A DNA stretch of 64,000 nt from Acidimicrobiaceae bacterium (lineage in GTDB: Bacteria; Actinomycetota; Acidimicrobiia; Acidimicrobiales; RAAP-2), in assembly GCA_003133325.1 (NCBI GenBank), contig PKXA01000111.1:1-64000 (forward strand), given 5' to 3'. Shown one piece after another: positions 1 to 64,000 of the stretch. Within the stretch, counting starts at the first letter, position 1, and each line of letters starts with the position of its first letter. A program made the position numbers and the translations under genes. A model generated the notes under the pieces. The model saw only the letters and a program-made list of their open reading frames with translations. It had not been told where the DNA came from and did not search any database.

Positions 1-5
1 GATCG

Positions 6-2003
6 ATGGGAGGTCATCCCCTCAACCAGCCGATCGTCGGGATGGCTGCAGCCGGTACCGGCAACGGCTGCGACGTGCTGCTCACCGCCCCGGTCGGACA
101 CCACTGCCTGTTGCCGTGGCCCAACGACGCCTTCACGGTCCCGTCAAACACCGCAACTGGACGCCAACTCAACATCTCGTCCGGGGTGGATCCGGCCAAC
201 GTCGCCGGGGTCCACGTGGGAACCACCTACCAGAACCAAGGCGACGGGTTCTCACCGGGTTCGGTCATCATGACCTATGTGCCCAACCTCGATCTCACCC
301 AGTCCGGGATCGCCACGTCCACCGACATCGGATTGTCGCTGGCCGCGAACGCCCCCATCGTCATCTTCGACACCGTCACCCACACCCGGGTGCCGTACTT
401 CGCCGAGCTCGATGCCCAGACCTCGAACACGGCCGAGCAGTTGCTGCTCATCCACCCGGCGGTGGCGCTCACCGAAGGACATCGCTACGCCGTGGCGTTG
501 CTCAACCTGGTCGATACGTCGGGGCACCCCATCCCGCCGCTCGCCTCGACCATGGCCGCCCTGTCCGGAACGCTGGCCCCCTTTACCCGGGGCGCCCACA
601 TCAAGTCCGTCATCCGGGACGACCTGGCCTCGGTGCTGGGTTCGACGGTGCCCTTCATGGCCTGGGACTTCACCGTGGCCAGTGCCCACAGCCTGGCTGG
701 ACCGGCGCTCACCATGCACGATCTGGCCTACCAGTGGCTCGGCACCCACCACCTGCCCATTTCGGGTACGCCGACGGTACCGGTAGCCGACTACGCACCG
801 AGCTACGCCGTCACCTCGGTGACCACCACGGCCGGCGTACGGGACGTGCACGGGACATTTCAGGTGCCGCTGTTCCTGCAGGACACGTCGCCATACTCGT
901 CCATGGTCACCGATGCCTCCGGGGCTCCGGCCATCAACGGCGATCTCACCTGGACGGCCAACTTCATCTGCGTGATGCCGTCCACCATGCAACCGGCCGG
1001 CCCGGCCATCCCGACCGTCTATGGCCACGGACTCCTGGGTAGCGCCAGCGAGGTCGAGGGTAGTTCGTTCTCCGGCGGGGTCAGTCGCAACATGATGGGA
1101 TGCGCCACCGACTGGGTCGGGATGTCCTCGAACGACCTCCCGAACGTGGCTCGCAATCTGAACGACATGTCGACCTGGAACACCCAGGTCGACCACATGC
1201 TCCAGGGTTTCGTGAACTTCCAGTTCCTGGGCCGACTGATCAACTCGCCGGCCGGCTTCGCCACGAGCACCGCCTTCCAGGACGGCAGCCAAAACGCGCT
1301 CTTCCAGGTGGGCAAGTGCAACTTCATGGGGTACAGCCAAGGCGGCATCATGGGTGGCGCGGTCTCGGCAGTCTCGACGGAGTGGACCCACGTCATCCTG
1401 GGCGTGCCCGGGATGGACTACGGGGGACTCTTGCTCAACCGCTCGACCGACTGGAACAGCTTCGCCTCGATCTTCGACAAGGCCTACACCGACCCAGTGG
1501 ACGAGCAGGTGGTGCTGCAGCTCGCCCAGCTCCTGTGGGACCAAGGGGAGAACGAGGGCTACGCCGAGCACCTGACCTCCGATCCCTACCCGGGCATCCC
1601 GGCCAAACAGGTGTTCATCATCGAGAACTACGGTGACCACCAGGTGGGCAATGCCTCCGCCGAGATGCTGGCCCGGACGATCGGGGCCCAGAACCACCAA
1701 CCCGCCTTCGATCCGTCGTTCTTCGGCGCCGCGCCGAGGCTGGACGTCCCGGTCACTCCCCAGTGGGGGCTGACCGCCCTGGACCAGTCCAAGCCGGCCC
1801 CAGCCGGTCTGGTGCTCTGGGACTACGGGACGCCGACCCCACCCACCACCAACCTGGCGCCGAATGGGCCGGCCTACGGCGCCGATCCCCACGGGTTCGG
1901 CCGTGGCAACTCGTTGCTCCTGGACCAGATCACCACGTTTGTCTCCAGCGGGGTGATCCCGAACGAGTGTGGCACCTCCGCCTGCCAGAGCTCATCGCCC
2001 TGA
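6..2003 (+). CDS. secreted-type alpha/beta hydrolase-like protein, 5'-partial
   Basis: About 665 codons are visible. The frame is open to the window edge with no ribosome site before the first ATG, so the true N-terminus, probably with a signal peptide, is missing. A nucleophile elbow G-Y-S-Q-G places Ser at about residue 444, and a later G-D-H (His about 545) could complete a hydrolase triad; these roles are inferred from spacing. The sequence is rich in Gly, Thr, Ser and Asn with paired Cys, including two near the C-terminus, as in exported proteins. It resembles large secreted lipase/esterase-like proteins of actinobacteria, but no substrate can be assigned. Its stop lies about 30 bp from the 3' end of the convergent tRNA-Phe gene. 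Confidence 0.6.
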   Translation: MGGHPLNQPIVGMAAAGTGNGCDVLLTAPVGHHCLLPWPNDAFTVPSNTATGRQLNISSGVDPANVAGVHVGTTYQNQGDGFSPGSVIMTYVPNLDLTQSGIATSTDIGLSLAANAPIVIFDTVTHTRVPYFAELDAQTSNTAEQLLLIHPAVALTEGHRYAVALLNLVDTSGHPIPPLASTMAALSGTLAPFTRGAHIKSVIRDDLASVLGSTVPFMAWDFTVASAHSLAGPALTMHDLAYQWLGTHHLPISGTPTVPVADYAPSYAVTSVTTTAGVRDVHGTFQVPLFLQDTSPYSSMVTDASGAPAINGDLTWTANFICVMPSTMQPAGPAIPTVYGHGLLGSASEVEGSSFSGGVSRNMMGCATDWVGMSSNDLPNVARNLNDMSTWNTQVDHMLQGFVNFQFLGRLINSPAGFATSTAFQDGSQNALFQVGKCNFMGYSQGGIMGGAVSAVSTEWTHVILGVPGMDYGGLLLNRSTDWNSFASIFDKAYTDPVDEQVVLQLAQLLWDQGENEGYAEHLTSDPYPGIPAKQVFIIENYGDHQVGNASAEMLARTIGAQNHQPAFDPSFFGAAPRLDVPVTPQWGLTALDQSKPAPAGLVLWDYGTPTPPTTNLAPNGPAYGADPHGFGRGNSLLLDQITTFVSSGVIPNECGTSACQSSSP

Positions 2004-2034
2004 GGTCTTGAACCCGTCGACCGCGGCTCTCCGG

Positions 2035-2107
2035 TGGTCGGTACCGGCGTCGATCCGGTGACCTCGCGCTTTTCAGGCGCGCACTCTACCAACTGAGCTA
2101 CCCAACC
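2035..2107 (-). tRNA. tRNA-Phe (anticodon GAA)
   Basis: Read on the minus strand, a full cloverleaf can be drawn. The acceptor arms GGTTGGG and ACCGACC pair with one G-U and one G-A mismatch at the base. The D arm contains GCTCAGTTGGTAGAGT. The anticodon stem CGCGC/GCGCG encloses loop CTGAAAA with anticodon GAA. The T stem ACCGG/CCGGT encloses a loop containing ATCGA. The discriminator base is A and the CCA end is not encoded. The T loop begins with A rather than the usual T. Confidence 0.93.
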
Positions 2108-2441
2108 TCGCCTGGGCGAACCGAGATGGCGGACCTGACGGAGAAGGTGTACGTGGCCCAGGCGATGGACTCAGGGAGATCTTGTTCGAGTGCTCGTCGG
2201 GCCGGACCAGTTAGTTCGACCGTCCAGCGGCCCGTCACGCGGTAGCGGCGTGGCGCGAGAGCATCGAGTTGCGCAACTCTTCGGCAGGCACCGTGTTCCC
2301 GGCGAGGAGGTCTGCCACTGCTTGCCGGCGTTGGTGGTCACTGGATCGACATCGGACTCGGACCGATGGCTAACCTGACGTGGTGGTCAGTGTCGGTCAG
2401 TTCTGTCGCGGGGTGGACGGCCCCGAGTCGCAGGCGACACA
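2108..2441. other. intergenic stretch with a 14-bp palindrome
   Basis: This 334-bp gap lies between tRNA-Phe and the CoA-transferase, which are divergent, so both promoters should be here. No clear -35/-10 pair was found. GAGTTGCGCAACTC at 2266-2279 is a perfect 14-bp palindrome and could be a regulator site. The region holds no convincing coding sequence. Confidence 0.4.
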
Positions 2442-4127
2442 GTGGTCGGGGCCGTGACCGAGGTCGGGATCAGCCTGGCCGAGGCGGTCGAGCGTCATGT
2501 CCGCCCCGGTGACTCGGTCCACGTGATGCTGGGCCACAGCCGTTGGACGGCCGCCGCCCGGGAGGTGGCCCGCCAATTCTGGGGCACCGACCCGGAGTTG
2601 ACCCTGGTGATGACCAGCCTCGGCGCCCTCGGCGCCCTCTTCTTCCGGGGCGGGCTGGTGCGTCGGGTGGTGACCGCCTATTCGGGGAACAGTTTTCCGA
2701 CCTACGCGCCGAACCCCATCTTCCGCCAGGCCTACCAGTCCGGGGAGGTGGCGGTGGAGCACTGGTCCATCCTGACCCTTGCCCAGCGGTTGGAGGCCGC
2801 CGCCCGCGGGCTGCCGGCCATGGTCACCGGTTCCCTGTCGGGGTCGGACATGGCCGCCAACGGTGCCTTCTCCACCGTCGACTCCCCCTATGGTCCGATC
2901 GGGTTGCTGGCGCCGCTGGCGCCCGATGTTGCCCTGTGTCACGCCGCCGTGGCCGACACCCAGGGCAACCTGGCGTTTTCGGAGCCACTGCTCGAGGGGG
3001 TGTGGGGAGCCTGGGCCGCCCGTAGGGGAGTGGTGGCCACCGTGGAACGGATCGTCGACGAGCTTCCCGGGCTCGGGCACCGGGTGCGGGTGCCTGCCCA
3101 CCGGGTGCTCGCGGTGGTGGAGGCGCCGTTCGGCGCCCATCCCGGTGGCTTGTACGCGCCGGGCCTGCCGGTGCAGGGATACGGGGAGGACATCCCCTTC
3201 TGGGTGGAGGCGGCCGAAGCCGCCCGGGGTGACTTCGACGCCTGGGCCCGTACCGCCCTGCTCGACCCCCCTGACCACCGGGCCTACCTCGGCCGGCTCG
3301 GCAACCATCGTCTCGACGAGCTGAGACGGCGTGCCGATCCGTCTTCGTGGACCGAGGACGCCATCGCTTACCCGCTCCCCGAGGGAGAGCCGGTGAGTGA
3401 CTGGGAAGTTGCCGCCAGCCTCGGGGCGAGGGAGGTGGAGACAGTGGTAGCCGGTCACCAGGCTGACGCGGTGCTGGCCGGGGCCGGGGCCGCCAATCTG
3501 GCGGCATGGGTGGCGGTGGGCAGGATGCGGGCGGCCGGTTGGACAGGGGGGCTGACCGCCGAGCTCGGTCTGTGGCATTACACCCCGACTCCGGCGGACC
3601 CCTATATCTTCAACCAGCGGGTGTTCCCGGGCACCTCGCTCCTTTCCGATGCCTCGACGGTTCTCGGCATGGTGGTGGGGGGACCGGGGACGACAACGGT
3701 GGGCTGCCTCGGAGCCGCCGAAGTCGATCGAAACGGCAACTTGAACTCGACCCAGTTGGCGGACGGGCGGTTTCTGGTCGGCTCCGGCGGGGCCAACGAC
3801 GTGGCCACTCGGGCGGCGGCCTGCGTGGTCGTCACCCTGGCTCGTCCCGAACGGCTGCCTGATGCCGTCGGTTACATCACCGCTCCCGGGCACCGGGTGG
3901 TGAGTGTGGTCACCGACCGGGGCGTGCTCCGGCGACTCGACGGCGAGCTCCGGGTGGCGGCGGTCCCGGCCGGAGCCGAGCCGGTCGACCGCCGGGTCCA
4001 GGCGTTGGTGGCCTCGTGCGGTTGGGAGCCGGGGGTGGCCCGAACCGTCCACGAACTCGACCCGGTCGACCCGGGGGAGGTGCGGGCGCTGCGGGAGTTC
4101 GATCGTAAGCGGTTGTTCCTGCGGTAA
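2442..4127 (+). CDS. fused family I CoA-transferase (alpha+beta), IpdAB/glutaconate CoA-transferase-like
   Basis: A 561-residue protein joins both halves of a family I CoA-transferase that are usually separate subunits. The N-terminal half (about 1-290) contains the alpha-type segment VTGSLSGSD. The C-terminal half (about 310-561) has the beta-type block AELGLW (Glu about 374) and the conserved GSGGANDVAT at about 447-456. In actinobacterial steroid catabolism the related IpdA/IpdB pair hydrolyses a ring-derived CoA thioester; glutaconate CoA-transferases move CoA between carboxylates. Which reaction occurs here cannot be decided from sequence. The GTG at 2442 is the longest start; GTG at 2454 is also possible. 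It stands alone, convergent with the liv genes. Confidence 0.8.
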   Translation: MVGAVTEVGISLAEAVERHVRPGDSVHVMLGHSRWTAAAREVARQFWGTDPELTLVMTSLGALGALFFRGGLVRRVVTAYSGNSFPTYAPNPIFRQAYQSGEVAVEHWSILTLAQRLEAAARGLPAMVTGSLSGSDMAANGAFSTVDSPYGPIGLLAPLAPDVALCHAAVADTQGNLAFSEPLLEGVWGAWAARRGVVATVERIVDELPGLGHRVRVPAHRVLAVVEAPFGAHPGGLYAPGLPVQGYGEDIPFWVEAAEAARGDFDAWARTALLDPPDHRAYLGRLGNHRLDELRRRADPSSWTEDAIAYPLPEGEPVSDWEVAASLGAREVETVVAGHQADAVLAGAGAANLAAWVAVGRMRAAGWTGGLTAELGLWHYTPTPADPYIFNQRVFPGTSLLSDASTVLGMVVGGPGTTTVGCLGAAEVDRNGNLNSTQLADGRFLVGSGGANDVATRAAACVVVTLARPERLPDAVGYITAPGHRVVSVVTDRGVLRRLDGELRVAAVPAGAEPVDRRVQALVASCGWEPGVARTVHELDPVDPGEVRALREFDRKRLFLR

Positions 4128-4146
4128 GGGCCACGTGAGGTGCCGG

Positions 4147-4932
4147 TCAGCGCGGCGGTCGACCCCCTCGGCTGGCCAGCACTTCTTCCATGGCGGCGAG
4201 GGCCAGGTGGGCGGGGCCGGCGAATGCGACAGTCCCGTGCTCGAGGATCACGGCATCGGTGGCGAGGTCGAGGGCCCTGTCCACTTGCTGCTCCACCACC
4301 AGTAGCGCGGTCCCGGCCTGATTGATCTCCCGGAGCCCGCGGTAGACGGCTTCGATCACCACCGGGGCCAGACCCAGCGAGAGCTCGTCGGCCACCAGCA
4401 GGTGCGGGGGTACCACCAACACCTTGGCCAGGGAGAGGAGCCGCTGTTGACCACCCGAGAGGGTGCCACCGGCTTGCTTGCGACGCTCGCCGAGCACCGG
4501 GAATGCCTGATAGGCGCGGTCCAGCGACTCCGGCACCTGTCGGCGCCCGGCCCGTTGACGGAAGGCCATCACCAGGTTCTCCTCGACCGTCAGGTTGGCG
4601 AAGATCCCCCGTCCCTCGGGGACATGGGCCATGCCGGCCCGGGCGATCTTGAAGGCGGGCCGACCTGTCACGTCGTGACCGCTCAGCCTGATGGCCCCAT
4701 GGGTGCTGGGAAGGAGCCCGCTCACCACTCGGGCCACTGTGGACTTCCCGGCTCCGTTCGAGCCGAGCAGGGCGGTGATGCTCCGGGCAGGCACGGCAAA
4801 GGTGACGTCGAAGAGCGCCCGATAGGGGCCGTAAGCCGCACTGATGTGGTCCACCTCCAGAGCGGGAGGCTCGATGCCGGGGGTGCCGGCCTCACTGACC
4901 GTGGTGGTCGACCGGGAGGTGGAGTCCGTCAT
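4147..4932 (-). CDS. livF: branched-chain amino acid-type ABC transporter ATP-binding protein LivF
   Basis: A 261-residue ATPase with Walker A GSNGAGKS, signature LSGGQQRLL, Walker B LLVADEL, and Gln in the H-loop position (VVEQQ), as is usual for LivF. The start codon overlaps the livG stop in an ATGA junction (4929-4932), which fixes the start and indicates translational coupling. The first 26 residues before the ABC domain are a Ser/Thr-rich tail. It is the last gene of the livHM-livG-livF set and would energise import together with LivG. Transporters of this type carry hydrophobic amino acids, but in catabolic actinobacteria they often carry aromatic or steroid-derived acids; the substrate here is unknown. 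Confidence 0.93.
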   Translation of the reverse strand: MTDSTSRSTTTVSEAGTPGIEPPALEVDHISAAYGPYRALFDVTFAVPARSITALLGSNGAGKSTVARVVSGLLPSTHGAIRLSGHDVTGRPAFKIARAGMAHVPEGRGIFANLTVEENLVMAFRQRAGRRQVPESLDRAYQAFPVLGERRKQAGGTLSGGQQRLLSLAKVLVVPPHLLVADELSLGLAPVVIEAVYRGLREINQAGTALLVVEQQVDRALDLATDAVILEHGTVAFAGPAHLALAAMEEVLASRGGRPPR

Positions 4933-5750
4933 CCGCTGGTCCCCAGGTAGGCGTGGCGAACCGTGGAGTCGGCCATGACCTCGTCGAACGTCCCTTGGGC
5001 GATCACCGTGCCCAGGTCCATCACGACGACCCGGTCCACCACCTGGGCCACCATGTGGAGATCGTGCTCGACCAGCAGCACCGCCATCCCCCGCTCCCGC
5101 TGCAGGGTGCGCAGCACGTTGGCCAACTCCTGGGTCTCCCGGACGTCGAGACCCGAGGAGGGCTCGTCCGCCAGAAGAAGGACCGGATCGGCGACCAGGG
5201 CGCGGGCCAACTCCACCAGACGGCACGAGCCGAGTCCGAGGGCGGACACCGGGGTGTCGGCCCGGTCGCCGACGCCGACCATGTCGAGTACCTGGGCCAC
5301 CCGCTTCAGCTCGGCCGGGGTCGGGCGGCTGCGGTTGCACAGGTCGTGCCACAGCTGCCCACCGGCATACCGGGCCCGCTCGGCCACCAGCAGGTGCTCG
5401 GCCACTGTCATGTCGGTGAATACCTCCACCCGCTGGTAGGTGCGCCCGATGCCGAGCCGGGCCCTCTGGAAGGTGGGTAACCGACCCAGCTCCGTCCCAC
5501 CCAACTGCACCATCCCGTGCTCGGGACGGAGCTGCCCGCAGATGCAATTGAAGAGTGTCGTCTTGCCCGCCCCGTTGGGCCCGACCAGCCCGACGCTCTC
5601 CCCGCTCTCCACCGTGAAGTTCACGTCGCGCACCGCGGCGATGCCTCCGAACCACTTGGTCACGCCGGTGACCGACAGCAGCGAGACGCCATCGGGGGCG
5701 CCGGTCGGGTCCGCCACCTCCTGGGGCCGGAGGACCTTACGCCCCCTCAA
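4929..5750 (-). CDS. livG: branched-chain amino acid-type ABC transporter ATP-binding protein LivG
   Basis: A 273-residue ATPase with Walker A GPNGAGKT, Walker B LLLADEP and H-loop LLVEHD. The region just before Walker B, where LSxGxQRR is expected, reads ALGLGSCRLVELARAL. This is a divergent signature that keeps the Leu-x-x-Gly spacing but loses Gln and the basic pair. The start overlaps the permease gene by 14 nt and the stop overlaps livF by 4 nt, so the three genes form one tight operon. About 25 residues precede the ABC domain. Confidence 0.92.
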   Translation of the reverse strand: MRGRKVLRPQEVADPTGAPDGVSLLSVTGVTKWFGGIAAVRDVNFTVESGESVGLVGPNGAGKTTLFNCICGQLRPEHGMVQLGGTELGRLPTFQRARLGIGRTYQRVEVFTDMTVAEHLLVAERARYAGGQLWHDLCNRSRPTPAELKRVAQVLDMVGVGDRADTPVSALGLGSCRLVELARALVADPVLLLADEPSSGLDVRETQELANVLRTLQRERGMAVLLVEHDLHMVAQVVDRVVVMDLGTVIAQGTFDEVMADSTVRHAYLGTSG

Positions 5751-7809
5751 GACCCGTCCCGCTTTCTGGCGTCACCCCGCCGGTATGGCTCCCGTCGAGC
5801 GAAGGAACGCCGAGGGGAAGCTTGGCTCCGTTGTCGCCGCCGCCAATTCCCCGGGGAGCCGGCGGCCCGGATGAGGGGTCATCGGGGAAGAGCAGCCGTT
5901 GGAAGCGCATGGTCCACCGACGTTTTTGGAACTCGAGGATCCCTTCCGGGTGGGCGACGTAGGTGAGCGCCCCGGCGGCGAAGAGCACGAAGGTGAGACC
6001 GGTCCCCCCGAACCGGGCCGGGAGGTAGGTGAGAAGCTGTTGGATCACCACGAAGCCCATGCCGGCCTGGATCGCACCCTCGATGGTGCTCACCCCGGTG
6101 GTGATCACGATCACCACGAAGGCCAGCGACAGCTCGTAGTTGAACTGGGCGGCGTTCACCGACTGTTGCTGGATGACGAGCATGGTCCCGCCGATGCCGG
6201 CGACGACCCCCGAGAGGGCAAAGATCTGGATGCGCTGCCAGGTGATGTTGATCCCTATCCCGGCGGCCGCCGTCTCACTCCCACGCTGGGCGGCGAGGTA
6301 TCGGCCGGTGGTGCCATTGCGCACCAGCATCACCCCGGCCACGCAGATGACGAGCACGATCATGAGGACGACGAAGAGGGAGTGGCCGTTCACATCGAGG
6401 ATCCCGAGGCCAACCCATTTGGCCTGCACGGTGAGGGCCCGGCCGTTGATCACGCTGACCTGGCTGAAGACCGAATTGTCGAAGAACAAGGCGGCAGCGA
6501 TGGTCATGAGGGCCAGCCCCAGTCCCTTCAGGCGGAGCGAGGCCAGGGCCAGCACCACCGCCACCGCGGCCGCCAGGACTGCCCCGACCACCGCACCGGC
6601 CAAGAAGTTGAGGCCCAGGTGGTTGGCCAGCTGGGCGGCGGTGAACGCCCCCACCCCGGCCAGGGTGGCCTGACTGAGGGAGAGCTGGCCACCCATGCCG
6701 GTGATCAGGGTGATGGACAAGAAGATGGTCGAGAAGGCCAGGCCGGAGTTGAAGACGCTCTCCCAGGTCTTCGGCATCCACGACAGCATCGAGATGATGA
6801 AGGCACCGAGAAGCAGATACCACAGGACCCGGATCACCCGGCTGAGTTGCGGGGCCCGCACTGCGGCGGTGGTCGGCGGTGGAGGGGGGTCGACCGAAGC
6901 CAGAGGATCCTTGTCGTCTTGCAGCCTGCGCATGCCCGGGACAAGCAGCAAGGCGGCCACCAGGACGATGAACGGCAACGAGGGGAGTACCGCGGCCGAG
7001 AGGGTGCTGGTGGCCGGCAGGTAGCCCTGGAGCACGGTGTCGGCGATCCCCATGAGGATTCCGACCAGGGCGGCGATGGGCATCGAGCGCAGTGCGGCCC
7101 AGGCTGCGGCCGCGAACGCCGCCACCAGCAGGGTGGCGTAATCCTGTGCCTGCAGCTGGCCGTAGATGGGGGCCAGCAGTACGCCGGCCAGTCCGGCGAG
7201 GAAGCTCGACACCGCCCAGGCTGTGGCGATCACCCGGCCGGAGTTCACCCCGTCGAGTTGGACCAGCCGCCGGCTTTCGACCGCGCCCCGCATCTGGAGG
7301 CCGAGGTTGGTGAACCGCATGAGGGCGACCAGGGCGACCAGGACTACGGCGGTGACCACCACCGAGCTGAGGTAGATCCCGTTGACGGGGGTCCCCGCCA
7401 CCCGAAAGTACACAGTGTCGGGGTTGAACAGGATGCTCGGTGAGTTGTACTGGTTCTGACTCCCGAAGAGCACCGGCAACAGGGCCGGGATACCGACGAA
7501 CAGGCTGAGCCCGGTCACCAGCTTGGCGGTGGTGTTGGAGTTCGGGATCTTGCGGAAGAGGAAACGGTCGAAGATCAGCCCGAGGAGCGGCGCCAGCACC
7601 ACCACCGAGAGGAGGAACGCCAGCCAGATGGGAAACTGGTCGTTCTGGACCAACTTGGTGTAGACGAAGGCCGAGGTGTAGGCCTGGGCGCCGAAGGCGA
7701 AGTTGAAGACGCCGGTGGCCTGATAGGTGAGCACCAGGCCGACTGCGACGATGGCGTAGGTACAGCCGTAGGGGATGCCCGGGATGGCAAAGCCGAGGAA
7801 GTGCTCCAC
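5737..7809 (-). CDS. fused LivH-LivM ABC transporter permease
   Basis: A 690-residue integral membrane protein. Residues about 1-300 form a LivH-type permease. After a charged and proline-rich linker (DDKDPLASVDPPPPP, about 300-320), residues about 330-640 form a LivM-type permease. In most bacteria these are separate proteins; the fusion gives one polypeptide carrying both pore halves. The last 50 residues are Gly/Pro-rich and probably cytosolic. The gene overlaps livG and is preceded by the substrate-binding lipoprotein gene with a gap of about 100 bp. Confidence 0.92.
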   Translation of the reverse strand: MEHFLGFAIPGIPYGCTYAIVAVGLVLTYQATGVFNFAFGAQAYTSAFVYTKLVQNDQFPIWLAFLLSVVVLAPLLGLIFDRFLFRKIPNSNTTAKLVTGLSLFVGIPALLPVLFGSQNQYNSPSILFNPDTVYFRVAGTPVNGIYLSSVVVTAVVLVALVALMRFTNLGLQMRGAVESRRLVQLDGVNSGRVIATAWAVSSFLAGLAGVLLAPIYGQLQAQDYATLLVAAFAAAAWAALRSMPIAALVGILMGIADTVLQGYLPATSTLSAAVLPSLPFIVLVAALLLVPGMRRLQDDKDPLASVDPPPPPTTAAVRAPQLSRVIRVLWYLLLGAFIISMLSWMPKTWESVFNSGLAFSTIFLSITLITGMGGQLSLSQATLAGVGAFTAAQLANHLGLNFLAGAVVGAVLAAAVAVVLALASLRLKGLGLALMTIAAALFFDNSVFSQVSVINGRALTVQAKWVGLGILDVNGHSLFVVLMIVLVICVAGVMLVRNGTTGRYLAAQRGSETAAAGIGINITWQRIQIFALSGVVAGIGGTMLVIQQQSVNAAQFNYELSLAFVVIVITTGVSTIEGAIQAGMGFVVIQQLLTYLPARFGGTGLTFVLFAAGALTYVAHPEGILEFQKRRWTMRFQRLLFPDDPSSGPPAPRGIGGGDNGAKLPLGVPSLDGSHTGGVTPESGTGLEGA

Positions 7810-7907
7810 TCTCCGGTGCGCTTACGCTGCGACGAGAGTGCGTGCCGGCGGGCGCATGCGGCTCGGGTCCCGACCGCTTCTGGTGTGCGGCCGCCCCCTG
7901 GCGGGGG

Positions 7908-9254
7908 TCATGTTCCCGGGGTCCCCGCCGGCGGGGTGACCAGAACTGGATTCTTCAGGTTCACCGTGGGGCTGAAGCAGGCGAAGACCTGGTGGCCAGT
8001 GGTCACCACCGGGGCGAACTGGGTACCTTTGACCACCACGGCGGCAGTGCAGGCCGGAAAGGTCTGGGCGGTATGAGCCGATGTCCAGTTCACCACCGAC
8101 GTGGTACCCCCGGCAGTGAAATTGGTGATCTGGTTGGTCTGGGCGATGACGTTCTGCGGGGTCACGTTGCTGCCGGCCTTCTGGATCCCGGCGGCCAGGA
8201 GCGCGGCCGACTGCCATCCCTGCAACGCCTGATCCGAGTAGACGTACTTCGGCTCGTAGCTCTGCATGGCGGAAAGGTAGGCCTGGACGCCCGGGTAGAC
8301 GCCGGGGAATGTCTTGGCCGCTTGGAAGGGGACGTTCCCGTTCACATTGAGGTAGACGCCCTGCATCAGGCTGCTGTACTGGTCCAGCAGCGACTGGTCA
8401 TAGCCGTTGAGCCACAGCTGGTGGACCTTCAACCCGTACTGCTGGATGGCCCGGGCCAACGTGATGTTGTCCGAGGACTGCATGCAGGTCAGCACGAAGT
8501 CGGACCCGGCCTGCTGCATCTTTTGAACGGCCGGCGTGTAGTTGCCCCCCAGCGATGCGGAGAGATCGGTGTAGCTCACCTTGATGCCGGCCTTGCTCAG
8601 GTTGTTGGCATCGGCGTTGCATGCGTTGTACGACGCGGTGATGGCTGATCCGTAGCTGATGACGGCCACCGACGACGAGTGGGTCTGCTCGAGCAGCCAG
8701 GCCACCGGGGACGCGCCCACCTGGTAGTCCTGGATCGAGCCGCCGGCGGCGAACAGGTTGCTCGGCCCGTTCCAGTTGCCGCTCACGTTGTACCCGTAGG
8801 TGGGCGTGCCCGATTGGGAGTAGAGGCTCGGGTTGAAGAAGAAGGTCGAGATACCCACGGCAAAGACATGATCCTGTTGGAGAAGGGTATGGGTCAACTG
8901 GGTGAACTGACTGGGATTCGAGCCGTCGTCCAGGTTGTCGGCCAACATGAGCTTGTGTCCGTTGATGCCCCCGCTGGCGTTCGCCATGTCGAAGTAGGCC
9001 TGCATACCGGGCACGAAGCCGTTGAAGTCGGCGGCGATGGCGCCGGTGAGCGAGGAGATGGCGCCTATCACGATGTCCGACTTGGAGCCCGACCCACCTG
9101 AAGTTGTGGCGGTGGTGGCGGTGGTGGCGGTGGTCGAGGTGCTCTTGGCAGCACCGGGACTCGAGCTCGAACAGCCGGCCAGGAGGGCAGCGGCCAAAAG
9201 CACCGCAGTGACAGTCCCGGCCAACCGTGAAGTTGTTCTCGTCTGGTCTCGCAT
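7908..9254 (-). CDS. ABC transporter substrate-binding lipoprotein (Leu/Ile/Val-binding family)
   Basis: A 448-residue periplasmic-binding-protein type I fold. The ATG at 9254 is preferred over longer alternatives because GGGGGAG lies just upstream and the protein then starts with a lipoprotein signal: a basic N-terminus, a hydrophobic stretch and the lipobox LLAGC. A Ser/Thr/Ala linker follows, encoded by GGCGGTGGT-like DNA, and then the domain opening DIVIGAISSLTGAIA. It would capture the ligand outside the membrane and deliver it to the LivHM permease encoded downstream. The ligand is unknown. Confidence 0.92.
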   Translation of the reverse strand: MRDQTRTTSRLAGTVTAVLLAAALLAGCSSSSPGAAKSTSTTATTATTATTSGGSGSKSDIVIGAISSLTGAIAADFNGFVPGMQAYFDMANASGGINGHKLMLADNLDDGSNPSQFTQLTHTLLQQDHVFAVGISTFFFNPSLYSQSGTPTYGYNVSGNWNGPSNLFAAGGSIQDYQVGASPVAWLLEQTHSSSVAVISYGSAITASYNACNADANNLSKAGIKVSYTDLSASLGGNYTPAVQKMQQAGSDFVLTCMQSSDNITLARAIQQYGLKVHQLWLNGYDQSLLDQYSSLMQGVYLNVNGNVPFQAAKTFPGVYPGVQAYLSAMQSYEPKYVYSDQALQGWQSAALLAAGIQKAGSNVTPQNVIAQTNQITNFTAGGTTSVVNWTSAHTAQTFPACTAAVVVKGTQFAPVVTTGHQVFACFSPTVNLKNPVLVTPPAGTPGT

Positions 9255-9378
9255 GCTCCCCCGCTTCCCCCGGCTCTGCGCACACATGGCGCCGACCAGT
9301 ACCATCTTGCCTCTTCCCGAGGTCCAGCGGGCGGGGAATCCAGACGCCACCACCACGGGCCCTCAAGACGTGGGGAGC

Positions 9379-9408
9379 ACTGTATCTCGCTTCCCGCATC
9401 TGCTCTAA
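9379..9408 (-). promoter_or_regulatory. candidate promoter of the liv operon
   Basis: On the minus strand TTAGAG (9408-9403) and TACAGT (9384-9379) are separated by 18 bp, giving a plausible vegetative promoter about 120 nt upstream of the binding-protein start. It lies in the 327-bp gap between the divergent binding-protein and thiolase genes. Nothing else certain was seen in that gap. Confidence 0.35.
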
Positions 9409-9581
9409 GATCCGCGTATCAGACATCCGGCGGCCGAGGATTGGCCAGGTGATCGGTGAGAATATGGGTGGTTGCCGATTGCCCGCGCCGGCCGGTCTTG
9501 AGCCGATCCGACCTGACCACTCGGCGGTAGCCGGACCCTGGTGCCCATCGGTCGGGTGAAGTGAGGACGAGAGGAGCCGGC

Positions 9582-10775
9582 ATGGTGGGCAACGGGCGTG
9601 AAGCCGTGATCGTCGACGTGGTGCGAACGACATTCGGGAAGCGCAAGGGTGCGCTGGCCCATTGGCACCCGGCTGACCTGCTGGCCTTCGTCCTGTCGAA
9701 TTTGGTGGAACGGACAGGTGTGGATCCCGAGAGGGTGGACGATGTCATCGGGGGTTGCGTGAGCCAGGTAGGTGAGCAGAGCACCAATGTGGCCCGTAAC
9801 GGATGGGTGGCGGCCGGGCTTCCACAGACAGTGCCGGCCACCACCGTCGATCGCCAATGCGGCTCTTCCCAACAAGCGGTTCACTTCGCCGCGGCCGGAG
9901 TGGTGGCGGGTCACTACGACCTGGCGGTTGCCTGTGGTGTCGAGGTCATGAGCCGGGTGCCCCTGGCCTCGAATGCCCGGGGAGGCACCGGTCCCTTTCC
10001 ACCGTCATTCAGCGACGCGGTGGGCGGGCGGATCTGGGCCCAGTTCCGGGTGGCACAACTCTTGGCCGACCGATGGGGCATCACCCGCCACGAGATGGAT
10101 GCCTTCTCGTTGGAGAGTCATCGCCGGGCCGCCGCCGCCACCGACGCAGGTCACGTTGCCCGGGAGGCCATCCCGGTACCGATCAAGGACGAAGACGGCT
10201 CACTCACCGGAGCCATGCTGACCGAGGACGAGGGGATTCGTCGGACCGGGACCATGGAGGGGCTGGCCGCCCTGCCTCCGGCCCAGAGCTGGGAGCCCGA
10301 GACCGCCATGGACATCACCGCCGGGAACTCCTCCCAGATGACCGATGGGGCGGCCGCCATGCTGGTGGCCGAACGGTCGGTGGCCGAACGTCTGGGCCTG
10401 CCCATCCGGGCCCGTCTCGCCCACTTCGCGGTGGCCGCCGAAGACGCCGCCATTGTGCTCTCGGCGCCGGTTCCGGCCACTCGGCGGCTCCTCGAGCGAT
10501 CGGGGATGCAGATCGGTGACTTCGACGTCGTCGAGTGCAACGAGGCATTCGCCGCCATCGCCCTCATATGGATGAAAGCCTTCACACCCGATCCGGAGCT
10601 GTTCAATCCCTGGGGCGGCGCCATCGCCATCGGGCATCCGCTGGGAGCCAGCGGGGTGCGGATCATGGGAACCATGCTCAACCATCTCGAGGCCACCGGG
10701 GGCCGATACGGATTTCAGACGATGTGTGAAGGCGGTGGTCAGGCCAACGCCACGGTCATCGAGCGGCTGGCCTGA
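9582..10775 (+). CDS. acetyl-CoA C-acyltransferase (thiolase, FadA family)
   Basis: A 397-residue thiolase with all catalytic elements: nucleophile Cys93 in DRQCGSSQQA, His352 in AIAIGHPLGASG, and Cys382 in MCEGGGQANA. It would carry out the last step of beta-oxidation, thiolytic release of acetyl- or propionyl-CoA. The DRQCGSSQQ block resembles the actinobacterial FadA5/FadA6 steroid thiolases, but substrate specificity is an inference. The ATG at 9582 is chosen over the upstream GTG at 9561 because AGAGGAG sits about 7 nt ahead of it. It is divergent from the liv operon. Confidence 0.94.
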   Translation: MVGNGREAVIVDVVRTTFGKRKGALAHWHPADLLAFVLSNLVERTGVDPERVDDVIGGCVSQVGEQSTNVARNGWVAAGLPQTVPATTVDRQCGSSQQAVHFAAAGVVAGHYDLAVACGVEVMSRVPLASNARGGTGPFPPSFSDAVGGRIWAQFRVAQLLADRWGITRHEMDAFSLESHRRAAAATDAGHVAREAIPVPIKDEDGSLTGAMLTEDEGIRRTGTMEGLAALPPAQSWEPETAMDITAGNSSQMTDGAAAMLVAERSVAERLGLPIRARLAHFAVAAEDAAIVLSAPVPATRRLLERSGMQIGDFDVVECNEAFAAIALIWMKAFTPDPELFNPWGGAIAIGHPLGASGVRIMGTMLNHLEATGGRYGFQTMCEGGGQANATVIERLA

Positions 10776-11021
10776 CGATTCGACGCCGGAGCGCCTGTCC
10801 TTGTCAGAACCGGGGCTCGTCCAGGGCCTCATAGTCATAAAACGCACGACCGTCCGGGAGCGGCATGACCCGCCAATGGACCTACGGAAAAGGGGGTGAC
10901 TCGGGCTCTGTGCTCACCTCGATGCGGAGAAGGTCACTCTTGGACTAGCGCTGACCAGGCTCAACATCTCAGCGGTGGAGAGAGAGTTCGAGTTCGATGA
11001 TGACGGCCGGTGCGAGGACGC

Positions 11022-11747
11022 TCAATCTCCTGAGCCCAGGTAGCGATCGAACCAGGCGAGGGTGCGGTCCCAGGCATCAGCGGCTGCGGCTTCATTGAAG
11101 GCAGCGGGCCGGTCGTTGCAGTTGAAGCCGTGGTTGGCATCGGGGTAACGGATGATCTCGGTGGGCACGGACGAAAGAGCCACGGCTTGGCGAAGTTCCT
11201 CGACATCGCTGATGGGAATACCCTGGTCGAGATCGCCGTAGAGGCCGAGCCAGGGTGTCTGAAGTCTCAGGGCTAATTCGGTGAGAGAAGGAAGGCCGAG
11301 ACGTCCTTTGGAAACACCACCCCCGTAAAAGGTCACGGCAGCACCAAGCGGCCGCAAAGTCGCGGCATAGAAGGTCACGCTGCCACCCATGCAGAATCCC
11401 ACGATTCCGGTTCCTGTAGAGGGGATCCCGGAAGCTTCGAGGTAGTCGAGCACGGCGGTCAGGTCGGCGGTAATGCCCTCACCCCTGAGTTGGCCCATGA
11501 TGGGCATCACCGAATCAATATCGTCATAGGCAAAGACGGGCGCGCCCTGACGGTGGAAGAAGGCGGGCGCCACGGCGTGCCAGCCGGCATCGGCCAGTCG
11601 ACGGACGACGTCCTCAATGTGCGAGGTGACACCGAAGGCCTCTTGTACGACCACGACGCCGCCCTTGGAATCTCCGGCCGGTGACGCCTCGAATGCGGGC
11701 ATCGGCCCGTCAGGGGTGGCAATCGTGATGTGTGTGCCTGTGTTCAT
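11022..11747 (-). CDS. dienelactone hydrolase family protein
   Basis: A 241-residue alpha/beta hydrolase. Cys119 in the elbow GFCMGG replaces the usual Ser, Glu36 lies in VVQEAFG, an Asp lies in YGDLDQG (172-174) and His206 in NHGF; these are the hallmark residues of dienelactone hydrolases. The family opens lactone rings during chlorocatechol and related breakdown, and broader esterase roles are known. AAAGGAGC lies 6 nt before the ATG, and the start overlaps the MFS gene by 4 nt. It forms an operon with the MarR regulator and the exporter, suggesting joint degradation and efflux of a lactone or phenolic compound. Confidence 0.92.
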   Translation of the reverse strand: MNTGTHITIATPDGPMPAFEASPAGDSKGGVVVVQEAFGVTSHIEDVVRRLADAGWHAVAPAFFHRQGAPVFAYDDIDSVMPIMGQLRGEGITADLTAVLDYLEASGIPSTGTGIVGFCMGGSVTFYAATLRPLGAAVTFYGGGVSKGRLGLPSLTELALRLQTPWLGLYGDLDQGIPISDVEELRQAVALSSVPTEIIRYPDANHGFNCNDRPAAFNEAAAADAWDRTLAWFDRYLGSGD

Positions 11748-13576
11748 CGTGATGCTCCTTTTGCTATGAGTGACGCCTCGTCACTTGCCGCGTCCTGGTG
11801 GTGATCAGCGTCGGCAACTTCTGCACGAATCTTTCCCCCTTCCGTTGGTGTTTCGGAATAGACATAGCGTCCCCCCCGCGTCCACGATGCCGCTGCTGCC
11901 AGCAGGCTCGCCACGATGGCGAAGTCGAGCGCGGCGTGAAGGCCAGCTCGGAAGGGTGCGGCGATCAGTCCAGGGAAGAAGCTCCGACCGGTCAGAGTCG
12001 CCTGCTGGGTTGCAGTGAGGTGAGACAGCACGTTGGTCCCAACCAGGTGCTGGACCGGGTTGTAACCCAAGAACGCGGCGAAGAGGGTGGAGACCGGCGG
12101 CAGGTGCGAGGCGCGAGTTGCCGCGCTTGACGACACGCCGTGAGTGAGGAGACCGTGGTACAGACTCTCGGGCAGGGAAGCTGAGAGTCCGACTATGAGC
12201 AGGGAGAAGAAGATTCCGATAGAGAGGACCTGAGCCGAATTTTGGAATGTGGTGTTCATCCCTGACCCGGCGCCGCGGTGCTCGGGGGGAAGGCTGCTCA
12301 TGACCCCGGCTCGGTTCGGTGACCCGAACATGGACATGGTGAGCCCAGTCACAAAGAGAACCATCGCGAACAGCCAGTAGGAGAAGTCGATCGGCAACAG
12401 CTCCAGCAGCCCAAAGCAGATCGCGGCGCCGATCATGCCACCAGTGGCGAACGGTCGAGCACCGTAGCGGTCCGACAGGATGCCCGAGAGGGGACCGGCG
12501 ATCAGGAACCCTGCGGTGAGTGGGAGCATGGCAAGTCCGGCCCACAAAGGCGTCCGTGAGAAGTCGTAGCCGTGGAGGGGCAACCAGATCCCCTGCAGCC
12601 AGATGATGAGCATGAACATGAGCCCGCCACGACTCAACGCGGCGAGGAAGCTGGCGAACACCCCGGCAGTGAAGGCACGGATCTTGAACAACTGCAACCG
12701 GAACATTGGCTGTGCGACATTGGTTTCGATAATGCCGAAGGCGACGAGCAGGACGATGCCGAGGGCGAGACACGTCAGGACGAACGGGTTTGTCCAGCCC
12801 ATTGTGTCTTTCCCGTAGGGCTCGATCCCATAGGTGATACCGACCATGACCAAGACGAGCCCGAGAGCAAAGGTGACGTTGCCGAGCCAATCGATGCGGG
12901 CCGGTTGCCGTTCACTCAGCTCCTGCAGCTTGAGATAGCCCCAGACCGTGGCGAACAGGCCAATGGGCACCGACACCAAAAAGATGAGCCGCCAGTTGAT
13001 CGGAGCGAGGACGCCACCCAGAACCAACCCGATGAACATCCCGCTCATCGCCGCTGCCTGGTTGATGCCCATGGCCATGCCCCGCTGTCCCGGAGGGAAG
13101 GCGTCGGTCAGGATGGCGGTTGAGTTCGCCATCAGCATCGCCGCGCCCACTCCTTGGAAGACCCGCAGGACGATCAACCAGATCCCCGCCTCGTGACCGG
13201 ACATCCACGTCACGCTGAGGAGGAGCGAGAAGAAGGTGAAGAGGGCGAAGCCAAGGTTGTACATGCGGACTCGGCCGTAGATGTCGCCCATCCGACCCAA
13301 GGTGGTCACCAGGACACTGGTGACCACCAGGAACCCCAGAATCATCCACAACAGATAGAAGCTGTTCCCGGCTTCAAGAGGGTCGATGCCGATTCCCCGG
13401 AAGATGTCGGGCAAGGCGATCAACGTGATGGAGCCGTCGATGGTCGCCATCAACATGCCGAGTGTCGAGATGAACAGGGCTACCCATTTGTAGTTGTCGG
13501 GGATCGGCGTGTCCGTGCCCGACCGGCCGACGCGTGACCGGCGCTGCGCGGTGGAGGCGCGCGCAATGAGGCTCAT
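11744..13576 (-). CDS. MFS transporter, DHA2 (EmrB/QacA-like) drug:H+ antiporter
   Basis: A 610-residue protein with about 14 predicted membrane segments and the MFS loop motif (GRMGDIYGRVRMY) between segments 2 and 3. The DHA2-type block ANSTAILTDAFPPGQRGMA lies near segment 5. The C-terminal 50 residues are polar and cytosolic. It starts 14 bp after the marR stop and overlaps the hydrolase gene by 4 nt. Efflux of toxic aromatics or drugs is the family's usual role; the actual substrate is unknown. Confidence 0.92.
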   Translation of the reverse strand: MSLIARASTAQRRSRVGRSGTDTPIPDNYKWVALFISTLGMLMATIDGSITLIALPDIFRGIGIDPLEAGNSFYLLWMILGFLVVTSVLVTTLGRMGDIYGRVRMYNLGFALFTFFSLLLSVTWMSGHEAGIWLIVLRVFQGVGAAMLMANSTAILTDAFPPGQRGMAMGINQAAAMSGMFIGLVLGGVLAPINWRLIFLVSVPIGLFATVWGYLKLQELSERQPARIDWLGNVTFALGLVLVMVGITYGIEPYGKDTMGWTNPFVLTCLALGIVLLVAFGIIETNVAQPMFRLQLFKIRAFTAGVFASFLAALSRGGLMFMLIIWLQGIWLPLHGYDFSRTPLWAGLAMLPLTAGFLIAGPLSGILSDRYGARPFATGGMIGAAICFGLLELLPIDFSYWLFAMVLFVTGLTMSMFGSPNRAGVMSSLPPEHRGAGSGMNTTFQNSAQVLSIGIFFSLLIVGLSASLPESLYHGLLTHGVSSSAATRASHLPPVSTLFAAFLGYNPVQHLVGTNVLSHLTATQQATLTGRSFFPGLIAAPFRAGLHAALDFAIVASLLAAAASWTRGGRYVYSETPTEGGKIRAEVADADHHQDAASDEASLIAKGASR

Positions 13577-13590
13577 GTCAGCGAGCCTCG

Positions 13591-14115
13591 CTACCCATTG
13601 GTGGTTTCCTGTTCTTTGAGCCGTTCAGCCAGCCGGACCAGTGCCGCCAGGGAGTCAGTGAGCCGGCGCTGATCACCGGTTGACAACCGGTTCATGGCGG
13701 TGCCGAGCATGGCCAGCCGACGATCGAGGAAGGCTCCCACTTTGCGTTGCATTCCTGCTGTGAGTTCGAGCCGAGCAACACGTCGATCAATAGGATCGAC
13801 GCGGCGAAGGAGCAGACGCTCGTCGGTGAGTTGCCGGACGAGCGTGCTCACCGTATTGGGCGCGAGCTGGAGCTCCTCAGCGGCTTGGGCCACGGACACC
13901 CCTGGTCGGCGCCGCACAAGGCTGACCAAGTCGATCTGAGAGCCGGTCAGCGTGGAGAGCTCTACGGGTCGACGGGCCAGGAGGCGTCCACTCCTACGGA
14001 TGGAAGCCATCACAGTCAGGAGTTGATCAGCCTGTTTCAGAAGCTCATCGGCGTCGGGCTGGTCGACCTTGCGACCGTCATGAGGAGCAGTCGCGGTGAG
14101 ACTCGCCGAAGGCAT
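13591..14115 (-). CDS. MarR-family transcriptional regulator
   Basis: A 174-residue winged-helix regulator. Helices 2 and 3 are in VSVAQAAEELQLAPNTVSTLV, the wing follows at about residues 100-112 (DPIDRRVARLEL), and the C-terminal helices mediate dimerisation. It is the first gene of the marR-MFS-hydrolase operon. A perfect palindrome 10 bp upstream of its start is its likely operator, so it probably represses its own operon and releases on binding the transported or degraded compound. No ribosome site is visible; see the operator entry for a probable leaderless start. Confidence 0.92.
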   Translation of the reverse strand: MPSASLTATAPHDGRKVDQPDADELLKQADQLLTVMASIRRSGRLLARRPVELSTLTGSQIDLVSLVRRRPGVSVAQAAEELQLAPNTVSTLVRQLTDERLLLRRVDPIDRRVARLELTAGMQRKVGAFLDRRLAMLGTAMNRLSTGDQRRLTDSLAALVRLAERLKEQETTNG

Positions 14116-14118
14116 GGG

Positions 14119-14145
14119 GACAGCATACCTCTGCTACAGAGGTAT
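14119..14145 (-). promoter_or_regulatory. MarR operator palindrome overlapping a leaderless -10
   Basis: ATACCTCTG (14125-14133), CTA and CAGAGGTAT (14137-14145) form a perfect inverted repeat with 9-bp arms and a 3-bp spacer, typical in size for MarR dimers. On the minus strand the arm nearest the gene runs into TATGCT, followed by 6 nt and then the ATG at 14115. That spacing suits a leaderless transcript, so a bound repressor would cover the -10. Confidence 0.75.
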
Positions 14146-14455
14146 TCCCGCGGGAGTCAAGCTGACGCGGGTCCGACCAGCACCCAGACTCGGGTGCTGG
14201 CCCCACCCGACAGAGTTCGTTCACGTCGGTTTCGGTGCCCCGTCCGGCGGGACCGATGGCCTTGCCCGGCGACGCCGCAGCCTTGCGGTTCTATGAAGAC
14301 CCCAAGTCTGGGGTGCGTGGTCCACGACCCTCACTGCCAAACCCTCTCCATCACGGTCGCGGTAACCCATCCCGCCTATGTGCTGCTCTCGACCGGACCC
14401 CGATGAATGCGCCACCCGCCCGGCGCTCGGGGCACCCCCGGACCGCCGGACCCGT
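14146..14455. other. gap of 310 bp with a strong stem-loop
   Basis: No gene is supported between the marR promoter and the end of the acylase gene. CCAGCACCC (14177-14185) and GGGTGCTGG (14192-14200) form a 9-bp perfect stem with a 6-nt loop. A smaller hairpin ACCCCA-AGTC-TGGGGT lies near 14303. Neither has a T run, so factor-independent termination is doubtful. Confidence 0.4.
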
Positions 14456-16897
14456 TCAGCTGGCGGCCACCGTCTCCGTCTTCGTCCCGTGGTCCTGAGC
14501 CAGCTGTGCTGCCGTATAGGGAAGGGGAACCCACTTCTTCTGTGAGTACAGCTTGGTCATATTGTCGTACCAGGGCGAGGTCGGGTCAGTCGCCTGCGAG
14601 TACGTGAGGATGCCCTGCGCCACCGGACCACCCGGGGTCAACTCGGTGGTCATCACCAACGAGGAGCCCTCGAAGACCTCGCCGTAGGGTGCCGCATCGA
14701 GCGGTCCACCCTGACCGTCGGCCGCGTAGATGGCATTGAAGCATCCGGTGTCGCACCCTGGGATGGGAATCTTCGTCCCATTGCGCGTGGCGTGCTGCAC
14801 ATCGCCGTACGTGGCGTCGAGCGCAACGTGGTTGGCCTGCAGGTTCAGCACCGCATCGGCCAGCGCCTTGAGTATGGCCGGATTGGCCGCGTTGAGCTGT
14901 GACGGCGTGGTCAGCGGTTGGGCCGGGTCGAAGGCGTCAGACCAGAAGTTCCCCTTTGGGGCGTAGGCCGCCCACTCCGAGAACAGCCAGCCCCCGCCCG
15001 CGTCCAGATTGCCCGTCTTGTCATAGGCGGCCAGGGCATCGCACGCCGTGGCCAGGTCGACCGATGTGCCGTTGGACGCCGTCGCCGACGGGTTGGCCCG
15101 GCACGCACCCACCAGTGAGCCGAGCACCAGCTGGGCCTGCAGGGACTGGTCGCTCTCCCACATCGACTGAAGCGACCCCAGCGTGAACTTCGGGGGCCCG
15201 AACCCGTCGGTGCCGGCCACCCGCTGGGCGATCATCTGGTTCCCGAGCCGGGTCCGCAGCCCCTGCTCGACGTTGACATCACCGATAATCGGTGAGTAAG
15301 CGGGGAATGGCGCACTGGGATTGGCCAACCAGTAGGAGTCGTTCGAGTTCTCGACGTAGTCGGTCCTGATGGTGTGGGGCAGGTTGGAGGCGTTGAAGAT
15401 ACCGGGCACCGGGGTGCCCGGGTCGTTCTCCCATGCGCACGACGTGCGGGATCCATCCAGTGTCACTACTCCGCTGGTCTTGTAGACGAGTTGGGGCAGT
15501 CCTGGCGGCGTGCATGCGGTGATCAGCGACTGTGGGACGTTGGGCGTGTTGCCGACGTCCCCGTAGTAGGCATGCCCGGTGTCATCCGAGGCGATGGTGT
15601 TGAAGGTCGGAATGGCCAGGTATTGGGACTCGACCGACAGCAGGTTCTGGACCGAGGTCGCCTGGCCCATCCGCAGGTACTGGTTGGCTGCCCGGTAGCT
15701 GTCATCGCCCATGGAGTCGGCCACCGCATATGCGGTGGCGTTCGTCCACTGGTACCCCGCCTCGTCCACGTCGGCGACGGTGCCCCAGCGGGTCGTGTAG
15801 TAGGTGTGCTTGGAGGTGCCGTGCCCGGTGTCCACCGAAACGGTGACCCGGCCCATCTTCTGGGCCTTGCCGTCCACGTAGTAGCTGGTCGGGTCCCCGG
15901 GGACCAGTTGGAGCTGGTAGAAGGTGAAGCGGAAGCTCGTCGAGACGGTGTGCGTCCAGGCCAGGTGCTGATTGAACCCGATGCCGATCAGCGGGAATCC
16001 TTCGAGCGTGCCTCCCTCGACGTCGTACTGTCCCGGCACGGTGAGCTGAGCCATCCAAAAGCGCTCGGTGCCCCGCCATGGGAAGTGCGGATTGGCCAGT
16101 AGCATGCCATCACCGGCCGCCGTGTCCTGGGAGCCGACCCCGATCCCGTTCGAGCCGAGGGTGTCGTTCCCATTCGACCCGAAGTCCGCGACCAGCGCCG
16201 CGGCATTCGGCGTGCCGGCAGGTGCCGACGCGGTGGTGGCCGGTGTGGTGGCCGGTGTGGTGGTGGCGGGGGACGCCGTGGGCGGTGTGGCCTTGGCCTC
16301 CATGGTGATGAACTGCGCACTGGAGGCTTCGATGACCACCTGGTAGCCCCGCAGAAACATGTCAGAGAGTGTGATCGGTCGGACCCACGCCTTGCCGGCA
16401 CACGTCGGGTCCTTCAGCTTCCCCGACTTCAGGTAGGCGTTGTATCCCGAAACGAAGCCGTTGTAGACGGACAGGACCTGGGGGAGCGGTCCGAGCGGCG
16501 GCGCCTGATGGAGCTCCTTCGCCAGCATGCCGCTGGCTTTTACGGACTGCCAGTAGAAATCCGACGTGAGGTTGGTGTCAGACGCGCCCGCCGAGTAGTT
16601 GAGGCTCAGGCTGTTCGGGCCGAAGTACTTCGACCGGTCGGCGTTGACGGTGACGAAGTCCTGGGCCAACGTGCAGAAGTTGTCTTCCGAGAAGGCCAGT
16701 GCCTCGCCATACCCGAGTGCCGTGAAGTTGTTGGCCGTGATGTGGGGAATACCCGCACTGTCACGGGTGATGGTCACCTTGTTCGCGGAGGTGGTGCTCG
16801 CCGGAGTCGGCGAGCTCGACGACGCCGAGCATCCGGCCATCACCACCGCTACAACTGTCATGGCCAGAAGCCCCCGCCCGAACCGTGTCGTTGTCAT
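14456..16897 (-). CDS. penicillin acylase family (Ntn-hydrolase) lipoprotein
   Basis: An 813-residue secreted amidase precursor. The ATG at 16897 gives a lipoprotein signal with lipobox VMAGC (Cys23). Family members are cut autocatalytically into an alpha and a beta chain, and the new N-terminal Ser of the beta chain is the nucleophile. Here it is Ser249 in LGSNGIGVG, followed by GDGMLLANPHFPW. The spacer just before it is a Thr/Ala/Pro-rich tract, as expected for a removable linker. The family cleaves beta-lactam side chains, acyl-homoserine lactones and other N-acyl amides; QuiP/PvdQ-like quorum-quenching or amide scavenging are options. It is monocistronic, with several paired Cys that suit an exported protein. 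Confidence 0.88.
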   Translation of the reverse strand: MTTTRFGRGLLAMTVVAVVMAGCSASSSSPTPASTTSANKVTITRDSAGIPHITANNFTALGYGEALAFSEDNFCTLAQDFVTVNADRSKYFGPNSLSLNYSAGASDTNLTSDFYWQSVKASGMLAKELHQAPPLGPLPQVLSVYNGFVSGYNAYLKSGKLKDPTCAGKAWVRPITLSDMFLRGYQVVIEASSAQFITMEAKATPPTASPATTTPATTPATTASAPAGTPNAAALVADFGSNGNDTLGSNGIGVGSQDTAAGDGMLLANPHFPWRGTERFWMAQLTVPGQYDVEGGTLEGFPLIGIGFNQHLAWTHTVSTSFRFTFYQLQLVPGDPTSYYVDGKAQKMGRVTVSVDTGHGTSKHTYYTTRWGTVADVDEAGYQWTNATAYAVADSMGDDSYRAANQYLRMGQATSVQNLLSVESQYLAIPTFNTIASDDTGHAYYGDVGNTPNVPQSLITACTPPGLPQLVYKTSGVVTLDGSRTSCAWENDPGTPVPGIFNASNLPHTIRTDYVENSNDSYWLANPSAPFPAYSPIIGDVNVEQGLRTRLGNQMIAQRVAGTDGFGPPKFTLGSLQSMWESDQSLQAQLVLGSLVGACRANPSATASNGTSVDLATACDALAAYDKTGNLDAGGGWLFSEWAAYAPKGNFWSDAFDPAQPLTTPSQLNAANPAILKALADAVLNLQANHVALDATYGDVQHATRNGTKIPIPGCDTGCFNAIYAADGQGGPLDAAPYGEVFEGSSLVMTTELTPGGPVAQGILTYSQATDPTSPWYDNMTKLYSQKKWVPLPYTAAQLAQDHGTKTETVAAS

Positions 16898-17106
16898 GGA
16901 GCGAGGGTACCCCTCCGACCACCAAGGATGACGAGTGGACTCCTGAGTGGCCGAGCATTGACTCCCGTGATGCCGGGGGCGTGGCAACGGTGCGGAATGC
17001 CCCACCCGCCAGGCGATGGACGTGTAATCGGTTGCTCGCCATAGACAGCGCCGGCCATCTGATGTCTGCCGAGGCATGTCATCGGGCCGGCGTTGGGGGC
17101 AAGGCG

Positions 17107-17118
17107 TAAACTGGACGT
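17107..17118 (+). promoter_or_regulatory. leaderless -10 of the AHSA1 gene
   Basis: TAAACT at 17107-17112 ends 6 nt before the GTG start at 17119. This is the spacing expected when transcription begins at the start codon. No ribosome-binding site is present. Confidence 0.5.
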
Positions 17119-17583
17119 GTGTATTCGACTCAGAGCACTCGTCATGTTGATGCCCCGCGTTCGGCTGTCTATCGGGCGCTCCTCGATGCCGGTGCGATCG
17201 CGAAGTGGAGGGTGCCGACCGGCATGACCAGCCAGGTGCATGAGTTCGACGGCCGCGAAGGTGGCTCGTTCCGTATCTCGCTCACGTACGATGCGCCGAC
17301 CGGGACCGGCAAGTCGGCTGCTCATACCGACACGTACCATGGCCACTTCGTGAACCTTGTGCCGAACGAGCAAGTGGTCGAAGTGCTTGAGTTCGAGACA
17401 ACAGATCCCGAACTACGCGGCGAGATGACGATAACTACAACGCTTGCTGATGCAGACGGCGGCACCGATGTCCTCGTCGTGCACGAAGGTATACCCAATA
17501 GCGTGCGCACCATCGACAACGAGACCGGCACGCGGATGGCACTTGCGAATCTCGCCGCGCTCGTGGAGGCGAATCAGTTTTGA
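17119..17583 (+). CDS. SRPBCC/AHSA1 family protein
   Basis: A 154-residue START-like ligand-binding fold. It opens with STRHVDAPRSAVYRALLD, continues with the family block W-x-P-x-G-M and the FRISLTY strand, and ends with the helix GTRMALANLAALVEA. Such proteins bind hydrophobic ligands or act with Hsp90-like partners; no specific role can be given. The stop codon TGA is made from the first bases of the conserved right end of the neighbouring IS200/IS605-type element, so the last residues (NQF) may be a product of the insertion. Confidence 0.85.
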   Translation: MYSTQSTRHVDAPRSAVYRALLDAGAIAKWRVPTGMTSQVHEFDGREGGSFRISLTYDAPTGTGKSAAHTDTYHGHFVNLVPNEQVVEVLEFETTDPELRGEMTITTTLADADGGTDVLVVHEGIPNSVRTIDNETGTRMALANLAALVEANQF

Positions 17584-17631
17584 CATCCTCCCCACGGATA
17601 AATCCGGGGGATTCCTGATTGCCAGCGGTGG
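17581..17631 (-). mobile_element. IS200/IS605-type right end downstream of tnpB
   Basis: On the plus strand the end starts TGACATCCTCCCC, which matches the common right-end signature of IS605/IS1341-type elements (GGGGAGGATGTCA on the tnpB strand). A hairpin at 17590-17610 has stems CCCC/GGGG and CGGA/TCCG with a bulged A and loop TAAA. It lies about 20 bp after the tnpB stop, where the guide (omega) RNA 3' end and scaffold would lie. By family analogy, the bases just outside it at 17580 and below would supply the guide. Confidence 0.75.
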
Positions 17632-18867
17632 TCATGCCAACACCAGCTCTCGGGTGGTTGACGCCTCATCGGGTCGCTGTGCCTGATCCACCCCGATGGG
17701 TGAGGCGTGCGATGTCCCTCCACGTCCTGTGACTGCCTGTCCAGCAGCAAGGATATTGATAGCTGCGTTCACGTCGGCGTTGGCGGTGAACCCGCAGGCT
17801 CGGCATCGGAAGATCGCTTGGCTCTCGCGATTATCCTTAGCCGTGTACCCGCAAACCGAGCAACGCTGTGACGTGTACGCAGGATTGACGGCCACCAGCT
17901 CCACAAGATCGGTGGCGTGGGTGGCCTTGTCCGTGAGACGCTGACGGAACAGCGCCCAGGATTGAGCATGGATCGAACGGTTGAGACCGGCTTTCTGGCG
18001 GACGTTCCGGCCAGGGTTGGCAACCGTGCCATTGGCGGATCGAACCATGTTCTTGACCCGGAGGTCCTCGATGACGACGAGGTCGAAGTCCCGTACCAGT
18101 TGGGTCGTGGTCGTCTCGATCCAGTTCCTCCGGCGGTCCGCCTCTTTGGCTGCCAGCCTGGCCATGCACCGCCTGGTGTATGCCCTTCGGTTGGAGCCCT
18201 TCTGCTGTCGGGAGAGCTGACGCTGCAACCGGTACTTCCGTTGGGCCTCACCGGCAGAGAGCAGGGTCGGAATCCAAAGGTGGACCCCATCGGAGGTGGT
18301 GATGGAGGCAGCCACCCCCATGTCCAGGCCGACCTCAGCCCCACTGGCCTTCCGTTGGAACGCCGGAGACGGGGTGGTGAAGCTGACGTGCCACCGGCCG
18401 GACCTGTCCAGAGTGACTCGGGCGGAGGTGGCTGCCGTTATCTCGGCCCACTGTCGAGAGATGCGGAACCGAACCCATCCAGCCTTGGGGACCTGCACTT
18501 CGCCCCACCGACCGTTGATCTGCCGTACTTGGAGGTCTCGGACGTAGAAGCCCTCGTGGATTCCGGCCCTTCGCCAGGTGGGGTGGGCAAAGTGGTGGGG
18601 ACTCTTCCACCAGTTCTGGAAGGCCCGGTCGAGGTCCCGGAGGGCGGCCTGTTGGACAGACGAAGATCCCTTGCCGAGCCAGGTCTCCCGGCGTGCCTCG
18701 GCTAACTCCTTTTGTTGGGACACGGTGGTGATTCGAGCCGCCCGGTGACGGCACCAGAGGTTTCTCTGTTCCAGACCGAGGTTGTACACGAATCGGGAAT
18801 CTGAGCAATGCTTCGCCAACCAGGTGGCGGACTCGGGGTCCGGGCAAAGGCGCTGGCGGATGCTCAT
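17632..18867 (-). CDS. tnpB: TnpB, RNA-guided nuclease of an IS200/IS605-type element
   Basis: 411 residues counting from the ATG at 18867. The RuvC-like triad is complete: Asp182 in GLDMGVA, Glu267 in VIEDLRVKNM and Asp365 in DVNAAINIL. A zinc ribbon Cys336/Cys339-Cys355/Cys358 lies between the last two motifs. TnpB proteins use an omega RNA from the element's right end to cut matching DNA, favouring retention of the transposon. No TnpA transposase is present, so this is an IS1341-like solo copy or has lost its partner. The longer reading frame upstream runs into the neighbouring recombinase-like gene and is not used. Confidence 0.92.
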   Translation of the reverse strand: MSIRQRLCPDPESATWLAKHCSDSRFVYNLGLEQRNLWCRHRAARITTVSQQKELAEARRETWLGKGSSSVQQAALRDLDRAFQNWWKSPHHFAHPTWRRAGIHEGFYVRDLQVRQINGRWGEVQVPKAGWVRFRISRQWAEITAATSARVTLDRSGRWHVSFTTPSPAFQRKASGAEVGLDMGVAASITTSDGVHLWIPTLLSAGEAQRKYRLQRQLSRQQKGSNRRAYTRRCMARLAAKEADRRRNWIETTTTQLVRDFDLVVIEDLRVKNMVRSANGTVANPGRNVRQKAGLNRSIHAQSWALFRQRLTDKATHATDLVELVAVNPAYTSQRCSVCGYTAKDNRESQAIFRCRACGFTANADVNAAINILAAGQAVTGRGGTSHASPIGVDQAQRPDEASTTRELVLA

Positions 18868-18877
18868 GACTGGCGGA

Positions 18878-18890
18878 CTTGCATATTCGA
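18878..18890. repeat. left inverted repeat of the recombinase-trio element
   Basis: CTTGCATATTCGA is the reverse complement of TCGAATATGCA (11 bp) at 21964-21974, and of AATATGCAAG (10 bp) at 21983-21992. It lies 14 bp beyond the end of the last operon gene and 11 bp before the tnpB start. Confidence 0.5.
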
Positions 18891-18904
18891 CTGGTGCGTA
18901 TTGG

Positions 18905-20365
18905 TCAGGTCGACCTGGATGTTTGTCGTGCTCGGATCCCCGCATAGGCACCCCAGTCGGTGCCAAGTTCGGAAGCGTGTCTTGCTGTCGTCTGGGGGCT
19001 GAAACCCATGGCCTTCGCCACCACGGGCCCAGGAACCTCTCGGACCAGCTGTCGGAGGGCGGCTTGACGATCGTTCCGGGTGACGCCGATGGCCGTCATG
19101 CGGCTACTCATGTGGGACCCACTGATGTGGTGGCCGGGAAAGTGACTCGGAAACAGCCATGGCGAACTCTCGTTGGCGGCGGTGAGCATGTGCGGACGGT
19201 GAGCGACGAGAGCTGCGACCAGTTTTCCGATCGCCTCGGGCAAGACGACCGGGTCATCGCCGAGGCGTAGCCGGATCTCGCTCTCGTATTCGTCGATGTC
19301 GTCGATGCGCAGAGCGCACACTCTGGTGATGGGCTGGGCGAGGAGCGTTATGAGGCACCCCGCCACCCGGTCGCTGAGGACGATCTTGTCGTCGACGAGG
19401 AGGCGGGCGAGGAGCTCCAACCGGTGGCTCTCCGGCGCGGCGGCGGTGCTGGGCCGCTGGCTGACGGGGACCACAAGTCGAGGGCAGCGTTGGTGACGCA
19501 TGGCCCACCGGAGGAAGTCGATGCCGCTGACAGCGTTGGTGGTCGTAGCGAACCAGGCATCCAGGTCGCCTTGCGTGCACTTGGCAAGGGTGACGTCACG
19601 TTCCCTCAACCACAACAGCAGACGGAGGCCACTGTTGGTGCGACTTCGGGCCGCGTAGGTCATCGAGGCCGTGAGTGGCCCTGTTGCGGCACGAGCCGCC
19701 AGCTCTCGGTGATGGCGCCATCGCAGATAGACACGAATCGTCTGACAGTCGGCTGGATCATCGATGGTGGCGAGCCGGTGGGTCTCCCATCGCTCGAAGG
19801 CCATGAGGCATACGTCCCCATCAGGGAGGCAACCGTGGGTCATGAGAAGTTCTCGCAGGTACTCTCGTCCGTTGCCGGGGTCGAAGATGTCGACACCGGC
19901 GTGGGTGAGCGCCACCTCTCCGGTGGCAAGGGCGGCGAGCCGTTCACGCACGGGAGCCTCGTTGAGCCAGTTCAGACCTCGTCGTGGCTCGGGCATCGAA
20001 ACCAAGGCGTCGAAGAGTGAAGCCAAACCCGGTGCGACCTGCCCTGCTCCGTCATCGAGGAAGCCGGCCAGCCGCTTCTTCAGCGAACAGCGCTGGCACG
20101 TGTGAGCATAGAAGGCCTCGTCTTCGATCCCACAGGTCGTGCATCGAAATGACGTCGGGATCCCCGCGCAGTCCACGCAGATCGGCTGTCCACTGGCGTC
20201 GAATCCCGGGAGCGCCCTGGTGGTTCCACATCCGGGGCAGCGGCCATGGCGGAGCACTCCATGGCGCACGCAGCTCGCACAGACGAACCCCTCGGGCCAG
20301 TTCTGTCCGATGATCATGGCCCGCCGACAACGGCAGCAGGCTTTGGCCGGACGCCGGTAGCTCAC
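18905..20365 (-). CDS. Cys-rich zinc-finger protein with degenerate tyrosine-recombinase-like C-terminus
   Basis: 486 residues from a GTG at 20365 that overlaps the XRE stop (GTGA). The longer reading frame upstream is the antisense-free shadow of the XRE gene and is not used. The first 95 residues hold six Cys pairs (10-13, 29-32, 43-46, 63-66, 75-78, 90-93), which would bind several zinc ions. The C-terminal 200 residues resemble a phage-integrase catalytic domain: ITRVCALRIDDID matches the box I Arg region and GFSPQTTARHA matches the LGHSSxxTTxxY region. His replaces Gly-His, and the expected catalytic Tyr is His (ARHA). It is probably a non-catalytic partner or target-selection subunit of the upstream recombinase; I know of no described function. 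Confidence 0.7.
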   Translation of the reverse strand: MSYRRPAKACCRCRRAMIIGQNWPEGFVCASCVRHGVLRHGRCPGCGTTRALPGFDASGQPICVDCAGIPTSFRCTTCGIEDEAFYAHTCQRCSLKKRLAGFLDDGAGQVAPGLASLFDALVSMPEPRRGLNWLNEAPVRERLAALATGEVALTHAGVDIFDPGNGREYLRELLMTHGCLPDGDVCLMAFERWETHRLATIDDPADCQTIRVYLRWRHHRELAARAATGPLTASMTYAARSRTNSGLRLLLWLRERDVTLAKCTQGDLDAWFATTTNAVSGIDFLRWAMRHQRCPRLVVPVSQRPSTAAAPESHRLELLARLLVDDKIVLSDRVAGCLITLLAQPITRVCALRIDDIDEYESEIRLRLGDDPVVLPEAIGKLVAALVAHRPHMLTAANESSPWLFPSHFPGHHISGSHMSSRMTAIGVTRNDRQAALRQLVREVPGPVVAKAMGFSPQTTARHASELGTDWGAYAGIRARQTSRST

Positions 20366-20694
20366 TGGGTTCCGGGGCCGACCCGTGCCCGCTTCGGACG
20401 GCCGATCGTCGCCAGGTCGGCTGCAGTCCTTGCCGGTCGATCCTCGTCGCCGTTCGTGGTGATGGTGCCGATCTCGATGAGCTCGTCGGGTGTGCACGAG
20501 AAGATGTCGCACAGTGCGGCCAGCGTGCGAAGGGAGAGGCGCTCGGGCACCTTGGCGACCAGCCGGTAGACCTGGGCCGCCGATAGCGTCACGCCACGCT
20601 GGGCGAGGAGCGGGCCGAGGTCGCTCGTCTTCCAGAGGCCGTGGGTGGCCATGACCTGGCGCAGCTTCCAGGTGTAACCAACCGATCGGCTCAT
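20362..20694 (-). CDS. XRE/Cro-type helix-turn-helix protein
   Basis: A 110-residue protein. Residues about 10-75 form a Cro/C1-type domain (LGPLLAQRGVTLSAAQVYRLVAK ... SLRTLAALCDIFSCTPDELIEI), followed by a basic Arg/Lys-rich tail ending PKRARVGPGTQ. The ATG at 20694 overlaps the recombinase stop (ATGA) and its own stop overlaps the next start (GTGA). Being between two recombinase-like genes, it may repress the operon or act as a directionality or accessory DNA-binding factor; both are inference. Confidence 0.85.
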   Translation of the reverse strand: MSRSVGYTWKLRQVMATHGLWKTSDLGPLLAQRGVTLSAAQVYRLVAKVPERLSLRTLAALCDIFSCTPDELIEIGTITTNGDEDRPARTAADLATIGRPKRARVGPGTQ

Positions 20695-21788
20695 CCGTTT
20701 CCCCCTTTGTCACGGGTGTTCTCGATGCTCTTGTCGAGCGAAGCCCGAAGCATGCGGGTGCGGTAGTCCGAGGAGACCGACGTGTAAATTGCCGTTGTCG
20801 ACGAGTGGCTGTGGCCGACTTGTTGTTGGACGAAGAGAGCGTCATACCCGTCTTCGATGGCGTGGGTGACGTGCGAGTGCCTCAAGCAGTGTGGGCTCAG
20901 CCCGGCGGGAAGTCCGGCTGTCCTCGCCGCGGTGGCGAACGCTGCGTTCAACCGGTCCTTGCTCACCCGGGGTCCGCGTTCGGATGGCCACAGGCCGCCC
21001 TCGCCGGGGAGGCGAATCTGTGGCCACACATCGTCTACCCACTCGCTGAGGACATCGACCGACCATTCCGAGGTTGTCAGGACGCCGCGGTGCCGGGGCG
21101 ATGACCCGTTGGTCGCCTTGCCGAAGCGCACCTGACAGACGCCGAAGGCACCGAACTCGGGGGCATGTGGATTGGGCCCGAAGTCCGACACTTCCAACAT
21201 CACCACCTCTTGGCGGCGCAGCCCCCAGCCGTAGGTGACCTTCAGCATGGTGGCGTCACGGAACGCCGGCATCCAACCCTTGCGACTGTTGGCCCGGACG
21301 GCATCCACCCGGTCGTCGGCCGCGTCAAACAGCGCCTGGCACTCCACCCGGGAAAGCGGGCGGCGAGCCGGATGACCTTCGTACTCGGTGGCGTGGACGG
21401 CGAGGTTCTCGTCGGTACAGATCTGGATCGGATGAGAGCCGAACCGCTCGAGACATGCCCGGTCCCAGCCGTAGGCGGGATCGCACACGTAGGCGAGAAA
21501 CAAGCGAACGGACACTTCATAGGAACGCACCGTCGAGTGCGCCCTCTTCGCCGCCCGCAAGGACGCCGCCCAGTTTTCGAACTCGGTCGGCGTCCAATCC
21601 CAGGGGAACGACCCGGCGTGCTCCTGGAAACGTCGGACGATGCGGGCACCATTGTTGATGGTGCCGAAGGCCAGATTCCGGCTCAGTTGCTGAGTCCGCC
21701 AGCCGTCGAGCAGCGCCTCGAACATCTCGACCTCCGGGCGCCAGGACTGCTCATCATCGACTGCACGCAGGTGGGCCAGCGACGTCAT
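20691..21788 (-). CDS. tyrosine-type site-specific recombinase/integrase
   Basis: 365 residues from the ATG at 21788 (a TTG at 21806 is the alternative). The N-terminal SAM-like core-binding domain (about 20-135) is followed by a catalytic domain with a full set: Arg191 in GLRRQEV, Lys224 in VRFGKAT, His300 and Arg303 in HCLRH, His326 in VGHSHSSTT and nucleophile Tyr335 in AIYT. It would cut and join DNA through a 3'-phosphotyrosine. It leads the three-gene operon and is the only member with an intact active site. No adjacent tRNA supplies an attachment site. Confidence 0.93.
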   Translation of the reverse strand: MTSLAHLRAVDDEQSWRPEVEMFEALLDGWRTQQLSRNLAFGTINNGARIVRRFQEHAGSFPWDWTPTEFENWAASLRAAKRAHSTVRSYEVSVRLFLAYVCDPAYGWDRACLERFGSHPIQICTDENLAVHATEYEGHPARRPLSRVECQALFDAADDRVDAVRANSRKGWMPAFRDATMLKVTYGWGLRRQEVVMLEVSDFGPNPHAPEFGAFGVCQVRFGKATNGSSPRHRGVLTTSEWSVDVLSEWVDDVWPQIRLPGEGGLWPSERGPRVSKDRLNAAFATAARTAGLPAGLSPHCLRHSHVTHAIEDGYDALFVQQQVGHSHSSTTAIYTSVSSDYRTRMLRASLDKSIENTRDKGGNG

Positions 21789-21963
21789 CTCAGCCCGGAA
21801 TTCCAATGGATCACCCGTCTCTCATAGAAAGACTGATCCAATCATCTGTTGCGATCAGAGTGGCGGACCCCCTGGTCAACATCGTATTCATCGGGGCGGC
21901 GGATCCGAGAGTACGCATGCCTCAATCATCAATGCCCAGCTGAGGGGCCATTCTTCGGGTGAA

Positions 21964-21992
21964 TCGAATATGCATCAAATGCAATATGCAAG
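21964..21992. repeat. right inverted repeats of the recombinase-trio element
   Basis: Two related copies sit in tandem: TCGAATATGCA (21964-21974) and AATATGCAAG (21983-21992). Both are inverted relative to the single copy at 18878-18890. Tandem core sites on one side are common in integrase arm/core arrangements. TGCAT-CAA-ATGCA (21971-21983) within the block is itself palindromic. Confidence 0.5.
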
Positions 21993-22053
21993 ATTTGGTT
22001 TCATCGTACGGATCTGGTGTGACAGCGTCGGGGCTGACCCCGAACTCGCTCGA

Positions 22054-22074
22054 CCCCACGGATGAATCCGGGGG
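22054..22074. repeat. second IS605-type hairpin, near-identical to the tnpB right end
   Basis: A 21-nt hairpin matches the one at 17590-17610 at 20 of 21 positions, in the same orientation and with the same bulged A: stems CCCC/GGGG and CGGA/TCCG, loop TGAA instead of TAAA. The flanking TGACATCC motif is absent. It could be the left-end hairpin of the TnpB element, a remnant of another copy, or a borrowed terminator for the crotonase gene, which ends 54 bp away. Confidence 0.6.
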
Positions 22075-22127
22075 CTTGCGCTCGCAGCTCGGTCAGTCGT
22101 AACGGCCGCCCGTTGCCGCTCGTGGCG

Positions 22128-22937
22128 CTACCGCCCCACCCAGACCGGAGGTCGTTTCTCCATGAAGGCCCGGGGCCCTTCCTTGGCATCCTCGCTCCCG
22201 AAGACCTCCGCGGCCAACTCCGACTCGATCCGGTACGCATCTTTCATGTCGGTCGCCAGTCCCCTGAGGACTGACTCCTTGGTCTTTCGAATGGCCAACG
22301 GGCCATTGGCGGTGATCCGTCGGGCATAGTCGTCGGCTCGCCCCATCAGCTGTTCGGCCGTGGTGACCTCGTTCAGCAGGCCCATCTCGAATGCCTTGTC
22401 GGCCCCGATCCGGTCGGCGCACAGCAAGAACTCCATCGCCGCCGGATAGGGGATCTGGCGCGGGAGGCGAACCGTGGTCCCCCCCCCGGCGAACAACCCT
22501 CGCTTGGGCTCGAGCACACCGAAGGTGGCGGAATCCACCGCGATCCGGATGTCACAACCGCCTAGCATCTCCATGCCGCCGGCCACGCATGTCCCGTTGA
22601 CGGCGGCGATGATCGGTTTGTAGAGCTTGACGCCTCGCAGCACCGCTCGCATGCCATCGTCGAGGCGGTAGCCGTCGATGGTACTGACCTCGCCGGAAGC
22701 GATCTTCTTTTGGTGCTCGGTTATCTGGGGGATGTAGGTCTTCAGATCGGCGCCGACCAGAAACGAGTCTTTGACACCGGTGATCACCGCCACCCATGCA
22801 TTCTCGTCCTCACCGAAACGATCCCACGCACTGCGGAGCTGGAAGAAATGCTCCATGTCCATGGCGTTCTTCGCTTCGGGGCGGTTGATGGTGATGAGGG
22901 CGACGTGATGGTCGTCGACCTGGTAGTGGATGGGCAC
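22128..22937 (-). CDS. enoyl-CoA hydratase/isomerase family protein
   Basis: A 269-residue crotonase. The oxyanion-hole segments are FLVGADLK and GTCVAGGMEMLGGCD, and the acidic block GVLEPKRGLFAGGGTTVRLPR carries the general-acid/base Glu region. The GTG at 22937 begins 2 nt after the amidohydrolase stop and puts the first strand (VALITINRPEAKNAM) at the usual place; the longer frame is a shadow of the upstream gene. It is the last gene of a four-gene operon (ACAD, thiolase-like, amidohydrolase, crotonase) and probably hydrates an unsaturated acyl-CoA in the same pathway. Confidence 0.92.
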   Translation of the reverse strand: MPIHYQVDDHHVALITINRPEAKNAMDMEHFFQLRSAWDRFGEDENAWVAVITGVKDSFLVGADLKTYIPQITEHQKKIASGEVSTIDGYRLDDGMRAVLRGVKLYKPIIAAVNGTCVAGGMEMLGGCDIRIAVDSATFGVLEPKRGLFAGGGTTVRLPRQIPYPAAMEFLLCADRIGADKAFEMGLLNEVTTAEQLMGRADDYARRITANGPLAIRKTKESVLRGLATDMKDAYRIESELAAEVFGSEDAKEGPRAFMEKRPPVWVGR

Positions 22938-22939
22938 CG

Positions 22940-24238
22940 TCAGTCGTCGGCGGAATTCTTGGTGGCGAAGTTCTTCAGGTCGGTGGCGGTGGTCCCCTTG
23001 GGCCGAGCCTTGCCCGTCCGGGCCATCAAGCTGACATCGACGTCGCCGGCCTCCGCCCGCAACGCCCCGACCGTGCACTGCTCCCGGGGACGAAGCGCAA
23101 ACGGGTCGAACTTGAAATGGCGCATGGCGTTGAGGTGGGTGATCTTGTTGACCTCGTCATCGGGCACGTCGGCCAGGTATTTCATGGCCATCTCCGGAGC
23201 GTGCGGCCAGGTGGAGTCGGAGTGCGGGTAGTCGCACTCCCAGGTGATGTTGTCCATGTTCAGGTAGTGGCGGTTGGCCACCCCGAAGGCATCATCGATG
23301 AAACAGGTGATGACTCGTTCCTTGAACAGCTGGCTGGGGAGCAGGTCCCCGAAGTCCTGACCGGTCCAGGCGTGGTGGTGCTCGTAGACGTAGTCGACCC
23401 GTTCCAACAGGTAGGGGATCCAACCGATCCCTCCTTCGGACAGGGCAATCCGGAGGTCGGGGAATTTCCGCAGCACCGGCGACCACAGCAGGTCGGCGGC
23501 CGCCTGCACGATGTTCATGGGTTGGAGGGAGATGAGCACGTCGATCGGGGCCTCGACCGAGGTGATGACCAGCTGGGACGAGGACCCGATATGCATGCAG
23601 ACGACGGTGCCCTCGTCGGAGCAGGCCTGCCAGAACGGGTCCCAGCTGCTGGAATGCAGGCTGGGCCAGCCCAGCTTCTCCGGGTTCTCCGAGAAGGTCA
23701 CCGCGTGGCACCCCTTTTGGGCCACCCGCCGGACTTCGGCGGCGGCCAACTCGGCATCCCAGATGGCGGGCAGGGACAACGGGATGAACCGTCCCGGTGC
23801 CGCGCCGCACCATCCTTCGATGTGCCAGTCGTTGTAGGCCTGGATCATGGCCAGGGCCACGTCCTTGTCCTCGGTGCGGGCGAACAGCTGCCCACAGAAT
23901 TGCGGGAAGGAGGGAAAGTTCATCGACCCGAGCACCCCGTTGGCGTTCATGTCCCGGATCCGCTCGTGGACGTCGAAGCACCCGGGTCGCATGTCGTCGA
24001 GGGAGGTGGGCTCGATGCCGTACTCCTCGGGCGGGCGGCCGACCACCGCGTTGAGCCCGATGTTGGGCATCTCGTTCCCGTCGTACGACCAGACGTCGGT
24101 GCCGTCCGGCTTCCGAATGAGCCGGGGCGCCAGATCCTGGTACTTGGCCGGGAGCCGACCGTCGAACATGTCGGGTGGCTCGACGATATGGTCGTCCACG
24201 CTCACCAGAATCAGATCCTCGGCACGCATCTGCACCAT
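22940..24238 (-). CDS. amidohydrolase family protein (ACMSD/amidohydrolase 2 type)
   Basis: A 432-residue TIM-barrel metal enzyme. It opens with SVDDHIVEPPDMF (the usual D-x-H is D-D-H), has CMHIGSS near residue 210, and ends its barrel with ITWECDYPHSDSTWP, the metal-binding Asp/His region. Relatives decarboxylate or hydrolyse ring or carboxylate substrates without a CoA thioester, which makes it notable inside a beta-oxidation operon. AAGGGG touches the first ATG, so the second ATG (24229) is a possible start. It is followed closely by the crotonase gene. Confidence 0.88.
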   Translation of the reverse strand: MVQMRAEDLILVSVDDHIVEPPDMFDGRLPAKYQDLAPRLIRKPDGTDVWSYDGNEMPNIGLNAVVGRPPEEYGIEPTSLDDMRPGCFDVHERIRDMNANGVLGSMNFPSFPQFCGQLFARTEDKDVALAMIQAYNDWHIEGWCGAAPGRFIPLSLPAIWDAELAAAEVRRVAQKGCHAVTFSENPEKLGWPSLHSSSWDPFWQACSDEGTVVCMHIGSSSQLVITSVEAPIDVLISLQPMNIVQAAADLLWSPVLRKFPDLRIALSEGGIGWIPYLLERVDYVYEHHHAWTGQDFGDLLPSQLFKERVITCFIDDAFGVANRHYLNMDNITWECDYPHSDSTWPHAPEMAMKYLADVPDDEVNKITHLNAMRHFKFDPFALRPREQCTVGALRAEAGDVDVSLMARTGKARPKGTTATDLKNFATKNSADD

Positions 24239-24318
24239 CCCCTTGTGATCCGCGGCCAGACCAGTGAAGCCTGACGCCGACGTGATGCAGACTAGCCAGA
24301 GGCAGGCCAGGTTGCGAT

Positions 24319-25884
24319 TCAGAGGCTGGCCGAAGTGCCACCCTGTCCGTCAGGGGAGACACGCACGGTGCGCCCGATCAGCTCTTCGGACTCGGCAGTT
24401 CCCAATCCGGCCGGATCGGTCATTCGGGCATAGCACCGGGCAACAGCGGTACCCGGGTCGGGGTCGGTGGCCTGGCCTGGCGACGCCACGTCGCAGACCA
24501 ACGCCGCCCATTCCGGTGCACCGTCACGTCCGTGGATCACCGAGTAGGTGGCCACCCGGGCAGGCCCGTCGATCGAGTCCACAATCGGCAGCTGTTCCAT
24601 GGCTCCCTGTGCCACCACCGCGTCGTCGGGCGGGACGAGAGGTCCCGGCGTGGTCGAATAGGCGGCGAAGACGTGCTTGTTCATGTGCATCCCGACGCCG
24701 CTGACCATTCCCATCGCTCCGGGGTCGGCTCGAAGGGTCTCGACCATGGTGGCCAACGAATGGGTGAGGTAGTTGCTGCCGGGGCCCCCGTGGTAGGCCA
24801 GCCCGCCGGTGACGGTGATCGGGCGATCGGGCACTACGCCCGGATCGGCACTTCGGGCCGAGTTCGAATCGATGCCGAGAGCGTCGAGTGCGAACTCGAC
24901 CGAGCTGGCGAAGCACGAATACAGGTCGAAGTAGGCGACATCGTCCACTGCGCACCGGGCCCCGGCCAGGGCCGCCGCGCTCGCCGCCTCCATGGCCCCC
25001 GAGCGCCACAGGTCCGCACGCTGGGCCACCGCCGGCGGGTCCTCGGCATATCCCCATCCCCGGAGGTACACCCGTCGTTCCGCCGGGACCCCGAGCGAGT
25101 CGGCGGTTGCATCGCTGGCCACCAGCACCGCCGCCGCCATGTCCACATCCATGATGGCGGTCATCAATTTGGAGTACGGATAGCCGACCATCCGGTTCTG
25201 CTCGGTCGGACCGATGATCTCCTCCGCGCCACGAACGGTGGGGAACCAGGCGTGGGGGTTGGCTGCTGCCACCGCCGTCATCGGCGAGAGGAGTTCACCG
25301 AGTGACTGCCGATACTCCTCCAGACCGGCACCGAGATGGGCCCGGTGGGCATTCTCGAAGAGAGCGAAGGTGAGCCAGGCCTCGAAGATGTTGTGGGCCA
25401 CCTCGCCCGGATGGAAGGGAACATCGAAGGGGAAGGGGCGCCGCTCGCCGGGGGGGAAGCTCCATTCCGGCTTTCGCCCTTCCTTGGCCAGCCGTCGCTT
25501 GGTGGCCAAGGCCTCGCCGCCCACCACCAGGGCCAGGTCCAGATCACCACGAAGGATGTCCCGGGCGGCATTGGACACGATGGTCTGGGGGACGTTGCCC
25601 CCGATCCCCGAGTAGTTGGCCACCTTGGGATCGGCACCCAGCCGCTCGGCCAGACGGATGCCCGGATCGTCGTACTGCCAGGCCTGGCAGTAGACGACAT
25701 CGACCCGTTCGACCCGTTCGACGGTGCCGGGGTGGCCGGTGTCGGCATCGGCCAGCCTGGCCACCTCCTCCCACATGTCCAATGGCTCGGGAGCACCGTG
25801 GGGGCCGCAGTCCTCCGGGCGCCAGGTCCGGCGCCCCACCCCGATCAGACAGGGTGCACGCCGGTCACGATTGGTGGGGGACAT
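24319..25884 (-). CDS. thiolase-like protein with extra C-terminal domain (SCP-x/TLP1-like)
   Basis: A 521-residue protein. The thiolase fold covers about residues 1-400, with family blocks such as SRVVGG-like ALVVGGEAL and the late His/Gly block GGLAYHGGPGSNYLTHSL. A C-terminal domain of about 110 residues follows (VATYSVIHGRDGAPEWAALVCD), resembling the OB-fold of mycobacterial thiolase-like protein type 1. Where thiolases carry the nucleophile Cys, this protein reads SGIGGNVPQTIVSNAA, so ordinary thiolysis is unlikely. Family members of this kind have no settled reaction. It starts 9 bp after the ACAD stop and is in the same operon. Confidence 0.8.
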   Translation of the reverse strand: MSPTNRDRRAPCLIGVGRRTWRPEDCGPHGAPEPLDMWEEVARLADADTGHPGTVERVERVDVVYCQAWQYDDPGIRLAERLGADPKVANYSGIGGNVPQTIVSNAARDILRGDLDLALVVGGEALATKRRLAKEGRKPEWSFPPGERRPFPFDVPFHPGEVAHNIFEAWLTFALFENAHRAHLGAGLEEYRQSLGELLSPMTAVAAANPHAWFPTVRGAEEIIGPTEQNRMVGYPYSKLMTAIMDVDMAAAVLVASDATADSLGVPAERRVYLRGWGYAEDPPAVAQRADLWRSGAMEAASAAALAGARCAVDDVAYFDLYSCFASSVEFALDALGIDSNSARSADPGVVPDRPITVTGGLAYHGGPGSNYLTHSLATMVETLRADPGAMGMVSGVGMHMNKHVFAAYSTTPGPLVPPDDAVVAQGAMEQLPIVDSIDGPARVATYSVIHGRDGAPEWAALVCDVASPGQATDPDPGTAVARCYARMTDPAGLGTAESEELIGRTVRVSPDGQGGTSASL

Positions 25885-25893
25885 GTCGACCGG

Positions 25894-27102
25894 TCAGGGC
25901 CGTCGGGTTTGACCGGGCAGTTTGATGGCCCGATCGGCGATGATGTTCTTCTGTACCTCGGTGGATCCTCCCCCGATGGTCGAGTAGCGCTGGAACGAGT
26001 AGAGCCGGGTCCATTTGCCCCGGTCCACCGCGTCGGGGCCGCCCCGGGCCAGGAGTCCGGCCGGGCCCAGGAGATCCACCGCCAACTCGGCCAGGGTCTG
26101 GGCCAGCATCGACCACTGGAGCTTCGAGAACGGGACTTCGGGCCAGTTCTTCTCACCCCTCATGACCTTGCTCAGCGCCCGATAGACGAGGAGGCGGGTC
26201 AACTCGATCTCCGTCCAGGCCCGGGCCAGTCGATCGGCGATGCCGGGGTCGGCCAGCGCGTCCGGATTGACGGATCGCGCCATCTCCACCATGGCTCGCA
26301 GATCGGCGGCCAGGCTGGTGATCTGGCCGGCGATGCCCACCCGCTCGAAGCCGAGGGTGCTCATGGCCACCATCCAACCCTCACCCTCTCCTCCCAACCG
26401 GCAGTCGACGGGGACATGGACGTCGCGGAAGTAGACCTCGTTGAACATCTCCTCACCGGACATGTCCCGGATCGGCCGGCGTTCCACGCCGGGGGACTCG
26501 AGGTCGACGATGAACGCGGTGATCCCCTCGTGTTTGGCCCCGCGTCCGATGGCAGTCGGATCGGTGCGGAACAGGAACAGCCCCCACTTGGCCAGGTGGG
26601 CCGTCGAGATCCAGATCTTCTGTCCGTTCACCACGTAATGGTCACCGTCGAGGATGGCCAAGGTGCGCAGGTTGGCCAGGTCGTTGCCGGCATCGGGTTC
26701 GGAGAACCCCTGGCACCAGTGATCATCGGCATTGATGATGGATGGGAGCCAGCGATTCTTCTGCTCCTCGGTTCCCCATTGGATGAGCATGGGGCCGATC
26801 TGCCAGATGCCGTTGGTGTTGAACATCCCCGGCGTCCGGTACTCGGCCATCAGCTCTGAGTAGATGAGGCGCTGGACGGCCGTCGTCTCCCTGCCGCCCC
26901 ACTCGGTGGACCAGTGGACCGCGGCCCAGCCTCCCTCGTTCATGAGGCGCTGCCATGCCTTTCGCCGCTCCTGGGAGGGCACGCCCGCCGCCCGCTGGTC
27001 TTCATCCTCGGTGTCGGCCAGAAACTGTTGCAGATGCTCGTCGAGCCAGTTTCGCAACTCGTCGCGGAACGCTTCGTCCTCTGCATCCAGGGAGAAATCC
27101 AC
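25894..27102 (-). CDS. acyl-CoA dehydrogenase, FAD-binding alpha-type
   Basis: 402 residues from a GTG at 27102, which gives the normal opening VDFSLDAEDEAFRDELR; the longer frame starts at TTG. Typical blocks: GFSEPDAGNDLANL, VNGQKIWIST, GGEGEGWMVAM, and the C-terminal FAD/catalytic loop IGGGSTEVQKNIIADR. It would introduce the alpha-beta double bond of an acyl-CoA. Its size and motifs match the alpha partner of the heteromeric ACADs used in steroid side-chain breakdown. A matching beta-type gene lies about 1.2 kb away at 28267, divergent and separated by a transporter. Confidence 0.92.
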   Translation of the reverse strand: MDFSLDAEDEAFRDELRNWLDEHLQQFLADTEDEDQRAAGVPSQERRKAWQRLMNEGGWAAVHWSTEWGGRETTAVQRLIYSELMAEYRTPGMFNTNGIWQIGPMLIQWGTEEQKNRWLPSIINADDHWCQGFSEPDAGNDLANLRTLAILDGDHYVVNGQKIWISTAHLAKWGLFLFRTDPTAIGRGAKHEGITAFIVDLESPGVERRPIRDMSGEEMFNEVYFRDVHVPVDCRLGGEGEGWMVAMSTLGFERVGIAGQITSLAADLRAMVEMARSVNPDALADPGIADRLARAWTEIELTRLLVYRALSKVMRGEKNWPEVPFSKLQWSMLAQTLAELAVDLLGPAGLLARGGPDAVDRGKWTRLYSFQRYSTIGGGSTEVQKNIIADRAIKLPGQTRRP

Positions 27103-27132
27103 GGGGCGAAGCCTAGCCAACTACCTCGGGGG

Positions 27133-28080
27133 TCACGAGGTGGGACGGGGTGGGATCGGGTTCGGGGGAGTCGAGGTATGAAGGCGTCGGGAGTGGAAGC
27201 GGGGGGTGAGCAGGTCGGCCCGGGCGCTGCCCTCCCCTTTCAGGACGGCGAGCATCGAAGATTGTGACAGCGAGATCCCCCCGATGAAGAGCACGACAAG
27301 GGAGAGGGCCTCGAGGGGCCCGCGGGCACCGGCCGTCTGCAGGTCGTCACCGAACAGGGCAATGCCGATGGTGATGCTGACCAGTGGGTCGACCAGCACC
27401 AGCGCGGCCTGGGAGGCGCCGATGGGCCCGGCGTGGAATGCATTCTGGGTGAGAAAGACCGACAACAATCCGAAGATCGCCAGACCGTAGGTCTCCCAGT
27501 GCGCAAAGATACCCAACCAGTTCTGGGCGACGTAGTGGGAGACGACCTTGGTCAACGCCGCGGTGAAGGCGAAGCCGATGGCCGCCGACGTGCCGAACAT
27601 CGATGCCCGCCACCATCTCGGTCCGCGAAGGGCCAACATCACGGTGATCACCATTCCGGCCACGCAGGACCCACCCACCACCGCCCATCCGAGATTTCCG
27701 GGGAGTCGGTCCCCCCCGATGGGAGCGGCGAACACCAGAAACCCGGCCAGCCCGGCCGACACCAAGGCGACTCCCACCCACTCGCGGGGTCCCGCCCGGT
27801 AGCCGAACCAGGTGGAGAGGATGAAGACCAGAAACAACAGCTCGGTGACCAGAATGGGCTGGACCTGGCTGAGCCGACCGAAGTGCAAGGCCAGCGCCTG
27901 CAAGAGGAACGAGCCGATCATCAGGGCGAATCCGGCCAGCCACACGCCGCGGCGCAAGGCGTGGGCGAGCAGGCTCAGCTTGAGCCTGTGCTCCTCCTTG
28001 GCGTCCTCCACGCCCATGCGCTGGAGCACACTGATGAGTGCATTCGAAAAAGCCGCCCCGATGGCGAGGAAGAAGACCAT
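27133..28080 (-). CDS. DMT superfamily (EamA-like) transporter
   Basis: A 315-residue protein with about nine or ten hydrophobic segments in two repeats. The second repeat ends with HAGPIGASQAALVLVDPLVSITIGIALFG-type residues, seen in DMT permeases. The C-terminal 35 residues are basic and proline-rich. The ATG at 28080 is preceded by TACACT with 13 nt between, so any 5' leader would be very short. The substrate is unknown. It sits between the two halves of a likely ACAD pair. Confidence 0.85.
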   Translation of the reverse strand: MVFFLAIGAAFSNALISVLQRMGVEDAKEEHRLKLSLLAHALRRGVWLAGFALMIGSFLLQALALHFGRLSQVQPILVTELLFLVFILSTWFGYRAGPREWVGVALVSAGLAGFLVFAAPIGGDRLPGNLGWAVVGGSCVAGMVITVMLALRGPRWWRASMFGTSAAIGFAFTAALTKVVSHYVAQNWLGIFAHWETYGLAIFGLLSVFLTQNAFHAGPIGASQAALVLVDPLVSITIGIALFGDDLQTAGARGPLEALSLVVLFIGGISLSQSSMLAVLKGEGSARADLLTPRFHSRRLHTSTPPNPIPPRPTS

Positions 28081-28266
28081 AGGAATTGGATTCAGTGTAG
28101 GAGGAGACCCCCGATCGGTGCGGATCCTGGGTAGTCCGCGGCCCGGTCCCCCCTACATGTGGGGATGAGGGCCCGTCTACACTGACGGAGCTAGCACGGT
28201 CGCGTCACCGTCGGTTCGACGTGAGGACGGCCGCCCGATCCGACGGAAGGCTACGGCAGCGGAACG

Positions 28267-29361
28267 ATGGACTTCACCTACGACGCCGAACAAGAGGCGC
28301 TTCGGGATGTCGCCCGGCAGGCCATGGACCGCGAGGTCGGGGGCGCGCGATTGCGACAGATGGCCGATGACCCCGATGGGATCGATGCCGAGCTGTGGAC
28401 GACACTGGTCGGTCTGGGTTGGACAGGGCTGGTGATACCCGAAGCCTTCGGCGGTGCCGGGGGCGGCCTCTCGGATTTGAGCATTGTGCTCAACGAGACC
28501 GGGCGGGTCCCGTTGCCCGGCCCCTTCTTCTCCTCGGCGGTCATGGCCACCCTGGCGGCCAAGGCCCTCGGAGCCGATTCTCTCCTGGCGGATCTCTCCG
28601 CCGGGCGAACCCGGGGAACGGTGGCCCTCCACGAGTTCGGTCACGGAGATCCACTGGGTACCGTGCGAACCCGGGCCCGGCGAAGGGGTGCCACCTGGGT
28701 GCTCGACGGGGTGAAACCGTTGGTCCTCGATGGCCACACCGCCGACTGGGCAATCGTGGTCGCCGGCACAGAGGAGGGCCGCCGTGCCTTTCTGGTGGAG
28801 AAGCCGGATGGGGAACCGGTTCCGGCTCTCGACCCGACCCGCAAGGTCGCCCGTCTGGAGTTCCATGATCGCCCGTGCGAACCGATCGGCCCGGGAGGCA
28901 ACCAGGCTTCGATCTGGCACAGGATCATGGACGACGCCTCGGTGGCATTGGCAGCCGAAACCCTGGGGACCGCGGACCGGGCGTTGGCCTTGGCCATCGA
29001 TTACACCAAGGAGCGGGTGGTGTTCGATCAACCGGTGGCATCGTTTCAGGTGGTGAAGCACAAGATTGTCGACATGTTCCATCAGATCGAAATGGCCCGG
29101 GTGGCCGTGCAGTTCGCCGCCTGGGCATCCGATGCCGAGGCCCCGGAGCGCCAACGGGCCGCGGCCATGGCGGCGGCCTACACCAGTGAGGCGGCGGTGA
29201 AGGTCACCGGAGAAGCCATCCAGTTGCACGGTGGCGTGGGCTTCACCTGGGCATGTGACGCTCACTTTCTGTTCAAGCGGGCCAAGCAGAACGACGTGCT
29301 GATCGGTGGCCACGCCGGCCAGCGGAAGCGCCTGGCCACCATGCTGATCGACACTGCATGA
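28267..29361 (+). CDS. acyl-CoA dehydrogenase family protein, beta-type
   Basis: A 364-residue protein. The N-terminal ACAD helices are followed by a weak middle domain and the C-terminal blocks VVFDQPVASFQVVKHKIVDM and GGVGFTWACDAHFLFKRAK. In the other beta-type ACADs here the last block reads TWEHDxHL; here Glu-His is replaced by Ala-Cys. A catalytic or FAD-contacting role for this loop may therefore be lost, leaving a structural partner. It is preceded by a divergent promoter region of about 185 bp. The end of the gene is duplicated 1.25 kb downstream. Confidence 0.9.
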   Translation: MDFTYDAEQEALRDVARQAMDREVGGARLRQMADDPDGIDAELWTTLVGLGWTGLVIPEAFGGAGGGLSDLSIVLNETGRVPLPGPFFSSAVMATLAAKALGADSLLADLSAGRTRGTVALHEFGHGDPLGTVRTRARRRGATWVLDGVKPLVLDGHTADWAIVVAGTEEGRRAFLVEKPDGEPVPALDPTRKVARLEFHDRPCEPIGPGGNQASIWHRIMDDASVALAAETLGTADRALALAIDYTKERVVFDQPVASFQVVKHKIVDMFHQIEMARVAVQFAAWASDAEAPERQRAAAMAAAYTSEAAVKVTGEAIQLHGGVGFTWACDAHFLFKRAKQNDVLIGGHAGQRKRLATMLIDTA

Positions 29362-29366
29362 CCGGA
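29339..29366 (+). repeat. 28-bp direct repeat, copy 1 (end of ACAD gene)
   Basis: Covers the last seven codons and the stop of the ACAD gene. It matches 30593-30620 at 27 of 28 positions (T/C at one site). The 1.2-kb stretch between the copies carries only the repeat lipoprotein gene. Confidence 0.85.
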
Positions 29367-29453
29367 ACCTCGGATCGTCTCGTGGGGTACCTTCGAACGA
29401 CTCCCTGAGTTCTCCGGGCCAGACGGTGCCGACGTGACCGGGGCGAAGGGTTG

Positions 29454-30488
29454 ATGGACGTGGTCCGTCTTTGCGCCTCCAAGGGGCCTCGGCTCACGAC
29501 GAAGACCCGAGTTGGGGCGATCGGCGCGGCTGTGGCCATGATCTTCATGTCCGGATGCGGCGGGGCTACCAGCCCGGTCCAAGGCGGAGCGACCTGGTCG
29601 ACTCCGGTTCGGGTCGAACCCAATGGCCAGTCGTCCAGTTCATCGTCCGTGTACTCGGTGTCGTGTCCTTCGAGCACGCTCTGCGTTGCCGTAGATGAAT
29701 ACGGCTCTGCACTCATTTGGCGCGGTGACGAGTGGTCCACGCCTCAGCCTGTCGGGGCGGGTGGGACCCTCACGTCTGTCTCTTGTCCGTCGACCACGTA
29801 CTGCGTTGCCGTGACGGCTGGCGGCAGGGCCGTGACCTACAACGGTCAGTCGTGGTCACTGCCTGTTTCGATCGGGCCTGCGGCCACCTACGAGGTTTCG
29901 TGTCCCACTGTCACCTTCTGCGCCACCGTGGGTGCAAGCGGCACCGCCGGCGCCGCGAGCACTGTCGCAACGTTCGACGGGCACTCATGGTCGACGCAGC
30001 AAACCTCGAGCACCGGAGCGGTCGACGACCGCCTGATGGATGTGTCGTGTGCGACACAGAGTTTCTGCGTTGCCGTCAACCTCGATGGACATACCCTCAT
30101 CTTCGACGGAACGAAATGGTTGCCGGGTCAGAGCATCGGTCCCCAGGGACTGACGTCGGTCTCGTGTCCCTCGACCACGTTCTGCATGGCGGTGGTCACG
30201 TCCGGTGCATCCACGACGTTCCAGGGGAAGAGTTGGTCGACTCAGTTGGCGATTCCCGGGTTCCGGGCGGCGTTTGCCCGATCGGTATCGTGCGGGTCCA
30301 CCACACGGTGTACGGCCATGGGCCTTAGCGGCCAGAGTGCACGCTGGCAGGACGGACGATGGTCGCAGCCCGTGCTCGTCTTCCCAGGTGGGTTCTTGGC
30401 CACCGTGGCGGTGTCGTGCTCGCCGTCAAACACCTGTGTTGCCGTCAACAGCAAAGGTAACGCCGCAACTTCGATGCAGACAGCTTGA
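29454..30488 (+). CDS. secreted lipoprotein with seven Cys-containing repeats (beta-propeller-like)
   Basis: 344 residues from the ATG at 29454, with GAAGGG just upstream. A basic N-terminus and hydrophobic stretch end in FMSGCGG, a lipobox. The mature part has seven copies of a roughly 45-residue unit whose core is V-S-C-P-S-x-x-x-C-x-A-V, each followed by a G-x-x-x-x-x-x-G-x-x-W-S strand pair. Seven units with paired Cys suggest a seven-bladed propeller with a disulfide in every blade. Such proteins may bind glycans or proteins at the surface. The function is unknown. It lies alone between 28-bp direct repeats. Confidence 0.85.
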   Translation: MDVVRLCASKGPRLTTKTRVGAIGAAVAMIFMSGCGGATSPVQGGATWSTPVRVEPNGQSSSSSSVYSVSCPSSTLCVAVDEYGSALIWRGDEWSTPQPVGAGGTLTSVSCPSTTYCVAVTAGGRAVTYNGQSWSLPVSIGPAATYEVSCPTVTFCATVGASGTAGAASTVATFDGHSWSTQQTSSTGAVDDRLMDVSCATQSFCVAVNLDGHTLIFDGTKWLPGQSIGPQGLTSVSCPSTTFCMAVVTSGASTTFQGKSWSTQLAIPGFRAAFARSVSCGSTTRCTAMGLSGQSARWQDGRWSQPVLVFPGGFLATVAVSCSPSNTCVAVNSKGNAATSMQTA

Positions 30489-30592
30489 ACTGTTCGGGAG
30501 CCGGTGGCGACTCCGTGAGTGTGACCTCTCGGGCGTCACCGTTCATTCTTCACACTGGAATCACAGGGGAGGCTACCGGTAGTGCCTTCACG

Positions 30593-30620
30593 CCATGCTG
30601 ATCGACACCGCATGACCGGA
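30593..30620 (+). repeat. 28-bp direct repeat, copy 2
   Basis: Repeats the 3' end of the ACAD gene (29339-29366) with one mismatch, outside any reading frame. It is consistent with insertion of the 1.2-kb lipoprotein segment with duplication or recreation of its target. Confidence 0.85.
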
Positions 30621-30660
30621 CCGCGTCCTGGCTCGACTACCTGAACCGATGATCCGGTTG

Positions 30661-32547
30661 CTAGTGGCAGTGGCCAGATGACGGGGGGACGTCGAGAGCG
30701 GGGTTGGCATCGAAGAAGCCCACGGGGACGAGGTGGAACCCGCAGTACTCCACCGGCATGACCGGCCAGTCCTCCGGTCGGGGGATATGAGTGACACCAA
30801 ACGTGTGCCAGGCGACGATGTCGGTACCGGTGAGCGGTCGGTCGGCGGCCGTCCACGCCGGTAATCCGTCGCCACCGGGATGCTGGTTGGGATAGTCGCC
30901 GGCAGCCCGGCGCTCGCCGGGATCGAACGGGGTGACCCAGAGGTTGTAGCGGGCGAAGCCGGCCCGTTGCCCGACGCTGGATTCGGGGTGGGCGAGGAGA
31001 GTGGGCGTGGAGCCCGGGACCAGCTTGTAGGCGACGGGTTCGCCCAGGCCGTTCAGGGCCTCGGGGTTGACGAACTTCCAGAAGCGGCTGGCCGCCGGGT
31101 CGACGTTTCGCCGGGCGGCCAGTTCGGAGTCGAGTCGGGTGGCCACGGGGATGAAGGCGTTGGCCCACGGATTGGCTTCTCCGACCGGCAGCGCTTCGGT
31201 GGAGATCTCGTACGCCTCGTTGACGGCTCCGTCCACTTCGAAGTCGAGGCGCGCACAGAAGAGGTGTTGGTGAACGGGAGCGCCAAGCCCCGGGGCCACC
31301 ACTGTCGCATAGGGGGTGAGATCGTCCGGGTTGAGGGCCTGGGTGGAGAGGATGCCCGTCAACTTGACCTCGAATTGGATGGTCCCGTCGAGGTAGAAGT
31401 ACCAATAGAAGCCGTATTCGTAGTTGCCCACGGTGGCGATGGAGGACACCACCAGTCGTCGGGACCGCCTCACCTCGGTGCGTCCCCCGTGCAGATCCTG
31501 GTGTTTCCATAGGATCCCGTAGTCCTCCTCGTGGATGCAGATGGCGTTCTCCACGGAATACGGCCTTCCCTGCTCATTGGCCAGGGTGGCGTCGAGGTAG
31601 GAGATCACTCCCAGGCAGTCACAGCCCAAGGTGAGGGAATTGGCCATCCGGCCCAGTCCCCACTCGCCGACATCGAAGGCGTTCTTCCAACCGTGCACGG
31701 GTCCGGGATCACCGTAGGGGACCACCATCTCAGAGATGGAGGCCCGGTGCAGAATCGGTCGGAGTCGGCCACCGTCCTCATAGCCGACCGAGTGCAGCAC
31801 CAGCCCGTCGAGGGGATCCATCGACACCCGCAATGCCCATCGTTGCCAGCGGACCAAGTTGATGTCGATGGTGAGGCTGGCTCCCTCCGGTTGGATGATG
31901 TCCAGGGGAAGCAGGTCGGTACGTAGTGGTTGGTTGTCTTCGGGGTAGTAGCTGCCGGTTGCGGTCGGGACTGGGACGACTCCGTGGTCGAGAACTTCGA
32001 GGACCTCACCGCGAGCCGCGTCAACGGTGGCCACCACCCCTTCGATCGGGCGGGCATAGCCATTGTCGGTCGGGCTCTCCCGGTAGTAGGACAGGCATCG
32101 GGTGATACGCCGGTCCTGTTCGATGTCACGACCGAAATTGCCGGTGGGCCACGGGTCGATCTGCACCTTGTCGAAGTCGGTGATGCCCCGTCGTCGGATG
32201 GCCTGTTGCCAGGCGGGGTCCTCCTTGAGGGCGACGATGGAGCGGAGGGAGTCCTCGAACAGGAGGGCGGGGCGCACCCCTGACCGGACTTCCCACGAGA
32301 CGATGTCCTCCGCCGGAAGGGCGACAATGGCCTCGACGACCGTGCTCTCGGGCCCGGGCACGATCACCAGGCGAACCCTCCGCTCGATCGGGTCACCCGG
32401 CCGGTACGAGGACAGGGCCTCTTTGGAAGGACCGTCGAGGGTGATGGTGGCGAAGCGGGCGGCCTCGTCGAGCCGGCCAATGGCCCGCACCGTCGTTACC
32501 GCCCTCCGGATCTCGTCGGGGGTGAGGGGTTCGAGCGGGTGGGTCAC
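30661..32547 (-). CDS. copper amine oxidase (TPQ-dependent)
   Basis: A 628-residue enzyme oxidising primary amines to aldehydes with release of NH3 and H2O2. Tyr376 in GNYEYG is the precursor of the topaquinone cofactor, Asp292 in NAFDVGEWGLG is the catalytic base, and His426, His428 (VHQHLF) and His587 (GVTHIPRPEDWP) are the copper ligands. Length and order of motifs are normal for the family. There is no signal peptide, so it is cytosolic like the Arthrobacter-type enzymes. A GTG start lies 22 bp after the tetR stop; amines such as tyramine or phenethylamine are likely substrates but unproven. Confidence 0.95.
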   Translation of the reverse strand: MTHPLEPLTPDEIRRAVTTVRAIGRLDEAARFATITLDGPSKEALSSYRPGDPIERRVRLVIVPGPESTVVEAIVALPAEDIVSWEVRSGVRPALLFEDSLRSIVALKEDPAWQQAIRRRGITDFDKVQIDPWPTGNFGRDIEQDRRITRCLSYYRESPTDNGYARPIEGVVATVDAARGEVLEVLDHGVVPVPTATGSYYPEDNQPLRTDLLPLDIIQPEGASLTIDINLVRWQRWALRVSMDPLDGLVLHSVGYEDGGRLRPILHRASISEMVVPYGDPGPVHGWKNAFDVGEWGLGRMANSLTLGCDCLGVISYLDATLANEQGRPYSVENAICIHEEDYGILWKHQDLHGGRTEVRRSRRLVVSSIATVGNYEYGFYWYFYLDGTIQFEVKLTGILSTQALNPDDLTPYATVVAPGLGAPVHQHLFCARLDFEVDGAVNEAYEISTEALPVGEANPWANAFIPVATRLDSELAARRNVDPAASRFWKFVNPEALNGLGEPVAYKLVPGSTPTLLAHPESSVGQRAGFARYNLWVTPFDPGERRAAGDYPNQHPGGDGLPAWTAADRPLTGTDIVAWHTFGVTHIPRPEDWPVMPVEYCGFHLVPVGFFDANPALDVPPSSGHCH

Positions 32548-32569
32548 GCCGCCGGCCGGTGGTGCCGTC

Positions 32570-33193
32570 TCAATCCCCCCGGCCGTTGGTGACGGTGGGA
32601 GTCAGGCCCGCGGTGCGATCATCGGTGCCGAGAGACTCGACGAGATGGTCGACCACCGCCAGGGTGGCTCCCCGTTTGCCGGTGGTCAGCACGTACATGG
32701 TGGCCTCGGTGAGAGCACCGAACAACACCCGGGCCATCGCATCAGGGTCGAGTGCGACGATCTCACCGCGGGCCATGCCACCGGTCAGGACCCCTCGCAG
32801 TAACGCCACCGCATCTTGGCCGTCGGCCACCGTGCCGGCGCCGAGCTCGGGGATCGTCCAGGCATCGCGTAGGAAGAACTGTGCCTCGCCCAGGTTGTCG
32901 AGGGTGTTGAGGAACACCTCGAGGGCCCGACGGATACTGGTGACGGTGTCAGCGTCGGGATCGAGCGCGGCCAGGCCCTCGCGGGTGAGCCGCTCATACA
33001 GTTCGTGTTGGAGGTCACGTCCGATATCGTCCTTGTCGGTGAACCAGTAGTAGACAGCCCCTTTGGTCACTCCGGCTGCACTGGCGATGTCCTCGACACT
33101 CACCGCGTGGTAGCCGCGGCTGGAGAACTGGCTGAGGGCAACGGCGAGAATGCGCTCTCGGGTCTCTTGTCCACGGGGTTGGCGACGACTCAC
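32570..33193 (-). CDS. TetR/AcrR-family transcriptional regulator
   Basis: A 207-residue protein with the N-terminal helix-turn-helix ETRERILAVALSQF ... VEDIASAAGVTKGAVYYWFTDKDD (about 10-58) and an all-helical ligand domain. The start is a GTG. It lies 22 bp upstream of the amine oxidase gene on the same strand and probably controls it together with the SRPBCC gene upstream. No clear operator palindrome was identified in the 120-bp gap before it. Confidence 0.92.
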   Translation of the reverse strand: MSRRQPRGQETRERILAVALSQFSSRGYHAVSVEDIASAAGVTKGAVYYWFTDKDDIGRDLQHELYERLTREGLAALDPDADTVTSIRRALEVFLNTLDNLGEAQFFLRDAWTIPELGAGTVADGQDAVALLRGVLTGGMARGEIVALDPDAMARVLFGALTEATMYVLTTGKRGATLAVVDHLVESLGTDDRTAGLTPTVTNGRGD

Positions 33194-33313
33194 GAGGCGC
33201 CGGTTTCCCTCGGTTGGATCCCCACTGCCTGCTCCTTCTGCATGACACGGATCATACGGTGCGTAGGTAAGTCATCGGTTCCATCAGGTCGACCTCGAAC
33301 GCAGCGGACCGGC

Positions 33314-33805
33314 TCAGGAGATCGAGGGGGTCCGGTTGCGGGCTTCGAGGAGTTCCGCCATCCTGTCGAGCTCGTCGCCGATCTGCTCGGTGCCGGTGGC
33401 AAGCAACTGCTGGTCGACCGAGGAGGGAATGGCGTCGGGCACCAGGAGTGTGAGCGCGATCGTCGCCGTGCAGTTGGTCGTGCCGGGAGCACCATCTTCA
33501 TCCGGCGCTCCGGGCACCACCGTGAACTCCTCCTCCGCCGGCAGTGCGCCACCGAGTTCGATTGCCACCAGTTCAGCCGGAACCGACCGGATGACCCGTA
33601 GATCGACCCGATGGGATCCGCCCTCGGTGATCAGGTCGAACCGGTAGAGGGCCCCGGTTCCGTCGGGTCCACTCTCGGACACCAGTTCGATCTGGCGGAT
33701 GCTCGGGTTGTACTCGGGCAGATGGAGGAAATCGAGCCGGTAAGCCCAAACGTCGTGGGGGGAAGCGGCAATGCGGCGATCGGCTCGGGTGGACAGCTTG
33801 CGCAT
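33314..33805 (-). CDS. SRPBCC (START/polyketide cyclase-like) protein
   Basis: 163 residues from the ATG at 33805, chosen because GAAAGG lies 6 nt upstream. The fold is seen in RRIAASPHDVWAYRLDFLHLPEYNPSI at the start, a beta-rich middle and a long C-terminal helix (IGDELDRMAELLEARN). It probably binds a hydrophobic ligand. It is divergent from the acyl-CoA ligase gene 86 bp away, and the two may share control. Confidence 0.8.
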   Translation of the reverse strand: MRKLSTRADRRIAASPHDVWAYRLDFLHLPEYNPSIRQIELVSESGPDGTGALYRFDLITEGGSHRVDLRVIRSVPAELVAIELGGALPAEEEFTVVPGAPDEDGAPGTTNCTATIALTLLVPDAIPSSVDQQLLATGTEQIGDELDRMAELLEARNRTPSIS

Positions 33806-33891
33806 GAGACGCCTTTCGGATCCGGGTGGGTAGATGTTTGCACGCGCGCTCATTCGGTGCCGAAGAAGCCGAAGAAGTAGGGTCGCCGACC

Positions 33892-35412
33892 ATGGAGGAA
33901 CCGAAGACTGCCCAGCCCCGCGGCGTCACGGCCCATGCCGAACGCGCCCCTCACCGACCAGCTTTCGTGGTGGGTGAGTTGATCACCACCTATGGCGACC
34001 TCAACGAGCGGGCGGCACGCCTGGCCACAGTGCTGGGCGACAGAGGGGCCGGCCCCGGGCGGCCGGTGGCCACCGTGCTGCCCAACGGAGTCGAACCGTT
34101 CGAAGTGGCCATCGCCGCGGCCATGCTCGGGGCTCCGTACCTGCCGGTCAACTGGCACCTGAAGGCCGGCGAGCTGGCCTATATCTTCGCCGACGCCGAT
34201 GTCGCCGTGGTGGTGGGACACACCGAGTTCCACGATGATCTGCAAGCGGCGCTGGCTGCCCCGGACCTCACCTGCCGCTCGCTGGTGGTGGGTGACGACT
34301 ACGAACGGGCCATCGCATCGGCGGCACCCCTCCCCGATGCGGACAGCGGCCCCGGGCCGGAGTTGATGTTCTACACGTCGGGGACCACCTCCCGTCCGAA
34401 GGGGGTTGTCCACGGAGCCATGGCCGATGTGACCGGCCGCCGTCAGGGCATGGAAGGTCAGGTGGCGCTGTGGGGTTGGACTTCCGACGACGTCTATGTC
34501 ATGAGCGGGCCCGCCTACCACGCCTCCCATGCCGGATGGGCGCTCTGTGCCCTGTATATCGGCGCCACCACCGTCATCACCGAGCGTTTCGAGGCGCGTG
34601 CGTGGCTGGCCGAGGTCAGCCGATGCCGGGGGACCCGGTCGTTCATGGTGCCGGCTCACTTCATTCGGATGTTGGAGATCCCCGAGGAGGAGCGGGCGGC
34701 GATGGATCTCACCAGTCTGTCCCTGATCGTCCATGCCGCCGCCCCCTGCCCGATCGTGGTCAAGTCCCGGATGATGGAGGCGTTTCCCGGCACGGAGATC
34801 CACGAGTTGTACGGTGCCAGCGAGGGGGGTGCGACCCGCATCTCGCCGGAGGAATGGCGGGCCCATCCCGGAAGCGTGGGTCTCCCGTGGCCCGGCGTGG
34901 AGATCCGCATCCTCGACGAAGAAGGTCGTGTGGTTGCCACCGGTGAGCCCGGGTTGGTCTATATCCGCCCTCCCGGAGGGCGCCGATTCGCCTATCGCAA
35001 TGACGATGAGGCGACGTCCCGGGCATGGTGCGATGACGCCTTCACGGTGGGGGACATCGGCAGCCTCGATAGCGACGGCTACCTCACCATCACCGACCGG
35101 GTGTCCGACATGGTGTTGTGGGGCGGGGTCAACATCGCTCCCCGCGAGATCGAAGAAGTGCTCTACCAACACCCCGCGGTGGTCGATTGTGCCGTCTTCG
35201 GTATCCCCGACGAACGGGACGGAGAGCGACTGAAGGCGATGGTGCAGCTTCGCCACCCGGTCGAGACCGAGGTACTGGCCCAGTACATCCGGGACAGGCT
35301 GGCCGGCTACAAGGTCCCCCACGCCTGGGAGATCGTCGAGGAGCTCCCACGCGATCAGAACGGGAAGGTCTTGAAGCGGCTGCTTCGTCAGGCCCATCTG
35401 CCCGGGGGCTGA
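33892..35412 (+). CDS. AMP-binding fatty-acyl/aryl-CoA ligase
   Basis: A 506-residue ANL-family enzyme that activates a carboxylic acid to its CoA thioester through an acyl-AMP. Motifs in order: P-loop FYTSGTTSRPKGV (about 160), ELYGASEGG (about 305), TVGDIGSLDSDGYL and DRVSDMVLWGGVNIAPREIEE (about 385-420), and the catalytic Lys492 in NGKVLKR. The ATG at 33892 is chosen over the longer frame because it fits the family N-terminus. It is first in a co-directional set with a P450, a ferredoxin and a double ACAD, suggesting activation of the acid those enzymes process. Confidence 0.93.
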   Translation: MEEPKTAQPRGVTAHAERAPHRPAFVVGELITTYGDLNERAARLATVLGDRGAGPGRPVATVLPNGVEPFEVAIAAAMLGAPYLPVNWHLKAGELAYIFADADVAVVVGHTEFHDDLQAALAAPDLTCRSLVVGDDYERAIASAAPLPDADSGPGPELMFYTSGTTSRPKGVVHGAMADVTGRRQGMEGQVALWGWTSDDVYVMSGPAYHASHAGWALCALYIGATTVITERFEARAWLAEVSRCRGTRSFMVPAHFIRMLEIPEEERAAMDLTSLSLIVHAAAPCPIVVKSRMMEAFPGTEIHELYGASEGGATRISPEEWRAHPGSVGLPWPGVEIRILDEEGRVVATGEPGLVYIRPPGGRRFAYRNDDEATSRAWCDDAFTVGDIGSLDSDGYLTITDRVSDMVLWGGVNIAPREIEEVLYQHPAVVDCAVFGIPDERDGERLKAMVQLRHPVETEVLAQYIRDRLAGYKVPHAWEIVEELPRDQNGKVLKRLLRQAHLPGG

Positions 35413-35554
35413 GCCGTCGGCAATCCGCTCTCCGGTGTGCGCAATGCGAAAGCCCACCGCTTCATACTGGTGGAATGTCCTCCATACGGATAGAATGTTC
35501 GGATCCGTTGGGGTGTGCCTGGATCACCTGGGACGGGACGCCCGAGGGGGGACG

Positions 35555-36814
35555 ATGATGAGCGCGTCGCTGGACGAGACGGTTGCCGAGACGGCGCCGT
35601 TCGATCCTTTTGAACTGCAGGACACGGTTACCGGGGACATCCGCGACCCCTACCCGAGGATGGCCGACCTGCGCCGGCAGAGTGCCGTCCACTTCGGGAA
35701 CATCGATTTCACCGGCTCCGACGACCCGGAACCTCCGCTGGTGAGCGAAGTGCCCGTGCCCGTCTCGGTGTTCGGCCACGATGAAGTGGTAAGCGTGCTC
35801 CGCGACGACCGCACGTATTCGTCCACCGTCTATGAGGGGATCATGGGGGTGGTGATGGGGCCGACGATCCTCCAGATGGACGCTCCTCGTCACAAGGTCC
35901 AACGGGCCCTCGTCTCACCGGCATTCCGGTCACGGATTCTCGAGCGCTGGGAGACGGAGTTGGTCCGCTCGGTGGTTGATGACCTCATTGATGCCTTTGC
36001 CGCCCGGGGCCGCGCCGATCTGGTGCGTGAGTTGAACTTCGGTTTCCCGGTTCAGGTCATCGCCCGCATCCTCGGCCTGCCGATGGTCGACTACCCGAAG
36101 TTTCAGGAATGGACGATCGGGTTGATCAGCGTCGCCTCCAACTGGGATCGGGCCATGGCAGCATCGGAGGAACTCCGGGTCTATCTGACCGCGGTGATCG
36201 AGCAACGACGCCGGCAACCGGCCGACGATCTCATCAGTGATCTCGTCGTGGCCGAGATCGAAGGAGAACGGCTCAGCGACGAGGACATCCTGGCGTTTCT
36301 CCGGCTGCTGTTGCCGGCCGGGGTGGAGACCACCTACCGGGCCACCGGCAACCTTCTCTTCGGTCTGTTGCAACATCCCGAGCAACTCGAAGCCCTCCGG
36401 AATGACCGGGCGCTGTTCCCCCAGGCCTTCGAGGAGTCGCTCCGATGGGAGCCGCCGGTGACGGTGATCCTGAGGAAGACTTTGAAAGACGCGGTGCTCG
36501 GGGGGGTGCCGATCCCGGCCAACAGCGACGTCGGGTTGTTTTTGGGAGCCGCCAACCGGGACGACCGGCGGTATGCAGATCCCGATACGTTCGACATGTT
36601 CCGGCAAGCCCAACAACATGTCGGGTTCGGTTTCGGCGTCCATATGTGTTTGGGCATGCATCTGGCTCGAATGGAGGCGAGGGTGGCGGTGAATGCCATC
36701 CTCGATCGTCTGGACGACATCCGGTTTGATCCGGACGCGGACGACGATCCGCACATCCACGGAATGGCCTTCCGTTCCCCGACGTCCTTACCGGTGTGTT
36801 TTTCGCCTCGCTGA
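35555..36814 (+). CDS. cytochrome P450
   Basis: 419 residues from an ATG with GAGGGGGGA just upstream. The I-helix is LLPAGVETTYRA, the ExxR motif is ESLRWEPPV, and the heme loop FGFGVHMCLGMHLARME places Cys365 as the iron ligand. It is soluble and typical of actinobacterial CYP families that hydroxylate sterol side chains, terpenes or fatty acids. A 3Fe-4S ferredoxin gene follows, the usual electron donor; no reductase gene is in the window. Confidence 0.95.
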   Translation: MMSASLDETVAETAPFDPFELQDTVTGDIRDPYPRMADLRRQSAVHFGNIDFTGSDDPEPPLVSEVPVPVSVFGHDEVVSVLRDDRTYSSTVYEGIMGVVMGPTILQMDAPRHKVQRALVSPAFRSRILERWETELVRSVVDDLIDAFAARGRADLVRELNFGFPVQVIARILGLPMVDYPKFQEWTIGLISVASNWDRAMAASEELRVYLTAVIEQRRRQPADDLISDLVVAEIEGERLSDEDILAFLRLLLPAGVETTYRATGNLLFGLLQHPEQLEALRNDRALFPQAFEESLRWEPPVTVILRKTLKDAVLGGVPIPANSDVGLFLGAANRDDRRYADPDTFDMFRQAQQHVGFGFGVHMCLGMHLARMEARVAVNAILDRLDDIRFDPDADDDPHIHGMAFRSPTSLPVCFSPR

Positions 36815-36898
36815 AGGTGGCGCCCGGGTCGATCCGACCCAACCTGGCCGGTTTCCCCACTGGTGCGGGACAGGCTCCCAGATGAGAGGATTGCCGCC

Positions 36899-37114
36899 TT
36901 GAGCCTTCAGATTCTGATCGACCGCGACAAGTGCATGGGTTCGGGGAACTGCGTGTTCTGGGCACCGGGGACCTTCGACCTGGGCGACGATGGCATCTCT
37001 GTCGTGCTCGAACCGGCCGAAGGTGAAGAGAGCAAGATGTTTCTGGCCCAGGAGGGTTGCCCGACCCGGGCCATCTCGCTGTGGCGAGATGGTGTCGAGG
37101 TGACGTCCCCGTGA
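36899..37114 (+). CDS. single-cluster [3Fe-4S] ferredoxin
   Basis: 71 residues from a TTG at 36899, with GAGAGG about 9 nt upstream; a GTG at 36863 is the alternative. Cys12, Cys18 and Cys54 (CMGSGNC ... GCP) are the three cluster ligands, and the position of a fourth ligand is occupied by Gly. Acidic overall. It most likely passes electrons to the P450 encoded immediately upstream. The next gene starts 40 bp later. Confidence 0.9.
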   Translation: MSLQILIDRDKCMGSGNCVFWAPGTFDLGDDGISVVLEPAEGEESKMFLAQEGCPTRAISLWRDGVEVTSP

Positions 37115-37154
37115 TGCGGAGGTCCCCTGATCGGCAAGTTCGAAGGATTCGATA

Positions 37155-39374
37155 ATGCCTATCGCCAATTCGGAAGAGCATGAGGCACTGGGTCAGACCG
37201 TGCGCCGGTGGCTCGGCACCCACTGCGCTCCTTCCGTCCCGCGGGCACTGTTGGAGGCTGAGGATGAGGAGCTCCAATCGGCATGGAAGGACTTTGCCTC
37301 ACAGGGTTGGCTGGGGATCCATATCCCCGAGGAATGGGGTGGCCAGGGATACGGTCTCTTCGAGTTGGCGGTGATACTCGAGGAGACCGGACGGTCGCTT
37401 CTTCCCGGCCCCCTTCTCCCCACCGTGGTGGTCTCCACCGCAGTGGCCGAGGCGGGCGACGGGACTCAAGCCCGCTCCCTGCTGCCGCCCCTGGTGGACG
37501 GGAGCGTGGCCGCGGCGGTCTACCTCGGTCAATCCCATCTCGATATCGTCCGGCGAGGCGACGATGGGGCCATCGACGTCACCGGCGTGCTTCGACCCGT
37601 GCTCGGTGCCGCCACTGCCTCGGTGGTGCTGGTCCCGGCCCGGGATGGAGACGACCCGGTGATCTGGTGCCTGATGGATGTGGGCCCGTCGGCTGATCAG
37701 GTGCAGGCGCAGGCTCTGGTCAGCCTCGACCCGACCCGTCGGGCGGGCAGTCTCGAGGCGCAGGCTGTGACCGTCGGCGCTGAACGGCAGTTCCCCTCCC
37801 TCACCATGGCGCGAGTACGGCAGGTGGCTCTGTCCCTGGCGGCGGCCGAGCATGCCGGGGGAGCCCGGTGGTGCCTCGAGACGGCTTCTGAGTATGCCAA
37901 GGTTCGCGTTCAGTTCGGGCGCCCGATCGGACAGTTTCAGGCGGTGAAGCACAAGCTGGCCAACATGCTGGTCACGGTTGAGCAGATCACCGCGGTGGCG
38001 TGGGATGCGGTGCTGGCGGTGGCTGCCGGTGAATCGGTGGAGGCGGAGCTGGCCGCCGCCACCGCCGGCGCCATTGTCTTCGATGGGTACGCCGACAACG
38101 CCAAGGACTGCGTGCAGCTGCTGGGGGGGATCGGGTTCACCTGGGAACACGACGTGCATCTCCACCTGAAACGGGCTGTCGCGGCCCGACAGTTGTTCGG
38201 CGAGTCCGATGTCTTCCGACAGGAGGTGGCCGTCCTGGCTCGGGGAGGGGCCCGGCGTTCCCTGGCCACCGACCTGCCCGACGGGGCTGAACAGGTGCGT
38301 GCCGAGTTGGCGCCGATCATCGAGGAGCTGAAATCGCTCGATGGCAAGGACCGGCGCCGCCGGATGGTGGATGTCGGCCTGGTGGCTCCGCACTGGCCGA
38401 GTCCGTGGGGGCGGGACGCCACCGCAGTGGAACAACTCGTGATCGAGGAGGAGCTCGGCGCTGCCGGTATCGTCCGCCCACATATCGGTGTCGGGGCGTG
38501 GGCCCTCCCGGCGATCATCGCCCATGGTTCAGATCAGCAGTGTGATCGGTGGGTACTCCCGACCCTGCTCGGTGAACTGACCTGGTGCCAGTTGTTTTCG
38601 GAGCCGGGAGCCGGTTCCGACCTCGCCAGTCTGACCACCCGGGCCGAACGGGTGGAGGGTGGGTGGCACCTCACGGGTCAAAAGGTGTGGACATCGATGG
38701 CCCACGAGGCGCAATGGTCCATCTGCCTGGCCCGGACGGACCCATCAGTGCCCAAACACCAGGGCATCACCTACTTCATTGTCGACATGCACGCTGCCGG
38801 GGTGGATGTTCGGCCCTTGCGCGAGATCACCGGTGACGCCATGTTCAACGAGGTATTCCTAAATGACGTCTTCGTTCCCGACGATTGTGTGATCGGGGAC
38901 GAGGGCCAAGGTTGGGAGATCGCCCGGGTGACACTGGCCAACGAGCGGGTGTCGATCTCGTCGGGATCGACATTCGGGGTCGGAGCCGAGGCATTGCTCC
39001 ATCTGGCTGAACGACGGGACGGACAGTTGCCGCCCGGGTTGGTGATGAGGCTCGGTGCGGTGTTGGCCGAGGCACAATCGCTCAGGCTGATAGGCCACCG
39101 CTCCACCCTCCGGTCGATATCGGGAGCCGAGCCCGGGGCCGGGACCAGTGTTCGCAAGCTCCTGGGTGCCGAACACGAGCAGCGGGTTCAAGAGCTGGGA
39201 CTGGCCATGTTGGGTCCCGAAGGCTCCACCATGGAAGGCAGCGCCAAGAGGTGGGCGCACGGGTTTCTGGTCACCCGCTGCCTCACCATCGCCGGTGGCA
39301 CCAGCGAGATTCAGCGGAACGTCATCGCCGAGCGGCTCTTGGGTCTCCCCCGGGATCCTGAACCGGGGTCGTGA
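37155..39374 (+). CDS. double acyl-CoA dehydrogenase, FadE34/ChsE3-like
   Basis: A 739-residue fusion of two ACAD units. The first (about 1-365) is beta-type, with VQFGRPIGQFQAVKHKLANM and GGIGFTWEHDVHLHLKR. The second (about 385-739) is alpha-type, with LFSEPGAGSDLASL and IAGGTSEIQRNVIAERLLGLPR. Mycobacterial FadE34 has this layout and oxidises the five-carbon side chain of sterol-CoA esters; the same role here is inference. AAGGA lies about 9 nt before the ATG. It closes the ligase-P450-ferredoxin-ACAD set and is followed by a strong inverted repeat. Confidence 0.92.
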   Translation: MPIANSEEHEALGQTVRRWLGTHCAPSVPRALLEAEDEELQSAWKDFASQGWLGIHIPEEWGGQGYGLFELAVILEETGRSLLPGPLLPTVVVSTAVAEAGDGTQARSLLPPLVDGSVAAAVYLGQSHLDIVRRGDDGAIDVTGVLRPVLGAATASVVLVPARDGDDPVIWCLMDVGPSADQVQAQALVSLDPTRRAGSLEAQAVTVGAERQFPSLTMARVRQVALSLAAAEHAGGARWCLETASEYAKVRVQFGRPIGQFQAVKHKLANMLVTVEQITAVAWDAVLAVAAGESVEAELAAATAGAIVFDGYADNAKDCVQLLGGIGFTWEHDVHLHLKRAVAARQLFGESDVFRQEVAVLARGGARRSLATDLPDGAEQVRAELAPIIEELKSLDGKDRRRRMVDVGLVAPHWPSPWGRDATAVEQLVIEEELGAAGIVRPHIGVGAWALPAIIAHGSDQQCDRWVLPTLLGELTWCQLFSEPGAGSDLASLTTRAERVEGGWHLTGQKVWTSMAHEAQWSICLARTDPSVPKHQGITYFIVDMHAAGVDVRPLREITGDAMFNEVFLNDVFVPDDCVIGDEGQGWEIARVTLANERVSISSGSTFGVGAEALLHLAERRDGQLPPGLVMRLGAVLAEAQSLRLIGHRSTLRSISGAEPGAGTSVRKLLGAEHEQRVQELGLAMLGPEGSTMEGSAKRWAHGFLVTRCLTIAGGTSEIQRNVIAERLLGLPRDPEPGS

Positions 39375-39420
39375 TACGACCGGTCGGATCGGTGTACCCC
39401 CGTAGTTGTTTTTCGGACTG

Positions 39421-39456
39421 CTCTCTAATTCGATAGTTCCCTATCAAATTAGAGAG
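39421..39456. terminator. AT-rich 36-nt inverted repeat between convergent operons
   Basis: CTCTCTAATTCGATAG and CTATCAAATTAGAGAG form 16-nt arms with one mismatch and loop TTCC. It lies 46 bp after the ACAD stop and 63 bp before the end of the convergent CaiB gene. A T run (GTTTTT) precedes it on the plus strand, so it fits best as a two-sided terminator, though the T run is not placed classically. Its AT-rich stem is unusual for this genome. Confidence 0.5.
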
Positions 39457-39519
39457 CGCGTTTGAAAAGGATTGCCGGAGAGCTGATGGCACCGTCCCCA
39501 CACCGTCCCCGCACCGTCG

Positions 39520-40800
39520 CTACACGACACCGGATTCGCGCAGTCGGTGCAGTTCTTCCGGCGTCACTCCCACCAGTCCGCTCCAGACCTCATCGTTGTG
39601 CGCACCGAGACGGGGGGCGCCGGTTGGAGTCGGGGTCGGGCGCCCGACGAATCGGGGGAAGGGTGCCTGCTGACGGATGGTGCCGACCACCGGGTCCTCC
39701 ACCGGAACCAGGTCTTCCCTGGCGATCATGTGCGGATCGGAGAAGATGTCGGCGGCACTGTAGGCGATGCCCACGGGTACGTCATGGGCGATGCAGGTCG
39801 CCTCCACATCGGAGGCGGCGAGGCCGGACGTCCACGCCGTCACGATCCCATTGATCTCGTCGCCCCGCGCTGCCCGCCGGGCCAGCGTGGAGAATCGATC
39901 GTCGCCGGCCAGGTCGGGACGGTCCATGGCCTCACAAAGGCGGCGGAAGTTGGCGTCTGATCCAGCCACGATGCAGACGTAGGTGCCATCGGAGGTCGGA
40001 TAGTTGTCCAGAGGAGCCGAGTTGGGAAGCCGGTTCCCTTCCCTCGTCCGCACCACGCCCAGCTTGTCGTAGCCGGCAAGTGTCCACTCCAGCACGCGAA
40101 GGATGGCCCCGTAGAGGGGAGCGTCGATGACGCTCCCGGTTCCCGTCCCGGTGCTGCGCTCAGGATCCTTCGTCGACGTCTGCACGTCCCGTTGATAGAG
40201 GCCGGCCACCGCGGCCATGGCGGCAAAGACCCCGGTGAGATAGTCGGAGATCGTCACGCCGGGACGCACCGGGGGACGATCGCGCTCACCGGTCAGATGG
40301 AGCAGGCCGCCATAGGCGATCCCCAGACGATCGAGACCGGGACGGTGTGAGTACGGCCCGTCCTGGCCAAAGACACTGATGCGCACGAAGATCAGACGGG
40401 GGTCGAGCGACTCGGGGCCGAGATTCCAATCCTCCATGGTGCCAGGCCGGAAGTTCTCACAGACGACGTCGGCGTGAGCAGCCAGCCGACGGAAGAGGGC
40501 CTGCCCCTCCGGCTTGCGCAGGTCGCAGGTCACACTCTTCCTACCCCGGCCCTCGACCGCCCAGAAGAGCGAGTAGCCGGCCTCACTCTCGTCGGTGTCC
40601 ACAAACGGCCCGATGGTCCGCATGAAGTCCCCGCCAACCGGCAGCTCGACCTTGATGACGTCGGCACCGAGCTCACCGAGCAGCCCGGCACAGAACGGGG
40701 CCGAGATGCGGGTTCCGACGTCGAGGACCCGGATGCCCTGGAGGGGACCGGCGGACGTGGGCCCGGCGCTGGTGTCGTCAGTGCCCACCGCTGGGACCAT
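39520..40800 (-). CDS. CaiB/BaiF family III CoA-transferase
   Basis: A 426-residue enzyme with the N-terminal CoA-binding fold (PLQGIRVLDVGTRISAPFCAGLLGELGADVIKVE-type opening, about 18-52) and catalytic Asp157 in PGLDRLGIAYGGLL, which forms the aspartyl-CoA thioester. It moves CoA between acids via ternary complexes. It overlaps the crotonase start region by 23 nt and is last in the ACAD-crotonase-CaiB operon. The donor and acceptor acids are not known. Confidence 0.93.
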   Translation of the reverse strand: MVPAVGTDDTSAGPTSAGPLQGIRVLDVGTRISAPFCAGLLGELGADVIKVELPVGGDFMRTIGPFVDTDESEAGYSLFWAVEGRGRKSVTCDLRKPEGQALFRRLAAHADVVCENFRPGTMEDWNLGPESLDPRLIFVRISVFGQDGPYSHRPGLDRLGIAYGGLLHLTGERDRPPVRPGVTISDYLTGVFAAMAAVAGLYQRDVQTSTKDPERSTGTGTGSVIDAPLYGAILRVLEWTLAGYDKLGVVRTREGNRLPNSAPLDNYPTSDGTYVCIVAGSDANFRRLCEAMDRPDLAGDDRFSTLARRAARGDEINGIVTAWTSGLAASDVEATCIAHDVPVGIAYSAADIFSDPHMIAREDLVPVEDPVVGTIRQQAPFPRFVGRPTPTPTGAPRLGAHNDEVWSGLVGVTPEELHRLRESGVV

Positions 40801-41626
40801 CTCCCCGGTCGCGGTCGGCGAACACCTCCTTCATGGTGGATCGCGACTTGCGTTCCTCGAGAGCGTTCAAGGCGGTGGAGGTGTTGTGCATCCAGTGATG
40901 GGCCATGAAGTGGTACTTCCACGAAGCGGACTGTCCCATGAGATCGGCAGTCTGGTTGATGGTGTCCTTCACCAGCTGTGCCGTGGCGGGAGGAACCAGG
41001 GCGATCCGCTCCGCCAACTGACGTGTCCTGGCCGATAGCTCGTCACGAGGGACCACCTGATTGACAAGGCCGAGCCGCCACGCCTCGTTGGCATCGATGA
41101 TGTCCCCTGTCCACAAGAACTCCTTGGCCTTCCGGATGCCGAGCTCCCACGGCTCGACCAGCAGTTCCACCCCGGCACCGGTCATCCGCAGCACAGGATT
41201 GGAGAACCGCGCGTCGTCGGCGGCCACGATGAGGTCGCACATGCAGGCGAGCATGAGCCCGGCAGCGATACAGCTCCCCTGGACCGAAGCAATGGTCGGC
41301 TTGCGAAAGTCATGGATGCGCTTGCAGCGGTCGAAGTACATGAACTTCTCGTGATGCATCTTTCCCTCGGGCGTCTCTCGCATCAGCCGCCACTCGTCGG
41401 GCTCGGTGTCACCCACGATGGCTTTGAGATCGTGACCCGAAGAGAAGTGCTTGCCGGCACCGGCCAGGATCACGACGCGTACGTCGTCATCCGCGTCAGC
41501 CTGGTCGAAGGCTGCATCGAGCTCATCGATGAGTCTGGTGTCCTGGGCGTTGGCCACTTCCGGGCGGTTCATGGTGATAGTGGCGACTGCACCTTCCACC
41601 TCGTATCGGATCACCTCATACCCCAC
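40778..41626 (-). CDS. enoyl-CoA hydratase/isomerase family protein
   Basis: 282 residues from a GTG at 41626, chosen because GAAGGAGA lies 6 nt upstream. Crotonase blocks: FSSGHDLKAIV and GSCIAAGLMLACMCD (oxyanion hole), then NPVLRMTGAGVELLVEPWELGIRKA where the catalytic Glu region lies. That block differs from classical hydratases (no P-E-x-x-L-G), so an isomerase, hydrolase or lyase reaction is equally possible. Middle gene of its operon. Confidence 0.88.
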   Translation of the reverse strand: MGYEVIRYEVEGAVATITMNRPEVANAQDTRLIDELDAAFDQADADDDVRVVILAGAGKHFSSGHDLKAIVGDTEPDEWRLMRETPEGKMHHEKFMYFDRCKRIHDFRKPTIASVQGSCIAAGLMLACMCDLIVAADDARFSNPVLRMTGAGVELLVEPWELGIRKAKEFLWTGDIIDANEAWRLGLVNQVVPRDELSARTRQLAERIALVPPATAQLVKDTINQTADLMGQSASWKYHFMAHHWMHNTSTALNALEERKSRSTMKEVFADRDRGDGPSGGH

Positions 41627-41677
41627 GATGCATCTCCTTCCCGTTCGTCCTGTCCACCACACCGGTCATGAAGTTGT

Positions 41678-42859
41678 TCAACCCCTCGGGAGGCCCAATA
41701 CCCGTTCACCGACGAGGGTGCGTTGTATCTCGTTGGTTCCGGCGAAGATCGACGCCGCCTGATAGTAGAGCCACGATCTCTGCCACGTTCCGTCCCCTGG
41801 GTTTTGGCTTGCTCCCTGCCACAGGCCGGCGGCCGGGCCCAGAACGGCGAGCACCGTCTCGTGCAGTCTCTTCGACATCTCGCTCCAGTACAGCTTGAGT
41901 GCACTTCCCTCCGGTCCGGGCGCCTCTCCCCGCTCCAGTCGGGTAAGGGTCCGCCAGTTGTGCAATTGAAAGAGTTTGACCTCGACATAGGCCTCGGCCA
42001 CCCTCTGGCGTATGCCCCAGTCGTCGAACCCGTTCTCCCTCTCCTGTGCCAGCTCGAGGAGTCCCAGTAGGAGTTGGCAGTGGATGCCGAGCTGGCGCGG
42101 GTTGACCCCCCGCTCGTGGGACAGGGTGGAGTTGGCGACCGTCCACCCTTCCCCGGGCCGGCCGACCAGTTGGTCCTCGGGGACGAAGACGCCATCGAGC
42201 AGCACTTCGTTGAACTCGGCCTCACCGGTGATCTGGACGAGGGGCCGGACCTCCACGCCGTCGGCGTGCATATCCACGGCCAGGCACGAGATGCCCTGCT
42301 GTCGTTTGGGGGCGTCCGGCTCGCTTCGGGCCAGGCACAGTCCCCAGTCGGCGAACTGGGCATACGAGGTCCACACCTTTTGACCCGTAAGGCGCCATCC
42401 GCCGTCCACCCGTTCGGCCCGGGTGGCGAGTGACGCCAGGTCACTGCCTGCGTCCGGCTCCGAGAACAACTGACACCACAGCTCGTCGGCGCCGAGGATG
42501 GGGGGGAGCCACCGCTGGCACTGCTCGGAGGTGCCATGTGCGGACAAGGTGGGGCCGACCAGATTGATGCCTATCCGCCCCACAAGTTCGGGCGCCCGTG
42601 CCCGTGCCAGTTCTTCGGTGACCACAAAATGCTCGGCGGGCCCGAGCCCACGCCCGCCCAACTCGACCGGCCAGGTGATCCCGACCCACCGGTCGGCGGC
42701 CAACCGGGCCTGCCACTCACGACCGAAGGCGACGGTCTCGTCGAGGTCGGGGAAGCGGGGGGGCAACCCGACGCCGTACTCCCACGGGAGATTGTCCACC
42801 AGCCATTGATGGAGCCCGGCTCGCAGTTGTTGCTGTTCGGGCGTGATCTGCAGGTCCAT
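41678..42859 (-). CDS. acyl-CoA dehydrogenase, alpha-type
   Basis: 393 residues from the ATG at 42859 (opening MDLQITPEQQQLRAG); the longer frame runs into the divergent promoter. Motifs: LFSEPDAGSDLASL, LTGQKVWTSY, GRPGEGWTVAN and the C-terminal loop FAGTNEIQRTLVGERVLGLPR. First gene of an operon with crotonase and CaiB. A beta-type ACAD gene starts 130 bp away in the opposite direction, so the two products may form a heteromer. Confidence 0.93.
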   Translation of the reverse strand: MDLQITPEQQQLRAGLHQWLVDNLPWEYGVGLPPRFPDLDETVAFGREWQARLAADRWVGITWPVELGGRGLGPAEHFVVTEELARARAPELVGRIGINLVGPTLSAHGTSEQCQRWLPPILGADELWCQLFSEPDAGSDLASLATRAERVDGGWRLTGQKVWTSYAQFADWGLCLARSEPDAPKRQQGISCLAVDMHADGVEVRPLVQITGEAEFNEVLLDGVFVPEDQLVGRPGEGWTVANSTLSHERGVNPRQLGIHCQLLLGLLELAQERENGFDDWGIRQRVAEAYVEVKLFQLHNWRTLTRLERGEAPGPEGSALKLYWSEMSKRLHETVLAVLGPAAGLWQGASQNPGDGTWQRSWLYYQAASIFAGTNEIQRTLVGERVLGLPRG

Positions 42860-42988
42860 GTGGGCAAAGTGTGGCACATGGGTAAGGGCCAATCCCACTG
42901 GAGGTCGGCTTCGGGCTCCCGTGGTCGCTTGCCCCATGATGAGCGTCAAAACCTCCGACCTGGGATCGTGGCCGTAGACTGCCCAGCC

Positions 42989-44119
42989 GTGGACTTCGAG
43001 TTGTCGCCAGAGCAAACTGCCCTGCGCGAGGCCGCCGCCGGTCTGCTCGACCGATACGCGTCCCGCGACCGCCTACGGGAGTTCGTTGGATCGGGGTTGG
43101 ACCCGGTCGGCAATGTGGGCCTGGACGCGCCCCTGTGGAACGCCATGGCCGAACAGGGCTGGCTTGCCCTCGAACGACCTGAGGAAGATGGCGGACTGGG
43201 CCTGGGGATGGTCGAGGTGAGTGTGTTGTGCGAGGAACTCGGACGTTGCCTGGCACCCGCCCCCTTCATCGGCACCATCCTTGCCCGGGCGGCGTTCGCG
43301 GAGGCGGCCCTTGATGACGACATCTCCGCTGAGACCAGGGAGACCTTCCGTACGTGGTCGGATCACCTGGCCACCGGCGAGGTGGTGGGATGTGTGGCCT
43401 GGGCGGCCGGCCCGGGAGTGGTCACCGGTTCGACCCGGGACGACAATTGCCGGCTCTCGGCCCGCCCGGAGCCGACCATGTACGCGTCGGTCGCCCAGGT
43501 GGCAGTGGTGGTGGCCGGTGATGCCGTCTACGAAGTGCCTCTCGCTGACAGTGACCGCCCGCCACCTGAGCCGGCCATGGATCGGACCCGTCCGCTGGCC
43601 TGGTTGCACCTCGATCAGAGGCCGGTTCGCCGGATCGGTGGCGCCGTCGCCGCCGCGCGCCTGCTCGATCGGGCGGCCACCGCGCTATCGGCGGAGATGC
43701 TCGGCGCTTCGACCCGGGTACTGGAGATGAGCGTCGAGTACGCCAAGGACCGGGTCCAGTTCGGCAAGCCCATCGGCAGCTTTCAGGCCATCAAGCACCG
43801 GTTGGCTGATGCGCTGGTAGATGTCGAGGGCATGCGGTCGAGCGCGTACTACGCGGCGTGGTGTCTCGCTTCGGGAGTGGCGGATGCATCCCTGGCGGCG
43901 TCAGCGGCCAAAACCTGGTGCTCGGATGCATCCCGCCGGGTCATGGCATCGGGACTCCAGGTGCATGGCGGCATCGGGTTCACTTGGGAACACGATCTGC
44001 ATCTGTTCGTGAAGAGGTCGCAACTCGATGAGTCGAGTTTCGGGGACGCGGCATTCCACCGCGAGCGAATCGCCTTGCTGCTGTCCGGGCGCCATCCGGG
44101 GGACCCGAGCCTGTTTTGA
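42989..44119 (+). CDS. acyl-CoA dehydrogenase, beta-type
   Basis: 376 residues from a GTG at 42989 (opening VDFELSPEQTALREA). The longer frame upstream is a shadow of the divergent ACAD gene. Motifs: VQFGKPIGSFQAIKHRLADALV and GGIGFTWEHDLHLFVKR. The middle beta domain is poorly conserved, as is usual for beta partners. TAGACT lies 8 nt before the start, so a leaderless or very short leader is possible. Likely partner of the divergent alpha-type ACAD. Confidence 0.9.
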   Translation: MDFELSPEQTALREAAAGLLDRYASRDRLREFVGSGLDPVGNVGLDAPLWNAMAEQGWLALERPEEDGGLGLGMVEVSVLCEELGRCLAPAPFIGTILARAAFAEAALDDDISAETRETFRTWSDHLATGEVVGCVAWAAGPGVVTGSTRDDNCRLSARPEPTMYASVAQVAVVVAGDAVYEVPLADSDRPPPEPAMDRTRPLAWLHLDQRPVRRIGGAVAAARLLDRAATALSAEMLGASTRVLEMSVEYAKDRVQFGKPIGSFQAIKHRLADALVDVEGMRSSAYYAAWCLASGVADASLAASAAKTWCSDASRRVMASGLQVHGGIGFTWEHDLHLFVKRSQLDESSFGDAAFHRERIALLLSGRHPGDPSLF

Positions 44120-44142
44120 ACCGGCACCGACGCGACCGAACT

Positions 44143-45360
44143 TCAGCCTGACCCCCGGGTGAGAAGCAACGATCCGGCGATCGGGCCGCCGCCGTTGGCG
44201 ACCACCGCGACCTCGTGACGACCCGGAACCTGGCGCTCGCCACCATCCCCGCGGAGTTGGACACATGCTTCGTGCAGAAGGCCGAATCCGTGGAGCCGCC
44301 CGGCCGAGAGCTGGCCACCCGCGGTGTTGAGGGGAAGCTGGCCGTCGAGGGCGATACGTGAACCGCCATCGACGAACGCCCCGCTCTCACCCCGCCCGCA
44401 GAACCCCAGGGCCTCGAGCCAGACCAGGGTCAGCAGGCTGAAGCCGTCATAGAGCTGGGCGATATCGACGTCGGACGGAACCAGATCGGTCCGCTCCCAC
44501 ATGCTGGCGCTGGCGTCCCGGGCTGCCATGGTGGTCATATCGTCGAACTGATCCCAACTCGGGCGTCCCCTCAACGCGGTGCCGACCGCATTCACGTGAC
44601 AAGCGGGGTGGGGGGCGTCGGCGGCGTAGTCGACGTGAGAGACGACCAGGGCGGTGGAGCCATCGCAAGGAGCATCGCAGTCGAACAGGCAGAGTGGGCT
44701 CGAGATCATCCGCGCCGCCAGGTAGTCATCAAGGTCCATGGGTTGGCGGTAGACGGCTTTCGGGTTGAGGGCGGCATTTCGCCGTCCGTTCAACGCCACA
44801 TGGGCCAGCTGCTCCCGGGTCAGCCCGAATTCGTGGACACGGCGCTGGCCGACCAGGGCGATCCAGTTGGCCGCGGAGACCGCGCCGAACGGGAGGGTCC
44901 ATTGGAGGAATCCGGAGAAGCGGGGGACGCTCCCCGAACCCCCGTCACCACTCCCTCCGATGCCCTGCCGGCCGCCTTCCCCCTGGGCCGTCGACTCGGT
45001 GACGGTGCGATAGACCAGAACATGGCGGGCGGCTCCGACGGCAATGGCGAAACATGCGGCGATCACCGCTTTCATCTGGGCCGGTCCCTCGGCGCCGCCG
45101 TCGTGCCAGTTGAGCTTGAGGCGGAGGGCATCTTGGACTTCGGGGGTTCCCGGGCCGGAAAAGCCGGCCATGCCGGTCCCGGCACCGGGGTAGGTGGCCA
45201 ACCCGTCGATGTCCTCCCGGGTCAGCCCGGCGTCGGCGATGGCATCGAGGCAGGCGTCGATAGTCAGATCGATGTCGGTTCGACCGAGCCGGCGACCGAC
45301 GTCTGATTGGCCGATACCGGTGATGGCTGCCTGACGTTCGAGCGGTGGTCCGGCACTCAC
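44143..45360 (-). CDS. Ltp-type thiolase-fold aldolase (lipid-transfer protein family)
   Basis: A 405-residue thiolase-fold protein without a nucleophile Cys in the usual place. It contains LYDGFSLLTLVWLEALGFC and the late block NTAGGQLSAGRLHGFGLLHEA, both typical of the actinobacterial Ltp2-Ltp4 group. Ltp2 works with a DUF35 protein as a retro-aldolase that removes the last sterol side-chain carbons. Here the DUF35 gene lies directly upstream and overlaps by 4 nt (GTGA), so the same two-protein enzyme is very likely. The substrate is inferred from this pairing. Confidence 0.9.
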   Translation of the reverse strand: MSAGPPLERQAAITGIGQSDVGRRLGRTDIDLTIDACLDAIADAGLTREDIDGLATYPGAGTGMAGFSGPGTPEVQDALRLKLNWHDGGAEGPAQMKAVIAACFAIAVGAARHVLVYRTVTESTAQGEGGRQGIGGSGDGGSGSVPRFSGFLQWTLPFGAVSAANWIALVGQRRVHEFGLTREQLAHVALNGRRNAALNPKAVYRQPMDLDDYLAARMISSPLCLFDCDAPCDGSTALVVSHVDYAADAPHPACHVNAVGTALRGRPSWDQFDDMTTMAARDASASMWERTDLVPSDVDIAQLYDGFSLLTLVWLEALGFCGRGESGAFVDGGSRIALDGQLPLNTAGGQLSAGRLHGFGLLHEACVQLRGDGGERQVPGRHEVAVVANGGGPIAGSLLLTRGSG

Positions 45361-45791
45361 GAGTTGTTCTCTTTGGAGGAATCGACCGACCGGAACAGTG
45401 GCAGAAATACCTCATCGTGTTGTTCGAAGGTCACCTCGACGTCCGACCCGATCAACCCTTCTTCGGACTCGCAGTCGACCAGGTTCGTCGTCAATCGGAC
45501 GTCGGGTTGTTCGACGATCTCCACCAGACCGATCACATACGGCTCCGAACCGGGAATCCACTGCTGGTGGTTGACCGTGTAGGTGTGAACTCTGCCTCTC
45601 CCGCTCACTGCCTCCGGTGCGAGATCCCTGCCGAGGCATGCAGGGCAGACCGGAACCGGGGGGTGGACGAGTTGATGACACGATCCGCACTTGAGGAAGC
45701 GAAGGACTCCGTCCTTCCCTCCTGTCCAGAAGAACCGATTGTCGTCATCGAGACGGGGGAGGAGTCGGATGGATGGACCGTTGGCAAACAT
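45357..45791 (-). CDS. DUF35 OB-fold zinc-ribbon protein, Ltp partner
   Basis: 144 residues from the ATG at 45791. A rubredoxin-like zinc ribbon uses Cys35, Cys38, Cys49 and Cys52 (CGSC ... CPAC), followed by an OB-fold (GRVHTYTVNHQQW ... VGLVEIVEQPDVRLTTNLVD). DUF35 proteins bind acyl-CoA and are obligate partners of Ltp aldolases and HMG-CoA-type thiolase-fold enzymes. The stop overlaps the ltp start, giving coupled translation. The longer upstream frame lacks conserved sequence. Confidence 0.92.
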   Translation of the reverse strand: MFANGPSIRLLPRLDDDNRFFWTGGKDGVLRFLKCGSCHQLVHPPVPVCPACLGRDLAPEAVSGRGRVHTYTVNHQQWIPGSEPYVIGLVEIVEQPDVRLTTNLVDCESEEGLIGSDVEVTFEQHDEVFLPLFRSVDSSKENNS

Positions 45792-46054
45792 CGCCACGAT
45801 GCTAGCGACAATGGATGGGACCGACCCTATCCACCGCCCCAGTGAGTGGTCGGTTCGCGTCGTCCCGAGTCTCGAGTCTCGAGCCATGGGAAATCCGGCG
45901 CGTTGCTCGAGCGTCGGGAGATCACCACCGGGACCGCCTTCCGGGGTCGGCGGGAGCAGGATGCCTTCGGGTTGATCACCCCCGGAAGGTACTCCCGGTG
46001 TCACCTCCGGAAGGTACTTCGTCGACCTGGGGGTTCTGTTAGTTTCGACTGCCA

Positions 46055-46615
46055 ATGCCAGCGTGGCTGACAATCGAGGAGTATCGGACCCTCACCGCTG
46101 TCTGTGAGCGATTGATTCCGGCCGACCAGACTCCGGGGGCGGCCGAGGCCGGGGTGCCCGACTATATCGACGGCTTGTTGGGGGCGTTCTCGTTCGACCC
46201 ACCCCGCATCTGGGCCGGTGGATCGTTTTCGGGTCGTCACGGAGGACTGCCCGGGTTCGCCCGGTTCCATCGCCTCACCGCCCTCGACGAGTTGGCATGG
46301 CGCACCCGGATCGAGGGGTCCCTCGGTCGGCCCGAACGGGAGTTCAACGGGGTGGTGGTCGGGCTGCAGGAGCGGTACCGGGAAGGACTCGCCGCCCTCG
46401 GACCTGACTTTTGCCACTGTGGCCCCGACGAGCAGGACCTCCGCCTGCGTTCGCTCGCTCCGTTCACCCAGCTCGTCTACGACCACAGCTGCGAAGGCAT
46501 GTACGGCGCTCCCGAGTACGGAGGGAATCGGGACGCCGTCGCCTGGTCGGGTATCGGGTTCGCCGGTGACGTGGAGCCCCGCGGATGGACCGACCACGAG
46601 GTATCGGAGGCGTGA
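46055..46615 (+). CDS. gluconate 2-dehydrogenase subunit 3-like protein
   Basis: A 186-residue protein of the Gluconate_2-dh3 family: opening LTIEEYRTLTAVCERLIPADQTPGAAEAG, the typical LIPxDxxxPGA-type block, and a C-terminal Tyr/Gly-rich part (GMYGAPEYGGN). It lacks the twin-arginine signal that many homologues carry, so export with its partner is uncertain. It is followed at once by a GMC oxidoreductase gene overlapping by 31 nt, and the two should form one membrane-linked or cytosolic dehydrogenase. Confidence 0.85.
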   Translation: MPAWLTIEEYRTLTAVCERLIPADQTPGAAEAGVPDYIDGLLGAFSFDPPRIWAGGSFSGRHGGLPGFARFHRLTALDELAWRTRIEGSLGRPEREFNGVVVGLQERYREGLAALGPDFCHCGPDEQDLRLRSLAPFTQLVYDHSCEGMYGAPEYGGNRDAVAWSGIGFAGDVEPRGWTDHEVSEA

Positions 46616-48267
46616 CCGTCGACGCCATCATCGTCGGATCCGGACCGGGAGGATCGACGGTGGCGGACATTCTCACCGCGGCCGGCTGGTCGGTGGTGAT
46701 CTTCGAGAAGGGTCGCAATCACCTCATCGACCTCGAGCACCCGTACCGGTTGGCTGACGATTTCTCCAACGACGAGATCAAATTCATCAACCGCCATTTC
46801 CTCGGACCCGATCCCTTCCTCGAACCCCGCACCTTCCGCACCGGGCCCGAAGACGGCGACCACTCGTTCGTGGGCGATGTGAACTCGATCCCTTCCACCG
46901 TCGGGGGAGGGGGAACCCATGCTGATGGCAAGGTGCCGCGTTTTCGCGAAGAGGACTTCGGTCTGTTGTCGACCTATGGTCCCCAACCCGGTGCATCGGT
47001 GGCCGACTGGCCTCTCACCTACGCCGACCTCGAGCCGTTCTACGCCGACGTGGAGCGCCGGATCGGCGTGACCGGTGACGCGGCCGCCAACCCATTGGCA
47101 GCCTGGCGGTCGGGACCGTACCCGATGCCCCCCGGACCCTCGATGTACGGGGCGGTCCTGTCGACAGCCGCGGCCGAGACACTCGGATACCACCCGTACC
47201 CGGCCCCAGGAGCAACCAACTCCGTCCCGTACGACGGCCGGCCGCCGTGCAATAATTGTGGCTTCTGCGCATTCTTCGGCTGCCCGATCCACGCCAAGGG
47301 AGATCCGGTGGCCATGCTGCAACGGGCCTTGATGACCGGAAACGCGGAGATTCGGCCGGAGACGTTCGTCTCACGGATCCGGACCGATGGCCACCGGGCG
47401 ACGGGCGTGGACTTCATCGGCCCCGATGGGGTGGAACGCTCCATGGATGGCCGATACGTGGTGGTGGCGGGCGGAGCGGTGGAGACGCCCCGACTCCTGC
47501 TGCTGTCCGGGTTCGACCATCCCCTCATCGGCCGGCATCTGATGGTCCATTTCCAGACCATCGCGGCCGGCGGATTTGCCGATCTCCGGTTCCACGCCGA
47601 GCGGGGGCGAGCGGTGACCCACCTCCACGATGATGCGTTGGTTCCCGACGACCCCTCCCGGAAGGCGGCCGCCCAGGCCGGGCTCCCCTGGATGCGTGGG
47701 GGCATCGTGGAGCATGGTGGGACCGGTCTTCCCATCCTGGAGGCCAAGCTCTACCGGTGGGGACCGACCCACAAGGAGAACATGCGGAGGTCGCCGCTCC
47801 GCGACCGCCTCTGGGCCTTCACCATGCAGGGGGAGGACCTTCCGGTGGCGACCAACCGGATCGATCTCGACCCTACGGTGCGCGACGTGCGCGGTTTTCC
47901 GGTGGCGCGCTACACCTACAAGCCCCATCGACACGAGTTGGCCGCCTCTGCCCATCACGGGCCCCGTATGGCCGCCATCCTCGAAGCCATGGGGGCAGAG
48001 TGGACTTCGGTCGTCACATCTCCCGGTTCGGTCGAAGGCCCGGGAGGGAGGGCATCGGTGGATGCCCCGATGAGCCGTCACGTGATGGGGACGGTGAGGA
48101 TGGGGGAGGACCCGGCCACCTCGGTGGCAGACAGCATCGGGCGCCTCCACCAACTGCCCAACGTTGTGATCGCCGACTCATCGGTCTTCGTCACGTCCTC
48201 GGGCTACGGCCCCACCCTCACCCTGGCTGCCCTGGCCGCCCGATTCGCCACTGCCATGGTCAGCTGA
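46585..48267 (+). CDS. GMC family FAD-dependent oxidoreductase
   Basis: A 560-residue flavoenzyme. The N-terminal dinucleotide fold is VDAIIVGSGPGGSTVADIL, and the C-terminal GMC block is HVMGTVRMGEDP with DSSVFVTSSGYGPTLTLAALA. A four-Cys cluster CNNCGFCAFFGC (about 223-234) is typical of the sugar-dehydrogenase branch and may bind iron-sulfur or stabilise the fold. The ATG at 46585 has GGAG 8 nt upstream; a GTG at 46612 overlapping the previous stop is the alternative. Paired with the subunit 3-like gene, it probably oxidises a polyol, sugar or alcohol. Confidence 0.9.
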   Translation: MDRPRGIGGVTVDAIIVGSGPGGSTVADILTAAGWSVVIFEKGRNHLIDLEHPYRLADDFSNDEIKFINRHFLGPDPFLEPRTFRTGPEDGDHSFVGDVNSIPSTVGGGGTHADGKVPRFREEDFGLLSTYGPQPGASVADWPLTYADLEPFYADVERRIGVTGDAAANPLAAWRSGPYPMPPGPSMYGAVLSTAAAETLGYHPYPAPGATNSVPYDGRPPCNNCGFCAFFGCPIHAKGDPVAMLQRALMTGNAEIRPETFVSRIRTDGHRATGVDFIGPDGVERSMDGRYVVVAGGAVETPRLLLLSGFDHPLIGRHLMVHFQTIAAGGFADLRFHAERGRAVTHLHDDALVPDDPSRKAAAQAGLPWMRGGIVEHGGTGLPILEAKLYRWGPTHKENMRRSPLRDRLWAFTMQGEDLPVATNRIDLDPTVRDVRGFPVARYTYKPHRHELAASAHHGPRMAAILEAMGAEWTSVVTSPGSVEGPGGRASVDAPMSRHVMGTVRMGEDPATSVADSIGRLHQLPNVVIADSSVFVTSSGYGPTLTLAALAARFATAMVS

Positions 48268-48318
48268 TCTCCGGATTCGGGAGGCGGCGTTCCCTTCAGG
48301 TTGGCTACCGTGTGATTC

Positions 48319-49107
48319 ATGAGGGACGAGTCGCGTATCGCGCTGGTGACGGGAGCGTCGTCGGGGATCGGGGCTGCCACCGCCCGGGCATTGGCGGCAC
48401 GAGGGGTCACTGTGGGAATCATCGCCCGCAGGTCCGAACGACTGGCCGAGGTTCTGGAGGCGTGCAGATCCCACGCGCCCGATTCGCGGTCATGGGTGGC
48501 CGATCTCTCCGATCCGCCGGGAGCCGCGGCTCTGGCGGAAGAAGCGTGGGAGACCTTCGGCCGCCTGGATGTCCTGGTCAACAACGCCGGCATCCCCATG
48601 CGCCGACCGGTGACCCGCATCTCACTCGAGGAAGTGGAGCGGGTCATGCGGGTCAACTACCTGTCGCCGGTGGCGATGACCCTGGCCGTGCTCCCGCGGA
48701 TGATCGAACGGGGGTCGGGCACCATCGTCAATGTGTCGAGCCTGGGGGGCCGGTTGGGCATCACCACCGAGGCCGCGTACTCGGCGTCGAAGTTCGCCCT
48801 CTGTGGGTTCAGCGAGGCGATGGCCGCCGACCTCGACGGTACCGGGGTCAAGGTGCGGTTGGTTCTGCCGGGCGCCATCGACACCGAGATCTGGGACCAA
48901 CCGGGAAACGATCCCGCCTTTTACGCCGGGCCCTTGACCCCGGCCGACGAAGTGGCCAACGGAATTGTCGACGCCATCGACAGTGATCATTTTGAGCATT
49001 ACCTACCCGACATGAAGGCGGTGGTCGAGCTCAAGACCGCCGACTTCGACAGCTTCCTGACCGGCATGTTGGCAATGGCGAAACGACCCGAGGCCGGCTC
49101 GACGTGA
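48319..49107 (+). CDS. short-chain dehydrogenase/reductase (SDR)
   Basis: A 262-residue classical SDR: cofactor motif TGASSGIG (about 11-18), NNAG (about 92), Ser in VNVSSLGG and the active-site YSASK (about 154-158). Arg residues after the second strand (IIARRSERL) suggest NADP(H). TACCGT lies 7 nt before the ATG, suggesting a leaderless start. It is followed 22 bp later by the zinc alcohol dehydrogenase gene, making a two-gene alcohol/ketone oxidation unit. Confidence 0.94.
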   Translation: MRDESRIALVTGASSGIGAATARALAARGVTVGIIARRSERLAEVLEACRSHAPDSRSWVADLSDPPGAAALAEEAWETFGRLDVLVNNAGIPMRRPVTRISLEEVERVMRVNYLSPVAMTLAVLPRMIERGSGTIVNVSSLGGRLGITTEAAYSASKFALCGFSEAMAADLDGTGVKVRLVLPGAIDTEIWDQPGNDPAFYAGPLTPADEVANGIVDAIDSDHFEHYLPDMKAVVELKTADFDSFLTGMLAMAKRPEAGST

Positions 49108-49129
49108 CCGACGACGATGGGTCGGGTCG

Positions 49130-50371
49130 ATGAAGGCACTGGTGTTCGGGCTGCCACCCGACGGAAGCGGGACACGCGAACCCGGTGACGAACTGGACAG
49201 GCGTCTGGCCAAGCTTCCCTTCGGTCTCCACGATGTGGACGAGGCCAAGCTGGTCCGTCCCGACTGGGTGATCACCCGGCCTCTTCTTTCGGGTGTGTGT
49301 GGGTCCGAGACGAAGCTGGTGCTGGGAGACTTCGACACCGGAGATATCGACAACCCGATGGCCGCCTTCTCGTCGATTCCCCACATCCCCGGGCACGAGT
49401 TGGTGGCCGAGGTGATGACGCTCGGCCCGGAGGCCACCGGCCTCGAAGTCGGCCAGCGTGTACTGCTCAACCCCTGGCTGACCTGTGGACCTCGAGGAGT
49501 CGATCCGCCGTGCCCCGCGTGTCAGCGCGGGGATCTGAACCTGTGTTGGAGTTTTACCGAGGGAGCCCTCGGACCCGGCGTCCATGTCGGAGTGGCCACC
49601 GATGCTCCCGGCGGTTGGGCGGAGCGGATGGCGGCCCACGACTCGATGCTCATTCCGGTTCCGGATTCCGTCAGCGACGAGGTGGCCGTCCTGGCTGACC
49701 CGTTCGCGGTATCCCTGCACGCCATCGTCCGGCATCCACCTCCGCCGGGGGGACGGGCCCTCGTCTACGGAGCCGGCGCGCTGGGGGTGACCAGCGTGGC
49801 GGTCCTACGGGCGCTCTATCCCGATGTCGAGATCGCGGTGGTCGCCCGTTTCCCCGCCCAGGCGGAGTTGGCCACCGTGTTCGGTGCCGCCTTGGTGCTT
49901 GCCCACGAGCCCCGGCTCGGGTTGGTGGAGGCACTGGCCGAATGGTCGGGTGGCGTGCTGCACGCACCGTTCTCGGGGCTTCCGATGGCCCATCCCGGAG
50001 GCATCGACGTCGTCTACGACACGGTGGCCCGGCCCGAGACCCTCGAGGTCGGTGTCCGGGTGCTGACCGAGCGGGGCACCCTGGTCCAGACCGGCGTGCA
50101 CACTCCGGGTCGATGGGAGTACACGCCTGTCTATTTCAAGGAACTGTCCATCGTCGGCTCCAACGCTTTCGGGATCGAAGAAGTGGAAGGGGTGCGCCAA
50201 CACGCCATCCGCCACTATCTCGACCTGGTGGCGGCGGGGCGGGTCGACCTGGCCGGCATGCTCACCCATCAGTTTCCGCTCGACCATTGGCACGATGCGC
50301 TGCGCGCGCTGGCTGCCCAGGACGTCAGCGGGGCCGTGAAGGTGGCGTTCGGGCCCATCAGCCAGGGTTAG
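49130..50371 (+). CDS. zinc-dependent medium-chain alcohol dehydrogenase
   Basis: A 413-residue MDR enzyme. The catalytic zinc ligands lie in GVCGSE and PGHELVAEV, a structural-zinc lobe in CGPRGVDPPCPACQRGDLNLC, and the NAD-binding fold near VYGAGALGVTSVAVLRAL. It is about 50 residues longer than usual, with extra sequence at the N-terminus and in the cofactor domain. It overlaps the convergent kinase gene by 4 nt. Likely oxidises a polyol or sugar alcohol given its neighbours. Confidence 0.92.
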   Translation: MKALVFGLPPDGSGTREPGDELDRRLAKLPFGLHDVDEAKLVRPDWVITRPLLSGVCGSETKLVLGDFDTGDIDNPMAAFSSIPHIPGHELVAEVMTLGPEATGLEVGQRVLLNPWLTCGPRGVDPPCPACQRGDLNLCWSFTEGALGPGVHVGVATDAPGGWAERMAAHDSMLIPVPDSVSDEVAVLADPFAVSLHAIVRHPPPPGGRALVYGAGALGVTSVAVLRALYPDVEIAVVARFPAQAELATVFGAALVLAHEPRLGLVEALAEWSGGVLHAPFSGLPMAHPGGIDVVYDTVARPETLEVGVRVLTERGTLVQTGVHTPGRWEYTPVYFKELSIVGSNAFGIEEVEGVRQHAIRHYLDLVAAGRVDLAGMLTHQFPLDHWHDALRALAAQDVSGAVKVAFGPISQG

Positions 50372-51846
50372 AGACCTGTTCCGAGGGCGGTGAACCGTTG
50401 GTAACGGGCGTCGGTGGCCTGCTGCCACGAGGGATCGGGGTCGATTCGCTGCCCACGCCGGGCCCAACGGGAGGAGCCCTCGAGCGAAGCCTCCAACCCC
50501 GCGGCCATCCGGGCCAGATAGGCAGCACCGAGGGCAGCCCCCTCGGGTACCGCCACCGGATCGACCGGAAGCCCGGTGGCGTCGGCCACACCCGCCAACC
50601 ATGGCGCCCGCTGGATACCACCCCCGCTGGCCACGATCCGCCGGCCTCTGACGCCCGTGCGCTCGAGGATGTTCCGCACCACGAACCCGCTCGCCTCGTA
50701 GGCGGCCCGGGAGATGGTCGGGCGATCATCGGTGATGTCGAGATCAACGAGAGCGGCTCGTAGCGACGGGTCGTGGACCGGCACCCGTTCACCCCGGACA
50801 TAGGGCAGCCACACCGGGACCCGTCGCGGATCTCCCGACCGTCCCCGGTCAGATGGTTCGGTGGTGCGTCCTGAGCGGAGCAGTGATCGGGCCCAGTCGA
50901 CGAACAGGGCACCGGCGTTACTCGGGCCGCCCACCAACACCCGACCGGACACGGTGTGCGGTACCGTCCACAGCCCGGGGATCTCGACCCAGGTATCGGT
51001 GACGACCCACACCACCAGGGTGGCGCCGAAGATGACAAGCACGTCACCAACGTCGTTGGCGCCGGCAACGATTTGATCGCAGAACGCATCGATGGTCCCG
51101 CCGGCGACCACCGTCTCGGGGTGGTCCCGCCCGCTCATCCCCCCCGGTGCGATCTCATCGGCCCTCACCAACGCGCGACTCCGGCGCAGGGTTCCCGCCG
51201 ATCGACCCATTGGCACCACCTGAGGAAGCTGGCCCGGGTCGACCCCACACCGGGTCAACAGTTCGGTATTCCACCGTCCCGATGTGTAGAGCTCCCCCAG
51301 GGTGGAAGCCACTGCCGTATCGATGGCGGGGCGTGCGGTCAGCGCGTGGGTCGCTACGGCCTGCGCCGGCCAGAACCCGAACGCGTCGGGCATCTGTTGT
51401 GCCGTCCATCGGAGAAATCCTTCCGCGTCGGGCATCGGCTCACTCCGGCTGTCGCCAGGTGATCCCCGATCCGGGTTCCGTCCCCGGATGTCGCCGTAGA
51501 GGAGGCCGGGAGTGTGGGGGATGCCTCGACGATTCACCGCGGTGAGGGATGGGACCATACCCGCCACACAGACCCCGGCGATGTAGGTGGGAGTGGCGGT
51601 ATCCGATGGTGCGGCATTGACGCCGGCCACTGCCTCTCGAACTGCCGTGAACGCTCGGAGCGGTCCGTGCCTCCAAGCCGCCAGCGCGTTGTGCTCCATG
51701 TGGTCGCCAGACGTGTGGATCACATGATGGGGAACCCGCGCTCGCGCCAGTACCTCACCGTCCGCGCTGACAGCCAATGCCTTGACGGAGGTGGTCCCGA
51801 TATCGATGCCCACGGTGATGGGCACGGGGTGGTCGCCAACTGTCAT
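50368..51846 (-). CDS. FGGY-family carbohydrate kinase
   Basis: 492 residues from the ATG at 51846 (51876 is an alternative). The first FGGY domain begins TVGIDIGTTSVKALAV (phosphate 1 motif). The second has VVAGGTIDAFCDQIVAGA and the adenosine block VASGGGIQRAPWLAGVADATGLPV, followed by EGAALGAAYLA. The family phosphorylates xylulose, ribulose, erythritol, glycerol and similar polyols; the exact substrate cannot be told. Its position beside alcohol dehydrogenases suggests phosphorylation of the ketose they produce. Confidence 0.9.
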   Translation of the reverse strand: MTVGDHPVPITVGIDIGTTSVKALAVSADGEVLARARVPHHVIHTSGDHMEHNALAAWRHGPLRAFTAVREAVAGVNAAPSDTATPTYIAGVCVAGMVPSLTAVNRRGIPHTPGLLYGDIRGRNPDRGSPGDSRSEPMPDAEGFLRWTAQQMPDAFGFWPAQAVATHALTARPAIDTAVASTLGELYTSGRWNTELLTRCGVDPGQLPQVVPMGRSAGTLRRSRALVRADEIAPGGMSGRDHPETVVAGGTIDAFCDQIVAGANDVGDVLVIFGATLVVWVVTDTWVEIPGLWTVPHTVSGRVLVGGPSNAGALFVDWARSLLRSGRTTEPSDRGRSGDPRRVPVWLPYVRGERVPVHDPSLRAALVDLDITDDRPTISRAAYEASGFVVRNILERTGVRGRRIVASGGGIQRAPWLAGVADATGLPVDPVAVPEGAALGAAYLARMAAGLEASLEGSSRWARRGQRIDPDPSWQQATDARYQRFTALGTGL

Positions 51847-51908
51847 GATGCGGACGCTGCTGTCATCAACGGTCATTATGGAGGACGGCCCAACAGAAGG
51901 GAAGGTGA

Positions 51909-52898
51909 ATGGAAGAAGAGCGCCCGACGGCACTGGTCACCGCACCTGTGCGGGGACCGGGATTGGACAAACTGGAGGAACTCGCTCAGCTGGTCATCGA
52001 CCCGTGGATCGATCATCATCCCCTGCGTATCTACAATGCCGAGCAGCTGGCCGAGCGGGTGGCCGCCGAGTCGGCGACCCTGCTGGTGGTGGAGTCCGAC
52101 GTGTGTGCGGGACCGGTGTTCGAACAACCGCTCATCGCAGTGGCGAGCTGCCGGGGCGAACCCAACAACGTCGACATCGAGGCGGCGACCGCGGCCGGTG
52201 TCCCGGTACTCCGAGCTCCGGGACGCAATGCTGACGCGGTGGCCGAACTGGCGGTGGGCTTGATCATCGCCGCCACCCGGGGGCTCGTCGACGCCGACCG
52301 GGACGTGCGGAACGGCGATATCTACAAGGACGGGACGATCCCGTACCAACGCTTTCGATCGTGGCAGATCGCCGGGAAGACTGCCGGCCTGGTGGGCCTG
52401 GGGGCCGTGGGCCGAGCTCTGCGGTGGCGGTTGGAAGGACTGGGAATGCAGGTGGAGGCCTACGATCCCTACGCCGACGACGCCACCTGTTCGTTGGACG
52501 AGCTTCTGGCGGTGGCCGACGTCATTTCGTTGCACGCTCCGGTTACGCCGGAGACGCTTGGAATGATCGGGGCGGAGCAGTTCGAGAACATGCGAGATGG
52601 CGTGGTGTTCGTCAATACGGCCCGAGCCCAACTGCACGACACCGATGCACTGGTCGCCGCCTTGGCGTCGGGAAAAGTGAGCGCGGCCGGTCTCGACCAC
52701 TTTGTCAATGAGTCGCTATCGACCGATCACCCGCTGACCGAGTTCCCACACGTGGTGCTCACCCCACATATCGGTGGTGCCACCTACGACACCGAGGCCA
52801 ACCACTCCCTGATGGTGGCCAATGATCTCGAGCGGTTGCTGCAGGGCGGCACGCCACTGCATATCGTCAATCCGGAGGTGTTGATCACCAAGGGGTGA
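51909..52898 (+). CDS. D-isomer-specific 2-hydroxyacid dehydrogenase (PGDH/CtBP-like)
   Basis: A 329-residue enzyme. The NAD fold is in AGLVGLGAVGRALRWRL (about 158), the catalytic Arg in FVNTARAQL, a Glu in FVNESL and the His in LTPHIGGATYDTE. It opens directly with the catalytic domain and has no regulatory ACT domain. GGGAAGG lies just before the ATG. It is divergent from the FGGY kinase gene. It may reduce or oxidise a sugar-derived 2-hydroxyacid (for example phosphorylated), an inference from context. Confidence 0.92.
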   Translation: MEEERPTALVTAPVRGPGLDKLEELAQLVIDPWIDHHPLRIYNAEQLAERVAAESATLLVVESDVCAGPVFEQPLIAVASCRGEPNNVDIEAATAAGVPVLRAPGRNADAVAELAVGLIIAATRGLVDADRDVRNGDIYKDGTIPYQRFRSWQIAGKTAGLVGLGAVGRALRWRLEGLGMQVEAYDPYADDATCSLDELLAVADVISLHAPVTPETLGMIGAEQFENMRDGVVFVNTARAQLHDTDALVAALASGKVSAAGLDHFVNESLSTDHPLTEFPHVVLTPHIGGATYDTEANHSLMVANDLERLLQGGTPLHIVNPEVLITKG

Positions 52899-52969
52899 AC
52901 GCTCCCGTGCGCCCCTCGAGGGCGGGGACGCGATGCCGCCAATCTCGGCCCGGCGGATGACAACGGGGA

Positions 52970-54124
52970 TCAGTCGCAGTCCGGAGGAACCGGCGGATCC
53001 GCGGCGATGAGGGCCCCGGCACAGCGGGACATGGCCAGATCGATCAGCTGACCTCCTCCGGAACTGGCGGCTTCGAGCACGGCCCGGGCACCGAAGAGAC
53101 CGGCCACCGGGTCGGCGATGGCGTCGCCACAGAACTCCGGATCTCCGCATGAGTCCCTTGTCACGAGACCGCCGGCCACCGCCGCGTCGTCCCCGAAAGC
53201 CACCCAGTCGCCACCGGGAAGGGCCCGGCCGTAGCCGGTGATGCTCAACCAGATACGACCGGGCCGGGGTGCCACGGTAGCGGCATCGACACCGAGCTGT
53301 TCGAGGGCGCGAGGCCGCGATGCCTCGATGACCACGTCGGCCGCCTCGATGAGGGATCGGAGCCGATCCCGACCGGTGGGAAGGGAGAAGTCGAGGGCCT
53401 CGGTGCACTGATCGTCAGGGTGGAGCCATCGGTAGAACGCGGGGGTCCCCCGTGCTCCGTCGGGGCGGGTGGCACTCTCGACCTTGACGACGTGCGCTCC
53501 GGCACCGGCCAGGATCATGGCGGTGAGCGGTCCGGCCCACATCGACGACAGGTCCACCACCTGCAGTCCCGACAGGTTGAAAGAGGGTCCGGCGGGCCAC
53601 AACCGGGTGACTTCGTACGGCCGGGAGCTCGGGAGCGGATCCGCCAGGAGAGCGACCGGGAGGCCGAGCAACCGGGCGCCGGCCACCAACCCGGCTGACC
53701 CACACCCGGCCGCATACCGCTCGAGGGCCGGCCACGGGTCGTCTCCCGCCGGGGCCCCGATGAGGGCATCGACGAGAGCAATGTCGTCCGCCCGGGCGAG
53801 ATTGATCGCCACCCAGCCATCAAGGGTCCGGCACAACCGGCACGAACCGTTGGCGGAGATCCGGCCCTGGCGGTGCAGACCGAGGAGCGAGGCCCGGACG
53901 GTGAGGATCGGGGCCCACTCGACATGGGTCAATGCATGTTGTCGAGCCAGGTATCCATTGATATCCCTCACCAGCGCGTCGAGACGGAGCGTCGCCAGCG
54001 CCGAAGGCACCAAAGAGCGTCGCTCGGCCCAGGATGTAGGTGCCATCTCCCCAATCACCCCCGGCACCAACTCACCGCCTCTGGCCGGTGCGGTGTCCGG
54101 ACCCTGATCGCGCCACACGGCCAC
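52970..54124 (-). CDS. CaiB/BaiF-type CoA-transferase with permuted domain order
   Basis: A 384-residue protein. Residues about 30-180 look like the small C-terminal domain of ordinary family III transferases (TLDGWVAINLARADD). The CoA-binding start motif follows only at about 180 (LSGLQVVDLSSMWAGP ... GAGAHVVKVES), and an Asp in FGDDAAVAGGL sits where the catalytic Asp is expected. The usual order is therefore circularly permuted. It is found near crotonases and may charge or transfer CoA in the same pathway. The GTG at 54124 lies 16 bp from the divergent crotonase start; a downstream ATG is possible. Confidence 0.8.
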   Translation of the reverse strand: MAVWRDQGPDTAPARGGELVPGVIGEMAPTSWAERRSLVPSALATLRLDALVRDINGYLARQHALTHVEWAPILTVRASLLGLHRQGRISANGSCRLCRTLDGWVAINLARADDIALVDALIGAPAGDDPWPALERYAAGCGSAGLVAGARLLGLPVALLADPLPSSRPYEVTRLWPAGPSFNLSGLQVVDLSSMWAGPLTAMILAGAGAHVVKVESATRPDGARGTPAFYRWLHPDDQCTEALDFSLPTGRDRLRSLIEAADVVIEASRPRALEQLGVDAATVAPRPGRIWLSITGYGRALPGGDWVAFGDDAAVAGGLVTRDSCGDPEFCGDAIADPVAGLFGARAVLEAASSGGGQLIDLAMSRCAGALIAADPPVPPDCD

Positions 54125-54128
54125 ACGT

Positions 54129-54140
54129 TACGCTCGCACC
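54129..54140 (+). promoter_or_regulatory. leaderless -10 within a 16-bp divergent gap
   Basis: TACGCT (54129-54134) ends 6 nt before the ATG at 54141. Because the divergent CaiB gene starts at 54124, the -35 region of this promoter must lie inside that gene. Confidence 0.5.
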
Positions 54141-55187
54141 ATGGCGGACACCGATTCAGCCATGTTCGACATCGCCTCGATGACCGAACTGCTGCATGCA
54201 GGGCAAGACGGTTCGGCCGAGGTCCTGGGGGCCGTGGCCGGACGACCATTGCTGGTCGTCGACCTCGATACACCCGGTGAGGTTGCCGGGCTCGACGTGC
54301 CCACCATGCTGCCCTGCGTCATCGTCGGGATCAGTCGCACCGGCGCGGTGCACGGGCCACTCGACGGTGTGGACGTGGCGCTGGCCGCCGGCGCTCGATC
54401 CGCAGCCCCCTGGGTGTCGGCCGCCCACCTCGACACCGGCTTGGAAGAGGTGGCCTCCAGGGTGACCGACTCACCCATGGCATCGGTCACCCTGGTGCAG
54501 GTTCTCCGGTCCGGCCGATCCGACTCCCTTGATCACGACCTGATGCTCGAGTCCCTGGCGTACTCGACCTTGCAGAAAGGGCCCGAATTCCGCCGGTGGC
54601 TGGCCCCTCGGACCCCGGCCTCCCGTCACCCCGACCGGGGGAGGGCCCTCCTCGTCGAGCGGAGCGGCGATCGCCTGTCGATCACCTTCAATCGGCCGCA
54701 GGTCCACAATGCCTATGACGCGGCCATGCGCGACGAACTCTGCGAGGCGCTGTCGATGGTGGCGGCCGACGCCTCCATCACCCAGGCGCACCTCTTCGGA
54801 GCTGGAGCCGACTTCTGCAGCGGCGGGGACCTCGGCGAGTTCGGCACGGTCAGTGACCCCACCACCGCCCACGTGATCCGCACCTCACGCAGTGCGGCCC
54901 GATTGCTCGGTATCGTCGGTGGCCGTGTCACCGCCCACCTCCATGGTGCGTGCATCGGTGCGGGCATCGAGTTGCCCGCCTCGGCCCATCGGGTGATCGC
55001 CCGGCCCGACACTCGTGTGCAGCTGCCCGAGATCGCCATGGGGCTCATCCCCGGGGCCGGTGGCACCGCCACTGTACGGCGGCGGATCGGACGGCACCGG
55101 ACGGCATGGCTGGCACTTACCGGAAGGACCATCGACGCAGGCACCGCCCTGGCCTGGAACCTTGTCGACGAGATCGACGGCCGGTAG
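54141..55187 (+). CDS. crotonase with an N-terminal degenerate crotonase-like half
   Basis: 348 residues. The C-terminal 190 residues are a normal crotonase: oxyanion segments FCSGGDLGEFG and GACIGAGIELPASAH, and catalytic Glu in LPEIAMGLIPGAGGTATV. The first 160 residues lack these motifs but end with LESLAYSTLQKGPEFRRWL, which resembles the closing part of other crotonases, so the protein looks like a tandem fusion with a decayed first unit. The reaction (hydratase or isomerase) is not determined. It is preceded by a leaderless -10. Confidence 0.82.
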   Translation: MADTDSAMFDIASMTELLHAGQDGSAEVLGAVAGRPLLVVDLDTPGEVAGLDVPTMLPCVIVGISRTGAVHGPLDGVDVALAAGARSAAPWVSAAHLDTGLEEVASRVTDSPMASVTLVQVLRSGRSDSLDHDLMLESLAYSTLQKGPEFRRWLAPRTPASRHPDRGRALLVERSGDRLSITFNRPQVHNAYDAAMRDELCEALSMVAADASITQAHLFGAGADFCSGGDLGEFGTVSDPTTAHVIRTSRSAARLLGIVGGRVTAHLHGACIGAGIELPASAHRVIARPDTRVQLPEIAMGLIPGAGGTATVRRRIGRHRTAWLALTGRTIDAGTALAWNLVDEIDGR

Positions 55188-55316
55188 AGAGGGCATCCGA
55201 CTTGTTTCAATGTGATCGCTACCCGATGATCAAGACCTGAAGCGCCGCAACATATACGGCACGGTAGGTCGGCCTGGCTCCGACCCGACGGGATGCGTTC
55301 GAATCCATGGTTGGCC

Positions 55317-55328
55317 TACGGTGGGCCG
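55317..55328 (+). promoter_or_regulatory. leaderless -10 of the crotonase at 55329
   Basis: TACGGT (55317-55322) ends 6 nt before the ATG at 55329. No ribosome site is present, and the spacing is the same as at other leaderless starts in this window. Confidence 0.45.
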
Positions 55329-56129
55329 ATGATCCGATACTCCGTGGGCGAGGACAGTGTCGCCCGTCTTGTGCTCGACCGGCCCGATGCCAAAAACGCG
55401 TTGACCCCCGAGATGCGCGACGAGATCGTCGAGCGTGTCCGCCAGGTTCGAGCCGACCCAGAGGTTCGGGCCCTGTTGATCACCGGCGTCGGGGATGCCT
55501 TCTGCGCCGGCATGGATTTGCGGTCGTCCACGGTGGCCAACTCGGGTCAGTCCGGATTCGACCCCCGGACCACCAGCGAGGCATTGCGGCGTGGCGTACA
55601 GGCATTCATCCGCGAGCTGTGGGAGCTCGACAAGCCGACGGTGGCCGCCGTCAACGGGATTGCCGTAGGGCCGGGGGCTCACCTGGCGTTGGCCTGTGAC
55701 TTCGTCATGGTGTGCGAACAGACCCGGTTTGTGTGGTCGTTCGCCAAGTGGGGCCTGGTTGTCGACGCGGGAGGGGCCTACCTGTTGCCCCGGCTGGTCG
55801 GCCTTCCCAGGGCCAAGGCCATGGTCATGCTCGGCGAGGGAGCAATCGGGGCCGAAGCCGTGTCCCATGGCCTCGCCTACCGCTGCGTGTCGTCGCCCGA
55901 CGAGCTGGACCGGGAGGCATCCGAGCTGGCGGCCAGGCTGGCCGCCGGTCCTGTCCGATCCCTCGGGCTCTCGAAACAACTACTCAACAGCTCGTTCGAA
56001 ACCGATCTGGCCGGGTTGCTCGACCGTGAGTCCCACTTCCAGGCCTTGGCAGCCGGGTCGTCGGAGATGGCCGAAGGGATGGCCGCATTCGCAGAACGCC
56101 GCACCCCCGAATTCCGGAACGTCCACTGA
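55329..56129 (+). CDS. enoyl-CoA hydratase/isomerase family protein
   Basis: 266 residues from the ATG at 55329. Oxyanion-hole blocks are FCAGMDLR and GIAVGPGAHLALACD; the third block reads KWGLVVDAGGAYLLPRLVG, with Val-Asp where hydratases have Pro-Glu. This resembles PaaG-type isomerases, in which a single Asp acts. The C-terminal helix is regular. It lies between the tandem crotonase and the second P450, all on the plus strand. Confidence 0.9.
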   Translation: MIRYSVGEDSVARLVLDRPDAKNALTPEMRDEIVERVRQVRADPEVRALLITGVGDAFCAGMDLRSSTVANSGQSGFDPRTTSEALRRGVQAFIRELWELDKPTVAAVNGIAVGPGAHLALACDFVMVCEQTRFVWSFAKWGLVVDAGGAYLLPRLVGLPRAKAMVMLGEGAIGAEAVSHGLAYRCVSSPDELDREASELAARLAAGPVRSLGLSKQLLNSSFETDLAGLLDRESHFQALAAGSSEMAEGMAAFAERRTPEFRNVH

Positions 56130-56266
56130 GGACGGCTGGTGGTCGCGGGCTCATCGTGCCGACAATGTGGTGGCCGACATCGGCGGGCTACAGTTTCTGA
56201 AAAGCTGGTTCTCACTTGACGAACCGCCTGTCGGCCAGGGTGCTGACGCGGCGAAGGAGGAAGCCG

Positions 56267-57472
56267 ATGCCACAGGCCGAAGAGTCGACGGGCTATGACC
56301 CGGCCGGGTTCATGGATCCGGCCGTCAGTGCCGACCCGCAACCTTTCTACCGCCAGGCACGGGCCGCCGGCGCGGTGGTACCGGGCATGTTCGGGCCTCA
56401 GATCGTGCGGCGATCCGCAGTTGACTTTGCCCTCCATCACCCTGAGGATTTTTCCTCCGGCATGGGCTCCGTTGATCTCGGCCAGTCAGTACCCCTCATT
56501 CCGCTTCAGGTCGATCCGCCGGATCACCGGAACTACCGCCGGCTTCTCGACCCCATCTTCGCTCCGCGGCAGATGAACGTCCTGAAGCCGGAGATCACCC
56601 GGTTGGTGAATGAGCGTATCGACGGTTTCATCGACCGGGGAGAGTGCGACTTTGCCGAGGAGCTGGCAGTGCCGCTGCCGTCGTCGGTGTTCTTGGCCCT
56701 GGTGGGGTTGCCGCTGTCAGAGCTCGACCTCTTCTTGAGCATGAAGGACGGCATCTTGCGCCCCGCGGGTTCTGATCTGGACGAGATCCAGGCCAATCAG
56801 AAGGTGTCGGCTCGCCAAATCGAGGAGTACTTCGCCGAGGCGATCAAGGACCGCCAGCAGCACAAGGGTGACCACGATGACATGCTGAGCATGTTCCTCG
56901 GGGCCGAGATCGAAGGGCAACGCCTGACGGTCGATGAGATCGTGGGGATCTGCTTCTTGTTCATCCTGGCCGGCCTCGACACGGTCACCGACAGCCTCGA
57001 GTGCTTCGTCGCCTATCTGGCGCAACACCCCGATCAGCGTCAGCGAATCGTGGACGATCCGTCGATCATCCCCTCCGCGGTGGAGGAGCTCCTCCGCTGG
57101 GAGACACCGGTGACCGCAGTGCCCCGATTGGCGATGAAAGACATGGACCTCGGCGGTTGCCCGATCAAGAAGGGTGACAACATCGCGGTGAGTATCGGTG
57201 CGGCCAACACCGACGAGGAAGCACTACCCGATGCCGGCATCGTCGATCTCACCCGGAATCCCAACAAGCACCTGGCTTTTGGAGGCGGCATCCATCGCTG
57301 CCTCGGGTCACATCTGGCCCGGATTGAACTTCGGATCACGTTGAACGAATGGCATCACCGGATCCCTGACTACTCGCTCGCTCCGGGGGCCGAGTTGAGC
57401 TACATGCCGGGGCTCCGCCAGATCGAGGAGCTCCACCTGGTCTTCGACCCATCCGGCCCCGGAAGAGGGTAG
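56267..57472 (+). CDS. cytochrome P450
   Basis: 401 residues from an ATG with AAGGAGG 6 nt upstream. Motifs: I-helix FILAGLDTVTDS, ExxR in EELLRWETPV, and heme loop FGGGIHRCLGSHLARIELR with Cys345. A soluble class I P450 that needs a ferredoxin and reductase; the only ferredoxin gene seen is at 36899. It is followed at 3 bp by the ACAD pair, so it probably prepares or processes the same substrate. Confidence 0.95.
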   Translation: MPQAEESTGYDPAGFMDPAVSADPQPFYRQARAAGAVVPGMFGPQIVRRSAVDFALHHPEDFSSGMGSVDLGQSVPLIPLQVDPPDHRNYRRLLDPIFAPRQMNVLKPEITRLVNERIDGFIDRGECDFAEELAVPLPSSVFLALVGLPLSELDLFLSMKDGILRPAGSDLDEIQANQKVSARQIEEYFAEAIKDRQQHKGDHDDMLSMFLGAEIEGQRLTVDEIVGICFLFILAGLDTVTDSLECFVAYLAQHPDQRQRIVDDPSIIPSAVEELLRWETPVTAVPRLAMKDMDLGGCPIKKGDNIAVSIGAANTDEEALPDAGIVDLTRNPNKHLAFGGGIHRCLGSHLARIELRITLNEWHHRIPDYSLAPGAELSYMPGLRQIEELHLVFDPSGPGRG

Positions 57473-57475
57473 CGA

Positions 57476-58606
57476 GTGGACCTTCGCATTTCTGATGACC
57501 AGCAGCTGTTTCGGGAGACGACCCGAAAGTTCCTCGAGAGCACCTGTCCACTAGAGACGGTTCGCCGGTTGGCCGACGCGGAACCCGCTGGCTTCGAAAG
57601 AAAATGGTGGAAGCAGGGGGCCGAGCTCGGATGGGTCTCGATGTTGGTGGCCGAGGACGACGGGGGAGGATCTATCTCCGGCCACGGGCTGCTCGACCTG
57701 GTGTTGGTGGCCGAGGAGATGGGCCGGCTGGTCTCACCTGGACCGTTGGTTCCTACCAATGTGGTGGCCGCGGCTCTGGCCCGGTCGGGCACGCCGACCC
57801 AACGCCGGGAGTTCCTCCCTGGTCTGGTGAACGGGGATACCGTCGCCGCTTGGTGCCTGGGAACTGCGGTGGCCGGCATCGACCCCGCCGGAAGACGGGT
57901 GGAAGCCGTTCCCCGCGACGGCGGCTATGTGCTCGACGGGGTGACCGGACCGGTGGAGGCCGGCGGCCAAGCCGACCTTCTGCTTGTCACCGTTCGCACA
58001 GGTGAGGGTTTGACCCAGTGTGTGGTGCCGTCGGATGCTGCGGGTGTGGCCGTCGGTCCGGCCCACGGACTCGATCTGGTCCGGCGTTATGCCCAGGTCC
58101 GCTTCGACCAGGTTGTCGTACCCCCGGATGGGGTACTCGGCGCAGCAGGCAATGCAGCCTCCGACGCCGAGCGCCAGCTGCAGATTGCGGTGGTGCTCCA
58201 GGGCGCAGAGATGGTCGGCGCGGTGGATCGGGCCTTCGAGTTCACTGTCGAGTACGCATTCGACCGGTATTCCTTCGGCCGCCCGTTGGCCTCGTACCAG
58301 GCCCTGAAGCATCGGTTCGCCGATATGAAGATGTGGCTCGAGGCAGCGCACGCCACCGCCGACGCCGCGGCACGGGCGGTGGACCTCGACTCGCCGTTGG
58401 CGGCCGAGCTGGTGAGCGTGGCCAAGTCCTACATCGGTGATCACGCCCCGGCCATTCTGCAGGACTGCGTGCAACTTCACGGCGGGATCGGTGTGACATG
58501 GGAGCACGACCTTCACCTCTACATCCGCCGGGTGGTCACCGACCGCTCCCAGTTCGGAACGCCCGGCGATCACCGGGAGCGTGTGGCCGTGGCCATGGGG
58601 ATGTAG
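57476..58606 (+). CDS. acyl-CoA dehydrogenase, beta-type
   Basis: 376 residues from a GTG 3 nt after the P450 stop. Motifs: YSFGRPLASYQALKHRFADM and GGIGVTWEHDLHLYIRR. It lacks the alpha-type FAD loop. The alpha-type ACAD starts 10 bp downstream, so the two are translated together and probably form a heterotetramer like the FadE26/FadE27 or FadE28/FadE29 enzymes of sterol catabolism. Confidence 0.92.
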   Translation: MDLRISDDQQLFRETTRKFLESTCPLETVRRLADAEPAGFERKWWKQGAELGWVSMLVAEDDGGGSISGHGLLDLVLVAEEMGRLVSPGPLVPTNVVAAALARSGTPTQRREFLPGLVNGDTVAAWCLGTAVAGIDPAGRRVEAVPRDGGYVLDGVTGPVEAGGQADLLLVTVRTGEGLTQCVVPSDAAGVAVGPAHGLDLVRRYAQVRFDQVVVPPDGVLGAAGNAASDAERQLQIAVVLQGAEMVGAVDRAFEFTVEYAFDRYSFGRPLASYQALKHRFADMKMWLEAAHATADAAARAVDLDSPLAAELVSVAKSYIGDHAPAILQDCVQLHGGIGVTWEHDLHLYIRRVVTDRSQFGTPGDHRERVAVAMGM

Positions 58607-58616
58607 GAGGACATCG

Positions 58617-59888
58617 ATGAGCACAACCGATAGCAATAGCGTGGCCGAGGACGAGACTGACGACGGGGAATCCGTGGACTCGTTCCGGGCCCGGGCACGG
58701 CTGTGGTTGGCCGAGAACATGCCCCTTCTTCCCGACGGCGCCACCAATCAGCTCCTGGCCCGGGAAGACGAGTCCGGCCAGAGGGCCCGTCGGCTCCAGC
58801 GACTTCTCTTTGACGGCGGTTTCGCGGGGATCTCCTTCCCGGTGCCCTACGGCGGGCAGGGCCTGTCCCTTCACCACCAGAAGGCGTTCACCCAGGAGTC
58901 CCTGCCTCACCAGATGCCCACGGTGTTCAACGTTCCCACCCTGTCCATTCTGGCGCCGACCTTGCTCGACTTCGGTACCGAGGAGCAGAAGGTCCGGCAC
59001 ATCCCGGCCATGTTGTCCGGTGACGAGTTGTGGGTGCAGTTCCTCTCGGAGCCCAGCGGCGGTTCGGATCTGGCCGGGCTGATCACCAGGGCCACCCGGG
59101 ATGGGGACGTCTTCGTGCTCAACGGATCGAAGATCTGGAGCTCAGGTGCCTTCCGCTCCGACTATTCGCTGTGCCTGGCCCGCACGGACTGGCAGGTGCC
59201 CAAGCACCGCGGTCTCACCATGTTCATCCTGAAGATCCACCAGCCCGGCATCGAAGTGCGGCAGATCAAGATGGTGAACGGGACAGGTGAGTTCTGTCAG
59301 GAGTTCTTCGACGACGTGCCCATCCCGGCCACCGACGTCGTCGGAGAGGTCAACAATGGTTGGACGGTGGCCTCCCGGCTTCTGTTCCACGAACGTAACG
59401 CGACGGGCGGCGGCTCTCCCTACGTCAGCGGGGTGGCCACCGCCGCCGCCGGACAGGACGGCCAACCGTCCGACCTCTTGGATCTGGCCCGGGAAACCGG
59501 CCGGACCGCCGATCCCCGGGTTCGCCAGTTGGTGGCCGAGGCCCGGGTCAACGACCGGGTGCAGAGCCAACTGGTCGAGCGGGTGACCACCGGCATTCGC
59601 ACCGGCGCATTCCCGCTCCCGGCCGGCGCCATACCCAGCCTCTTCGCCGCCACCAACACCGAGCGTCACTTCGACATCGGGCTCGAGATCGCCGGCGCCG
59701 GTGCCGGGGCCTGGATCGACGACGACGCCGACCGGTGGGGGGAGACCTACCTGCTCCGGCAGGGACTCAGCTTGGGCGGAGGTAGCAACGAGATGCAACG
59801 CAATATCATCAGCGAGCGGGTATTGGGGATGCCGCGTGAGTACGCTGCCGACCGCGACAAGCCCTTCGACGAGGTTCGCCACAACTAG
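58617..59888 (+). CDS. acyl-CoA dehydrogenase, alpha-type
   Basis: 423 residues from an ATG with GGAGG about 7 nt upstream. Motifs: FLSEPSGGSDLAGL, LNGSKIWSSG and the C-terminal loop LGGGSNEMQRNIISERVLGMPRE. The first 25 residues are acidic and probably disordered. It is the alpha partner of the preceding gene and the last gene of the block before the accessory region. Confidence 0.93.
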   Translation: MSTTDSNSVAEDETDDGESVDSFRARARLWLAENMPLLPDGATNQLLAREDESGQRARRLQRLLFDGGFAGISFPVPYGGQGLSLHHQKAFTQESLPHQMPTVFNVPTLSILAPTLLDFGTEEQKVRHIPAMLSGDELWVQFLSEPSGGSDLAGLITRATRDGDVFVLNGSKIWSSGAFRSDYSLCLARTDWQVPKHRGLTMFILKIHQPGIEVRQIKMVNGTGEFCQEFFDDVPIPATDVVGEVNNGWTVASRLLFHERNATGGGSPYVSGVATAAAGQDGQPSDLLDLARETGRTADPRVRQLVAEARVNDRVQSQLVERVTTGIRTGAFPLPAGAIPSLFAATNTERHFDIGLEIAGAGAGAWIDDDADRWGETYLLRQGLSLGGGSNEMQRNIISERVLGMPREYAADRDKPFDEVRHN

Positions 59889-60122
59889 CCGGCGTCAGGC
59901 GACGTTTGCCCCGTTTGTGTCGAGCCGATACGCCGGGGCTGGCGCCCGATCCATCGGGCTGCGTGCTCGGGAACCTGGATCGATCAACGCCTTCCGCTGC
60001 ACAGACGGAACGATCGGTAACGGTCGTGAGGAGCAAGCACTCTTCGGATCGGGCCGCGGACAGCGCGACCCGAAGCGATCGGGGCCAGGGAGCTGCGCTC
60101 TTGCGGGGCCGACATTCGGGGA

Positions 60123-60163
60123 TACTTGGTAACTGGACCCCTCTCACCAAGTACACTGACCGT
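60123..60163 (+). promoter_or_regulatory. operator-like inverted repeat and leaderless promoter of the AbrB/PIN module
   Basis: TACTTGGT (60123-60130) and ACCAAGTA (60146-60153) are perfect 8-bp inverted arms. The second arm overlaps TACACT (60152-60157), which ends 6 nt before the ATG at 60164. This is the arrangement expected for autorepression by an antitoxin bound across the promoter. The 230 bp before it holds no supported gene. Confidence 0.65.
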
Positions 60164-60403
60164 ATGGAGGCGATCAAGCAGTACCTCGTATCAGCTTCAG
60201 GCCAGATGTCGGTGCCGGCCGCCGTGCGCCATCGGTGGCATCTCGACAACGGGGGTCCAGTCGACGTGATCGACCTCGGATTCGGTGTGCTCACCGTCCC
60301 CGCCGGGGAGGCGCGAGGCCTGTTGGGCGACCTACTCAGTCGTGAGGATCACGCGGCATTCGTCGACTCACTCACTGACGATCCCGACCTCGCCACCACG
60401 TGA
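60164..60403 (+). CDS. AbrB/VapB-like antitoxin
   Basis: 79 residues. A swapped-hairpin type DNA-binding domain is recognisable in QYLVSASGQMSVPAAVRHRWHL (about 6-27), followed by strands to VLTVPAG and an acidic C-terminal tail (LTDDPDLATT) that would wrap the toxin. Its stop overlaps the PIN gene start in a GTGA junction, the standard order of antitoxin then toxin. The starting ATG has no ribosome site but has a leaderless -10. Confidence 0.82.
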   Translation: MEAIKQYLVSASGQMSVPAAVRHRWHLDNGGPVDVIDLGFGVLTVPAGEARGLLGDLLSREDHAAFVDSLTDDPDLATT

Positions 60404-60831
60404 GCCAGGTCGTCCTCGATGACCATCTCTTACGCGACGTCCTTGCCGACGAACGAGGACGTCGCCTGGCCCGGCTTGTCGAACAGAACGAACTTGCGAC
60501 GACGAACCTCTACTACGTGCGTCTCTGCAAGAGCGTCGTTGCGGCTCGTGGAGGAGCACTCACCGGGGGTTGGTCAGGCGAACGGCGACGGGAGCTCGGG
60601 CGTCGCCTTCTGGATCTTCCTGAGTCGATCCTGATTCTGCCAATGCGCCTGATTGGCTACCGGGTGGCGGAGCTGGCTGGCAGTCAGCGAGTCTCAACCC
60701 TCGGCGCCGAAGCTGTTGCAGCCGCCGAGCACCTCGGCGCATCCCTCTGCGTCTGGGACGGGGACGACGGTCCCGGTATCCGCGAGGCGGCTCGCGCAAA
60801 CCGGGTCACCTACCGCACAATTCCACTTTGA
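60400..60831 (+). CDS. PIN-domain toxin (VapC-like)
   Basis: 143 residues from a GTG overlapping the antitoxin stop. The first acidic site is VVLDDHLLRD and the last is LCVWDGDDGPGIREAA. The conserved central Glu of VapC toxins is not obvious: the matching helix reads TTNLYYVRLCKS. It would be a ribonuclease with a changed active site or an inactive one. The neighbour relationship makes the toxin-antitoxin assignment firm, the activity less so. Confidence 0.78.
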   Translation: MSQVVLDDHLLRDVLADERGRRLARLVEQNELATTNLYYVRLCKSVVAARGGALTGGWSGERRRELGRRLLDLPESILILPMRLIGYRVAELAGSQRVSTLGAEAVAAAEHLGASLCVWDGDDGPGIREAARANRVTYRTIPL

Positions 60832-60961
60832 ACCCTGCAAGTGGCGCGCGCTTCCCCATGTCGCGAATACCGTGACGCTGACCCGGCATGGGATCGCTCC
60901 GCATCGGCTTTCCGCGCGGGCTATTGGGATACCCCAGAGCGACCGCAGATCCGAGTCCCGC

Positions 60962-61174
60962 CTATGCGACTCGAACGGTGCTGGCGCGTGATGTGGGTGG
61001 AGGAACTTCTTCGCCGTGCTCTCGGAGCGATTCGATATGCACGGCGATTGCCTCTTGGATGTGTGCAATGACTTCGTCGACGGAGGTGCCCGTCGAGACA
61101 CAGCCGGGCAAATCAGGGACGTACGCCGAGAAGTTCTGGCCGGCATCCTCGACAACAATCGCATACTCGTTCAT
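60962..61174 (-). CDS. hicB: HicB-type antitoxin
   Basis: A 70-residue protein made of the short HicB fold: YAIVVEDAGQNFSAYVPDLPGCVSTGTS and the helix VDEVIAHIQEAIAVHIESLREHG. It has no separate DNA-binding domain, as in the short HicB branch. Its start overlaps the hicA stop (ATGA). It should bind and block the HicA toxin. Confidence 0.9.
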   Translation of the reverse strand: MNEYAIVVEDAGQNFSAYVPDLPGCVSTGTSVDEVIAHIQEAIAVHIESLREHGEEVPPPTSRASTVRVA

Positions 61175-61362
61175 CGCTGCCTCCGGGCCAGTCCGGCCTG
61201 CCGCACAATGCTACCAACCGTTCCCTTGGCCAATTCATCGCCCGTTCTTCCCGGCACTGTCACGGTTCCGGGCTTGGATGGATGCCGAAACTGGCGGTGA
61301 CTGGCAACCTGGCGCGTCTGCAGCCATCCATCTTCCTCCAGCTCTCGGACGACATCCCTCAC
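61171..61362 (-). CDS. hicA: HicA-type mRNA interferase toxin
   Basis: A 63-residue double-stranded-RNA-binding-like fold: VVRELEEDGWLQTRQVASHRQFRHP holds the catalytic His region, followed by KPGTVTVPG and the C-terminal helix GTVGSIVRQAGL. The start is a GTG. It precedes hicB in the common hicA-hicB order with a 4-nt overlap. An inverted repeat spans the start codon. Confidence 0.9.
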   Translation of the reverse strand: MRDVVRELEEDGWLQTRQVASHRQFRHPSKPGTVTVPGRTGDELAKGTVGSIVRQAGLARRQR

Positions 61363-61373
61363 CCTTACAGGGT
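61361..61373 (-). promoter_or_regulatory. inverted repeat at the hicA start
   Basis: ACCCT-TAC-AGGGT is a perfect inverted repeat with 5-bp arms touching the hicA start codon. It is a candidate autoregulatory site; the arms are short, so this is tentative. Confidence 0.3.
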
Positions 61374-61733
61374 CAACCTATCCATCGGGTGTGTCAGCCA
61401 ACTGTCCGCACCAGTGGAACCAGGTCTTCTAAGCCTCGATCCACGTGCGTCCACCAGTTCGAGCGCCATGAGCAGAAAGGAGTGATCCTCGAACGGGTGT
61501 CGATGGACTCTCCGGCGCAGAGGACATGGAACGTTCCGGAGGGTGCTGTGGGGAACTGGGGAGGCCCTACTCGGCCCGGTCCCTGTGGGGGTGTTGAGCG
61601 ACCGCTCGTTGATCATCTTCTGACCGGTAGCCGCATTGCGGGAGTTCGTGATGACCTTGGTCAGCCTCGATGGTGCCGGAGTGACCCATCGTCCCGGCGT
61701 TTGAGGTCGGCGTCGGCCTGGCATACTCGACGC
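61363..61733. other. 371-bp gap without a supported gene
   Basis: The stretch between hicA and the small membrane protein holds no reading frame with recognisable features in any frame. Composition is uneven and it may be decayed mobile DNA. Apart from the hicA-side repeat and the -10 at its right end, nothing was seen. Confidence 0.4.
61722..61733 (+). promoter_or_regulatory. leaderless -10 of the small membrane protein
   Basis: CATACT (61722-61727) ends 6 nt before the ATG at 61734, with no ribosome site between them. Confidence 0.4.
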
Positions 61734-61934
61734 ATGCTGCGGCGCAATCCCAAAGTAGTCCTCATCGTTATCGTCCTCCTCGTTTGGGCGATCGTGACGC
61801 CATTCACTTGGAGAGACCTTCGACGTCGATCTCCAGACCAGATCCGCGGCAGCAAATGGATGTGGAGGGTAGCCAGCTCCAACTTGACCGGATCGATCGC
61901 CTACTTCTTGTTCGGTCGCAAGCAAGCCGACTGA
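61734..61934 (+). CDS. small membrane protein (PLDc_N-like)
   Basis: 66 residues. A hydrophobic segment near the N-terminus (VVLIVIVLLVWAIVTPF) follows four basic residues, then a charged linker (RDLRRRSPDQIRGSKW) and a second, weaker hydrophobic stretch ending YFLFGRK. Trp, Gly and the YFLFGRK ending resemble the phospholipase D nuclease N-terminal small-membrane family. No function is known. The leaderless promoter supports it being real. Confidence 0.65.
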   Translation: MLRRNPKVVLIVIVLLVWAIVTPFTWRDLRRRSPDQIRGSKWMWRVASSNLTGSIAYFLFGRKQAD

Positions 61935-62058
61935 TCGAACGGCGCACGGGATTCTGCTGTCCCGCCCCACAGATCCGGCGATTATGGGCACCTTGCGGAT
62001 GTCGCTCGGTCGGGACCAAGGGCTTGACCCGGTTCGACGGGCAGGTTGCTTGTGTTGA

Positions 62059-62380
62059 TTATGCCGCCTGATGGGCGGCGTTGCGGTGGATTGATTCCCC
62101 TCCTGCTGGGCTGCAGTAATTCAGCGAGCTGTGAAGCCGGCGGAGGTTGTACCGACCCTCGATGTAATCGAAGACTGCGTGACGCAGGCCGTCGCGAGTT
62201 TGCCAGCCGCGAGTGTCGATGAGTTCGCGTTCGATGGTGGCGAAGAAACGTTCGGCCACTGCGTTCGGCCACTGCATTGGCCCTTGCGCCCGATGGAGAG
62301 CACGGCGCCGTTCAGCCTGGCGAGTTCACCATACTCAGCGCTCGGAGGTTGACGTTCGATGCTGATCACTCCGATTCGGG
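62059..62380 (-). pseudogene. IS3-family transposase remnant (rve/DDE C-terminal part)
   Basis: Two frames on the minus strand join to give the end of an IS3 OrfB integrase core: SAEYGELARLNGAVLSIGRKG in one frame (62270-62350 region), then AVAERFFATIERELIDTRGWQ, AVFDYIEGRYNLRRLHSSLNY and SPAG in another. The conserved Trp-Asp-Asn before AVAE is missing and a 13-bp tandem duplication sits at the junction, so the gene is broken. Upstream catalytic Asp residues and the IS ends are not present. Confidence 0.8.
62249..62274. repeat. 13-bp tandem duplication in the IS3 remnant
   Basis: CGTTCGGCCACTG occurs twice back to back (62249-62261 and 62262-62274). As 13 is not a multiple of 3, it shifts the reading frame of the remnant at exactly this point. 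Confidence 0.95.
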
Positions 62381-62514
62381 CGACGTCGGAAACGTGCCGA
62401 ACGGTTCCACCACCCGCCAAACCTTCCAGGGTCAGTGGGGCGACCGCGAGGAATACATGGCAGTCTCCCTACCACTTGTTCGACGGAGTGTGTCCAAGTG
62501 CTGCAAGCAGATCA

Positions 62515-63000
62515 TCAATCGAGCTCGGTCAGCACCTCGCCGATGATCTTCGTCGTCTGGTGAGCGGGGAGCGGGTCGCCGCCTTCCGCCTCTGCGACCT
62601 CTGCGGCAAAGTCTTCGACTGAGTGAACACCGCCGACGAGGACGTGGCGCAACGCTTCACCGCTCGCTTCGGGATCGTCGAGCGCCTCCACCGCCGGCGC
62701 CACTGCATGGTCGGGTGAGGTCGCTACTGTGTGCACAAGCGCCATGGCTTCCTGCCGGCCGGTTGCTGTCGAGACAACCGGTGCACGATCGGGGTTCTGC
62801 TGAAGGTCCCACTCGGCGAGCGCCTCGTCGTATCCTCCTTCGCCCGGATGGAGCAGCCGGGTCGTGGGCGCCGCATTCGTCTGGGTTTCTTCGCCCTCAG
62901 AACTGTCAGACGAGGTATCGGTATCGTCATCGGTTTGGTGGCGCCGTTCCTGCTGCAAGGGAACGACGAGGGTGCTATCGGAGTTACGAACGATGTCCAT
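62515..63000 (-). CDS. acidic hydrophilic protein of unknown function
   Basis: 161 residues from the ATG at 63000, with AAGGAGA 7-8 nt upstream. It begins MDIVRNSDSTLVVPLQ. Residues about 25-50 are very rich in Asp, Ser, Thr and Glu (DDDTDTSSDSSEGEE) and probably disordered. The C-terminal half is acidic and helical (VEDFAAEVAEAEGG). There is no signal peptide, no membrane segment and no Cys. I do not recognise the family. Its good ribosome site and a candidate stress-sigma promoter support expression. Confidence 0.65.
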   Translation of the reverse strand: MDIVRNSDSTLVVPLQQERRHQTDDDTDTSSDSSEGEETQTNAAPTTRLLHPGEGGYDEALAEWDLQQNPDRAPVVSTATGRQEAMALVHTVATSPDHAVAPAVEALDDPEASGEALRHVLVGGVHSVEDFAAEVAEAEGGDPLPAHQTTKIIGEVLTELD

Positions 63001-63538
63001 GGGCAGTTCTCCTTGGGTTGACGACGCCTGCACGACGACCAAGACCTATTCTTACCCACGGTAGCCCTACGATGTCCTTCCTAAAACGCAGCGTTCGGCT
63101 TCACTCAATCTCGTAGGATTGCCCGCTCGGTTTCGGCAGGATCCGCACAAGGCTTGGGGGGCATTCGACCTTGCATCAATGACACCATCCCGGCATCCTT
63201 CCGCCTATGGGCGAAAAACACTGGGATGCACTGTGGATCACCTGTGCATTGGGTGGTCTGGGGTAGTTCGGGTTTCTTGTGGCTCGGAATGTGCGAGTGC
63301 CGTCATTTGCAGCCGGCGGCGCTGGTCCATCGAGGTTTCCGACGGAGAGTACCGCGCGGCCACCTGCCACTCGTCGTGGGCCTCGGACACTGCCGCTGCG
63401 GCTCAAACGGCCCGAACCCAGTGAAATACGGCGCGAATTCAGACGGCGTGTGGGGTGATTGTTGAGTTGCCGAAGGATGTTCCAGCACGCGTCTGGCGCG
63501 CAACGGCACTTTCGCCGTGCACCGTCGTCTATGTGACG
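63001..63538. other. 538-bp gap; candidate alternative-sigma promoter
   Basis: No gene is supported here. On the minus strand GTTT (63087-63084) and GGGCTA (63067-63062) are 16 bp apart, close to the GTTT-N15/16-GGGTAT pattern of actinobacterial SigB/SigF-type promoters, about 65 bp upstream of the acidic-protein start. A second GGGTAA lies at 63057-63052. ATGCAC and GTGCAT near 63228-63251 form a small inverted repeat. The divergent hydrolase promoter should also be here. Confidence 0.3.
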
Positions 63539-64000
63539 ATGGTGATCATGGACGCTGAACGGGTCATCTTCGAAGGCTTCGAGGGATTGCAGTTGGTTGC
63601 GGACGTGCGCGGGGATCCCGACGCCTGGCCCGTGCTCTTCCTCCATGGGGGTGGTCAGACCAGGCATGCATGGGGTTCGACAGCCGAGAAGGTCGCCAGC
63701 CAGGGATGGCGGACGATCGCGCTCGACCTCCGTGGCCACGGTGACAGCGACTGGGCACCCAACGGCGACTACTCCTTCACGGCGTTCTGCGCGGATTGTG
63801 TCGCAGTGGTCGACCAGTTGGGACGGCCACCGGTTCTGGTAGGGGCCTCACTCGGGGGCATGGCGGCGATGCTTGCCGAGGGAACCAGCGATCGAACCGT
63901 CTCGTCTGGCCTGGTGCTGGTGGACATCACACCCAAGGCCAACCCCGCGGGGATCGAGCGCATCACGGTGTTCATGCGATCGGGTTTCGCCGGGTTCGAC
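63539..64000 (+). CDS. alpha/beta hydrolase, 3'-partial
   Basis: The first 154 codons are visible and the frame is open to the window end. The start is ATG at 63539 or, 9 nt later, ATG at 63548. The oxyanion loop is FLHGGGQTRHAWG, the cap begins after ALDLRGHGDSDW, and the nucleophile Ser104 lies in VGASLGGMAA. This matches epoxide-hydrolase/haloperoxidase-like esterases. The rest of the triad lies beyond the window. The substrate is unknown. Confidence 0.9.
   Translation, partial: MVIMDAERVIFEGFEGLQLVADVRGDPDAWPVLFLHGGGQTRHAWGSTAEKVASQGWRTIALDLRGHGDSDWAPNGDYSFTAFCADCVAVVDQLGRPPVLVGASLGGMAAMLAEGTSDRTVSSGLVLVDITPKANPAGIERITVFMRSGFAGFD

Follow-up and report, generated by a model that had tools for sequence, protein, structure and literature searches.

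Mobile insertion cassettes (MICs), such as MIC231, carry a passenger gene between insertion sequence (IS) ends and contain no transposase gene. Site-specific integrative elements carry a recombinase gene, and where they integrate at the 3' end of a gene, that end is rebuilt. The ISL3-family element Tn7546 has 11-bp ends (GGGTCTTCGGA) and an 8-bp target duplication (PMC9782665). Here we compare these systems with a lipoprotein gene inserted behind an acyl-CoA dehydrogenase-family gene (ACAD) in the genome of an Acidimicrobiaceae bacterium. Like a MIC, the insert places a passenger gene next to IS-end sequence, with no recognised transposase inside. It differs in having one clear end, found only in a relative (G001) and degenerate in the sequence under study, in its weak right end, and in its 28-bp target duplication, compared with 8 bp for ISL3 (PMC9782665). 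With ISL3 elements such as Tn7546 it shares a related end motif, seen on the left side of the G001 version, but it has neither a transposase nor an 8-bp duplication. The likeness to site-specific integration at a gene 3' end lies in a gene end rebuilt by a short repeated stretch and in an unoccupied one-copy site in relatives (locus L117 is empty, with a 36-bp spacer). Unlike such elements, the insert consists of a single gene with an IS end, holds no recognised recombinase, and no second use of the site was found.

The window, the whole stretch of 64,000 nucleotides that we analysed, is part of contig G000:C48 from a genome (G000) that is 96.55% complete. In it, an intact ACAD gene (28267–29361, plus strand; Pfam PF00441 and PF02771) faces a convergent gene for a copper (primary) amine oxidase (30661–32547, minus strand), recognised from its ORF and profile matches. 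An earlier note on this DNA had reported near-identical 28-bp copies of the ACAD end around a lipoprotein gene, and this proved correct: positions 29339–29366 and 30593–30620 (both plus strand) form a direct repeat with 27 of 28 matches and 1226 bp in between. By sequence comparison, the first copy comprises the last ACAD codons, the stop and CCGGA. The pair is the core of a 50-nt pair that is 82% alike without gaps. Elsewhere in the window, no position on either strand matches the 28-mer better than 18/28, so the pair is not a product of chance. Upstream of the second copy, a further 22 nt resemble ACAD weakly (14/22, a score reached at 47 of 63,978 plus-strand window positions, ACAD itself included), and the 5 nt adjoining the pair are alike at one position in five. 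The second copy carries variants of its own, with TTCAYG upstream. A scan of positions 17000–31000 with Rfam returned nothing at the gathering score.

The longest ORF between the two copies (29451/29454–30488, plus strand) encodes a protein of 344–345 aa with repeated SVSCPSTTFCVAV-like blocks and the residues MSGC, which we take to be a lipobox-like motif. The protein had no Pfam or NCBIfam match and belongs to no known family, while the five other ORFs overlapping the insert had no Pfam match. The insert was said in the earlier note to be free of transposase and integrase genes; in agreement with this, no transposase or recombinase was recognised by Pfam or NCBIfam in the lipoprotein, or by Pfam in the other five ORFs.

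We next considered the site in related genomes. Two genomes of the same genus, G001 and G004 (L116/L024), could be compared there, together with the more distant L117 (JADMIJ010000005.1, MAG009), whose ACAD protein is 83% identical. The G001 and G004 contigs are taken to be JADGOI010000063.1 (Chersky.4_46) and PLZF01000047.1 (palsa_742), respectively. G001 has the lipoprotein gene and both 28-bp copies (25/28 alike), which are separated by 1349 bp, 123 bp more than in the window. Relatives with a single copy and no lipoprotein gene, proposed in the earlier note as a check, exist in G004 and L117. The one ACAD end of G004 joins directly the sequence found after the window's second copy (21/24 nt alike), and window positions 30571–30644 are 84% alike to positions 9097–9170 of L024. 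In L117, which has a single ACAD end, 36 bp separate the ACAD and amine oxidase stop codons. From these single-copy sites, the second copy has kept the ancestral setting, since it continues into the same downstream sequence as the G004 end, and the lipoprotein segment is the newcomer. Because the insert is present in G001 too, it predates the split of G000 and G001 and is no assembly error. Identities between these two genomes of 94.4% for ACAD, 94.7% for the insert and 96.4% for the amine oxidase gene agree with vertical descent since then. As judged from these alignments, the lipoprotein segment is a true insertion that is older than the G000/G001 split. Searches with this region gave no match in G002 (completeness 87%) and only a 40-nt match in G003 (completeness 64%).

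The G004 site is occupied by a different insert. Starting 24 nt past the ACAD end, this insert (L024 9171–10567) contains an adenosine deaminase gene, has a short tail that we read as RCC1-like, and has an 80% identical DNA relative in another genus. We suspected a further copy of the ACAD end (TGATCGACAC..ATGACCGG) in this insert and rejected it, since the related gene in G048, a genome of another genus (80% identity), has a similar sequence upstream, and the stretch thus belongs to the deaminase locus. The deaminase insert is also carried by L121, a contig of doubtful origin that, after the insert, looks to us as if it ends in the start of a transposase gene. DNA that lands in a spacer between convergent genes does no harm, so insertions can recur there without a dedicated attachment site.

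The 123 bp by which G001 exceeds the window lie at the left edge of the insert and begin with GGAACTTCGGATATGAGTGGGG. This edge carries a full 22-nt IS end in G001, of which the window retains only GGAACCTCGGAT (29364–29375, plus strand, degenerate by comparison with G001). We searched for the end motif as GGCACTTCGGATATGAGCGGGG, allowing up to three mismatches, with the pattern read backwards as a control. The motif occurred 18 times in three of the five genus genomes (nine times in G000, twice in G001 and seven times in G004) and the control not at all. One copy precedes an ISL3-family transposase gene in G000 (G000:C63; PF01610, NF033550). Elsewhere in that genome, a chrA (chromate transporter) gene (G000:C110:838-2213; L085) sits between paired ISL3-type inverted ends with no transposase; the two 22-nt ends of this cassette differ at one position and have a clean 8-bp target duplication (GGTAAACC). 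The first 83–96 nt of the G001 end are common to three other ends (G000:C36, G004:C70 and G004:C78). The motif beside the transposase gene, the chrA pair and the ends of Tn7546 together identify the left edge of the G001 insert, at the level of sequence, as an ISL3-type IS end.

All 18 IS ends were tested for a flanking 8-bp match, and only the chrA element had both a partner and an 8-bp duplication. A test for weaker partners covered 16 of the 18 ends, leaving out the second chrA end and one end near a contig edge. Because several ends lie near contig edges, some partners may have escaped this search. At one site shared by G000 and G004 (L080 5018 and L062 4469), the same ISL3-type end is present in both genomes, and about 130 bp, from 56 nt inside the end, are found in G004 only. 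An ISL3-type end in G004:C70 (L088 4946) lies near what we read as an apparent tRNA 3' end.

The account towards which we lean, if not strongly, is a one-off illegitimate insertion of IS-end-linked DNA into the convergent spacer, in which 28 bp of the target were duplicated. A segment of about 1.25–1.38 kb, consisting of one lipoprotein gene with an ISL3-family IS end at its left edge, would have entered the short spacer between the two convergent genes in an ancestor shared by the window's organism and G001. We infer that it was joined illegitimately, either at a staggered break that was filled in or by aberrant transposition or recombination using CCGGA microhomology, and 28 bp of target would have been copied such that the ACAD gene stayed intact. 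The insert would then have been passed on vertically, and a later deletion between short repeats ending in GGAT may have removed about 120 bp from its left edge in the window. The deaminase gene taken up by the same spacer in G004 supports the spacer as an insertion spot. Both the window and G001 have A as the third base of the left end, which none of the other 17 ends has; such an A would result from a microhomology join with the ACAD flank CCGGA, or it could be a point mutation. Direct repeats flanking the other IS ends reach 12 nt at most, so the IS link of the 28-bp insertion may be secondary. The weak ACAD resemblance upstream of the second copy is not explained by an IS end and, like the weak match at the right end of the insert, counts against this account.

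Unlikely, in our assessment, is that an ISL3 transposase moved the segment as a MIC-like passenger cassette, the right end and 8-bp duplication having later been blurred by mutation or recombination. Such transposition would fit the clear left end in G001 and the clean chrA cassette in the same genome. It would also fit the position of the best-scoring inward-facing right-end candidate within 4 kb (30573–30586, minus strand; score 9.8), which lies just 6 nt before the second 28-bp copy. This sequence is suggestive only, as an ISL3-end-like stretch of weak similarity, and outward-facing controls at other ends scored similarly or higher (up to 16.0 versus 9.8). Counting both strands, the score of the G001 version was reached at 7 of 127,974 window positions and that of the window's own version at 60 of 127,974. 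Moreover, an 8-bp duplication was not seen at the lipoprotein site (3/8 match), where the 28-bp repeat stands instead. With this weak right end and no 8-bp duplication seen, ordinary ISL3 transposition is not shown at the site. We know of no long target duplications, of about 28 bp, from ISL3 elements. The wider proposal that ISL3-type ends of this genus mobilise single genes without a transposase, some of the events leaving target-sparing duplications of about 28 bp, has in our view a slim chance of being right.

Site-specific integration at the ACAD 3' end, as put forward in the earlier note, would have a recombinase acting in trans join a small circle with a 28-bp att site to the gene, rebuilding its end. 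The near-identical repeat at the ACAD 3' end and the single-copy sites in relatives speak for it, as may a tyrosine recombinase gene 7.5 kb away (20691–21806), but nothing found ties that gene to this site. We searched for the 28 bp, with up to three mismatches, in the window's own genome, 172 family genomes and 397 order genomes. They were not found outside this locus in the own genome, and were present in three of the 172 family genomes (G000, G001 and G004), at this locus only. Two of the 397 genomes of the order sample had them, G000 and G408 (contig G408:C81). A degenerate 23-nt form of the sequence had no exact match in viral contigs, and the lipoprotein had no relative at E 1e-5 in plasmid and phage collections. 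Other inserts flanked by the same 28 bp, for which the earlier note had suggested looking, did not turn up in the family, order or viral searches. Further points against this proposal are the insert itself, with no recognised recombinase, and its left edge in G001, an IS end. One part of the earlier claim therefore stands, namely an insertion with a duplicated target, as seen from single-copy sites that have no lipoprotein gene; its site-specific part gives way to the confinement of the 28 bp to one locus, the lack of a recognised recombinase and the IS end in G001. The claim of a site-specific att site does not hold on present evidence, and we regard this mechanism as quite improbable.

The match in G408:C81 was considered as an independent lineage and rejected: it is near-identical to G004, yet binned in another family. 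The contig is the same as L121 (JADGOL010000273.1), with 100% identity over 3,028 bp. L121 is 98.8% identical to G004 from 2.3 kb on, while its first 2.3 kb and its last roughly 160 bp have no match to the compared G004 stretch; G408 is classed in another family. From these alignments, it is probably a misplaced or chimeric contig.

To place the site among other differences between the two genomes, we compared contigs G000:C48 and G004:C52 and scored the eight gaps listed for flanking repeats. The gap at the lipoprotein site had the highest valid score (55), followed by gap 17577–22094 (38), which has a 24-nt repeat and lies beside a TnpB gene. A gap near G004:C52:100000 gave a void score, as its flanks overlap (the alignments overlap by 20 nt), and the remaining gaps scored 13–22. 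The 24-nt repeat is hairpin-like (window 17590–17613 and 22054–22077, 22/24 alike) and flanks the TnpB (IS605 OrfB) gene at 17632–18966 together with two further ORFs, one of which is the tyrosine recombinase gene mentioned above, beside TnpB. More copies of it occur in G000 and G004 and, with two mismatches, in G001. From window position 59916 to beyond the window's end (G000:C48:64447), about 4.5 kb stand against 388 bp in G004.

Relatives of the lipoprotein at E ≤ 1e-20 are found in 36 of the 172 family genomes, including G000 and G001. The best relative outside the genus, in G048, is 63% identical, but its surroundings differ and the DNA similarity is confined to the gene. Among solved structures, there was no credible match (best E 0.034 over 49 residues), and a structure predicted from two sequences was of poor quality (mean pLDDT 44.5), with no more than a hint of repeated strands. 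The lipoprotein gene differs between G000 and G001 at 51 nucleotides, 29 of them third codon positions, compared with 51 of 61 in ACAD. On this basis, the lipoprotein gene appears to be under purifying selection that is looser than that on ACAD. We infer that it encodes a secreted, membrane-anchored repeat protein kept by selection.

By homologous import, the ACAD tail of a related strain, with a lipoprotein gene already upstream of it, would have recombined into the locus and left two tails of different origin. The second copy's own variants and the upstream TTCAYG would be consistent with this, and the 22 nt upstream could be a diverged ACAD tail. However, the 28 bp were not found in other family genomes. 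The surroundings of lipoprotein relatives were compared in one genome, G048, so a donor may exist elsewhere; we would give this origin little credence. A tandem duplication of the ACAD region in which the second copy decayed except for about its last 50 bp is highly improbable. The ungapped similarity upstream of the 28 bp (82% over 50 nt) would fit it, but the remainder of the insert has only short, weak ACAD matches: one of 57 nt (minus strand; E 0.004), one of 18 nt (plus strand; E 0.044) and a best tblastn E of 0.44. The ACAD end is single in both G004 and L117, a decaying copy would scarcely keep 27/28 next to a 5-nt stretch with one match, and a second full ACAD copy, which the earlier note had named as evidence against integration, was present at the site in none of the relatives examined.

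With a one-off illegitimate insertion as our preferred account, this site seems to record ordinary genome churn, with an IS end that is informative, and not a new integration system. A lipoprotein gene of no known family reached a new place without harm to its neighbours, and the genus, an uncultured one of the actinobacteria, has ISL3-type ends next to single genes. Were the cassette reading true, genes for surface proteins and metal transport would be able to spread among these bacteria by means of IS ends.
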